A DNA stretch of 64,000 nt from Hypericum androsaemum (Eukaryota; Streptophyta; Magnoliopsida; Malpighiales; Hypericaceae): positions 15,062,671 through 15,126,670 of the forward strand of contig OZ023183.1 of assembly GCA_963995505.1 (NCBI GenBank), in the 5' to 3' direction. A program made the translations under genes and the position numbers. The notes below the pieces were generated by a model. The model was given only the letters and a program-made list of their open reading frames with translations, was not told the origin of the DNA and did no database searches. Of this stretch, positions 1 to 64,000 are shown piece after piece (positions within the stretch are counted from its first letter, which is position 1; each line of letters starts with the position of its first letter).

Positions 1-532
1 GATAACTAAGGTACACTGCTAACTATGGATTACACTATACGAGATATTGCGCCATTCTGGAAGGGTATTCAGATGCGAACTGGATCTCGGACTCTAAGAA
101 TATATAATCCACGAGTGGATACATATTTATAATTGGAGGAGCAGCAGTCTCGTGGAGATCATACAAACAAACTTGCATTGCTAGATCAACTATGGAATCA
201 GAATTCATAGCGTTGGATCTAGCAGCTGAAGAGGCGGATTAGCTCCGAAGTTTCTTGGAGGACATCCCGATGTGGTCAAAACCAGTGCCTCCCATTAGCG
301 TGCACTGTGATAGTCAATCAGCTATCGGAAGAGCACAAAAAATGTGTATAATGGAAAGTCTAGACACATACGTCGTAGACATAAATATGTGAAAATATTA
401 TTGAGAACGGGTGTGATATCTTTAGACTATGTAAAGTCAAAAGAGAACATCGCAGATCTATTAACTAAAGGTCTAACGAGGGACCAAGTTGAGGTATCAT
501 CGAGGGGAATGGGATTAAAGCCCACGAAATGA
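1..532 (+). pseudogene. Broken copia RNase H domain
   Basis: Reading on the plus strand gives the copia RNase H end: a GYSDANW-like segment, [15 protein letters not shown], then a conserved DSQSAI stretch. The last part (344-532) ends with DYVKSKENIADLLTKGL and a GMGLKP tail, which is the usual C-terminus of these polyproteins. The frame is interrupted by TAA at 105-107, by TAG at 240-242 (where relatives usually have tryptophan), and by a shift of one base in the A-run near 337-342. It is a dead fragment whose start lies before the window. Confidence 0.8.
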
Positions 533-1128
533 CCTAAACCCATGATGGCAACCCAACCTGGATCGTAAACTCCGATCTGCAGGTTCAAAGGGACAACCGA
601 ATTGTGAGACTAGGGTCGAACAAAGTACTCAAAAAATTGAGTTCCTTACCTATTCCTATGATGAAAGAGTGATAGACCTGTCCATGTGAAGGTTAACCTT
701 TAAGCTTTTAATGATCCTTATACTTCAAGTATATATAAGTGGGGTATGGCAGGATACTCCTTATAAGAGATCACCTATATCGAATGTAAAGGGGCCGCTT
801 CTATGAGATGAGTTAAGGGCTAAATCTCTAGAGCATTCGATAAAGTTTCCAAGGCAGTCCAGGGCCAAAATGGACAACAACGAAAGAACCAAGTAGTGGT
901 TTGAGAAGGAGTTGTGTGAGTACCTTTGTCTTGGTATACATAAAAATGTCGAACAGTTCAAGGCATCACGTTCACTGGTTGGCAAGTATATTCGAAGGTA
1001 TTTCACTAAGGAAGGTTCAATGTTTTCAACCACCTTTCCTAATACAACAAATTCTCGCAGAACTCCAAATTGCATGTAGCATTGGTAGGCTCATGTCATA
1101 TAAGCCATTTTGCATTCATGTGGGGGAT

Positions 1129-2409
1129 TGTTGGAGAATTGGTTTATTAACCAATGAAGAGATGACCCAATACAAGTGAGTGTATTGAGTTTTGGCCCAA
1201 GTATTTAATTAGAGAGAGAATCCTAATTAAATATAATAACTAAGCTTTAGTGGGTAACTTTGAGCTAATTTAATTAGAGGTCACACCAATTGATTTTGAG
1301 TGTTTGTGAGATCAATACAAAGCTCGTTGATAGAGCTTCGTCACGATATATAACACTTGCAAAAATTCAATTCTCGGGGTGAATGAAAATTGGCTTTAAA
1401 GTGGTATGGTTGTTATTGAAATAAACACAATCCCACATTGTTTAGCGCACCATGCTGAGACAAATTTATAAGGGATTAGAAGTCTAGCATGGATAAACTG
1501 GTGGAGAAGAGAGAGGCTTCTCGCGCCGTCCATTTGTCCGTCCGGCCGGCTCAGTTAGGCTCGGCACGCGCGCGCCCCATCCCATCCCGGACTAGGCCGA
1601 ATTGGGCTCGGGCTCGGGTGCAGGTTGCGGGTTGCGGGATTGTGGGTTTGTGAGAATTGTTCTAGGTTCCAGGGCCTTATCTTTTTAGAGCTGGGCCGGA
1701 CTTGTTGTAGCGATCCTAGGCCCAAAAAGTCCTCTGGGCTTCTTGGGCTTCCGTTTGGACAAGCCCACGCTCTGGAACCTTCTTCTCCTTCCGGGTCGCT
1801 TTGAATTTAAATTTCAAATTTAAAATTCATGTCAATAAATGGGATAACAGCCAAATAAATATGGGATTTTTATGGGTCTTGTAACAGCCCATTTATTGGG
1901 TGGGTTAATGGCCTTATTATTAAATCTAGATTTGAATGTTGGAGGTCCTAGGCCCCCTATTAAAGGAGCCCTTCTTCTTCATTCCAAATCACCCCAGCTC
2001 TTCATCTCTTCAGAGCTCTCTACTTCTCCCTCCTTGGCATAGCATTTCTCACTTTCATTGTGTCGGAGTTCTAAGGCTACGAAAGGTTCGAAAGGTGTGC
2101 TACAGTGCTTTCTATAGTACTCGTGGTTGGGCGTTGTACCTTGAGAGCTCTATTACCCACGGAGGTCTGAAGCATATAGGCGGGTAATAAGAGTTTAAGG
2201 ACACACGGTTAAACTGTGGCATCGTCCAGGATTCAATCCGAAGTCCTAACTTGAAGACAAAGGTGTTACACACTTATCTACAAGTGTGATCGTGAGCATC
2301 TTCTAAATTTTTCTATTTTATATTGCTTATACTTCATATATACTCGTGTTTAAACCATAGTTTACTAATATTTTACCAATAATTTGAACCCCTGGTATAC
2401 ACTTAAACA
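1129..2409 (+). repeat. Probable 3' LTR of the copia element
   Basis: It begins TGTTGGAGAATTGG directly after a polypurine tract. A TATA-like CTATTAAAGG near 1956-1965 followed by a pyrimidine-rich CTTCTTCTTC stretch could mark the U3/R junction where transcription starts. The 83-codon open frame inside (1936-2187) looks like chance. The start is well supported and the end is uncertain by up to about 100 bp. Confidence 0.55.
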
Positions 2410-3222
2410 ATACAATATAGAAAAATTAGACATAACATGATAAAAAAATCGAAAGGGCATACTTCTCTCTAATTATGCTGTATCTAAATCTTCTAGTCAT
2501 CATCAGCTAGTAGCTACCGAGCTCTGGTGTGTCAGTTTCGTTTAAAGAGAGACATGAGTGGATCCGTGAGACTAACAAAATTAAATCACTAGAATATTTA
2601 GTTATATAACAAAATCAAAACATTAATGTGGCTTTTAGGTCGAAAAGAAATTTCTCCTATACCAGTATCATATTCATGCTAAACACAATCAATTCATCAA
2701 TGGGTAATGCAGGGAATGCTTTTGTTAGGCTAGTAATGCAGGGAATGCTTTTGTTAGGCTATCTTGTTACCATTTTTGTTCTCCTAAACAGAACTAAAAA
2801 TCAATAATTGCCGGAGAAACATTCAAAAGAATCTGCGATGAACTAATAATGAATTTAAAATAACTAAATCCACATATTGGCAAAAAAAATATAATTTGAC
2901 TTATTTGAACAATACTTAGACAACAGGTTCTTTATTACAAAAAATACATGCTTGTCCTCAAAAAATACACGAGGTGGTCGTGTTTCACAAGTTCATTGCA
3001 AACAATTTTTAATTGTTTCCCTAGTAATAGTTGATTTTAATTATGTTCACGATAATTAAATTGTTAATAAAAACATGTCCTTCATCCCTTAGTGATTTGA
3101 TTCTATTTAAGAGGAGTAAAATACCACAATACTGGCTTAAGATGTTTTAGTTTATTTTTGTCTCCTTCCTCACTTTTGGTCCTTCTCTTTTTAAGATAGC
3201 CATACGCAAACAAAAAAATTTG
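2410..3222. other. AT-rich spacer, no gene seen
   Basis: No coding pattern, RNA gene or clear transposon is visible apart from the short tandem duplication at 2704-2761. Confidence 0.6.
2704..2761. repeat. Perfect 29-bp tandem duplication
   Basis: Two identical 29-bp units (2704-2732 and 2733-2761) beginning GTAATGCAGGGAATGC stand head to tail with no difference. This points to a recent replication slip. Confidence 0.95.
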
Positions 3223-4248
3223 GGAAAATTATTCTCAAATTTCTCGTATTTGTTTAAATATATACTAAAATTTCTCGTGTTTGAAAAATATTTAATTTTA
3301 TTATACTCATAGATCTCAATCTACTGTCAACAACTTTTTGTTTATTTTTGTCAAAGAAATGACAAAAATACTCTCCACAAGCAAAAAAAAGGAGCAGAGG
3401 AAGACGGTCCCACCGACCAAGACGGTCTCCTCTCTCTCCTTGCCCACCGCCTATTCTCCTTCCTCTCCGGCCTCGTCGCCGACTCGTCCTCCTCATTTGG
3501 CTTCCTCCTTGTTCAAGATCTCCCCTCGCGGCTGGGACGACGAAGGGGAGGAGGTGTAGAGGACCACCGGCCCGCCCTCTAACCTCGTCAACAGATTGGA
3601 ACAATCAGACTCAAAATCCCTCCAACCTCATCGACAGACAACATCGTCTTCTTCGTTCAGCTTCTGTGACCGGGAAGCTTGATTGGATCCAGAAATTCGA
3701 GACCGAGAGCGACCGAAACAAGGGTGCACGGGGACCAGACCGCTCCACCTCACCAAAGCCTCGACTTCGAAATTGGGGATTTTGGAATTTTCCATCTTAG
3801 AAATTAGAAGTTGTTCGACTTGGAAATTAGATAGGAGATTGGGGATTTTGGAATGGGTTCCGATCTTGAAACCCAGAGAAACGAATGGGTCTGAGTTGAT
3901 TTAAGAAATGGGTTTGGGTTGATTTGAAAAATGGGTCATTGTTTTTTCGTTCTTCCGTTGCTTGAGGTATGAATTCCATGGTGTTTGAGTTGTTCTTGAT
4001 TCCATGGTTGTTGGGCCACCGACGAGAAGAGGACAACAGAAAGGAAGGGGATGCTCTCTTTTTTTAAGGATATTTTTGTCGTTTTAATGACAAAACAAAA
4101 AAGAGCTGATGATGTACCCAAGAATATAATAAAATTAAACACGAGAAACTTTTGCATATATTTTTTAAACACGGGGGTTAAATTTTTCAAACACGAGGAA
4201 CTTTAGCGTATAATTAAATAAATACGGTAGACTTGAGAGTAATTTTCC
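3223..4248. mobile_element. Non-autonomous MULE-type element, copy 1
   Basis: The left end (GGAAAATTATTCTCAA) and the right end read backwards (GGAAAATTACTCTCAA) are inverted repeats of more than 100 bp. They contain motifs shared with the copies at 15403 and 19677, such as CTCGTGTTTGAAAAAT and TTTATTATACT. The flanks AAAAATTTG and AAAAGATTT are a poor 9-bp match, so the target duplication is decayed. Inside are a more GC-rich stretch (about 3400-3560) and no transposase. Small open frames inside are not recognisable genes. Confidence 0.7.
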
Positions 4249-4795
4249 AAAAGATTTTCCTTCAACTCATCCCGTTTCAATGCTACCATTTAGCTTCAGC
4301 CCATCAAAGATGCACATGAGACAGAGAAAAGATTTTATTCTTTATTTATTCTCGTAAACGGTAAGGTCTTCTCTATATACCAGAGCTCTTTCTTCATTTA
4401 CTCATTTAATCAATGTTTTTGTTAACTTGTAAAGTCCACACTCTTTGGCTCTAGCTATGAATTAGCCAGCGATAGGTCTTTCACACCGAGATCCATCTAT
4501 ACAATAACGGTATTAAATTATGAAGATTCGCTAATTGAATTAGCTGACCATCAGAGTCCGTTCTTAGAAGAAAAGGGGCCTATTTTTTTATCTTTTTATT
4601 TAAATAGGGTTTACCCTCCCCAAAAAGAGCTTGTAAAAAACCCACAAAATATATAAACCAAAGGAGCCAATTTTTCAAACAATTCCAAGTCCAATAGACA
4701 AACGAAAAAACCCAGAACAAGTAAAGAAGAGTAAGAGTAAATCTAATAAAAATTATCAAACCCATAAACCTTCGTCTCTCTGTCGTATCTATAAC
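4249..4795. other. AT-rich spacer, no gene seen
   Basis: Only short chance open frames occur. I see no repeat structure or RNA gene. Confidence 0.5.
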
Positions 4796-5763
4796 TAGGG
4801 GTGTGCATTCGGGATATCCCGATCCAAATACCGAATACTGAATATCCCGAATACAAAATTTCAAAAAAACTCAATCCCGATCCCGATCCCAAAATTAATT
4901 CGGTATCATACCGAATACCAAATTAAATTCGGGATTGGGATCGAAATTTACCTGTAATACAGAATTTCTACAAGTCAAAAATCCATCTACTAAATATCTA
5001 AATCTTTTGGCAATGACAGTTGAATTGAAGTTCAAAACCCCAAATCAAAAGACTTTTTCATCAATCCAACTACTGAAATTGTTTTGCTTACATAAATTAA
5101 AAGTCTCAAAACCCTAAATCAAAACACCCAATCAAAACCCCCAAATCGAAACCCTAAAAATACCAGTATGTGACTCTGTGAATGCGGCCGCTAAGTATCA
5201 CTGTACCGGTGGCGGTGCCCGAACAATTATGGAGAGGATAGAGACGACCACTGTAACTTGTGTAAAGGTTTGGGTGTGCAAATAAGCGAGGAAGAGGAGA
5301 TGAGTTTACGTAAAGGTTTGGTTGCTTTTGAAAATTGGGAAGATGGGAAGAGGTGGTCTTTGGGAGTTGTGGGGGCTAAGACCATCTGCATTGGTGCCTT
5401 CCCCCAACATAGGTCACGGAATAAATAATTAATTTCTCTCTCATCCACATCAGCACAACTCAATTATTCTTTATTCTACCCACATCCGCAACCTACCCCA
5501 ACCTATGTCACAGAATAAATAATTAATTTCTCTCTCATCCACAAATTATCTACTTTCATTTTTGTTTATATAAAAATTATATTAAATATACGTAAATATT
5601 TATTCTGTAAATAAGATAACAAGAAATTTTTTTGGCCAAAGTAAAAAAATTTTATTTTTCTCGAAGTGGGAATACTAAATTAGAGAAAAATAATTAGAGG
5701 TACATAGAGATGTCTTAAATGATATATTACAAATACGGAAGATGCAAATTACATAATACATAA

Positions 5764-6908
5764 TTAATTACAATTGGCAAATTTTTGCCAAATATGCTCA
5801 ATCAAGTCGCTTTTAAGAGCGCTATGAGCTTCTTTACTGCGAAGGTTTTCCCAGGCAGTCATATAGGCAGATAGACTTTCGATGCGTTCAGTAGAGAACT
5901 GAAAAAGTTCTTCTTGTTCTTCATTCAGGAATTCTGTTGGATCATAATAATGGAGATATGTGTCTCGTTCATCCTCTACTATCATATTGTGCAATATGAT
6001 ACAAGCCATCATAATTTTTCCTATAAAATTCTTGTCCCAAAGAAGACATGGACGTCGAATGAATGCAAAACGAGCTTGTAGAACTCCAAATGCTCGCTCC
6101 ACATCCTTTCTAGCAGCCTCTTGATGTTGAGCGAACAACTTGTGCTTTAGGGTCGACGGAGATGTAATTGACTTGACAAATGCAGCCCATGCAGGATATA
6201 TCCCATCAGTGAGATAATAAGCCATATCATTTTGGCGACCGTTGACGATGTAACTCACTTTCGGTGTTCGACCTTCTAAGACATCCGTAAAAATAGGAGA
6301 TCGGTCCAGTACATTAATATCATTGCACATACCTGGTGTTCCAAAGAAAGCATGCCATATCCATAAGTCATAAGATGCAACTGCCTCCAAAATGATTGTT
6401 GCCTTCCCACTCCTTCCTGCATATTGTCCAGCCCATGCAGTTGGACAATTTTTTCATTCCTAGTGCATGCAGTCAATACTGCATATCATACCCGGGAATT
6501 CACGTTGTTCCTCGACATAGAGTAGTCTTGCCAAATCTTGTTCGTTAGGCTTTCTCAGATACTCGAGACCGAAGCAAGAGATGACACCGTCAACGAACTT
6601 CACGAGAGCTTTCCTTATTGTAGATTCACCCATTCTCAGATTTTCGTCAACGACATCAGCTGATGTCCCATAAGCTAACACCCTCATGACTGCAGTACAT
6701 TTCTGCAATGCTGAAAGACTTTGTCTACCTGCAGCATCTCATCTTTGTCGAAAATATTCATTTGAAGCACTCACCGCCTCCACTATACGAAGAAATAGTG
6801 GTCTGCGCATACGGAACCTACGTCGGAAGGATTCAGGTGGATACGTTGGCCTCTCTACAAAATAGTCATTCATCAAGCGCTCCTCACCAACCTCGCGTTC
6901 CCTATTGA
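5764..6908 (-). pseudogene. Harbinger DDE nuclease transposase with in-frame stops
   Basis: One reading frame on the minus strand gives the plant Harbinger nuclease: an N-terminal DYF...FRRRFRM segment, a LQKCTAVMRVLAYG helix, SIDCMH carrying the first catalytic Asp, AWAGQY...GRSG, ASYDLWIWHAFFG, NDINVLD with the second Asp, and VERAFGVLQARF with the Glu. The frame is not shifted but is cut by TGA at 6741-6739 and, just after SIDCMH, by TAG at 6462-6460 and TGA at 6456-6454. The last two fall where relatives have W-E-W. All three are single transitions. The last 208 residues are open and end with TAA at 5766-5764. No functional enzyme is expected. Confidence 0.88.
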
Positions 6909-7121
6909 CAAATCACCTTAGTGGTGGAGTCGTTTGCTGATTGGCAACGAGCATATCCTCGAGTATGTGATCAATTTATTGATTCTGTTCACAGACTCGT
7001 GCCTCCATTCATCAAATTCGATGGTGAATGAATCACCAGAACTTGATTCAGAATTGAGAGACATTTGTAAAGATATTGGAAGGATATTTGGGTATGTTTA
7101 AGTTTGATATTGATCCAAATA

Positions 7122-7360
7122 TATAGCTACGGGACAAGTAGCATGTGGGTTGGGGGGGGGGGGGGGGGGGGGCTGACATTGGATGCTAAAGTATAAAGTG
7201 ACATAAAATAGCTACGGGATAAGTAGCATGTGGGTTAGGGGGGGACTGACATTGGATGCCAAAGCATGAAGTGACATAAAATAGCTACGGGACAAGTAGC
7301 ACGTAGGGGGGGGGGGGGGGGAGGACTGACATTGGATTCCAAAGTTGAAGTGACATTTTC
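7122..7360. repeat. Three ~80-bp repeats with expanded G-runs
   Basis: A unit containing AGCTACGGGACAAGTAGCA, a G-run and CTGACATTGGAT occurs three times. The G-runs are 21 (7152-7172), 7 (7238-7244) and 16 (7306-7321) bases long. The array lies between the two Harbinger genes. G-runs this long are prone to slippage and to sequencing error. Confidence 0.85.
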
Positions 7361-7589
7361 ATAAAATAAGAACATATTACATAAAATAAGAACAAATTCA
7401 CATTTCAAACAAAACAGACATTAGGTAGCTCTTCATCGCTTCATCTTCTGGGGATAAGTGCTCTTTAGCAAGCAAAGTATTCAACATCACTTGATTCATC
7501 TCTATAGTCTTTATTTCAGCCTTTTTTTGTGCTCACTCTATTTTATTTTGCTCTTTCTGTTGCTCGAGCTCTATTCTCTTCTTCATTAA

Positions 7590-8460
7590 TTCAATTTCAT
7601 TATCTCAGGTGATTTTTAAAGCACGAATTTCTGAAGTAACTTCATCACCTGCCTTACTTTTTCTTTTTCTTTTTTAGCAGCCTCTCTACCCATTGGATGA
7701 GGAATTGATGATAATCCACTGACTGGAGTTTCTGGGTTGGAGGGGGCTAAATATTCACCATCTTCAGTATGATCTTTTTGAGCTTCCACCACTTTCTACA
7801 TGTTCCTCTTCATTCTCTGGAGAGAAATTTATTGAATCATGATCTAGTTGTAGTTGCCACTTGGGATGTTTACACATAACTTCATTAAATACAGCCAAGT
7901 CACTAAACTTGTTGTTGTTTCTCTTCCCTGCATAAATTGTTTGTGCTTCGGTGTCAATGTCGGCCATGCTCATTCTGCTCCTTTTCCGACTATATGCTTC
8001 CTTGTATGCACCAATCCACTTTTGTGCACTTGTATTAAGTCGTTTCTAACGACCTTTCATAGATTCCACATTTCTTTCATGCATCTGTTCTGGATTTTCT
8101 ATTTGAGCTTGATGGTACAAAGCACTCACTCATCCCCAGAGTGAGACACCCTTATGATTTTTTTCTAGCTTCCTATTTTCGCTAACGTAGAGAAAAGATA
8201 AAATTAGGACAGTGTCTTCCTTAACACTCCAAATAATTGACGGCCCTTTTTCCAGGTTTTTTGTTGCCAACCACATCGCGAGCCAAATTTTGTGGAATAT
8301 TTGGTGGACTACGGTGTTCATTTATCAGAATTTGGGAAAGATTTGGCGACAACTGGGAGTAAAAAAAAGATTGAAAGTTCAGATTGTCTTCGGAAGTTGG
8401 AAAAGATGAAGGATTATAAGATCCAAATGGTTAAAATTTTAGAAAATTAGGATCATTTGG
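7590..8460 (-). pseudogene. Harbinger ORF1 (Myb/NAM-associated type), broken
   Basis: Minus-strand fragments read, in order: an SxEED-like Myb/SANT-type stretch (about 8130-8321), a QKWIGAY segment, MADIDTEAQTIYAG and KFSDLAVFNEVMCKHPKWQ (7764-7973), then a Ser/Pro-rich linker with HPMGREAAKKKKK. This matches the accessory DNA-binding protein that Harbinger elements carry beside the transposase. Stops and shifts separate the pieces. The exact limits are approximate. Confidence 0.6.
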
Positions 8461-9223
8461 ATCCATAATAGAAATAATATAACAAGACAAATTAAGAAGA
8501 TAGTCTATAGTAAAAGAAGAGAGAATTTGAGATTGTGTGTGAAAATATGTTAATGTTAGACTCTATTTATAGAGATTTGAAAAATGTAAATTTCTATATA
8601 AATTTAATTATTTTTTATCACAGATAATTCTAAAATTTTTTAACCACATAAATAATATTCTAAAAATTTATTTATACCAATAATATTGTACAAAGTGTAA
8701 TTAACTAGATAGAAAACTAAAAAAATAAATAAAACTACGAGGGCGAGGGCGGAGTCGAGGGCGGGGCGTGGCATGAGTGCTGATGGTCTAAGGAAAAGAG
8801 AGGAGGGAGGAGAGGTTGCGTGTGTGGTTATATTATATTTATATATATACATACTTGGCAAAGTTACAGTTTAGTACTTCGGTATTTTTGATATTACCGA
8901 AATAATATCGGTATATACCAAAATTCTACCGAATACCAAAATTTATCGAATTATCCAAAAAACTCATACCGAATTAAATTCTGAATCCCGAAATACCGAT
9001 CTTCCGGGTGACCCGTAAGTCAAAATCGCCTTGTCCAACCGGATTTGAGACGGCTAATACAGATCATGCCCGATTTGTAGTTCAACCGGGCTGATCACTG
9101 GTTGGATCACATTTTTAAAACCATGCTTTACAACCTGTTTCTTGCACTCCAAGTTTTAGTTACCGGCTCCGAGCAATCTCTACCTCTTCCTCTAGTGTTT
9201 TTGTGTGAACTTGTTGTTTACAC

Positions 9224-9289
9224 AAAACCCTAAACAGTATACTTGTCTAACAAAACCCTAAACAGTATACTTGTCTAACAAAACCCTAA
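9224..9289 (+). promoter_or_regulatory. Telo-box cluster upstream of the eIF5B-like gene
   Basis: AAACCCTAA occurs at 9225-9233, 9253-9261 and 9281-9289. The first two lie in a perfect 28-bp tandem duplication (9224-9251, 9252-9279), and the third runs into its mirror TTAGGG. Telo-boxes are a known plant promoter element of translation-related genes. They lie 350-415 bp before the start codon here, which fits the eIF5B gene downstream. Confidence 0.65.
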
Positions 9290-9638
9290 TTAGGGTCAAC
9301 CAATCCTACCCTACTTACAATTTGGACTATTCCGAAGCTTGTTCGAAGACGGCAACCAAGGAAGCGGCGGAGACGAAAGAGAGGGAACTCACGAAGACCT
9401 AACGCACATACCAACCATCCACCAACTCGAAAGGTAACTCTGGAATTTTGCATTAAGACGGGCAATTTCAGTATATTCTTTGAGGCTCGGATGTTAATAT
9501 GCAATTCTTCTATGGAATGACTCTTCAGGGTATGAGTTTTTGTCTGTTCCTTATCGATATGAATGATTGAATTCTCACAATTAGTTTTACGCTGTTGTTT
9601 CTCTAAACAGGGAACTTATTCGCACCACAAAGAAATCA
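9290..9638 (+). other. Probable 5' leader with one intron
   Basis: A donor at AACTCGAAAG|GTAACT (GT at 9434-9435) and an acceptor CTAAACAG|GGAACT (AG at 9609-9610) would remove a 177-bp intron from the 5' leader. The stretch from 9611 to the ATG at 9639 is not unique: it copies exon 7 of the same gene (see the repeat at 9594-9735). Confidence 0.5.
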
Positions 9639-9735
9639 ATGCATCACAAGGAAGTAGCCATGCAAGACACGGAATCGGTCATGACCCGAATCGACGAGCG
9701 TGGCGAGGGGGTCGGATCATTGGAAGCTGAGAATG
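9594..9735 (+). repeat. Copy of the gene's own exons 7 and 8 at its start
   Basis: From TTGTTTCTCTAAACAGGG onwards the sequence follows 12341-12393 (the end of intron 6 and exon 7). At AAGGAAGTAG it jumps to 12566-12633 (exon 8), and after a 21-base gap it follows 12655-12670 (GGATCATTGGA). Differences are scattered single bases. The copy supplies the start codon and about the first 33 residues of the predicted protein. Confidence 0.85.
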
Positions 9736-12700
9736 AACAGACTAGTACTAATGCACATCTTGACACTTCTAAGAACAAGAAGAAGAAGAAGAAGAAGAAG
9801 GAGAAGAAAAAGAGTGGTAGGACCGCTCAAGAAGAGGACGACTTGGATAAGATTCTCGCGGAGGTTGGTGTGGCACCTCCTGTTGCTAAGCCCGCGCTCT
9901 TGCCGGAGCCAATTGTGCCAGCAGAAGCTGAGGGTGAGAAGGATGGTGAAGAGGAGAAGGAAGAATCAGCTGCTGCGAGGAAGAAGAAAAAGAAGAAGGA
10001 GAAGGAGAAAGCGAAGAAGGCAGCTGCAGCAGAAGAAAAAGTTGAAGAAGAAGAAGCCAATGTTGAAAGTGAATGTAAGACGGGCGACAAGAAGGTGCCC
10101 AAGCATGTGAGGGAGATGCAGGAAGAATTGGCCAGGCGAAAAGAGATAGAAGAAAGGAAGGCTAGGGAGGGAGAGGAGAAGAGGAGGAAGGAAGAAGAGG
10201 AAAGGCTAAGGCAAGAAGAACTCAAGAGACAAGCAGAAGAGGCTAGGCGTATGAAGAAGGAAAGGGAAAAGGAAAAACTTTTGAAGAAGAAACAAGAAGG
10301 TAAACTTTTGACTGGAAAGCAGAAGGAAGAACAAAAGCGATTGGAGGCTATGCGGATTCAACTTCTTGCCAATTCAGGACTAAACGTGCCCGCTGCGGAT
10401 AAAGATGGTGCACCATCAAAGCGTCCTAAGTACCAGTCGAAAAAGTCGAAACCACCTCAACAGCAGATGAATTCTGTGAAGGCAGAGGAAGATGTTGAAG
10501 CTAAGGGCAAGGAGGCTAATCAACAAGGCATTGTTGCTGAGGTGGAGTCCGCGGAAGTGAACCAATTCGAAAAGTTAGAATCAGTAACTACTGAAGAAAA
10601 ATCAGAAGTTGCGAATGATGATGAGGATTGGGATGCAAAAAGTTGGGATGATGTTAATATCAAAGCTAAGGGTGCATTTGATGATGAAGAAATTGATTCT
10701 GAACCTGAACTGGCTGTGAAGAAAGAGTTAAAGCCTCCTAAACCAACAGTTGATACTGGTAAGAAGCTTGTCAAACAGCAGCAAGCTGTTTCAGAGGTAC
10801 CGAAACAAGCCGAGGATCTACGTTCTCCAATCTGCTGTATCATGGGGCATGTCGATACTGGTAAAACCAAGCTTTTGGATTGCATCCGGGGGACTAATGT
10901 TCAGGAAGGTGAGGCTGGTGGCATTACTCAACAGATTGGTGCAACCTACTTCCCTGCTCGGAACATTCGAGAGAGGACCGAGGAATTGAAGGCAGATGCA
11001 ACACTAAAGGTTCCTGGCTTACTGGTTATCGATACTCCTGGCCACGAGTCATTTACTAATCTGAGATCAAGGGGGTCCGGGTTGTGCGACATTGCTATTC
11101 TTGTTGTGGACATCATGCACGGGTTGGAGCCACAGACAATAGAATCCCTAAACCTGTTGAAAATGAGAAATACAGAGTTCATTGTTGCTCTCAATAAGGT
11201 AAGCCTTTTTTCCCTTTCAAGAAGCTGTAGGTGTTTTAATCTTTTGTTTGATCTTTTTACATAATTGTGCAACTTCCAGGTAGACAGACTATACGGGTGG
11301 AAACCCTGTCGGAATGCACCAATTCGGAAGGCTATGGAGCAACAAACCAAAGATGTGCGAAATGAATTCAACAGTAAACTCATCCAGGTCCGTCCCTCTT
11401 GATAATGGTTAGAACCTTTTCTTTCTAGTTAATATGCTGTTGTCCAGTTGTCTTATTTCTTTTGATTTGTTGCAGATCGTGACTCAGTTTAAAGAACAAG
11501 GATTGAATACCGAATTGTACTATAAAAACAAGGAAATGGGAGAAACTTTTAGCATCGTGCCCACATGTGCAATAAGGTATATGCAGCACTTCTTGACATG
11601 TTTTCTTCAATCAATAGTATTAACATCCATTTCTTTTTCTTGTAGTGGAGAGGGTATTCCAGATCTTCTACTGTTGCTAGTCCATTGGACTCAGAAAACT
11701 ATGGCTGAAAAACTTACATTCAGCAATAAAGTGCAGGTAGTCCTTTGACCCTCTTTGATGTTTGGCGTATTTTTGGAGAATTTTTGGCGTATAAACTGTA
11801 GGAATTTTGATGTGCATTAGTTAGCGTCTATCATGACTTAACCCTGATAGTCGCTTAGCTTAGTAACTATGGAGTTGTATTTCGGTACAGTTTGATGTAA
11901 TACTTTGGTGTTTTTTCTGAGAAGTAATATAACTTTTACCTTTCAAAAAAAATAAAGTGCAGGTAAGCTTTACTTCAATGTTTTCTGCTCTGAGATTGAT
12001 GCTAAACTGACAACCCTTTTCTTCCTATGGGACAGTGTACAGTCTTGGAAGTCAAGGTTACCGAAGGTCACGGGACCACGATCGATGTTGTGTTGGTCAA
12101 TGGCGTGCTTCATGAAGGGGATCAAATTGTTGTCTGTGGCTTGCAGGCAAGTTAAACAACTTAACTCTTGCTTTGTACTTGCTTTACTGATGGAACTGTG
12201 TATGTCACAGGGACCTATCGTTACAACAATCCGAGCTTTATTGACTCCCCATCCCATGAAAGAACTTCGAGTCAAGGTTTGGATATAGTCTTCAACGTAC
12301 TCTTTTCATAACTTGGAGTTCATTTACTAGATAATTCGAATTGTTTCTCGAAACAGGGAACTTACTTGCACCACAAAGAGATCAAGGCAGCACAGGGTAT
12401 CAAGATCAGTGCGCAGGTGGGTTTCTCTAAACTTCTCACCCGAATCTGGATTAAGGAGCCCACGAGTTAGATTTTTTTTAAATGGTTATTTGTAGGGCCT
12501 TGAGCATGCCATTGCTGGCACCAGTCTGTATGTGGTTGGTCCTGATGATGATTTGGAGGATGTTAAGGAAGTAGTCATGGAAGACAAGAAATCAGTCATG
12601 AGCCGAATCGACATGAGCGGAGAGGGGGTCTATGTGCAAGCGTCAACCCTTGGATCATTGGAGGCACTACTCGAGTTTCTCAAGACCCCGGCAGTAAACA

Positions 12701-13771
12701 TCCCTGTGGGTGGTGTAGGCATTGGTCCTGTGCACAAAAAGGATATCATGAAGGCCAGTGTAATGGGTGAGAAGAAGAAGGAATATGCTACTATCTTGGC
12801 ATTTGATGTGAAAGTGACACCCGAGGCCCGCGAGCTTGCAGACGAACATGGTGTGACCATTTTCACAGCAGATATTATATATCATCTATTTAACCAATTT
12901 AAGGCTTATATTGACAAAATTAAGGAGGAGAAGAAGAAGGAAGCTGAAAAGGATACAGTTTTCCCATGTATACTTAAGATTCTGCCAAACTGTGCTTACA
13001 GGAAAAAGGATCCCATTATTTTGGGAGTTGATGTTCTTGAAGGCATAGCCAAGGTAACTTTTAATGAATTGGAGATTTCTTTTGAATGGTTTGTGTTATA
13101 TAAAGCTTTGGCTTTATATTAGGCAGAGTTCGGATTTATAATATAATCTTTTCCGTCGATTGGCAATGATTGCATAGTGCCTTCTGATGTTGATATGCAT
13201 CATTTACTACTTGCAGAAGAGAATTTCGGTCTAACTTTTGCTTATAAACAGATTGGCACCCCAATATGCATTCCTCAGAGAGACTTTATTGACGTTGGTC
13301 GAATTGCATCAATTGAGAAAAACGAAAAACCCGTTGACCATGCAAAGCAAGGTCAGGAGGTGTCTATCAAGGTATTATAGTTGCAGCAAGCTGAACCTTG
13401 GACATGCATAAGATTCTGTTCTAAGTTTGATACCATATCTTTGTAACCAAATTATTATTTGAGCTCTTGCTCACTGATTCTCTTATCCTTTTGGTAGATT
13501 GTTGGCTCTAATTCGGAGGAGCAGCAAAGAATGTTTGGCAGACACTTTGATATGGAAGATGAACTTGTCAGTCACATTTCCAGGACGTCGATCGATGCTC
13601 TCAAGGCGAATTATCGAGTATGTTGATTTTGAATTCGGGTAAATACCGTTGGGACTTTTTATGAACTTGTCACTCAAGTACTTACCATCAGTCAATTACG
13701 TGTAGGAGGACCTTTCACTAGAGGACTGGAGGTTGGTTGCCAAGCTGAAGACCCTTTTCAAGATTCAGTAA
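9639..13771 (+). CDS. eIF5B: eIF5B-like translation initiation GTPase, chimeric N-terminus
   Basis: eIF5B is the GTPase that joins ribosomal subunits at start codons. Exons: 9639-11198, 11280-11387, 11476-11576, 11646-11736, 12036-12146, 12211-12276, 12357-12416, 12496-13053, 13252-13371, 13498-13617, 13706-13771. They join to 986 residues without a stop. Residues 40-390 are a Lys/Glu-rich coiled region with the conserved [16 protein letters not shown]1 GHVDTGKT is at 403-410, DTPGH at 465-469 and NKVD at 519-522. Domains II-IV follow and end in [17 protein letters not shown]. The G5 motif reads TCAIS where relatives have TSAIS. Plant eIF5B is usually about 1200-1300 residues and starts differently. 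Here roughly the first third is missing and is replaced by residues copied from exon 8 of the same gene. The intron at 12147-12210 is GC-AG and only 64 bp. The gene may be a working paralog or a recently decaying one. Confidence 0.88.
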
Positions 13772-14054
13772 GCAAGTGAAGGACGTGGTTAGAACATCTC
13801 ATCTGCTCCAATGGCCTGTTCCAAATGGTATTGTGATGGAGATGAAACTGCGTGATCGTATTCCACTCCATAAATCAGCAACTTAGCGGGATTTTTATGA
13901 CCTTTGATTTATTCATTACCTTTAGTTTTTGGATTATAATTAGGAGTTTTATTCTTAGTACAATTATGTGTAGGATTTTTGTTTTCGGCACAAAAATTTT
14001 GGTTCTTTATAAATAGGTAATTTCTCTATTGTTTTGGTCATTGAAATTTTGATA

Positions 14055-14060
14055 AATAAA
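14055..14060 (+). promoter_or_regulatory. Candidate AATAAA poly(A) signal
   Basis: AATAAA lies 284 bp after the eIF5B-like stop codon in an A/T-rich 3' UTR. Plant poly(A) signals are loose, so this is only a candidate. Confidence 0.35.
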
Positions 14061-14659
14061 ACCTAGGATATTCTTCTAATTTGGTCGCCTTACAAATATT
14101 TTAGAATTAACGGAATGAGACAATTATCTTCTGTTACACTCTGCCAAAGCGATTCCAAGTTTTGTGATGTTGGAGGTATCATTTTAAATCTCAAGTTTCT
14201 ACAGTACAGGAGGTGTCATTTCTCTTTCGGAACAAATGGATTGTGGTTGTATTTCAAATTACAATTAGGACCGATAGTTATCCGTCATGCCTGAAATTTT
14301 TCGAGATTGGTTGGCCAGGTTTTACTTGGTGTCCGGAGACGAACAGTGTCCGGTTGTTTTCTCTAAGAACCCTCCTTGTACAGAAACTTGGTGACGAGCT
14401 CAGGTCTTTTGCCTCTCTCTGTACTCGACCGACATGAGTTGAGTGTAAAGAAATGCAATTTTGTTGCGCTGATAATTAATAAATGGGATTAGTTATTTGC
14501 TCCGTGAATTACTGCATCTCCGAATTAGCTAGTTTTTTTATACTATAGATATTTGGATTCGCTGACTAATCTAACTGAATTTTTTAAAATAATTATTTAA
14601 TATTATTACATTCTTAAAATCTCGATAAATTAAAATACTTATTTGTAATACTCGTTTTA

Positions 14660-14905
14660 ATTTCCAGGCTTCATGCAAGTGAGAAGCCAACATAGAATGA
14701 CATGCTGAGCTGTGATCGGCGGTCATGTGTGGAGCAAAGGCAGCACGGTCGCCGGCGGAGGCGATGTCATCGAAGTTCTTTTGGATAGCGTCAACGATCT
14801 CCTTCAGGCCCTTCTGCCTCACCATCATCCGTATCTCCGCATCTAGTACGCATCCTCCTCCGCCTCTAGTTTCCCCGGGTACTCGGTGGACGGCTCGAGA
14901 TACAT
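14660..14905 (-). pseudogene. Possible gene fragment, identity unsure
   Basis: A GC-richer patch in AT-rich spacer encodes on the minus strand GLKEIVDAIQKNFDDIASAG, followed by a His/Ser-rich stretch. The first part vaguely resembles the start of the DUF632 domain found in plant bZIP-like/NRG2 proteins (a leading helix of the form L-x-E-I-V-x-x-I...F-x-x-A-x-x-A-G). There is no intact gene around it: upstream on the same strand the frame meets a stop. It may be a captured or decayed exon. The assignment is weak. Confidence 0.25.
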
Positions 14906-15402
14906 AGAATTTTTATTTTTTTATTGATAAACTAAATATTTCATAATTAATTTTTACATATTTTCTAAATTATTAACTTTAAATACATCTTGAAGAACCG
15001 ATCACTTGAAACTCGCTTTTTCTTTTTTTAATTGTTTATGTATTTTGAATTTGAAAAGAAGAACTTTCTAATATTTAACTTAAATTATAAAATTTGATGT
15101 TTTGTTATTTTATTGAATGTTGATGTGTAAATATATAAAATATCATGTATTTGTGATCAATTTATATTTTATATATAAAATCAAACTTTTACGTTTAAAA
15201 ATTATAAAAAATATCTTGCATTTAATTCAAGAGTCAGACAACGGACCTCGAATAAGGATATGGATCTAATAGTAGAATTTTTCTAGGATCAAGGATAGAA
15301 TATATGTCCAACACTCTAAACTAAGATATGACTAAGATCCTACATATACCCACTTTACCTGGGGATACTTTAGAGTGTCTATGCATACATTTTTAAATTT
15401 TA

Positions 15403-16452
15403 GGAGAAATTACTCTCAAGTCCCTCGAGTTTGCTTAAATATATTCAAAAGTCCTTCGTGTTTACAAAATACAAGCCGACGTCCCTCCTGTTTGATTTAT
15501 TATACTTTAGGGTCTATGGTTCTTGTCCGCGGACATCATCTCTGCTTCTTCCTCCTAGCTATTGACATCATCTCTGCTTCTTCCTCCTAGCTATTGACAT
15601 CATCTCGTTATGGAAAAAATTTCCAATTCTGTAAGAGCCCTAAAAAATTGATGAACCCTAATCCCAATTGGTGAACTCGGCGTTGCTACAAATTGACCGC
15701 CGATGACTCCTCCTTCGCACTCCCAATTGGCCTCTCTCTCTCTCTCTTTCTCTCTCTCACATTCTTGGGTACGATGTCATCCGATGACGGCGCTCGTGGC
15801 GGTTCTCTCTCAGGTCGTCGAATTGACCAAAGAGGACCTCCATCTAATACATGGACTCCTCTTTAACTCACAGCCAAATTAGGGTTTCCGAGATTAGGGC
15901 TACTCTTTACCTGAGTTCTCCAGATCGCCAGATTGTTTGTCTTTCCACCTCCCCATGTTGCCGATGTTGAAGTCTTGACCCAATTTGTTGTCACTTGCAC
16001 ATTTCAAGAGCTCAAGATCTCGTCTTGGTTGATGGGCTACTATTCTTGCATAGGTCTTAGAGATGTCGCTACCAAATACCGCAACAGCTTGATCTTCAAC
16101 ATTGACCAACCATTCTGAAAATCGTAAAAAAAATCAAATCATGAAAGCGTTTGTTGCATATGCAATCGGCGTTATCCTTTGGGGTCCATGTTATGATCAA
16201 TTGTAGGGAAATTAAAGGTTTTTTCTTGAATTGGCTTGTATGTGTATTCGATTATGATCATATTAAACAATCGGAGGTAGAATAAGAGATAAGGTCAGCT
16301 ATTTTTATGGCAAAAAAAGATAAAAAAAACTTATTTATGGACCCGAAAATATAATAAAATCAAACACGAGAGACGTCGACGTGTATTTTGAAAACAGGAA
16401 AAACTTTTGAATATATTTAAGCAAACTTAAAGGACTTGAGAATAATTTCTCC
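15403..16452. mobile_element. Non-autonomous MULE-type element, copy 2
   Basis: The ends GGAGAAATTACTCTCAAG and, inverted, GGAGAAATTATTCTCAAG define a 1050-bp element. Its flanks are TAAATTTTA (15394-15402) and TACATTTTA (16453-16461), a 9-bp target duplication with one difference, as expected for Mutator-like elements. The inverted repeats of more than 100 bp match copies 1 and 3. The interior holds a 32-bp tandem repeat, a CT-rich tract and one unrecognised minus-strand open frame (15900-16109). There is no transposase. Confidence 0.85.
15532..15606. repeat. 32-bp tandem repeat inside MULE copy 2
   Basis: Two identical units (15532-15563, 15564-15595) beginning GACATCATCTCTGCTTCTTC are followed by a partial third (15596-15606). 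Confidence 0.9.
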
Positions 16453-16856
16453 TACATTTTATGTTGTTGCGTCTTTGTACTTTCTCGTTATGTCTTATAA
16501 TTCTATTGCTTACTGAAACGCCTGTAAGACTATATCCTTAAAAAAATGAAATTATAAACACACTATGTGCATGCTTTGCCATGTGTTAAAACGTGAAGGA
16601 TATTAAGAGCTCTCACACCGGCTCCTCTCGAACTCCATGTTTTTTAGAGTTAATCTCGAACTTCATGTTAAGCTTGCAGAAATGTCCCGATTCATTTTCA
16701 ACTACGTACAGAAATCAAATTACACATAAAACATAGAAATAAGCATCATAATCAATTACATGACACCCATGTTTCACCTCATGAAGGACAGAAATTAAAA
16801 CTGAGACAACAACAAAAGTAATTAGGGTCCAAAAGTGGTTCACTACATCGAATTCT
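16453..16856. other. Spacer and 3' region of the iron transporter-like gene
   Basis: No separate gene is seen. The part nearest 16857 should hold the 3' UTR of the minus-strand gene. Confidence 0.45.
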
Positions 16857-17489
16857 TCACAGTCCACTGGAACCAATCAACTTAGTCAACCCAAATGTAA
16901 TAGCCATTGCCACCCATCCTCCAATGAGAACCCTAATGGATGATCTCACAACTGGTGCCTTCCCAAACACGGCACCTAGCCAACCAAATATGACTAGGGC
17001 CAAGCTAACTGCAGCCACAATCACTGCAAGCCTCACCTTATACTCTCTTATAAACGATGCAGCTAACAATGGTACCAATGCACCAACCGAGAAGGCAAGA
17101 GCCGAGGCCGAAGCCGCCTGTAGCGGGTTCGGCAAGCTCTCCTTCTCTCCATCGACGTCGACCCTTTCCTTGTCCCTCTTCATCTGGGCCAGTTCGATGT
17201 CGAGCTGCGAGTACACGGACACGAACTCGCCTATGGCCATACTACAAGCACCCGCGATTAGCCCCGCGAAGCCGGTGAGGATCATGACCTTTATGTCCTG
17301 TCTCACGGCTCCAACGCCCATCATCAGCGACGCAGTGGAGACCAGGCCGTCGTTGGCCCCGAGAACAGCGGCTCTCAGCCATTGAGCCCTCTTGGAGTAG
17401 TCGAAGTCGTCGTCCTTGGTGATCTGGAGCAGCTCCAGAGGTGACTGTTGGTGGTCTGAATCGTTGCAAGGTGGTTGGGTTCCTGCCAT
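16857..17489 (-). CDS. VTL: Vacuolar iron transporter-like protein (VTL, nodulin-21 type)
   Basis: This intronless gene encodes 210 residues. The family moves ferrous iron (and some manganese) from cytosol to vacuole. The conserved opening RAQWLRAAVLGANDGLVSTA (residues 34-53) spans membrane segment 1. Further hydrophobic segments are at about 67-88, 124-146, 152-176 and 184-206, making five as expected. The loop between segments 2 and 3 (about 93-123, with QLDIELAQMKRDKERVD) is short and lacks the long Glu-rich metal-binding domain of VIT1, which places it in the VTL branch. I chose the Met of MAGTQPP rather than the in-frame ATG 26 codons upstream (17567), because family members start with a short acidic leader and the upstream stretch is Cys/His/Pro-rich leader-like sequence. 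A TATA motif lies about 95 bp upstream. Confidence 0.92.
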   Translation of the reverse strand: MAGTQPPCNDSDHQQSPLELLQITKDDDFDYSKRAQWLRAAVLGANDGLVSTASLMMGVGAVRQDIKVMILTGFAGLIAGACSMAIGEFVSVYSQLDIELAQMKRDKERVDVDGEKESLPNPLQAASASALAFSVGALVPLLAASFIREYKVRLAVIVAAVSLALVIFGWLGAVFGKAPVVRSSIRVLIGGWVAMAITFGLTKLIGSSGL

Positions 17490-17580
17490 TTTTAATGTGA
17501 GGTAACAAAGGTGGCAATGTGAGCAGTGAAATGGGAGAGGAGATTGGGGGAAGTGTGGAGAACACACGCCATTAACGAGG

Positions 17581-17588
17581 GTATTTAT
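17581..17588 (-). promoter_or_regulatory. TATA box of the VTL gene
   Basis: On the minus strand CCATAAATACC stands about 95 bp before the chosen ATG, a normal place for a plant TATA box with a short leader. Confidence 0.5.
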
Positions 17589-19667
17589 GGAGGGAGTTGG
17601 GATCGTTTTTCTGTAGACGGGAGCGTTACTACCATTTTTTTATATTATTGGGTATCTAAATCACTGTACCGATTAATTCAGATTCGAATCAGGTAGAATT
17701 TTGTAGAGATAAAAAAAGTATATAGCACCGCTATATTTTCAATAACTCGAATTTCGAACTTAAAATTTGGTTAAGTTAGAACAACACATCGCTAGTTGAT
17801 GTAAATGGTTGTTAGTTACTACCACTTTGTAATAAAGAATCGGTCTGTGGTTTGCTTTTCCATGAGGAAAAGAAATCGGTATCATGGCCTAAGAAACTGT
17901 GCGTGTCGTGCTAATCGTGAGTTCCACCAAAACCAAAAAATAAGTGCAGTCATATCGTGTTTTTAGAATATATAAACAATATGTGGCTCCGGGTGTATAT
18001 AGTAATAATGTAAAAATATACTTTTATAAAAATATAGACAATTTGCGGGCTCAATTCTGGTACAAAATGATCTTTTCAGTATGCACAAAACAATTTTATT
18101 CGAGACAGACAGATTGCACTTTAGGGGCATCTAGTACGACAAAATAAAGTATGTTTATTTTCGAATCACTTGTGCTCATTCATGACGTCAATAAAAATTG
18201 TCATGTATATTCTAAGTTTGATCGGAAATTTGTAGTACATTGATCAAGGCTCTTTCATTTATATGGTTAATCTTGAAATCTTGGTATTTCTTTTGTGATT
18301 ATTTAGGAGTTACTGCAAAATTTTCACTGTTATATAAAAATAATATATCGTCGAAAACTTCGATATGAGTTGAACCCCGTTCTCTTTCCTCTTGAAAGTA
18401 CAGTTATTCCTTTTAAAAAATAAAGTGCAGTTCTACAATTTCTTAAACAGATAAATCATTGACCGCAGTACTTTTGATGGTCGCACATATTGGTCAAAGA
18501 CCTCCAATATCCCGTATGGTCTATGCAAGGAACATTATGTTGAAAGAAAAATCATAGAAATTAATGATATCCGATTCATTTTAGGGTAATTTCTCCGCAT
18601 AAAAAATGAATCTGTAAAACTCATCATAAATTGAAAAGGTGATGAAATTCTGACTATTCTTTGTATCAAGTCATATAAGTGGAAGAATTAATATTAAGTT
18701 TGAGATATAATCCACTCAAATTAAAATTTGAAGAAAAATAAACTATATTATATTTTTTATTTTCTAAAGTGTCATAACTATGTTTGTATTTTCAAATAAT
18801 TGTTATCTTATTCATATAAAGTTATTCCTGAAAAAATCTCTTATTAAAATTTATAAAATTAACAATTTTGTATAGTGATCCATGTTAAGACCAAAAAATA
18901 ATTTAGAAAAAATATTAATTTATCAACTATTAAATTACATAAGAATTTTACCATATTTAGGTGTAGTGTGATTCAGAGAAAAGTTCGTAACAGTTAATAT
19001 GAATGGGAAAGTTGTAGTGGGATGATCATTATCCATAATTAGTATGATAATTATAAATGCATTTCTCTTTCGCGTTGGTTGCAAATTGATTGTCATCCTT
19101 TTATGTGTTTTCCCTGAATTACGTTCCACAATATATATACGTCAGATACCACCGACTAGTAGGATGATTTTGCCTTTTCTAAAAAATCTATATTTTTTAA
19201 GTCGAATCGAACTCTATTTAAGAATGACTCTTCCGATAATATCTTATTAGCGATAGTTTGGTCATTTGTAGCATCTAAATTGACCTCCATCCGAACCATT
19301 CCTATGTATGGTAGTCCAGCATCGAGCTAATTTTTAAGTTTGTTCCACTCATGAAACCAAATCAATTCTTGGATCTATTAACCATTGCATCTACATTATT
19401 GAAAATTTTACCAAGTTCCATGTAAGATCTCCACTAAAGAAGTATAATTAATACCTCAAATGTAAGGCACGTCGAGAACCAACAATTTATAATATGGCTA
19501 TTTATGATGAAACTTTATTAATATCCTAAAGAAAGGAAAGTATCATGGAAATTAAATTAAATTACAACAGTTCACTATTTGTTTCGGATCATCATAATTT
19601 AATAATTCGCCACGTTTTAAATTTATTATTTAGATACAGCCAAAAAATATTGATAAATAATAAGTAT
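17589..19667. other. AT-rich spacer, no gene seen
   Basis: Only short chance open frames occur. A stretch near 17658-17790 (GATTAATTCAGATTCGA ... GGTTAAGTTAGAACA) resembles pieces at 35890 and 36780-36950 and may be an old dispersed repeat. Confidence 0.5.
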
Positions 19668-19676
19668 TAAAATAAT

Positions 19677-20925
19677 AGAAAAATTATTCTCAAGTTCCTC
19701 GAATTTGCTTAAATATACTCAAAAGTTCTTCCTGTTTGAAAAATGATCATGTTGTCCCCTAGTTTGCTTTTATTATACTTTCGGGTCCCTTGCACACGTT
19801 AGCAGCTCTTTTTTTCATTTTTGTTAATGAAATGACCAAAATACTCTTAGAGAAAAAAAAGTCATCTTCTTCTTCTAGATTGCTGATGTCATCATCTTCT
19901 TGTTCCAGTTGCCAGACAAAAACCAAACCCAATCGACTCCTCTAATCAAATCAACACTAAATCTAAATCAAACAAAATTTCCCAAATTAAAATTAAACAA
20001 AATCAACACGAAATAGGAAGGAGTATAAGAAAAAGAGCGAAGAAGAAGAGCGTCAGCCCAAATTAAAATCAAACAAAATCAAACTAATACGAAGACGTCG
20101 AGGAGCAGCAGCAAGAGATCCCCTGCCTCTGTCGAGCACGTGCCGCTCGCCCGCCTCTCTGATGGTAAGATCGAGGCCCTTTCGCCATCCTCCACTCCCT
20201 CGCCTTCCTCCCCCGCGCCGCCCAGCGCTGGCTTCGCCCCCTATCAGCTCGTTCTCTGCCTTGGATCCACCGACCGCCGAGCTCGGCCTTTGACTCATCC
20301 ACGTCGATGCCTCCCGTGCAGATGAGATCGCTGGTGGTGGGTACCCCCTCAGACCTAACCTTGGGGAGGAGCTGAAGGCCAATCTCGAGCCCGCCGACGA
20401 GGTTGATTAGAGGAGAGGGAAGTCCCCATCATGGTCGATTAGAGAAGAGGATAGTCATCATCGGGGTCCATTGGAGGAGAGGGGAGTCGTCGTCGCCGTC
20501 GCCTTTTGATGATTAGGTATGGAGAAACGAGCGGTCCCGAGGAGGAGGGAAGCGACTTCGCAAGAGGAGGCTCACGGAGGACGCTTCTCGTAGGGGGAAT
20601 ATCATCGACCTGTTGCTTCCTGCGGACGAAGGAGGAAGTCGCGTTCCAGGTGTTTGGTGTCTGATGCATTCCATTTGAAGCTTGTTGATGATGATGTCAG
20701 ATTCATTTTTTGTTCACCGGAGAAGAAGAGATGATGTCTGTAATTTTTTTGTTTTTGTTCCAAGGGTATTTTTGTCATTTCAATAACAAAAAAAGAAAAA
20801 AACTTATTTAGGGACCCGAAAGTATAATAAAAGCAAACTAGAGGGACGTAGAAATGTATTTTGTGAACATGAGAGACTTTTGAGTATATTTAATCAAATC
20901 CGAGAGACTTGAGAATAATTTTTCC
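19677..20925. mobile_element. Non-autonomous MULE-type element, copy 3, with GC-rich interior
   Basis: This 1249-bp element is flanked by a perfect 9-bp duplication, TAAAATAAT (19668-19676 and 20926-20934). Its inverted repeats are about 190 bp long and share blocks such as TTTATTATACTTTCGGGTCC and GAAATGAC. The centre (about 20100-20690) is strikingly GC-rich against the AT-rich flanks and contains several overlapping open frames that I do not recognise. This is the look of a Pack-MULE carrying captured gene sequence. No transposase is present. Confidence 0.9.
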
Positions 20926-20934
20926 TAAAATAAT

Positions 20935-23900
20935 TGATAAATTTTGGTGCTTTCCGTCACATGCAGATGCATTAAAGGAGCTAAAAAATATGCAGTCTAA
21001 CGACACATTGTCAAATAAATATTTATCTTTAAAAAAATGCATTAAAGGAGCGAAATTGCGTAAATCACGCTATTTCCAGGTTCAAAAAAAATGAATTCCC
21101 AGCTTTGTTCACACTATAAGCATGACCGCGGGAGAAAAAAGAAGCAAATATCTTTGAAACATTGGGCGAAGTTGTCACTTACACGAATTTAAAAATTTTA
21201 TCTTCTAAGATAACTTCTGTCAAGGTAGCATATTACTATATAGATATGTGATTATTGTAAGAAATTAGTGCTTAACTGCATACTTGGTGCAGGAGTTTCG
21301 TGCTTATTGCACATTAGGTATAACTATTATTGGAACAATAAAATTTTACCTATAAAAAATATATTTATAATGCCCATAAAGATTGCACCCAATTATCAGG
21401 AAAAAAATAATTGTACTAATTTCACAAAGTATGTAATAGCAAAGCTTTAATCTACCTAAGTGAATCAACATACAAAATAAAATCTTGATGGTCAAATTCC
21501 AGTATAAAATTCGACCAACGAAAATTGCAACGCCTTAGAAGCCGCTTGCGATAATCATTTTCACTCCCTAACAGAAAATATAAAAGCTATTGCTTGGTCG
21601 GCTAATTATACGAGTCAGTCACGACTAAATTCTCACCAACGTAAGATGAGTAGGATAGTAATAGGTCATATCTCTTTTTTCAAAAATCGGTGGGTCAATT
21701 CTTATCCTTTGCAGAAAAGTCAAAATTTTGTTTGGAAAGAAAATAAAATCTAATACCATCTAGAGCTCTAGAATTCAGTCCAACCCGCCTAAATATTTTT
21801 TGACAAAAAAAATTGCTAGCCCGTCGAATTATTTTGTGGAAGCATGTGGAATTTCCTGCTGTCACGTTTATATTGTGGACGCTTATCCCGTTCGTAACAG
21901 ACTTTTATAGCATATTCTTACCGTCACCCGAAACCCGAATATTTACTGGAACAAATTATGTGAGTTACAGCCGCATATTTCCAGTGAACTATATAGTCTA
22001 CTAGTTATAACACGTGTTACAAGGACGGAAAACATCTTTATCATTATGAATCCCGTAATTGAAGAATATTTTCATTAAAAGATATTCTTGGAGATGCATG
22101 CACATTAAATTTTCGTGCTTTTAATGTTAGTGGTTTTGGAAGTTTATGCTTGTTAAGCAAAGTTGGTGATAAGTTTACTCCATGCTTCCTTATTTAGGAA
22201 CCTATAGTTAGAGTAGTATGTATAGGTCTCTAATTAGTTGTTAGTTAAGAGTGTCATTAATAAGTGGTTGAACAGAAAGTTGCTCAACTACTTTTTAACC
22301 ATTATAAACTTCAGTTGAATATGCTAATGAGATCGTTTAACCAGGTATATAGAAAATGAGTTATTCTAACTTAACCACATGTTTAAAGTTTGAACGTTAT
22401 AAATATTGCAATGTTAAATGCTTATTACCATGAAAGTCATATTTGGTTTGAATCTTAATTAGTCTGTTGAACGACTATACATATATTAGTAGTTTTGAAA
22501 AAAAACTGTATAAGGATCAAATGAGGTGAATAACAAGTAGGTTATTCCTTATAAAACCTGTTTTTATTATAGTATGCAATTATATGTAGGATCCGTCACC
22601 ATATACATGACTACACAAAGGAATATTGAGTCAACTTTTTTTTATCAGATATCATTCTATTTACCATTGATAGTACACGATAATATGCAAGATACGTCTG
22701 CCATATCCATGAATACATTAAGGATTAATCCAGAGTCAACTTTGTTAGCAATTTTTATTATACTTACAGAATTATAGTCAATTTTCAGCTTAACAAAATT
22801 TAATTTATTAACTGCTTGAACCAACTCATGTTATTGGTAATAAATTAAAATGTTTATTTTATTGATTATAAATTAAATTTGGCCCTCGTAAAATAGACTT
22901 ATCAACAAGTGCACAAATAGAATGTAGCTCTCTCACTTTTTTTAGAGGAAAGTGACTCATATGTCATATATTAGAATAGAAGGTTACAAGCAAAGAAAAT
23001 AATGCAAATGCATAGGTAAAACAATATAAACATATAGTTAAGACAAAAGTTTCACACAACCAAAAGGTAACAATATAGATCTCTCACTTTAGTCATGTGT
23101 CTATGGTAGAGTGCGTCTCGTGATAAGTTATTCTAATTCAATCATAATTTCGAATTGATACCTAAGAATATAACTATGTTAAAACATGGCGGGAACAAAC
23201 TTCGGGTTATTAGTAGGTGTCCGTGTACCGATAGTTACGAACAAAACATTTACTCATGCGTACCTAATTAGTTGGACCCGATATTCCATATCCAGAACCC
23301 ACTTGAAAATGGCTGGTGAATTGGAGAGCACTCGGCAGTTGAGAGAAGAATATGGCAATTAGATAATCTTATTTAGCAACGAGAAGTGTGCTTTACACAC
23401 GAATGCCACCATCTCCCATCACTTTATTTATCTTACTTAAAAACGAGGAGTGTGCTTTACACACGAATACCACCCATTTCCCATTACTTTAAGTGTCCTA
23501 TCAATCGAGGTCGCCCCTGTTGCCTTCCTCTCCACCATTCCCACCTCTATCGATGGGTGAGAAAATTGTTCAAGATTAATCAAGAAATTTTGAGTATAAA
23601 ATCTTTAAAAATATATAAATATTAAATAATACTAATTTAGAGATTTTTGCCACATTTAAAAAATCATATTAGCTTAAACTGATTAATCGGTTTAATGAGT
23701 ATTTGAATAACAAAATGTAAAAACCAAAACCAACAACAGTTGCCATGATTTTGTCTTCCATATTACTCCGCGGATAAAGATTGTGTCCATTAATTAATTT
23801 ATGTGGATGGTGTTAGCCACAATGTAGTCTTTTAATTATGGGTCGGGTTCATTGACTTCAAATTTAATAAATTTGTTTTGGGTACCTTCTACTTGAATAT

Positions 23901-26033
23901 GGATTAGTCGTTCTAGATAGCGAGTAGTTTCCGGAGGAAAAAAGAATTTTGAGAAGAAAGCATGAAAAGCGGGCCCATTTTCATTCAGCTTATGAAAAGA
24001 ATAATTTCATGAATTAGATCGGCATAGAATTGCTTTTTTCACTCAGTTAAATCTGCATAAAGTTTGGATTGCTCTCGCGGTGCATGTAAACATCTCTCGT
24101 CCCAAAAGCCAAACGCGGTAGTACTAGTACCCCTGTTTGATCCCATGACCCATTACCCCTATTTCCTGCATATTCCTAACATTTCTGGAAAATATACCTT
24201 TTATTTCTTTTTAAAAAAAATTAAAATTAATAATGTAACAGTATACATGAATCTTAATTATACAAATACTATTATAAATTATCATAAATAGTTTTAAAAA
24301 GTTATAGATCTTGTTGGATTTTTATAATAAACAATTACATCATTTAAGGGGTACTTATATCAAATAAAATTATTAAAATTACTTGGTCAGACATTTTTTA
24401 ACCGTTGTATGCAAATTGGTCAAATCACAATATTACATTCTGTGATTATCCATAATACCGATTAGCTAATTAATGGTCCACTTGTTAACATGCCACCCAT
24501 GGATAAATCCGGACATATCAAATCATAAAAGCAATCCACTAACCTTAAAAGCAAATGATTTGATAGTAGGAATTAACATTAAAAATTTCGTAAATAAAGG
24601 CGGCTCGTACTTACGATTCTCATATTGCTTTTACAAAAGCAACATAGTGGCAAAAATATGGGAATATGGGAATGTGCTTGTTCATAAAGGATAGATTTTA
24701 CGTTGGTCCAAATCCTGCCATACAAAAAATCATATGGTTCCCTTCAAAAAAAATTCTATGGTAACTTGGTGTATTTAGACTAATCCACAAGTACCATGTG
24801 GCGAAGTCCATTAATCAAATTAATTGGATAAATTCATGGAATAGAATCTTGCGACTTGTAGTCACAAAACAATTTTGAGTGGAGAAATGAGAGTAAAAAG
24901 GATTCTCCCACGGAGAAAAACGAAACTCACGAGATGAAACCAACAACGATAATACAAGTTCCAGGAGATTTGGATTCACTTAAGCACGTCAACATAAATG
25001 TAAAAAATATTATTAGAAGAGTCACTTTTAAAATGGGCTCGATATACTCGAATTTGAATATCAAACCTTATGCACAGAAAAACTCACAAGATGAGCCCAA
25101 AATTGTAACGTTGTAATCTCTGAATAATTATGTGACCAGTTGATTTAAGTATTTGTCGATAGATTACACATAACATAGAACTAACGAGATTATATTGACA
25201 GCCCATGCCAAGGCCCAAAACCACGGTAATGAACTTGACCCATGAAACTGGTCCTCTCTCGTCCATTAGTTCGAAGAATACTGGCCTATTTGCATTCTCC
25301 CCGTAAAGTTTTCAGTAGGGTAAAAGTTTGAGATGTCCGAATGTGTATATACATCCAGAAATGGAACACGAAAGTAGAGAAGCCTAAATAAACTTAGTTT
25401 AGTTAGTGTCAGGCCCAACCCATTTTGAATATCGGCCCAACACATTTTGATTAGTGTGTGGTGTCCCCTGCTGTCTGAGGGGCTTGTGTGTTGTCCCCCA
25501 GACTGTGAGGCAAAACCTAGAGATGGTCGGGTTAGTCGCAAATTTGGAGGACGGTTGGAAATTTTTGTTAGAAAAATTAGAGGATATTTAGCTATTTGAC
25601 GTTTAATTAAATAAAATTAATAATGTAATTATTTTAAAAAACTTTTGATGACCGACAGTTGGACTAGCTAGACTGGTTAGACCGTAACATGGAGAGTGAT
25701 TAAAAATATTGGTTTGAGCTTAACCAGTAAATCAGATACTTTAATAGTAAGAACGTTGTCATAATTTGAGATATTACTCAATTTAAATATAGACTAATCG
25801 ATATAAGTAAATGTAAATGACTCCATAAAAATTGCTTCGGGATTACATACCATGAAGAATGACACTTCGTGGCACTACGAGCTGAACAGTTAATGTTCTG
25901 TAAGTTTCACAATAAACCACCAGTTATGACACTGGAGTCTGGCAGGTTCTTAGTACTTACCAAACAAGGGAAAATATTATATTACCATATAATAAACAAC
26001 ATCGATTTGAGATTAGTGGGAACTACATAAAAG
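20935..26033. other. Long AT-rich spacer, no gene seen
   Basis: No family, tRNA or long open frame is recognisable in this 5 kb. Two weak internal duplications are visible: one at 22568-22640 against 22678-22745 (sharing GAGTCAACTTT) and the clearer one at 23367-23491. The open frames are short and of biased composition. Confidence 0.55.
23367..23491. repeat. 64-bp imperfect tandem duplication with a small hairpin
   Basis: Two units (23367-23430, 23431-23491) share GTGTGCTTTACACACGAAT followed by CCAC and a TCCCAT / TCCCATT segment. The GTGTG-CTTTA-CACAC core can fold on itself. Confidence 0.75.
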
Positions 26034-26232
26034 ATGTCTATACGGAGGGGACTAAATTTGGGCCGTCAGATTTGATTGTCTTTAAATCTGATGGTCAATA
26101 ACCTATAGGTGATAATGACTTACATGTGAAGTAATATTGATTTACATCTGAAATGATATTGATTTACATGAAACTGGTTTGCATGTGAAGTGATATTGGT
26201 TTGCGTTAGTCCTCATAAGTGGAGGTTAGCCC
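26034..26232. mobile_element. Short relative of the palindrome's MULE end sequence
   Basis: It contains GGGGACTAAA, GCCGTCAGATTT and ATCTGATGGT in the same order as 37556-37640. A run of degenerate units of the type GTGATATTGGTTT / GTAATATTGATTT follows, like those filling 40150-41660. It is probably an old fragment or small deletion derivative of the FAR1/MULE family. The borders are approximate. Confidence 0.5.
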
Positions 26233-26686
26233 AATTCCCACCAAATTCGGGCCCACAAACAACAGTGAAACTCATTATCAGCTCGAGTCAATGCAAGAAT
26301 CATTAACAATAATCAAATCCCATTCCCCATCATTAGTAGGACCGGAGCGGGGTTAACATTTCTAGAAAGTGAATTGACACAAGATAATTGAAAAGAGTAA
26401 TATGGTTAAGACCACCGATAATTTTAATGCCAAAGATATTACTTATTTAATAGTAGTATATGTTATTTAAATAGTCAAATATTTTTATGAAAATTTTAGT
26501 ACTTAATAACACTATTGATATTTTGCACTCATGCACATTTGACTTATACTTTTGATGGACAATTTCCGTATTAAAATTTTTTAATCAAAACAACAACCAG
26601 GTGAGATAGTTGTTGCGATAATTTTGTCATCTTTCAAATATCACTAGATTCAAACATAGATTAGTTGTTTTGGTCGATTGGATATA
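26233..26686. other. AT-rich spacer, no gene seen
   Basis: No coding or repeat structure is recognised. Confidence 0.5.
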
Positions 26687-27227
26687 CAGTAAAACCTCTC
26701 TAAAGTGATATTGTTGGGACCAGAGAAAATTATCACAGGTTATAATATAAGAGGGGTTTACATTTTTTTACTAAAAAAAATTATTGTGTAATTCTCATTT
26801 GATCAAGACCCCTCTATCTGCTACACTCTGACCGAACAAGATATTGTTGATGCAATTTTGAATCAATCAAATAAAAGTCACGAGATACCTTAAATCTCGG
26901 CTTAAAGCATTATTCAAATGCTACACTCGATTAAAATTTTTTTTACAACAAGACGGCGATCACAAGGATCATTTAAAGATAATTCAAAAGATGAATGATG
27001 ACGTAAAAGTTATCAAACAATAAAATCTAATACAAGTTAACATCTTAAAACAATTTTCAAATTCGCAAAGTACACCGAAATTTTACACTAAAATTTTCTG
27101 AAAAAATATAAATTATTACGATAGAAGGGTTATCACATTTTAACACTGGTCCCAACTCGGGACCGAAATTTTATCAATTTAAAAATATTATCACTTTACA
27201 GGGAATCACTTTACAAAAGTTTTACTG
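26687..27227. mobile_element. Emigrant-like (pogo/mariner) MITE
   Basis: The 541-bp element starts CAGTAAAACCTCTCTAAAGT and its inverted right end reads CAGTAAAACTTTTGTAAAGT. It is flanked by TA on both sides (26685-26686, 27228-27229). The terminal sequence CAGTAAAACCTCTATAAATT is that of the Emigrant MITEs related to pogo-like elements. The subterminal inverted similarity includes GGGACC and GATAATA blocks. It codes for nothing and ends 200 bp before the bZIP start codon. Confidence 0.82.
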
Positions 27228-27427
27228 TATTATAAACCCAAAAAGTTAACCAAAGCAACAACAAAACTCCTCCTCCCAACTAACCCCAATAATTGCATTG
27301 GTGGTTGCTTAACACCTTCCCAATCCCATCTGACCACCACCGCCGCTACTAACTAAAAACCAGATCCCCCACCCAAAAAAAAAACCCCCAAAAGCTAAAG
27401 GACTGGGGTTGGTGAGGAGGAGGCGGA

Positions 27428-32680
<5,253 letters not shown>

Positions 32681-33893
32681 TGTTGTACCAGAGACATATC
32701 GGTTGCTGGGATCAGAAAATCAGCTGAATAGAAGTTGGCTACAAAAGTTTAGCATCTTTGTATATTATGTGCTGTATATGTGTTGCTCATAAATGGGTGG
32801 GGAACAGCATTGCCTCATCTCCGATGTGGCAAGGCTTTAGCCCCTGCTAATTACTAATTACACTACATCATCAGAAGAATTAAACATAGGAACATGTTGC
32901 AGCACATTGTAAGAGAGAGCTCTCTGTATTATAACCGAGTTTATGGTTGTCATAATTTATGGACTAGCAACACTTGTACAATCTAATCTTTGCTTCAGAC
33001 ACGCTTTAAACTTATGGGTCGCTTTTGTTGAATTGATTTAAATATGTTATATTACAAATTATGTTTGCTTGAGATTTTCTACTTACTTATTGAATAAGTA
33101 TTTGTGGTATTGTTTAGACGAGGCATCAGCAATTCGATTAATCCTTTCGGAGTAAACTTTGACGACAGAAATGAGAGGGGAGACTGGTTTTTGCGTAAAC
33201 CATCGTTTGGATCTAAATTCTCTCTTGTTCACCGATTTTCCACTCTAATATAAGGGTGCTATGTTTTAGTAACTTCAAAAAAGTGTATAGAACTGTAGTT
33301 TTAGTTGGAGAAATTCTAATTTGGTGCACCGAGAACAAGGAGATGGATGATGACTCTCATCCTAGCATCCAAAATTCTCGAGAGAGCATCGACTGTTCTT
33401 GGGCATAGTTTTAAAAAACGTGGTCAGACTACGAATCGCCCAAAAAAAGCGGACCATTTTTCAGTGTTTCTATGGTTTTCGGTCAGACCGTCCAAAATTT
33501 GGTCGGATTAGGCAGTTCGCACTGGTTTTTGACTCAGACCGATCAGTCTGACCAAATTTTATCCAAATCAGAAAAAATTAAAACAAAAAAGTCGTATCAT
33601 GTACTCGATTTCTCTAAATCAACAAAAGAAAATGGACTTTATATGTTATAAATTGGTTGATATTTATAAAATGTGGATTTTGAATCATATATTTCAACTA
33701 TTTGGTCTACGTAATCGTACCAAAATCTGTATTTTAAAACTATATTCTTGGGACATTCAAGAGACAACAAACAAACCTTTCAAAAAAAAGAGACAACAAA
33801 CAAAATAAGGAAACAAATTTCAGATAATGGAATAATTGAGATCCTCTTAAAACATCGAACTACAAAATCCGGTAATAATAAATCACTAGTTTT
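32681..33893. other. 3' UTR of the bZIP gene and convergent spacer
   Basis: The bZIP (+) and serine decarboxylase (-) genes end towards each other across this 1.2 kb. Near 33405-33550 a stretch rich in GGTCAGACC / GGTCGGA words after TAGTTTTAAAAAACG looks like a common small plant repeat. A reverse-oriented relative may lie at 9040-9125. Confidence 0.5.
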
Positions 33894-36245
33894 TCACTTG
33901 TGCAAAGCACAAATGCAGTTATCATTCCCTACGTCAGCAGCAATGCAAGGAGGGTGGACATTAGCATCCTGGTACCAAGTCAAGCGCTTCTCAATCAACT
34001 CGTTCAGGAAGTCGTCCAACTTATCAATTGTCACATTGGGCATCACCACCACATGCGCGATGTTTCCTTGACACGCCAGCTGCCACCTGCGAACAAATTC
34101 CTCGTCCAAAGGCCGCTCGAACACAACTGTGCTGCTGAGTTCATTCAGCATCACGCCAATGCCAGCATCGCGGAGGCGGTCCTTCAAGTAATGAGCATTT
34201 CTGAGACACTTCTGAACTTCCTTCTGGAATCCTTTGTATCCTTTTCGGTTGAGTGTATACCAAAGGAATATGGGAGCATGACCGTTGCGACTTCCCATGA
34301 TGGTGGCGTCCCTGGAGGCAAGGTACTCGACGTTTCTTGAGAGAGCATTGATGTGCTCCAGTCTAGTTATCTGAACACCACACGGCATCGGACATCCAAC
34401 AAACTTGTGGCCAGAAACACTCACGCTCCCAATGGGCTTCTTGAAAGATACTTTTGGTGCCTATCATCAAAACAAACAATAAGATTCAGCATGTCAGGGT
34501 CACGCAAAAGAAACACGCATTTACCCGTTTGACAAAAGAAACAACACAAACAATAACTTACCCGTTTGACGAAAGGCATCATGAGTCCAAAGAGAGCACC
34601 ATCACAATGAATGTAGAAACGATCATGGTTAAAGCCACAATCTTCAAGAGTCTTTATTACCAAATCAAGATCATCAACAGCTCCTTTCACGGTCGTGCCA
34701 ATATTCACGTTGATGATTGCTGGTTTGTCCTTGTTGGCAAGCAGCTTTTCTTGAAAGTCGGTACAATCGATCTCACCAGAAATCAGACAATTAACCTTCA
34801 CGCACTCCATTCTATACATACGAGCTGCTTTGAAAACAGAATAGTGTGACTCCCGGGAGGCATACAAAATGCCATCAGGGAACACTTCCCTCCTACATGA
34901 TTAAAAAACGCCAAACATGTCGGTTGTTTCCAAGAATTTGACACGGATGAACACAAACAAGCAAAGGTTCAAAAGCGACTTACCCAACTAATATCCCGTG
35001 GAGGTTACCTTCTGTACCACAGTTGGTGATGTAACCCCAGTAATCATTCTTCTCTATCTCCCACAGACGCGCAAACCAATCCAGAACACCAACTTCAAAC
35101 TGCCTGGAATGGACACCGTAGTTGCTCTCGATGAACGGGTCACCGAGATTGTTGATGGAGAAATGTTGCAACTGCCCCAAAGCGCCATAGTCGAAGTCCA
35201 AGTTATAAGGATAACCTACAACAGCCCATTGACACACCAAAACAAAATGTCAGCTATTATCAACAAACAAATCACATTTTTTGCAAGGAAACACATCTAC
35301 CTCTCTGTACACACAATTCCTAGGATTTTTAATATTCGTATAAATCGGCAAGCATGTTCAATGTTCATAGCAACTTTGATGCAGGGAGAAAGTGGATAGG
35401 CAACCACGAATCAGCTGATTTCGTAAAATATCGGAAATGGGCTGTACTCTCGTCAGTTGATTTCGTAGTCTCATCATTTGATTTCGCAAAATATAGAAAA
35501 CAGGCTATAGTGTCGGTCCGTTGATTCTAATAAAATACTGGAAGGCGACAAAGAATTAGGGAACCTAAATTTTATTTATCAAATTCAATTTCCGAAACAA
35601 TAGAAAAGCTCCTATTTGTAAAGATCTAAAATAAACCTATTGACTTCTAAAAAAAAATCAAAAATAAACCTATCGAAAACAAAACTCACGTGTAGAATCA
35701 TACTAGAGATCAACTCGTAATAATATCCAAAGACTAAAATAATGATTAAATATAATGTTATTCTCTATCTCCATCCATCCATCCATCAAGTTATTCAAAC
35801 TTGCTCTCTCTTTTTCCAATTTACAGTGTGAGAGCACCTGTCGGCACAATCTCTTTCTCCTTTCTACTATGTATTTAGACTTGAGTTGTACCGACTAATT
35901 CAGATTCGATCCGGGAAAATGTATTGCAGATACGATCCGAGTTAAGGTGCATCGTTACAAATAAATACGATCCGTACCTAGGTGGTATTTGGTGCGCTCC
36001 AACAAGGTCTTGCGGTAACGGGCGAGGACGCCGGCCATGTAGGCCTCCATGTCGCCGGTGGAGTCGTCGTTGGCCTCCGGCTCCGTCACCTCCAGGCACG
36101 TGGTGTGCACGTTCCTCCCCAGCACGATCTCCCTCTTCACCGCAACGACCGCGTCCTCCGCCACCTCCGGGGGCAGCGGTTCCGCGTCCTCCAGATCGAA
36201 CCCCTCCTTCCCGTTCACCTGCAACGGCGCCGTTCCAACCTCCAT
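33894..36245 (-). CDS. SDC1: Serine decarboxylase (PLP-dependent, group II)
   Basis: It converts serine to ethanolamine, feeding choline and phospholipid synthesis. Older annotations call such genes histidine decarboxylase. Exons on the minus strand: 36245-35978, 35215-34984, 34892-34562 and 34460-33894, joining to 465 residues in frame. Visible landmarks are the start of the core [15 protein letters not shown] (from about residue 85), [57 protein letters not shown] with the cofactor-contacting Asp, and [11 protein letters not shown], whose Lys (about residue 296) should form the Schiff base. The length is close to the usual ~480. The acidic N-terminus is variable in the family. A clean TATA box lies about 115 bp upstream. 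Intron 3 contains a copy of the exon 3 donor site (see findings). Confidence 0.94.
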
Positions 36246-36360
36246 CGCCTCTTCTTCTTCTCCTCCTCTAACAGATAAACGTGCGAGATAAAAGGGGGAG
36301 CGTTAGATCTCGAGCTCAAATGGGAAAGGGGCAGACATTGGCCGGACGTTAGGGGTTGGC

Positions 36361-36369
36361 TATTTATAG
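36361..36369 (-). promoter_or_regulatory. TATA box of the serine decarboxylase gene
   Basis: CTATAAATAGCC on the minus strand, about 115 bp before the ATG, is close to the ideal plant TATA box. Confidence 0.7.
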
Positions 36370-37648
36370 AGAAGGAAGAACAAGGGAGGGGGGCTAAACA
36401 CCACACTTCCAACTTCGTTCCGTCTTTATTATTTAAAGTAAACGTACTATCTGTGCTAATTATTTAAAGTAAATTTAAAGTAAACGTACTATCTGTGCTA
36501 ATTAATCACATATGCATAATTTTCGAATAATGACAAAATAAATTTATCAATTATTTTTTTAATTGCTCGAATTCTGCAACTCCCGACTTCTCCACCTGAA
36601 TATATATGCAATACAGTCTAATTTTTTTCCCAATATTATCGCTATTTATTATTTACAGAAATCACTTATTATTCATTGATTGATTTAAAATAGAACGATA
36701 CAAGTTATTTCTGGCTAAGTATACCTACCGACATATATTAGATATTATCCATTATTTTATATTAACCGATATCAGGATACATGTTGGACTAACTAATGCT
36801 GATTCGAGTTAGGTGCGACTTTTGAAATGTGTTAACAAAATTCCAACCAGTATTTTATCTGTTGCATTCAAAAAAATTCAAACTCAAAACTCAACGTCTT
36901 AATTAAGTTAGAATAAGTGTTCCACTAATTGATTTAAATAGTCGTTGGTTGGTATGTGCCAAAAAGATTTGTGAGACTAAATAAATTGAATGACTAACAT
37001 AAATAGTTAAAGAAAAAACCATTATTGTGGAGTAAGTTGCAAAAAATTAAATATTATATTTCTGCTAAACAGAATGAATTTAATGATGGGGTGCCACAAG
37101 AACATGCTTTTATCAAACCGTTGCCGTTTCAGTTCGGAAAATTCAAGTTGTTAATTAGTTTTAAACGTTATAAAACTCGAATAATTAGAGAAAATATCGC
37201 GGAGAAGACACCAACCATAAAGCATGACTATGTGCCACGTGTATAATATGTATTTGGATTTTTTTTCCTTCTAATTTTTGTGTACACATATTTCTTAGTG
37301 TTAACGTCAAGTGACCGACAGATTTTTTTTAACGACTAATGAGCAGGAAATAAACGTGGAATCTTATTTTTATTGTTAGTCATGTTATGGTGCGTATTAG
37401 ATATAATCTAACAAAATTTCTGTAATTAGATTTAAAAACAATACAATCATTTCCCAGAAAAAATAGAAAAAATTAATTAGCTCGTTTGCATTAATAGATT
37501 AATCACTTCGGTGTTATTAACGGACGAAAATGACGAGAGCGGATTGAGTGGGGACTAAAGAAATATACTCCATAGGTGGGGACAACATTCTTAGCCGTCA
37601 GATTTAATTGGGTGGTCAAATTTGACGATCTGATGGTTAAAAATTAGA
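36370..37648. other. Promoter side spacer and palindrome flank
   Basis: It starts with the far promoter of the serine decarboxylase gene, including a tandem duplication of about 40 bp near 36430-36505 (TATTTAAAGTAAACGTACTATCTGTGCTAATTA appears twice in part). From about 37549 the sequence GGGGACTAAA ... GCCGTCAGATTT ... ATCTGATGGT resembles 26040-26100 and may be the true outer end of the MULE family. It is present only on this side of the palindrome. Confidence 0.45.
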
Positions 37649-38201
37649 GGGGGCATTTTTGACGGGAAAGGATTAGGGGGGGGACAAATATAGTCCCCAA
37701 GTTTGGGGACTAAAGGAGATGGGGTGGCAGACTAGATATTAATAAGCTCTTTAAGAGTAATTTTGGAAAACTACTCTTCACCAAAAACGAGGAATAAAAA
37801 TAAAACAGAAATTCAAAAAAGGCAGAAATAACTACCAATAAACGTGGAGGACTTTTCAACTTCCTGTAAGGAAGGACTCTTTACCTTACCAATATCAATA
37901 TCAAAAACCCTAGCAGCTACTTTATCAATAAACTGAATTCTCTATAACAAAAAATTCATTGGAGGGCTTTGAAAGTTACGGAAAAAAAAGTTGAGCATAT
38001 TATTTTACTATTTTTAGCATTGTACGTAAAGTTGAGCAACCACTTCTCTCCTCTGTTGAAGGTACGTGTATTTTGTTTTTTTGACAAAACCTTCTTCGTC
38101 TTCGATAAACTCTGATTTTTAAGACGGTTAAGATCTGTATTTAATCATGGAGCTCTTCAACGATGATATTGGTTTTACCCTTTATCATTTTTATTTGTTC
38201 C

Positions 38202-40029
38202 TGTAAAATTCGGTATTTAGATATGAGACTTAATAAACTAAGTGATCAAATAAACTCAAATAGTGACTCATTTGTAATTGGCCATCCACTCTTACTTAAC
38301 TACTCCGTAAATTAATCCATTATCGATAACACCGAAGAGAACCTTAAGAGAGAGAGAGAGAGAAATAAAGCCCTATGGTTATTCTTCTAAGTAGAGTAGA
38401 AACGGAAATCCCATGTGGGACTTATTGAGTTATAGCAGAGATGATGAACCACACTTATTTAATGTCGTTGGAATCATCGAGAATGTTATCTCCTTCGACA
38501 TTGCATCCAAAAGTCAAGGGCGATTGTCTTGGTAGTCATGAGAAGTTAAATACGAAAGTAAATAGAGATTTACATGCTTCATTGAGGTAAGTTGTTCTTG
38601 CTTTCAATTCGAGATGCTTTTAGTTTAAATCTGATTTTACATTCGGGTCGAGCAATTAAAAGAATCTATTTTGACGTTCATTGATTGTTATTAAGTGACT
38701 TGTGCGATGATGATTTATTGATTCGAGGGTGTGTTGCTTTTATGGTGTTGCCCTAGTTTTGATTATTAAACTAATTGATTTCAATGTGCGATGAGTTAGT
38801 TATTCTAGGTTCCACTGTGCACTTATTCTTGGTTCTACCGAGCTGGTGGTTTGATTCTGATTCGTACAATTGATTATTGAATTGTTTGGAGATCTAATTA
38901 AACGGATAAGAATAGGGAGATTGAGTACTGGCTATGTGCATGGTATTTTCATGGCTGGATGGATGGAATGATCTTGTTAAATAGTTTGATGACTTGAATT
39001 TCTGCGTACGGATTGCTTTTGTCATGTTCAGGTCATTAATTTATTAATTCAATTGTGCATTGAACCGGTGGTTTTGGATGTTCAGAAGTTTTGGTACTGT
39101 ATTGCACGGCGATCCTGTTCTGCACTGCGGTCTTGTTCTGTATTGAGATTCTGAGTTCATGTTGTGTTCGGTATTATTGTTGGATTGCGAGATTCCGGGA
39201 TTGTGTTCTACATATAGTTCTGTTCCGTGGATTATTTTCTGTCCCGTCTGAATCATGTAGGTCCTAGTGAGGTTATTAATAGGTCTGGACCCCATAACGG
39301 TGGGGGGGTTAATGCACCAGGGGTTAATGCACCAGGACCCTACCATTGGGGGTGATATGATGGTCCCGATAACGGCGAGGGTTACGCGCCAGGACCCTGT
39401 CATTGGGGGTGAAAGAAACAATGACATAGCCTCATTAGGAGGGCTCCGGAGTTCCTGTCTTCATTCATCGTTAGTAACTGCATATATAGTTGTGTCTTGT
39501 CATGGTTGCTCTTTATATCATAATTGTCTCTTTGTTATTCATGAGTAGCGATTGCTTTGTGTTGTCGTGGTTGTTTATTGTATTGTAAAGACTGACATGT
39601 TTGAGGATTAATTGGTTGTGTTCGGTTCGGTGTGTTTACTGTTAAAAGATGATATTTGAACTAAGAATATGGTTTTTTTTTTGAAAATGCTTGGACCTGG
39701 TCTTGGGTTGAAAGTACGGGCAACTTACTGAGTAGCGAAACTCGTCCAAATTCGCAATGTGGTTTTTCAGGAAATATTGAAGATTCTTTGGGTTAAATGT
39801 TGAGGACAATTGTAGTTATTTAATTCGGTTGTACATTCAAAGATTGGTTGAGTTATTTTACACTTGTAAACTTCATATTCAAGATGTAAGTTTCATATTG
39901 TAAATTTTTAAGTCATTTTCAAGTAATAATATTAAGAGACGTGAAAATTTGTAAATGTTTAAAGAAAGTAATATTGAGCCTTGCGCAACTTTATTTGCGC
40001 GGCAGTTGTCCTGGTCTCGGGTCGTGACA
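38202..40029. mobile_element. Solo LTR (probably Ty3/gypsy) inside the left arm
   Basis: This 1828-bp insertion starts TGTAAAATTC, ends CGGGTCGTGACA (TG...CA) and is flanked by GTTCC (38197-38201) and TTTCC (40030-40034), a 5-bp target duplication with one change. The right arm has the uninterrupted site TTTGTTCCCTTTG (in complement, near 46495). That proves it is an insertion into an existing palindrome. The GTCGTGACA end and the repeated GGACCCTxxCATTGGGGGTG motif (about 39290-39415) are typical of long gypsy LTRs. There is no polyprotein, so it is a solo LTR or truncated. Open frames inside are chance. Confidence 0.82.
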
Positions 40030-40189
40030 TTTCCCTTTGTATATTTGGTTTTAAAGTCGGAGTCAACTACAGCTTTATTGAAGGTATGTTTGTCTGATAT
40101 TTTGGTTTGTACCTAATTGTATGTAAGGTATGTTTGTCTTATTTGTTTTAAAATTTTATTTGGTTAACAGCTTTATTGAAATTGATTTT

Positions 40190-41660
40190 CACTTTCAGTG
40201 CTATCAGTTTTCAGATTTATTGATACTGGTTTTATCCCGAAGTGTTATTGCTTTTGAGCTATATTAATATTGACTTTGAGCTTTATTGAGATTGGTTTAC
40301 ACCTAAATTGATTCTGGTTTTGACCTGACTTGATATTGGTTTACAGCTTTATTGATACTGGTTTGTAGGTTAAGTGATATTGGTTTTTAACTGTATAGAT
40401 ATTGATTTTCATCTTTATTAATATTGGTTTGAAGATTTTGTGATATTGGTTTATACCTGCAGTGATATTGGTTTTAGCTTTTTAAATATTAGTTTTCCAT
40501 TTTAACAATAGTGGTTTGTAGCTTCTGTGATATTCGTTTGTAGCCTTTTTGAAATTGTTTAAATAAAAAAGTGATATTGGTTTAAATCTTATTTAGAACG
40601 AAGCATGGATGGAATAATCGATAGTCAAGATTGTCAACATGACGATTGTAATCAACAAACTGGAGGTATAATACCTTAATTGATCCTACTTTTTAGCTTA
40701 ATTATTATTGGTTTGTACGTTTGGTCTTATTGGTTTTGAACATTATTAAAATTAGTTTACAACTTTATTGATACTGGTTTGTAGCTTAAGTGATATTAGT
40801 TTTTAACTGTATAGATGTTGGTTTTCATCTTTATTAATATTGGTTAGAAAATTTTGCGATATTGGTTTATACTTGCAGTGATATTAGTTTTAGCTTTCTA
40901 ATTATTGGTTTTCTACTTTAACAATAGTAGTTTGTAGCTTCTGTGATATTTTTTTAGCCTTATTGAAATTGTTTAAATAAAAAAGTGATATTGGTTTAAA
41001 TCTTATTCAGAACGAAGCATGGATGGAATAATCGATAGTCAAGATTGTCAACAGGACTATTGTAATCAACAAACTGGAGGTATAGTAATTTAATTGATCC
41101 TAGTTTTCAGCTTAATTATTATTAGATTTGTACGTTTGGTCTTATTGGTTTTGAACATTAATAAAATTAGTTTACAACTTTATTAATACTGGTTTGTAGC
41201 TTAAGTGATATTAGTTTTTAACTGTATAGATGTTAGTTTTCATCTTTATTAATATTAGTTTGTACCTTTTGTGATATTGGTTTATACCTGCAGTGATATT
41301 AGTTTTAGCTTTATAATTATTGATTTTCCAATTTAACAATAGTGGTTTGTAGCTTCTGTGATATTCGTTTGTAGCCTTATTGAAATTGTTTAAATAAAAA
41401 AGTGATATTGGTTTAAATCTTATTCAGAACAAAGCATGGATGGAATAATCTATAGTCAAGATTGTCAACAGGACGATTGTAATCAACAAAGTGGAGGTAT
41501 AGTATTTTAATTGATCCTAGTTTTCAGCTTAATTATTATTAGATTTGTACGTTTGATCTTATTTGTTTTGAATATTATTAATATTGGTTTACAGCTTTAT
41601 TGATACTGGTTTGTAGTTTAAGTGATATTGGTTTTAAACTGTATAGATGTTGGTTTTCAT
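40190..41660 (+). repeat. ~415-bp tandem triplication containing the transposase first exon
   Basis: The exon start ATGGATGGAATAATC occurs at 40605, 41019 and 41436 (spacing 414 and 417), each followed by GACTGTAATCAACAAA-like sequence and the donor GGAG|GTAT. Each encodes MDGIIDSQDCQ...NQQTG. The sequence between is built of degenerate 22-24 bp units of the type AGTGATATTGGTTTxxA. The right arm mirrors this with minus-strand starts at 45100, 45516 and 45930. Confidence 0.88.
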
Positions 41661-43244
41661 TAATTGATATTGGTTTGCAAGAATTTATCTCGGTTTTTAT
41701 GTGCCTGTCAAGTTGCCGATGTTATACAACGAACTGCAACGGACTGTGCAGAGGAAATGGAGTCAATTGAGGATATGGAGGAAAAGGAACGGTGGGAAAA
41801 AATAGAATTTCAATCAGTGGAAGAGGTGCATGATTTTTACTATAGTTATGCACACAGAAAAGGATTCAGTGTGCGAAAAGATTATCATAAAAAGGGGAAA
41901 GTGAATGGTGAAAAGACTAAGGAGATATACTACATCAGATTACTTTGCAACAATGAGGGTCTTCGTAAGCAGTCTGATGAACCTAAACGGAAAAATGGTC
42001 GATCATATAAACGACTTGAGGAAAGAACAGATTGTGAAGCTATGATCATCATCAACTATTCACCGAAAATGTCAGTTTATTTCATAAAGGAATGGAGTGT
42101 ACATCATAACCATACTCTAATCCCCAGTCAGTTCACTTATATGTTAAGATCCAACTGAAAGATGAATTCAATTCAAGAACAAATTGCAAAAATGCATAAT
42201 GAAGCTGGCATTAAGAACAGATTTTCCTACGAGGTAATGGCAATGGCTGCTGGAGGTGTGAAAAATCTTGGTTTCCTCCCAATAGATTTGAAGAACCATT
42301 TGGGCACACAACGGCAACGGACGATGAAATTGGGTGAAGCGACAGCATTGCAAAAATATTTCAGATCTGAGGTATATAAGAATCTATCCTTTTTTTATGA
42401 GATTGAAGTTGATAGTGACGAACAGATAGCAAATATATTCTAGGCTGACAATAGGATGCGGATGGACTACAAGCTCTTCGGCGATGTAATTGCATTTGAC
42501 ACAACTTACAGAATAAATAAGGATTACCGTCCATTAGGTATACTTCGAATCTAATTCTTACTATTAGTTTGACAATGTTTTGGTATGTGGACTTATTATT
42601 GTTATTTTGGTTCTGCAGCTCTATTTGTAGGTTTCAATCACCATCGCATGATTTGCATTTTTGGAGCAGCTCTCATGTACGACGAGATAGCTGAATCCTT
42701 TCAATGGCTGTTCCGAACATTTCTTGATTGCATGGATAACAAGGCCTCAATGACCATATTCACAGACCAAGCCAACGCCATCGGTAAGGCATTGGGCTTG
42801 GAACTTAAAGGTACATACCATGCTTTATGTACCTGGCACATACTAGAAAATGCGAAGAAAAGACTTAGTCAGCTATTCACAAACGAAGTGTCTCAAGCAT
42901 TCAAAAATCTGATATATAATGTTGACGATGAAGAAGAATTTGAGTTTTACTGGAATAAGATGATAGAAGATTGTTTCCAACCAGGAGGACACATATGGTT
43001 GAAATATATATATGATTACCGAACACAATGGTCATCAGCATGGGTTAAGAAATATTTTACTGCTGGTATGGTAACGACACAACTTGTCGAATCTTGCAAT
43101 AGTAATGTACGAGGGTACTTGCAATCCGACTACAACCTCATTGAGTTCTTCACCCATTTTAACAGCTTTGTTAATGGTAGAAGGCATGCAGAGAGGGAGG
43201 CAGATTTCGATGCCATGAATAAGTTGTCATATCCGTACTGTTGA
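40605..43244 (+). pseudogene. Truncated FAR1/MULE transposase, left-arm copy
   Basis: After the repeated first exons, an exon from about 41713 (acceptor CTGTCAAG) encodes a FAR1-type DNA-binding domain (FQSVEEVHDFYYSYAHRKGFSVRKDY ... CEAMI ... WSVHHNHTL). A MULE transposase core follows with VIAFDTTYRIN (first Asp), MTIFTDQANAIGKALG (second Asp) and LCTWHILENAKK. The frame is broken by TGA at about 42156-42158 (Arg in the other copy), by TAG after IANIF near 42441, and by an intron-like interruption at 42540-42618. The C-terminal SWIM zinc finger is absent because the gene stops at the palindrome centre. Confidence 0.85.
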
Positions 43245-43285
43245 ATCTGCCTCCCTCTGCTGACGTAACCAATGAGCTGGTACTG
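43222..43285. other. Spacer (hairpin loop) of the palindrome
   Basis: These 64 bp lie between the last base pairs of the arms. They contain GAATCTGCCTCCCTCTGC, a third partial copy of the sequence that ends the arms. This suggests that template switching or end joining created the inverted duplication here. Confidence 0.75.
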
Positions 43286-43490
43286 TATTCATGGCATCAA
43301 AATCTGCCTCCCTCTCTGCATGCCTTCTACCATTAACAAAGCTGTTAAAATGGGTGAAGAATTCAATGAGGTTGTAGTCGGATTGCAAGTACCCTCGTAC
43401 ATTACTGTTGCAAGATTCGACAAGTTGTGTCGTTACCATACCAGCAGTAAAATATTTCTTAACCCATGCTGATGACCATTGTATTCGGTA

Positions 43491-43549
<59 letters not shown>

Positions 43550-45930
43550 CAACCATATGTGTCCTCCTAGTTGGAAACAATCTTCTATCATCTTATTCCA
43601 GTAAAACTCAAATTCTTCTTCATCGTCAACATTATATATCAGATTTTTGAATGCTTGAGACACTTCATTTGTGAATAGCTGACTAAGTTTTTTCTTCGCA
43701 TTTTCTAGTATGTGCCAGGTACATAAAGCATAGTATGTACCTTTAAGTTCCAAGCCCAATGCCTTACCGATGACGTTGGCTTAGTCTGTGAATATAGTCA
43801 TTGGGGCCTTGTTATCTATGAAATCAAGGAATGTTTGGAATATCCATTGAAAGGATTCAGCTGTCTCGTCGTACATGAGAGCTGCTCAAAAAATGCAAAT
43901 CATGCGATGGTGATTGAAACCTACAAATAGAGCTCCAGAACCAAAATAACAATAATAAGTTCACATACCAAAACATTATCAAACCAATAGTAAGAATTAG
44001 ATTCGAAGTATACCTAATGGACGGTAATCCTTATTTGTTCTGTAAGTTGTGTCAAATATAATTACATCGCCGAAGAGCTTGTAGTCCATCCGCATCATAT
44101 ATTTGCTATCTGTTCGTCACTATCAACTTCAATCTCATAAAAAAAGGATGGATTCTTATATGCCTCAGATCTGAAATATTTTGGCAATGCTGTCGCTTCA
44201 CCCAATTTCATCGTCCGTTGCCGTTGTGTGCCCAAATAGTTCTTCAAATCTATTGGGAGAAAACTAAGATTTTCCACACCTCCAGCAGCCATTGCCATTA
44301 CCTCGTAGGAAAATATGTTCTTAATGCCAGCTTCATTATGCATTTTTGCAATTTGTTCTTGAATTGGATTCATCTTTCGGTTGGATCTTAACATATAAGT
44401 GAACTGACTTGAGATTAGAGGATGGTTATGATGTACACTTCATTCCTTTATAAAATAAACTGACCTTTTTGGTGAATAGTGGATGATGATCATTGCTTCA
44501 CAATCTGTTCTTTCCTCAAGTCGTTTATATGATCGACTATTTTTCCGTTTAGGTTCATCAGACTGCTTACGAAGACCCTCCTTGTTGCAAAGTAATCTGA
44601 TGTAGTATATCTCCTTAGTCTTTTCACCATTCACTTTCCCCTTTTTATGGTAATCTTTCCGCACACTGAATCATTTTCTGTGTGCATAACCATAGTAAAA
44701 ATCATGCACCTCTTCCACTGATTGAAATTCTATTTTTTCCCACCGTTCCTTTTCCTCCTTATCCTCAACTGTCTCCATTTCCTCTGCACAGTCTGTTGCA
44801 GTTCGTTGTATAACATCGGCAACTTGACAGGCACATAAAAACCGAGATTAATTCTTGCAAACCAATATCAATTAATGAAAACCAACATCTATACAATTTA
44901 AAATTAATACCACTTAAACTACAAACCAGTATCAATAAAGCTGTAAACTAATATTAATAATATTCAAAATCAATAAGACCAAACGTACAAATCTAATAAT
45001 AATTAAGCTGAAAACTAGGATCAATTAAAATACTATACCTCCACTTTGTTGATTACAATCGTCCTGTTGACAATCTTGACTATAGATTATTCCATCCATG
45101 CTTCGTTCTGAATAAGATTTAAACCAATATCACTTGTTTATTTAAACAATTTCAATGAGGCTACAAACGAATATCACAGAAGCTACAAACCACTATTGTT
45201 AAAGTGGAAAATCAATAATTATAAAGCTAAAACCAATATCACTGCAGGTATAAACCAATATCACAAAATGTACAAACCAATATTAATAAAGATGCAAACC
45301 AACATCTATACAGTTAAAAACTAATATCACTTAAGCTATAAACCAGTATCAATAAAGCTGTAAACCAATTTTATTAATGTTCAAAATCAATAAGACCAAA
45401 CGTACAAATCTAATAATAATTAAGCTGAAAACAAGGATCAATTAAATTACTATACCTCCAATTTGTTGATTACAATCGTCCTGTTGACAATCTTGACTAT
45501 CGATTATTCCATCCATGCTTCGTTCTGAATAAGATTTAAACCAATATCATTTTTTTATTTAAACAATTTCAATAAGGCTAAAAAAATATCACAGAAGCTA
45601 CAAACCACTATTGTTAAAGTAGAAAACTAATAATTAGAAAGCTAAAACCAATATCACTGCAGGTATAAACCAATATCACAAAATCTTCAAACCAATATTA
45701 ATAAAGATGAAAACCAACATCTATACAATTAAAAACCAATATCACTTAAGCTACAAACCAGTATCAATAAAACTGTAAACCAATTTTAATAATGTTCAAA
45801 GCCAATAAGACCAAACGTACAAACCAATAATAATTAAGCTGAAAACTATGATTAATTAAGGTATTATACCTCCAGTTTGTTGATTACAATCGTCATGTTA
45901 ACAATCTTGACTATCGATTATTCCATCCAT
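43286..45930 (-). pseudogene. Truncated FAR1/MULE transposase, right-arm copy
   Basis: This is the mirror copy on the minus strand: FAR1 domain pieces at 44440-44850, MLRSNRKMNPIQEQIAK... at 44095-44394, and the transposase core with the same FTD / LCTWHILENAK region at 43433-43880. It keeps the Arg codon that is a stop in the left arm. It has lost about 14 nt after IANI near 44096, carries other stops, and has a long AT repeat at 43494-43547. The truncation point matches the left arm. It is not a functional gene. Confidence 0.85.
43494..43547. repeat. (AT)27 microsatellite, right arm only
   Basis: 54 bp of alternating A and T. The left arm has only AATATATATATG at the mirror site (about 43000-43012), so the expansion happened after the duplication. 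Confidence 0.95.
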
Positions 45931-47045
45931 GCTTCGTTCTAAATAAGATTTAAACCAATATCACTTTTTTATTTAAACAATTTCAAAAAGGCTACAAACG
46001 AATATCACAGAAGCTACAAACCACTATTGTTAAAGTGGAAAACCAATATTTAAAAAGCTAAAACCAATATCACTGCAGGTATAAACCAATATCACAAAAT
46101 CTTCAAACCAATATTAATAAAGATGAAAACCAACATCTATACAGTTAAAAACCAATATCACTTAACCTACAAACCAGTATCAATAAAGCTGTAAACCAAT
46201 ATCAAGTCAGGTCAAAACCAGAATCAATTCAGATGTAAACCAATCTCAATAAAGCTCAAAGTCAATATTAATATAGCTCAAAAGCAATAACACTTCGGGA
46301 TAAAACCAGTATCAATAAATCTGAAAACTAATAGCACTAAAAGTGAAAACCAATTTCAATAAAGCTGTTAACCAAATAAAGCTTTAAAACAAATAAGACA
46401 AACGTACCTTACATACAGTTAGGTACAAACCAAAATATTAGACAAACATACCTTCAATAAAGCTGTAGTTGACTCCGACTTTAAAACAAATATACAAAGG
46501 GAACAAATAAAAACGATAAAGGGTAAAACCAATATCATCGTTGAAGAGCTCCATGATTAAATACAGATCTTAACCGTCTTAAAAATCGGAGTTTATCGAA
46601 GACGAAGAAGGTTTTGTCAAAAAATAAAATACACGTACCTTCAACAGAGGAGAGAAGTGGCTGCTCAACTTTACGTACAATGCTAAAAATAGTAGAATAA
46701 TATGCTCAACTTTTTTTTCAGTAACTTTCAAAGCCCTCGAATGAATTTTTTGTTATAGAGAATTCAGTTTATTGATAAAGTGGCTGCTAGGGTTTTTGAT
46801 ATTGATATTGGTAAGGTAAAGAGTCCTTCCTTACAGAAAGTTGAAAAGTCCTCCACGTTTATTGATAGTTATTTCTACCTTTTTTGAATTTCTGTTTTAT
46901 TTTTATTCCTCATTTATGGTGAAGAGTAGTTTTCCAAAATTAGTCTTAAAGAGCTTATTAATATCTAACCTGTCACCCCATTTCGTTTAGTCCCAAACTT
47001 GGAGACTATCTTTTTCCCCGCTAATCCTTTCCCGAAAATGACGGT

Positions 47046-47863
47046 AGGACTTTTATTGATTTCCATTTGATGGACAGTGCATATTCTAAGTGGGTCCACA
47101 ATAAAATTCATGGAGATTCGCTTGGAGTAATTGGTGGATAGATTCCATTCAGAAAAAATTATTTGGTGGATAGATACAGAATCACGTGGAACCCGACCTC
47201 GAATTTTGTCCATTGACCCTTTTTCTTGAGAAAAACAATCATACAAAATTGATTTCGCCCATTGCAGATTACCAAGTGCCACAACTGGCCGCAGTGTCCT
47301 TGGTATGGGCAACTCACGCCCTTTCCCCAGAAACTGCCCACCGCGCACGTTCGTATAAAATACGACGTCGTTTTAATTTAATTAAAAAATTTGAAGTTGA
47401 TTTTCTTAAAAAGACAATTGTTAAAAGTTAGTTTAAAAGAGTTTAATCACTTTTCAATAACCCTACTCAACTCAAAGCTTAATTAATCGACTTGTCGATA
47501 ATCTTCGTGTTCATTCACCGGCTTAGTCGCTCAGTCAGTTACAAGTCAATAATAGAAAAAAAAACACAGTTTGCATTCCTTCTCAAATGAACAAAGACAA
47601 ATACAGGTTGCCTTCAACTCCTCACCATTGCAGCAGGAGTTGAGTGCAAGATTTATAATATGTTTTGGATATTCGGTGAACCCAGGAGAGGAGACAATTG
47701 TTACATGAGCTAACACAAGCAACAAATAGCAGGGAATGTACTAAAAGACCAGCAGCAGGAAATGGAAGAAAAATATATGTTAAACTTGGAAGGACCTTAG
47801 CACACACATACTGCAGCACAAACCCTAGTCGGTTCCATCACGGATCCTATTCGCTGTGTACTT
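47046..47863. other. Spacer and 3' region of the PTB-like gene
   Basis: No separate gene is seen. The part nearest 47864 should be the 3' UTR of the minus-strand gene. Confidence 0.5.
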
Positions 47864-50800
47864 TTACGAGGTTTCCCTCATCGACTGCAGCTGCGAGAAG
47901 GATATCCGTATTATTGATCCAGCTAGTGTGGTTGCATGTTTGGAGACGAGGGCTTCAGTGGCCTCCTCCTCAGTTTCAAATAGAACGTGGGCCTGCTTCT
48001 TGCCATTCATCTCGAAAAGTTTGGTGTTGGCAATGGTGCCATGTTCCTCTAGATGCTGAACTATTTCCTCTTCTGTTATGTCATGCGGTAGAGAAGAAAT
48101 GTGGATCATCTTTGTAGGTGAGCAGCAGTACCGGTAGTTCTTTGCAGCATTGCGGTTGAATCGATTGAGATTTGAGTTCGTATACTCGTGTGTGTCAGCA
48201 CCTTGAGTTATGTTCGGATACTTTGAAAAATTCACTTCCAGCCGCTTTCCAAACAGTATAGCTCCCTGATCCACACATTATAAGATATATTAGTAACTGT
48301 TGTGGCTTCTTTTTTCCCAAAGACAGAACAAATAGCTCTCCAAAGCAAATTTGCATGGCTTAAGACTTGATTGTTGGGTTCAAAAAATCAAATTATGGAA
48401 AAATATTTAATGATTGAGCCACATTCAAAATGCCAAGAGAAAAACACAAGGAAGCCAAGAAGAAAATTAGCCTTCCCACATAGAACATACAAGACAAGAC
48501 GATCAGTATCAAGCAGTTAGCAAACATGCATGACCCAAGACCAAAAGTTCGAAGTAAAACCAATTATCAATCACTCCATCGGTTAGTTTCTAGAAGAAAT
48601 AGCGATGATCGCATTGACACCCGCAGCTCAACTATCGTTCCTGAATTGATATTGGAATCAACTTTTAAGAAGCAGCAGACAACATAGCAGCGTCACCACA
48701 CACTCTTCTGGTTCCAGTAGCCATTATCGTGTCCTAAGAGAAGCTAATCTTAAACTAACCTTGAGAAAATGCACCGCTAACTCAGCTTGAAACCCATCTG
48801 CCAACTGAATGAGTGCATGATCAGGTTTGTTGTGAAGAAGCTTGATTCTCACAATGTTTCCATAGAGGGAAAATAGGTTGAAAAGTTTATCTTCATCTAC
48901 TCTCTGATACACAATTTTATGCATTAATATAAGAGGATAGGATTTACAAACACATTAAATCCAAAAGTACCACAGGGATTGCAGTTCACTAACATCAGGA
49001 TTCAAGTTGGAGGCCAAGACTGTACACCTCTCGTTTGTCCCAGTAACCCCAGGAGGCAAGCCTCCACTGAAAGCAGCAGCTATTGCAGCAGCATTGGCCA
49101 TCTAGCATCCCAGAATCATAACAAAACATATCAATTACATGCCCCAGTCAGATCGAATCACAAAAGGCATGACCATTCAGGAACGACTACAAGGAACCGA
49201 TGGTCATCGGTTGATGATGCCAAGGCAGCCATCTGTGAGGCATGCTTTGGCAGCAAAAAAAAAACAGCTGAGAGGAATTCAATACCAGAAGAAAAAGGGC
49301 AACCAAACAGAATAGCAAGAAATTTCAAAAAATAGAAACACAAAACCAATGATAGGCGTAGCTATATTTAGCACCCTTTCTACAGACACATATCACTACA
49401 CAACAAGTATAAAAAGCACAAGACATTGGATATTCCTGAAGAACTAGGTACAATACAAAGTACTTCAATTTCCATTTTCTGAAGAATGGCAAAACGACAA
49501 CAAAGCAGCATCAGTAGACATCTAGTTTTTTATCCAACCTTTGAGCTCCCACTTGAAACAATGTCATGCCTGACTCCAACAATAATTCAAAGGAGTTCAG
49601 TTATACCCTTCAATTACACAAACACAGGTGCTATGAGTTACTTCTTAGCAATAAGCTAGAGCGAAAGTTGACAGCACAAGCAACTATAACCAGTTAGTAC
49701 CTGAGCAGCCATGGGACAACAACCAGTAAACGTACCAAAAGGTCAGGCCAACAATGCTAGTCGTGCAGATGGTAATATAATACATATTACGCAGGATAAA
49801 GAGCACAAATTACATATTTCCAGGAACACCCACCTGTGGATAAGCAACTGCAACATAGAAAACCAAAAAAAAAAAAGAGGATCACCATATGCTCAGAAAT
49901 TTCATGAATACCAGAAATGGATGCCAACATCTAATCCCATTGGGTTTATAACAGTATAAAAGAGATACATACCTCCTACATCTCCATATGGAGTCTGTTT
50001 TGCCACAGAAGAGGGAAAAAAATCAATATAACTGGATTAGAATTTGATATTACCAGCTGAATAACTAAGAAGGCAAATGAACACAGAAGAAAAGAAGGAA
50101 ATGAAACTAACATGCGAAGATCTGCCTTTCTGCTCAGATGGCAGATTAGGGTTAGTAAAATCCCTGCAAGAACAACAAATCTGATGCTTAACAACAGCAT
50201 TGGAAAGATCATTAGGCCATGTAAAAGTTATGGATTGTTCACAGACCTTGATCTGTCATTATTGTAGTTCACTTGCAACTCATCCAAGCTAGATCATGCA
50301 CATGAAGTTTAGAACAATTCAGTGTAAAAGTGTCAGAAATCAATCTTAATAAAAAGAGAACACATTTTCCAAAACTGCATACATTGGGAAACGTTCTCAA
50401 ATGACTAGTCCAAATGACTGCAAATAGATAAAGACAACGTAAGCACAGCAGACACTAGATAGTACCCACTTTGAGAATTGAATATCAAGCTGACAGCAAC
50501 CATCATAAATATTGCGTCCCTGAAAACCAACAAAGAAATTCCCTTCAGAAATCAAGCATAACTGACACATTCAACAATCAACAAATCCAGAAGATGGACT
50601 TGTAGAATCATGGGATACCTGCAGAGATGTCCGGGCTGAAACTGCATTCTGTCTTGATTGGTACTGTATAAGGGCCTGGAATCCTGAGATAATAAAAAAA
50701 ATATCGCGAAAAGAAGAAGGTTCAGAAAATTACAGTTGTATACACATTTCTGCTCAAAGCAGATCATTCTGTAAAGGTAGCGAGAAGAAGATATAGAGAG

Positions 50801-53800
50801 AGTAATTATTCGAGAGCCACAATTTGGTAGCAAGACAAGCAAACAGATCCAGGATGTACATCCCATATCACAAAAGGAATGCCATATCTAACCCAAGAGA
50901 CTCAAATTTCAGACACAGAAAGAGGAGAAGACTTCAAGAAGCTGACCAGCTGACTTCTGAAATGTGACGATCTTCTCAACATATCCATAGGGAGAAAAAA
51001 CTTGGTGCAGCACTTCCACTGTTATAGGATATAGCATGTGATGGACTGTAACTAATAGAATTCGATTTGGCTGTGCATCCCGAGTGTCGAACAGCAGACC
51101 AGCATAGACAGAAGAGAGAGAAGAGAATAAATAGAGAAGTAAAGGTAGCGAGAAGAAGATATAGAGAGAGTAATTATTGCACAGTAAAATGTAAAAGGCA
51201 GACAAGAGATTAATCCTTGGACAATAAACAAACAAGAAGAGGAAAAGATACACCGAAAGCAATCACCATAGAAAAAACATGATCAACGTAGAAAAGCATA
51301 AAACATCAAAATTATGTCATTGTGTACTTTATCTATTGCACATCGTATTTTTCCTTCATCGAAACATTTCAATCCTAGTAAGACAAGAGGCAAGATACTG
51401 AAAACAAGAACCATATGACAAACAAAGATGAGAAGACTAGGTTCTCTTCAATCCATTGTAGCAATAACAAAATTATAGCAGCAGGAGTACTATCATACGC
51501 GATTTTTTTCTTTTTTGGGTAGAAAATTTATCGATACTCCCTAAATGGGCAGTTTAAAAAAAAAAAAATAATAGGAGAGGCGACCTACCCCCGGGAGGCT
51601 GCCACGTGGCTGCCACGTGGCGCACCCAGGTGCAGTTTTTTTATTTTTTTAAAATTTTCGGACAGCGATAGGTTAGTGCTCGGGTGTCATAATTGACATT
51701 CTTTTTATTTCGCAAAACTTTTCGAGCTCATTGCGTAAGGCTCGAAAAGTTGTGTGCAATTAAAAAAATTCCTCCTTCAAACACCCGAGCACCAACTTAT
51801 AGCCTTTCAAAGATTTTGAAATTTTTTTATAAAATAAACACACACAGGTGGAGGCTAGCAGACTCCACTTTTTTAAATTTTTTTGAAAATTTTTTTTGGG
51901 CAATAAGTTGTTACTCGGATATTCGAATGACATTTTTTTAATTTCGAAAAACTTTTCAAGTTCTACAAATTCACTTAGGATAGGTGTAAAAGATAATAAG
52001 TGCAAAGAAGGTAATAGAAAGATGAGGAAGTCGAATGCTAGCATCTTAGTAGAAGCACCCAAAAAGGTTAGGGCTGGTTAGGCAGAACCGAATTATTACT
52101 GTGGTCTGAAAATGGAGGAGCACAAGAGGTTAGTTAGTATTACAGTGCCAGTAGCGAATCTTGATACATATTATACTAGAAGAAGAAAAATATGATTCCC
52201 ATAATTGAGCATCCCGTGTGCCTGAAGCTACAGCAGGTTTGACAATTTTAAGGTGAAAAAGATATTGGCTCAATGTCAAAGAAAAGGATAGGCAGTCCAG
52301 CCAACATTCCACAACAAATGTCAAAAGGCTCAAGGTAGAACAAAATTGTGCAAGGTTTTGGTCCCTTTACAAGTGAAATGGTTGGCAGGTTAACGTAATA
52401 GAATCTTAGCCGATTCCAGTATTTTGGAGTCAGTCTGATCTGGTTTTCTCAGTTTCGATAGCAATAGTAATTGGGTGATAATATGCTAAACAATAATTAA
52501 AGATTTTCCCATGTTGTCAATAGCGCGCTATAGCGGCGCTATGTAGCGTTTTGGGCACCCACCGCTATGATATGCTGCTGTTAAACGCTATAGATCTCAT
52601 ATAAGTAAGAATTTCGTATAAATTAGTATAAGCACAAGTTTAATGGTAATGAGGTTTGTGACTACATTTCTACCAACATTTTGAGACATGGATTGCCTAG
52701 GAGGTTAGACTACAATTAACTTATAGCTTCAAATTGATATAGTCTGTGGGAATCCTGGTTTATTCTTGTTGTGCCAGATGAGACAATAAGCTTTCGAGGC
52801 CAAAAAAGTTGCTTGATCTGAACCAAAACGCGGACCTTCCCTCTCAACTCAAGAGTTCTACAATAATGCTCAAAAGCACTAACCTCATCGCCTCGCCCTT
52901 GAGCATTTTGTTCCATTGTTGTAAGCTCTTGATGCGATGAGAATTGGATATAAACATTCCTTCCCCTAACAGAACCAGAAAACAACAAAGGTAATGGAGC
53001 AGTTGAAGCTAAATAGAACTTAAATAACATAAGAAGGGTTACTCCCATAACTCAAGGATCGAGCACAGAGAGAATCGTTACCATTACTATGTATCCAAAA
53101 AATTGATGACATAAGGGTCATCATTATGATGTATCCCAAAAATCGATGACATAAACTAACTGAATATACCATATAGTTTGGCTGTTCAGAAAAGTAAGTA
53201 TACCTTATAGTTGGTTGAAGATTTGTGTAAAATTGCAGAGCACTGATGGCCGATGAAACATCTTGCATCTGAAGCAGAGCCTGTACTCATCATAAAAGAA
53301 AATTGGCGTCTTTAGAAATTTGTAGCAGTCAGGTATAAAAAAAGAGCAGGCACATATATGATTTTATGCGAAGAGACACCTGATTTTTTGCGCGAAGCAT
53401 AACAAGCTTTGTAATGACACCAAAAGGCTGGAATAGCTGCAGCAAATCATTCTGCATATAAAAGCATCCAAAGCATGAGAAAAATACAAGAGTACTGCTC
53501 AAGATAATGGCGACGTTATTATATGCTTTGAATTAGAGTCTTGAAATGGGTTCTTGAGGCTAAAAAAAATCTTATGGGTTCCAGTACTTCTTGAAAGGCA
53601 CTGTTTTTAAGACAAAAGTAAAGAAGTGCAAGCACTAAAATCCATTCAAAGAAAGAATAAGAGGGCAGGACCTAGAGTTTTTCAGTGGCACATATTTTCA
53701 AAGGTAACCAAGTCGATCATGTAACAGCTAGAGGAACCATCTAAAAAACTTGATTTTTGAAGCTCATTTTAGGTTGGCAACGGATTAGAAAGGAAGACCT

Positions 53801-54177
53801 AATCTTTGCAAACTTGTTTGCTTCCCAGTTTTTCCCCGAACAACCAGAATTCGAGTTACCGACGGAAACCTAATCCCACCAAGACATCACAAGAAGCTTC
53901 CCCAACTTATGGTAGCATTCCTATTTGTCAAAATTTGAGCTTTCAAATATCACAAAAGCACCTTTTTTATGACTTTGAAGCCTCCACAAAACACAATTTT
54001 CTAGATGTCTACATATAGAATTATTCGGAAGATGCAAATGTTATGCACTTGTTGAACCAAACACGACACGAACACTCCGTTTTAGGAGCCATAAAGCTAA
54101 TGAGAAGGGTAGGGAAGTACTTCGGAAATCTCATGGCCGACATTGCGCACGTGGATAACCTTGGAGGGCTCGGCCAT
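47864..54177 (-). CDS. PTB3: Polypyrimidine tract-binding protein homolog (PTB3 type)
   Basis: This RNA-binding splicing regulator has 436 residues and 14 coding exons: 54177-54121, 53451-53380, 53280-53204, 52965-52884, 51070-50947, 50683-50619, 50519-50470, 50288-50247, 50163-50112, 49994-49973, 49847-49834, 49101-48994, 48903-48760, 48265-47864. All joins are GT-AG and keep frame. It opens MAEPSKVIHVRNVGHEISE (first RRM), continues with LFQPFGVITKLVML, then ILLVTVHHMLYPITVEVLHQ (second RRM), a Gly/Asn linker with NYNNDRSRDFTNP, an Ala-rich stretch, SLYGNIVRIKLLHNKPDHAL (third RRM) and MIHISSLPHDITEEEIVQHL (last RRM). The length agrees with the ~432-residue Arabidopsis PTB3. Exon 11 (GVAYPQ region) is only 14 nt. 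A 5' leader intron (54192-54430) and a CT repeat in the leader are likely. Plant PTBs regulate their own splicing. Confidence 0.94.
51590..51960. repeat. Repeat cluster in PTB intron 4 with doubled CACGTG
   Basis: GCTGCCACGTG occurs twice in a row near 51599-51620. Then GTTAGTGCTCGGGTGT (from 51672) pairs with ACACCCGAGCACCAAC near 51780-51797. A second, diverged copy of the TGACATT...TTTCG...AAAACTTTTC segment follows at 51925-51960. This is probably a small inserted element in the 1.8 kb intron. Confidence 0.5.
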
Positions 54178-54469
54178 CGTCAGAACTCCGCCTACAAAAT
54201 CCAAACTGCGAAATCATACCAAACACCAATCCGGCATCTTTTGATTCTTTTTCTTCCTTCTCACAAACTACTTTCCAATAAACACAAAGGGCAAAAGCTG
54301 AACCTCACATTAAAACCCCAAAATTACAAGTATTGGGAAACCCTAGGAAGATTCGAAATCACAGAAGCAGTTACGTCGCTCTAGAAGCCCCAACGGAGAT
54401 TAAAAATAAGGAATCGGATTCCAAACCTACCAAAAGCGGGAATCGGGGAAGAAGCTTCGCCGCCTCTTC

Positions 54470-54491
54470 GAGAGAGAGAGAGAGAGAGAGG
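54470..54491 (-). repeat. (CT)n tract in the probable PTB 5' leader
   Basis: On the gene strand this reads as about 11 CT dinucleotides some 40-60 nt upstream of the likely leader intron donor (54431/54430). Pyrimidine dinucleotide runs are the kind of RNA that PTB proteins bind. Confidence 0.6.
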
Positions 54492-56610
54492 GTGTTGGAT
54501 GACAATTGAAAAGGGGATCGGCCGAGGCTCGAGTGTGGTTATACTTGTGAGCTGAGATTGGATTGGGAAAGAACGAGAAGTAGAGGAGGGGAAGGAAGGA
54601 AGAAAGGGAAAAATATGTTTTTGTTTAGGATAAAAGGGAAAGGAAGGGATCTATCTCAATCTAATCCACGGGAGGACGGAGGAGGAGTTTTTGGTTTATA
54701 TGTCTAGTATTCGACCTACTAATAAAAAACCAAACTGAATATCATCTTATTTTTCTCGAGACTTGATTAAGATAAAATATTGAATTCTTTAAAGAGTAGT
54801 AAAGTGTTGTTCGCCTTATCAATTTATCATCCATCCCGTATCTATCTATTAAAATCCAACGCATCTTCTTGAGTTGCAATGGTGGTGGGACCATTATCTA
54901 CTTTATATTTTCTGTGGGTCCCGTTCAATCTCATCATCCAACTGTTTCGGTGACGATAGTTCAAAGTACATTCGTTGGGGTTGGTTCTTTCTTTTCTAAG
55001 TACTTTGTTAAGGATATGGCATAGAGTCTTTCGTTAGAGGTTACATGACATAATACAACAAGAACTAACATAAAGCATAAATGTAGGCTTCATATTATAG
55101 CTCGCCGATAAAATGAGACCACACTGTGAAGTGGCGTAGTTAGTTTTTATAGTCATACAATTAACTTCAAAAGTCAACAAAGACCTAGTCGGAATTTTAG
55201 ACGGAATGGGAATTGTTGTTCTTTTTATTTCTTGGGGTATAATGATAGATCAAGAAGCTCGACTAGAAAAATTCAGTGAAATAAATCTTATATTGTATCT
55301 GGTAAGTTTTCTGATATCTGAATTGGATCTCACTTCCAAGTTGGAGTTCGGTAGAAGCAGAGGGATACCAATTGTTTCTATATTCATCAATAATCTAATG
55401 TGACAATTATGCAACCGTTTTCTTTTGGCAAGTGTCAGATTTCAACTCGTGATCAATCCATAGATACCAATAAATCAATAATTTAATACAATAATATATC
55501 AATCCGTCCAGGATTTTTGTTAAGTTTTATGAAAGAGGAGACTTCCGCTAATCAAAAAATTATCTAAAAAATCTAGAGATAAATACGAGAAGCAATTTCG
55601 TTCTAACGAGCACTGCGATGCACACGAGGCGCACACAAGTGAGAGTTGAGAATGGATAAGTCTTTTCAAGACAAACTTAGCAGTTTGCATCTACAGGCCA
55701 AACACAAGTACACACCTAAGATAAGGCCGAGGTTGATCTAAACAACACACTAAAACCAAGACATGACCATAAAAAAGAACGAGGAGCGTACACAGACACA
55801 ACTTAACATGAAAGAAAATAGAAACTAAAGCCATACATTGGAGGGGTGGTCTATAGTGACCATCCCCCCCCCCCCCCCCCCCGATCCCCAACCATGGGCA
55901 GCTCTGGGTCAGCAGTATTCGGGCTAGGACCTTAGAGCTTCGGTCAGACTTAAGCGAAGGTGAGACGGAGTAAAGTCAAGCATGTAGTCGGCGACTAGGG
56001 CTTGAGAAGCCTTTGGCTGCTTGCGAAAAAGAGGTGACATGAGGGGCGACAGAGGAGGAGGCTGCGAGAGGTGGGTTGTGTCCTTCAGAGGTGAAGCGGG
56101 CCACTAGTCTGGCAGGATGGTAGCTAATTCATCAGGGTGAGGGTGAGAAGGACGATGGCTGGTATGGCCGGATGGTGGGCTGATCGGGGCAAGGGAGACA
56201 GTTTCCTCCTCCTTTAGTGATCTGTGGACTCGTGAGGTATAATGCGGTGGTTCTGGTCGAGCGACGAAGAGGCTGGTCGTCAGAAGATCACATGGCTTGA
56301 ACTTAAGACCTCTAGGTTAAGTTAAAAGAATATCATTATTGGTATTATGGTATATTTTACAAGGTTTACATTCTAGGCCATGTGTGTTTTTTTTTCCAAA
56401 TATGTTTTGTCAAATGTTGATTAGTCCAATAATTATTTTTGATAAGTTGGACCAATATAAAATTGTTTTGCAGAATGTGAGTCCCACGACAACATGAAGC
56501 TTTTTTTTCTTGAAAGGAGACGTAAAGCCCAGGATAAACAAATCCAGTACTCACTAAGGCAAACATCTCTCCATAGGCCTCCACGCCAAGCCCATCATGC
56601 AGTAGAGGAT
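54492..56610. other. PTB promoter and spacer
   Basis: The first few hundred bases are the upstream region of the PTB-like gene. The rest has no recognisable gene. The open frames at 55206-55403 and 55691-55891 match nothing I know, and a 19-base C-run is at 55864-55882. Confidence 0.5.
55864..55882. repeat. Poly-C run of 19
   Basis: An uninterrupted C homopolymer in unique-looking spacer. Its length may be inexact for technical reasons. Confidence 0.8.
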
Positions 56611-57401
56611 TTAGATGATACCAAGCTTGTTATGACCAAACTCAGGGTCGGTGACCAGCACCACACATTGACCCACACAATGATCCCATATTATTATAGA
56701 TCGATCATAGAAGATACGGTGGTGTTTCTTGCCATGAGCCTGCTCGTCCTCTCTCTTGTCTTCTTTCTTCTCATGATGCTCGTGGAAAGGCATAACCCCC
56801 GATCCAATTGCAATGGAGGCGACAATCTCTTCCTTGATCTTGTGCTCGTGCGTGTGCTCAGGGTCTTTCTTTGCCTCATATTTCTCATGCTGTATAATTA
56901 ACAATACAACGATTTTTCAACATGTATATATGTGATTAGGGGTGACCACGGTTCATATATTCTAAGACAATTTTCTGAATCGCAATTTATTGTTGAACAT
57001 TATTATTATTATAAAAAAAAGTTCTACGGATTATCTCCAAATGAATCAAAAATTGGATTCACGATCCTCTAAAACACGCAACCGCAAAACGAAAGTTCCT
57101 TGAACCGTGGTCACGCGAAAGGTTTTTGTTAGAATGGTACGTGTGGGCGGTTACAACCGGCCCGTGGCCACCCCTATATGTGATTTTGTTGTTGTTGATA
57201 AGTATCATAATTCATATATGTGATGTGTTTGCATGTCTCTAGAAATGAGCTAGTTACCATGGCGTAGGCGCCGACAGCAAGGGCGCCTAGCTCGCCAAGA
57301 CGCTCATGGTGATTGTGGTGCTTTTCTTCTGTCTCGTAATTAACCTCTTCTTCGCCTTCTTTGCTGTGGTGGAACAAGTGGTGTTGCTTCTCGTCTGCCA
57401 T
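56611..57401 (-). CDS. ASR: ASR (ABA/stress/ripening) protein with C-terminal extension
   Basis: ASR proteins are small, His/Glu/Lys-rich, largely disordered proteins that bind zinc, act as chaperones and enter the nucleus under drought and ABA. Exons 57401-57258 and 56889-56611 join after GAYAM to 140 residues. The ABA/WDS domain is clear: [54 protein letters not shown] and [20 protein letters not shown]. Normal ASRs stop just after GKKHHHLF. Here the sequence reads GKKHHRIFY and runs on for 34 further residues (to HNKLGII), because the expected stop position is TAT. A TATA box is at 57491-57500. It is tandem with the ASR gene at the window end, on the same strand. The single intron position is that usual for the family. 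Confidence 0.9.
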
Positions 57402-57490
57402 GGCAAGTATATAAACTAGCTGAGGAAAAAAGGTGTATTAAATGGTGTGGTGGTGGTGTTGCACTTGAGAGAGTCATTGGGGGTATTCTG

Positions 57491-57500
57491 CTATTTATAA
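57491..57500 (-). promoter_or_regulatory. TATA box of the first ASR gene
   Basis: CTTATAAATAGC on the minus strand lies about 95 bp before the ATG. Confidence 0.65.
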
Positions 57501-59689
57501 GTGTGTTGGCTTCTAGACGGCCGAGACTTTCCGAGTTGGCCCATCATTGTTTTCTAATTTGATGATCTATAGGTTTAACAACCTGATCAAGATACGGAAC
57601 CAAATCAATTTAGTAATTGAAAACTGGATTATCTCTCTTTTTAGCTCTTATATTATGATTTCAACACTGTTGGGTCATTTAAGGATGATTCTCCCAATAG
57701 CTAAGACCCAACTGAGTACGATCTTTTGTCACTTGAAATAATTCTCATTTCGTAAACTTCATTATCTCTCCTTGTTATCATTGATTTTTACAATCAAAAT
57801 GCATTACAAATAATAGATTACATCATAGTATTCGACTTATGGCAATGATTGGTTCGTAACTCCCTCCAACTAACAAGGGGATTACGAGATTTATGATCAA
57901 TCATGCGTAACTAAGAGTTATATGCATGGAACTTACATATGCGCTTCAACAAATCTTTTAGAATGCATTAACGCTTACATTGTTCAGCAAATGCAGTTTA
58001 GAATTGTCACTCAACAATGTACGCGTTAATGCATTGTGTCCTTATTTGCACATGCGGAAAAACTTTGGGATTACTTTATAATATGTCAAATAAAAATTCA
58101 AAATCCCGGTAGAACCCTAATTCCCGCATACATACATGAACCCTGAATTTGACCGTAATCAATTTAAAATATATGTTGAAATGCATATACTTAACGTGGA
58201 TGTAATGAAAGTTCGTAACTAATTGATCCTTATTCACGGACTCGAATTGAATTCCGCCTAGAGAATTTGAGAGACCTCGGGGCCGAAACTTGGGTGGGCT
58301 AGACGGGGCCCAGGTGACCAGGGCCAGGTGAAGACAATCTCTAGGTTCGTCGAAATTGCCTCCTCGGATAGAGGATTGTGATGCAAGGTTGAATTTGCTC
58401 TAAGATCACACCTTATGGATATGGAGGTTGGGCCGCTACTGGCTTTATTGGATTCCTCTATTGCTACAAGATTTAATATTTTCCACACCCCTATTATTTA
58501 CCAAAAAAATAGGAAATGTCATTCAATTAATATATTACCAAAGCCAATTATTAATTTTTTTTTCAATAATTACATTTTGCGAGGGTCTGAACTTCTTTCT
58601 TTTTCTCCTATACTTTATACCATTAGGTCAAATGACCTTTGACGTATCAATAGAGCATTAAACTATTATATGCTTTGTATTCTTTTATATGTTTAAAATT
58701 ACAATTTACTTAATCAAAAAATACAGTTAATAAAGTAGAATTTGACCAAATATCTATGGGTTTTAATCTTTGAAGTTAACTGGATCCCCAAATAGTATTT
58801 ATTCTAACGGCACAAAGAATATAATTATTCAAATAGGTCCAGCGTTCAAACACATAGTGTAAAAATTAACTTTAAAAAAATTGGATTAAGTAGAAAGTTA
58901 GAACATCCATCTGAATATAAATTGATCTCACTTCCTGAAATTTATTTAATCTTCTCAAAGATCAGATAGCATGGAAAATGAATTATCCTCAGCTAAGAGT
59001 GGAGACGGATTCGCAACTAGCTGTCTGATAGTTGACCAAGGGAATCGCAAGGGAGAATGACTTGTATTACTTTGTGAGTAATTGTAACAACCTGATCCGC
59101 CGTATAGGCAGGATATAGGCAGGATATAGGTGATGTTTTGCCCTCGATTGTCTAGAGGATTCTCAAGAACTAGCTAGGCCTCTAGAGAGATGTGTTGCTT
59201 TACTAGAAGTAGACTTAGACTTGATTTCCCATGTAATTTATTTTCTAATGAATGAACGGGTGCTCAGCACCCACCATTATCACAAACAAAAAAAACCAAA
59301 GCCTTGTATAATAATTCCAGCAAGGAACTATTCTCTTTTTCTACATTATTTTCCTTCAAAGTGACATAGAAGCAAAAGAGAGAACAAAACAGAGAGAGGA
59401 AAGTAGGGAACCAAAATCCCCAACAAGCATGAGCATCCACAACAAGCACCAGCATCGAGCGACGAGGAGGTAGGATGGAGCGAGGAGGCAGTGGCAACGA
59501 CGAGCATCGACTTGGGGCGAAGTCGGTTAGCGAGGAAGATTTAGAAATTTAGGTTTGTGAATTTTGAGGATTTTTGTTGATAACAATGGAAGGAAGGGAA
59601 AATGTTCTAATTTTTGTCTACAAGAGTGAAAATTAGCCGAGCCCAAGTCCATTGGTCTAATTTTAATACTGGCCTTATATATTTTGGAT
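57501..59689. other. Spacer between ASR genes, part 1
   Basis: No gene is recognised. Short open frames such as 58258-58488 and 59264-59497 lack any family signature. A duplicated GTATAGGCAGGATATAGGCAGGATATAGG occurs near 59102-59128. Confidence 0.5.
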
Positions 59690-59875
59690 ATTTATTTTTA
59701 GTAAGTATATATTTTGGATAATCTAAATTTATATTTTTATATCCAAATCTGAATTCGAATTAAGAATTTTGGATAATTTCAATGCGAATACAAAATTATC
59801 CAAATCCAAATCAAAAAAAAAATTAGATATCAGATAATGGATAATATACTTACCCCTAAGTGTGAGGGGCTGGTT
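59690..59875. mobile_element. Fragment of a hAT-like repeat end
   Basis: Repeated TTTTGGATA / TATCCAAAT words and an end ATACTTACCCCTAA (inverted: TTAGGGGTAAG) match the style of plant hAT-type MITE termini. The other border is not clear. Confidence 0.35.
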
Positions 59876-59997
59876 TGTGTGTTGCTTTAGCAACACCAAA
59901 CGAACCGAACAAGGGGATGTTAAACAAAAAACTTGTAATATTAGAGATTAAAATATGATAATTTTGAAATTTTTTATATAAAGCATGGTGTAGCAAA

Positions 59998-60217
59998 CAC
60001 TGGTACACTATTTGGAGAACACTGGCATGTCATATTGTGGACACTGACACTTCATGTTGAGAATACTCGCACGCCATATTGTGAATGCTAACATACCATA
60101 TTGGATAATGGCACACCATGTTGAGGACATTTGCACAACTTATAATGGGCAGTGACACACCATTTTGTGGACAGGGGTACACCATTCAAAAAACATTGGC
60201 ACGCCATTTCAAAAATA
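59998..60217. repeat. Ten degenerate 22-bp repeats
   Basis: From CACTGGTACACTATTTG the sequence divides into ten units of exactly 22 bp with the core CACxCCATATTGTGGA (for example CACTGGCATGTCATATTG, GTGACACACCATTTTGTG). Units differ at several positions but the phase never breaks. Such arrays often sit near transposon ends. Confidence 0.8.
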
Positions 60218-60559
60218 CTAATTAATAAAAATACGAGAAATTTCTTGATTATAAAAAAATTACAATTTAAGAAAATATTTTTCTATTAGATAAAGACATC
60301 CATTAAAAAAATAAGATAAATTTTCTTAATTATAAAGAAATTTCTTAATTTCTAGGAAACGTTTTCTTATCAAACGAAGACAATCCTTAATGAAAATAAG
60401 AAAAATATCGTTAGTTATAGAAGAATCTCATAATTCAGAAAATATTTACTTATTAGATAGAAAACAATCAATGTCTTGATTCTCCGCATGGAACTCCTCA
60501 GCACACACGTCTAAATCAATGGTCCTCATTTTACTCCGAATGTGTTGCCTCTCTTATTA

Positions 60560-61487
60560 GACCATGTGCATGAGTGATCCAGCAACCAACGAAAAATTTT
60601 ATGTTGGTCCCTACATACCAAATCATCAAATAACTTGATATGTTCTAACTAATTAATTAGTGACATGTGGACAACTAAAGCTATTTCATTAATTTACTAC
60701 AATGAGCATTTAAGTAATAGAATTTTGTCTTTAATGAAAAAATATTACAAAAATTTAGATTAAATAATTGTAAGATAAATTAAGGTAATTGCCTTCTTTG
60801 TATTGATTTTTATTTTCATGGACATATTTTATTTCATGTTGATAGATGATTTTCATAAAATAGTTTGTTTTCTCGAGGAAATCTCTTTGTCGTAGTTAAT
60901 GAAAATGAGTATTCGAAAATTTTAAATTTTATAGTTACTAGTAATGTATAATATGTACTCATTACAACCTTTTGGGATTAAGTACTCACAAAAATTATTT
61001 TTCTCTCAATATTATATTATTAATTACCTTTTGTTATGCAAATGGATCAATGATATACTAAACACCTATATTATGATAACACCGTTATTCAACTTTACTT
61101 TTGCCATTGATATACTAAACACCTAAATTTCTCCATGGTTCTATATTAGAACATCTTATATTTTTAATCTTGGAAATACAAAATCTTATTTTTTATATAA
61201 TATATGGTATCATGTTACAGTATGATCATTAATTGATTATTTTACTAGTTCTCTCTATTCTCTCCCCTCTAAAAATGTAACTTAAATTATCTTAGAGTAG
61301 CTCAATTATTTTTGTGACGATCTTTTTTATTAATGACAATATTATATTTCTTAAATGTTCATTGTACTATATTAATGAGGTGGCCTTAGTTGTCCACATG
61401 TCACTAAATAATTGATTAGGATATACTAAGTTATCAAATGACTTGGTATATAGGAACCAACATAAAGTTTCTCAACAACACAGGGTC
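60560..61487. mobile_element. MITE with ~130-bp inverted arms, Harbinger-like tip
   Basis: The left tip GACCATGTGCATGAGTG after TTA resembles the Harbinger termini of 5380-8788. Inner arms at about 60576-60720 and 61340-61475 are inverted copies, sharing TTTATGTTGGT, AGTGACATGTGGACAACTAA and TTAATxTAxTACAATGA. The centre is AT-rich and non-coding. The right tip (CAGGGTC) merges into the next element, so the exact end and target duplication are unclear. Confidence 0.65.
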
Positions 61488-61865
61488 ACATAATAAACAA
61501 TTAATTTCTCTCTCATCCACCCAACCGAACCCCATTATATATTTTCCTACCCACATCAGCAACCCAGGGTCATAGAATAAATAATTAATTTCTCTCTCAT
61601 CCACATATTATCTACTATTATTTTTTGTTTATATAAAAATTATAATTAATTTACGAAAATGATTAATTTATAATTATAACAAGAAAAAATAAAATTAAGT
61701 AACAAAATTAATTATAACATTGTACTCTATTTATAGAGATTTGGAAAATACGAATTTGCATATTATTTATTTTTTATTTTGTTAAAGATAACTTCAATTT
61801 TTATAACTACACAAATAATATCCGAAAAAATCTATTTATACGAGGGCGAGGGCGAGGGCGAGTGA
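61488..61865. mobile_element. Deletion derivative of the Harbinger element
   Basis: Its first half matches the Harbinger left end at 5410-5580, including the doubled AATTAATTTCTCTCTCATCC segment and TTTTTGTTTATATAAAAATTAT. Its second half matches the right end at 8545-8760 (CTCTATTTATAGAGATTTG, CACAxAAATAATAT, GAGGGCGAGGGCG). Both genes are missing. The right terminal GACC-type tip is not found, so it is truncated. Confidence 0.75.
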
Positions 61866-63059
61866 CGAGTGTCACCTCTCGTCCTGAGGGCACAGCCCCG
61901 TCTCTCCCCCATTTAGTTTTTTTTTTACTTTTTTTTCTACGTAGGCTTGCCCCTCCTCCCAAGCCTCTCCTCCCAAAGAGCGCTGGTGCGCCTAGCCTTA
62001 GAGGCATCACCCATTACGAAACCACGGTGCGAACAGGCCCACTTTGCAAAACGTGACTCCACCAGTGAACGGATCTAATTCTCTCTAACGAGCGGCATCT
62101 ATCAGATAAAGTTGGCGGTAGCTAAAACTCTGAAGTAGCATAAATATATCAACTCATGTATGGTCTGATGAATACGGTATCAGTCCTTAAGCATGAGGTG
62201 GGATGATCGAATCACATGATCTTTTAAGATCCGAAATTATGGAAACAATTTAAATCTCACCAAAAAAAATAGCATAAATATCGTGATAGAAGATAAGGTA
62301 TCCATATAATTGGTCCACCCCGCACTTGAAAATATCGGTTTAATGACCGGAGAGCCAGTTGCTTTTTATTCTGTGTAGCCTAGCAGATAATAATTAAGTT
62401 GACTAGCAGGTCGACGACGATGGTTACCTAATCTCGTGACTTTGTAATTATCAACTATATTTGAGTTCCGAGTCGCGGAATATGTCAAGAATCCACCACC
62501 AACAGGTTAATATATTCATCACACTTATAAATCACATTTGTAATTAACGAGGTATCATAACATGTAAATTGTACGAATAGAAATGGATCGTGAGGCCAAC
62601 CTAATTTGATACCATGTTAGAATGTTTCTATCCGACTGAAATTGAAGGTAATAGATATATGCATTTTCACACTTATAAATAAACTCACTAAACTTGTAAC
62701 TAAAGATGTGTTAATCTCAACACATTCTCATAATCAAATTTTAATCATGATTTTTTTATAAATTCATGTTATTTTATTTTTTTTCGCTCACTTCTTTCCA
62801 CTCTTAACACAAAAAATACACCATTGATATGTACAAAATGACATCGTAGAATAGAAGAAGTAACTCATTATTATAATTAGAACAAAACATACAGAGTGAG
62901 AAAACATGTGGAATACAAAATACACACAGGGCCACAAAGGAAGCCCTCGAGAGACACACACACACACTTGTACATCCAAGTATTATTGAAGGTTCTTAAA
63001 ATACCAAAGACCCGAAATCACATGCGAAAATAAACCGTAAATAAAAATACGCCAGCCAT
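61866..63059. other. Spacer before the second ASR gene
   Basis: No gene is recognised. A small CA repeat lies near 62953-62968. The last part includes the 3' UTR of the minus-strand ASR gene. Confidence 0.5.
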
Positions 63060-64000
63060 TTAAAAGAGGTGGTGGTGCTTCTTTCCATGAGCCTCCTCAT
63101 CTTCTTCCCTGGCCTCCTTCCTCTCATGTTTCTCATGGAACGCGTAACCACCGGAACCGACCGCCGCGGCCGCGGCGATCTCCTCCTCAATCTTGTGCCT
63201 GTGGGCGTGCTCTGGGTCCTTCTTAGACTCATGCTTCTCATACTACGTACAATAACAAGGAGGAGAAAAGTCGATACTTGAATTGGTTGATCCATCGTTC
63301 AGCATATCACAAAAATTTACTAATCCATTTTCGAACACGAAAGCTAACTTATTTAGCCATATTCAAATTCACGAAGTTATTTAAGAGACTGTAACTCCTA
63401 GCCACTTACTAAATTCAAAATCTTTGTCAATAAATAAAAAAATCACCGATCTTGGTGGGTAAGATTTAATGAACATTTTACCCTTGAGCCGAAATGATGT
63501 ATAAGTTTGTTCGTTTGGTGCATATTTAATTAATTTATGTTTGCTTCGGCGAAATGTGATTACGAACATTATAATATAATTATTTACTATTTAAGTAATT
63601 TATTTTTGAATAAATAAAATTTTATTTGTTAAAAAAAATATTTACCAAAGCATAAGCACCGGCAGCCGCAGCACCGAACTCTCCGACACGCTCACGATTT
63701 TTGTGCTGCTTCTCCTCCCTCTCATAGTCGGGCTCCGGTGGACGTTCGGAGTAGGACTCCTGCGGGGGAGCGCCGTATCCACCGGAGTAGGACTCCGGCC
63801 GGGGAGCGCCGTATCCACCGGAGTAAGACTCCTGCGGAGGAGCGCCGTACCCGCCGGAGTAAGACTCCTGCGGAGGAGCGCCGTACCCGCCGGAGTAAGA
63901 CTCCTGCTGAGGAGCGCCGTACCCGCCGGAGTAGGAATCCGGCGGGGGAGCGCCGTATCCACCGGTCTGGGAGTACTCTGTCGTCTCACCGTAGATGGTC
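63060..64000 (-). CDS. ASR: ASR protein with tandem [12 protein letters not shown] repeats (5' end outside window)
   Basis: Exon 2 (63242-63060) encodes [20 protein letters not shown] through a normal [10 protein letters not shown] end. Exon 1 (from beyond 64000 to 63646) encodes a Tyr/Gly/Pro-rich stretch, then [20 protein letters not shown] and GAYAL, where the family intron falls (402 bp here). Before the ASR domain come six consecutive 12-residue units of the type [12 protein letters not shown] (63963-63748), coded by a 36-bp tandem repeat. The start codon lies past the window end, so at least 178 residues are present. The normal C-terminus and clean frame suggest a working gene. It is paired with the ASR gene 5.7 kb away on the same strand. 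Confidence 0.9.
63748..63963 (-). repeat. 36-bp coding tandem repeat, six units
   Basis: Six in-frame units coding GGYGAPP(Q/P)(E/D)SYS. Units 3 and 4 are nearly identical and the outer ones carry changes such as APQQ and APRP. The unit is a multiple of three, so copy-number changes keep the frame. Confidence 0.92.

Follow-up and report, generated by a model that had tools for sequence, protein, structure and literature searches.

A mirror-image structure of about 9.5 kb, built from the first half of a FAR1/MULE element, lies within the 64-kb window analyzed here (the whole stretch of DNA), and it raises two questions: how such a palindrome is generated from a mobile element, and whether it silences its relatives in the manner of Mu killer (Muk). 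The most probable answer is that a single FAR1-clade MULE was rearranged into a palindrome by failed transposition or gap repair and that its role, if any, is passive. The locus is best read as a well-resolved Muk-type derivative, perhaps a source of small RNAs, and only a candidate silencer.

The palindrome belongs to a family with single copies in at least 39 other places in the same 385 Mb genome, and the seven family elements measured are 10.4–12.4 kb in length; detailed family comparisons were made with 20 fetched copies, 15 of them close. The initial annotation placed the structure at 37650..47045, where a palindrome is indeed found, but the mobile element occupies 37535–47033 in the minus orientation and thus starts about 115 bp further left. 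A 9-bp target site duplication (TSD), family-shared terminal inverted repeats (TIRs), and a transposase domain are all present at the locus. A TSD of 9–11 bp is a hallmark of MULEs, and here the two copies of GAAAATGAC, on the plus strand, match perfectly, at 37526–37534 adjoining the left terminus and at 47034–47042. As this 9-mer is not itself rare (two occurrences on the plus strand and one on the minus strand in 64 kb, with 1.14 expected by chance), the call rests on its position at both termini. A similar 9-bp duplication surrounds two of three other family copies tested, and no target duplications were detected inside nine fetched loci, whose 3′ ends lie beyond the fetched stretch.

The element carries the family 3′ TIR at its left end and the 5′ TIR at its right end. 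The 3′ TIR (37535–37663, minus strand, 129 bp) is the sole remnant of the original 3′ end; for 9 of the 20 fetched copies, 85–95% matches to it lie beyond the copy, where a 3′ TIR is expected, and its inner edge is also aligned. The 3′ half of the original element is otherwise absent, and an inverted 5′ half stands in its place, starting at the exact 5′ TIR terminus. A tandemly duplicated TIR at the left end was considered and excluded, as the outer left repeat is the family 3′ TIR.

The right arm (43254–47033, minus strand), bounded on the outside by the 5′ TIR terminus, represents the original 5′ half of the element, while the left, inverted arm consists of an outer piece (37664–38201, plus strand) and an inner piece (40030–43226, plus strand, ending ..AATAAGTTG). 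When 37664–43221 without its insert is aligned with 43286–47033, the arms are identical at 3557 of 3704 aligned positions (96.0%; K2P 0.041), which bears out the inverted arms originally described. Their proposed length of ~3.75 kb agrees with the aligned arm of about 3.7 kb but not with the physical span of the left arm, which reaches 5.56 kb because a 1828-bp insert (38202–40029) sits inside it. This solo-LTR-like TG...CA insert is confined to the left arm, is flanked by GTTCC and TTTCC (a 5-bp duplication with one mismatch), gave no Pfam domain match, and arrived after the palindrome formed. The left inner piece holds a 22-bp minisatellite, a 417-bp triplication, and the 5′ part of the FAR1/MULE transposase gene. 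A unit resembling a mini-exon (MDGII.SQDCQ.., then GT) occurs as three tandem copies (40605–41500, plus strand, starting at 40605, 41019, and 41436), which may represent exons and are mirrored in the right arm at 45099, 45516, and 45930. The right arm also has a 19-bp deletion next to 43286 and an AT repeat at 43494–43547, and a search of the 64-kb window against Rfam returned nothing at gathering score.

The left transposase fragment (41757–43226, plus strand) contains FAR1 and MULE domains (PF03101, 1.9e-16; PF10551, 2.2e-16) and two stop codons; as judged from the reading frame and GT/AG limits, it comprises an exon at 41757–42537, an intron at 42538–42618, and a further exon from 42619. 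The right fragment (43254–44778, minus strand) is interrupted by four stop codons and has a deletion of 16 bp, and no stop codon or deletion is common to the two. A shared truncation before the SWIM zinc finger had been proposed and is confirmed, since the cut at fragment residue 461 corresponds to residue 487 in a 797-aa relative, which has its SWIM finger at residues 592–617. The genes are not arranged head to head, as first described, but converge tail to tail with their 5′ ends outward. Differences between the arms are spread evenly over the codon positions (19, 15, and 17 of 454 each). The pN/pS ratio between the arms is 0.63 (14 synonymous changes against 37 others), a value that does not differ clearly from 1 (p 0.15) and counts against the preferred explanation.

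The center of the palindrome appears to retain traces of its formation. It is short, as the 64-bp spacer initially annotated would imply, but comparison with family copies replaces this plain spacer with one that is partly arm, and only 43227–43253 belongs to neither arm. This filler is composed of short element pieces joined at 3–5 bp overlaps: the pieces at 43224–43237 and 43234–43246 match the family 3′ region, and that at 43244–43258 matches the transposase gene, inverted. Of these pieces of 14, 13, and 15 bp, the 15-bp gene piece was shuffle-tested and had no match in 500 shuffles. The break points of the two arms in the gene are 46 bp apart. The center is patched from the element's own pieces, a pattern that template-switch repair would be expected to leave. 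The central 491 bases have a predicted RNA folding energy of −399 kcal/mol, compared with a shuffle mean of −118 (0/100 shuffles), and if the locus is transcribed, its arms could pair into an RNA stem of about 3.7 kb.

The junctions are observed, and from here we infer the repair process and the order of events. A FAR1-clade MULE, from a family with elements of 10–12 kb, would have inserted here in the minus orientation and created the 9-bp duplication. Failed transposition or gap repair would then have removed its 3′ half, which would have been replaced by an inverted 5′ half, either its own or that of a near-identical sibling, with the exact 5′ TIR terminus fused to the 129 bp of leftover 3′ TIR; the center would have been closed by template switching among element pieces. 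The junctions agree well with an origin as an aborted transposition product, originally offered as an alternative. The TSD and TIRs, the patched center, the grouping of the arms, their unshared lesions and even divergence, the stem folding, the later amplification in the family, and the pattern of private C-to-T changes are the points counted for the preferred explanation as a whole, origin and function together. In trees of 17 rows each, the arms group together with 97% bootstrap support in the 5′ region and 99% in the combined data, and two sites in the gene part are common to both arms against all 15 close copies.

A two-element origin, in which a sibling inserted into the 3′ TIR of the first element at 37663 and a central deletion then fused the two 5′ halves, is a possible but less favored alternative. 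Insertion would simply explain why the left arm starts at an exact transposon terminus, siblings less than 1% apart in the gene are present in the genome, and the arms are not grouped by the gene part alone, where the left arm joins copy L021 with a support of 56; nested MULE insertions are the topic of a published study, as far as the accessible part of it goes (PMC3903597). This route, however, requires near-symmetric deletion points in the gene, only 46 bp apart, and arms that are mutual closest relatives in the 5′ region. The single-element rearrangement is the preferred origin. False palindromes are a recognized class of assembly artefact, but an assembly or sequencing artefact is hardly credible here, given 147 substitutions, separate indels, outer ends that differ, and a 9-bp duplication without mismatch, and it was rejected because the arms decayed separately and only one of them carries an insert.

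As for the relatives, 15 of the 20 fetched copies are 93–96% identical to the left arm in the gene part, so elements above the 90% identity sought by the initial annotation exist as single copies, and the objection that related elements are lacking does not apply; together with the other places, they provide potential targets for Muk-type silencing. All 20 copies share 21-mers identical to the palindrome (138–1531 per copy), and the tblastn matches of three contain no stop codons. Seven of the 20 have a neighbor at 0.4–1.1% gene divergence, compared with 3.8% between the arms, and these distances date amplification within the family to after the arms formed. The young copies carry a 5′ region different from that of the arms. 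Copies L009, L011, L016, and L021, the four that share the 5′ type of the arms, have their nearest neighbor at 2.5–4.9%, none under 2.5%, whereas among the 10 copies of divergent 5′ type, seven have one at 0.4–1.1% (Fisher p 0.07; a small sample, with the pattern spotted post hoc). The absence of recent neighbors for the arms' type would also be predicted by a silencer, and is counted against the preferred explanation.

Compared with the 15 other close copies, the arms have no excess of methylation-type decay in a polarized test (private C-to-T changes at CG/CHG in 7/24 vs. 41/96; p 0.25, not significant). An unpolarized CG/CHG test between the arms did not show an excess either (odds ratio 1.24, p 0.31); it is uninformative because nine overlapping pairs of other window repeats also lack one (1.20, p 0.42), and the polarized test was used instead. 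Strongly unequal arm ages, hinted at by BLAST identities, were dropped after alignment (21 vs. 34 changes, p 0.10).

The palindrome is set between two genes. An RRM-domain gene (47864–51100, minus strand, upper limit approximate), presumably polypyrimidine-tract-binding-like, is transcribed toward it, with its stop codon 0.8 kb away, and a serine decarboxylase gene (33897–36245, minus strand, limits set by eye from the frames) is transcribed away, with its start codon 1.3 kb from the element. The latter is 86–89% identical to Salix, Mercurialis, and Manihot proteins and 92% identical over 92% of its length to that of Ziziphus, which places the host among the eudicots, probably the rosids. Because the 3′ end of the transposase gene is missing, a transcript started in either TIR, or one reading through from the RRM gene, would continue into antisense sequence and fold into the ~3.7 kb stem, a potential substrate for Dicer-like enzymes. 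There is about an even chance that the locus, if active in any way, serves as a passive source of small RNAs whose main effect is to silence the locus itself, without lasting control of the family.

An inert fold-back relic that was never transcribed is rather unlikely; the stop codons, the even codon-position divergence, and the LTR-like insert in one arm would suit it, but the position between two genes, 0.8 and 1.3 kb off, does not. Still less likely is an active Muk equivalent, as initially proposed, whose hairpin RNA would give rise to small RNAs silencing FAR1/MULE relatives in trans. The architecture matches that of Muk, the RRM gene is transcribed toward the palindrome, every fetched copy shares identical 21-mers with it, and copies of the arms' 5′ type lack close neighbors; but a lasting family-wide silencer is disfavored because 7 of the 20 copies are younger than the arms and the arms show no extra methylation-type decay, and the arms are themselves 4% diverged and contain stop codons. 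It is more doubtful again that a second Muk-like silencer arose independently, in another MULE clade and plant lineage, and shut down elements of its own 5′ type, with a subfamily that had exchanged its 5′ region evading it and continuing to amplify; the 20 fetched copies are compatible with this scenario. The passive source remains the preferred reading of function.

Several known systems resemble this structure in part. MULE derivatives with internal deletions left by abortive gap repair likewise combine internal loss, a retained TSD, and filler at the join, but in the palindrome an inverted copy of the remaining half stands where the missing half was. Fold-back elements share long inverted arms and a short loop, but the palindrome's arms derive from the 5′ half of a coding MULE family rather than from the repeats that usually make up such elements. 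In yeast, short templated insertions of foldback type have been described at breaks, according to the accessible part of the report (PMC11724301). Tandem-TIR MULEs, as far as their description could be consulted (PMC3310237), also have two TIRs in a row, but in the pair at the left end of the palindrome a 3′ TIR comes before a 5′ TIR; this pair is a by-product of rearrangement and not a duplicated TIR of one kind. Among the literature matches listed, at the level of titles and abstracts and with few subscription journals covered, no second Muk-like MULE locus was recognized.

The closest parallel is Muk itself, in which, in the part of the report available, both TIRs originate at the transposase side of the element, the transposase is present as two partial copies terminating in an inverted duplication, the middle of the element has been lost, and genes lie on both sides, with read-through proposed (PMC3440606). 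The palindrome has the same arms starting with the transposase-side TIR, the same inverted duplication of a partial transposase, and flanking genes. It differs from Muk, a MuDR derivative with about 1.3 kb of mudrA per side and a center that resisted sequencing (PMC3440606, same part), in belonging to a FAR1-clade family in a eudicot, in its 3.7 kb arms and readable center, in keeping a 3′ TIR outside the left arm, and in having arms 4% diverged, with a silencing role that is a candidate only. A Muk-type build can here be read through every junction and compared with full-length relatives from the same genome. This makes visible how such inverted duplications form, probably by template switches between pieces of the element itself, beginning at an exact transposon end. 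If small RNAs arise from the locus, such silencers would form repeatedly, and the idea of escape by promoter change would become testable.

The palindrome consists of two inverted arms, at 37664–43226 (left) and 43254–47033 (right), and their inverted arrangement, proposed in the initial annotation, is borne out by an alignment identical at 3557 of 3704 positions once an 1828-bp insert in the left arm is removed, with 107 transitions and 40 transversions between them (K2P 0.041). The insert (38202–40029) looks like a later solo LTR, as it runs from TG to CA between the flanks GTTCC and TTTCC, has no counterpart in the right arm, and gave no hit to Pfam. A domain scan of the left arm identifies a transposase gene by its FAR1 DNA-binding and MULE transposase regions; the right arm carries a decayed version of this sequence, three frames of which gave no match in the scan. 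The genes had been described as head to head, but both read toward the centre and are therefore tail to tail. The proposed cut before the SWIM finger holds, as the break at fragment residue 461 lines up with residue 487 in a relative of 797 aa, in which the SWIM finger spans residues 592–617. Each arm also contains three 417-bp units (40605, 41019, and 41436 on the plus strand; 45099, 45516, and 45930 on the minus strand), in which a mini-exon-like frame (MDGII.SQDCQ.. and then GT) lies within a 22-bp minisatellite; BLAST suggests fewer units in the relative L021.

A search of the genome (385 Mb, 29 contigs) with the arm centre, in which place counts are lower bounds, gave matches at at least 40 places, at least 39 of them outside the window. 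For every one of these 39, both arms match one spot, indicating single copies. Twenty of these, selected by identity to the arm centre, were fetched and read, with stops counted inside tblastn matches. Relatives more than 90% identical, as sought in the initial annotation, do exist: in the gene part, 15 of the 20 are 93–96% identical to the left arm, four are 89–90%, and one is 86% identical. The match to the left-arm end begins at base 37664 in eight of the 20, which fixes the terminus of the transposase-side (5') terminal inverted repeat (TIR) there. The adjoining 129 bp (37535–37663) matches the far 3' ends of the family, in the right orientation in nine of the 20 copies and 7–10 kb beyond the arm-centre match. 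Element length is 10.4–12.4 kb in the seven copies with both ends placed, and 11.7–11.9 kb in four of them.

The sequence GAAAATGAC borders the 3' TIR at the left and the 5' TIR at the right. Taken alone, this 9-mer is unremarkable in frequency (three occurrences in the window against 1.14 expected), and it counts as evidence of a duplication through its position beside both family termini. Among three copies tested, a perfect 9-bp duplication was found at L021 and L011 and none at L016. The element inserted in minus orientation, and its original 5' half survives as the right arm. At the left end, the 129 bp of 3' TIR abuts the first base of the inverted 5' TIR; in all seven other copies shown, 3' sequence continues at this inner edge. 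At the centre, the 64-bp spacer reported previously stands as the zone where the arms meet (43221–43286), but the genes themselves reach AAGTTG at 43226 on the left and, with a 19-bp deletion, 43254 on the right. Between them lie two overlapping pieces (14 and 13 bp) matching the family 3' region, and a 15-bp inverted gene piece, whose match was reached in none of 500 shuffles, a test of this piece only. The centre would have been closed by template-switch repair, of which such patched pieces are the expected remnant; in yeast, breaks with short foldback insertions of templated origin have been described (PMC11724301).

A copying event inside a single element (or involving its sister chromatid) is preferred over nested siblings because the points at which the two arms end in the gene agree to within 46 bp. 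Nesting of a sibling at 37663 and a later, nearly symmetric deletion of the centre is a possible though less favoured origin: the gene-only tree leaves the arms ungrouped, with the left arm beside L021 (support 56), but over the initial ~690 bp the arms are 4.1% apart, the nearest other copy being at 8.6%, and group at 97% bootstrap, or 99% when the gene is included (17 rows). Both arm genes seem to have decayed from one open frame under little or no constraint. Two stop codons interrupt the left gene and four the right, none common to both; differences are even across codon positions (19, 15, and 17 of 454 each), and pN/pS, based on 14 synonymous and 37 other changes, is 0.63, a value that does not clearly depart from 1 (p 0.15). 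Plant substitution rates are 7e-9 to 1.3e-8 per site per year, and K2P 0.041 very roughly dates the arm split to 1.6–2.9 million years ago, provided that gene conversion gave no reset. An AT repeat in the right-arm gene (43494–43547) has 27 units, and the left arm has a short run only.

That hairpin RNA from the palindrome silences its FAR1/MULE relatives, by analogy with maize Mu killer, is unlikely. In its favour, besides the Mu killer-like layout, a perfect arm-to-arm 21-mer starts at 1609 of 3750 alignment positions, each of the 20 copies shares 138 to 1531 21-mers with an arm, the central stem is very stable in predicted folding, and an RRM gene 0.8 kb away reads toward the element. Against silencing, seven copies (L010, L014, L015, L018, L019, L022, and L026) have a gene neighbour at 0.4–1.1%, among the 20 fetched copies and the arms. 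Active copies may have a slowly evolving transposase gene. With 5' region and gene combined, three of these young copies differ by 0.7–2.0%, and L014 and L015 are 1.8% apart downstream; these distances are below the 4% arm divergence, so some members of the family multiplied after arm formation. Private C-to-T changes of the arms fall at CG/CHG in 7 of 24 cases, against 29.5% of sites, and thus give no sign of unusually heavy long-term arm methylation; the 15 other close copies are enriched (41 of 96, p 0.007), and the difference between the two groups is not significant (p 0.25).

The first ~690 bp of the seven young copies differs from the arms by 35–38%, against 9–19% in L021, L011, and L016 (the start of L016 being a guess); L009 contains close 5' sequence in a fetched stretch lacking its end. 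The seven young copies, together with L012, L013, and L020, keep the gene (93–95% identical to the left arm) and differ by 35–38% in the 5' region, mainly past about the first 340 bp, as if, from sequence comparison, this region had been replaced. The four arm-type copies have nearest neighbours 2.5–4.9% away, arms counted, and L012, L013, and L020 also have none below 2%. A close neighbour is thus present for none of four arm-type and seven of ten divergent-5' copies (p 0.07), a pattern expected from a silencer directed against elements with its own type of promoter, and one that mere age structure would also give.

Assembly artefact is ruled out by the 147 substitutions, a 16-bp deletion, the 44-bp AT-repeat difference, and the LTR-like insert. 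Elsewhere in the window, a serine decarboxylase gene has its nearest relatives among rosids. Related MITE-like repeats of ~110–190 bp, inverted and direct and 80–86% identical, lie at 15394–15517, 16337–16461, 19678–19860, and 20752–20924. A 36-bp tandem repeat (63747–63965; six copies, 91%), read by eye on the minus strand as a stop-free unit of 11 protein letters, is possibly a repeat-rich coding exon.

The layout of the palindrome matches that of Mu killer, an inverted duplication of a partly deleted MuDR, as described in PMC3440606, and the Mu killer hairpin gives rise to 21–22 nt RNAs according to PMC8224964.
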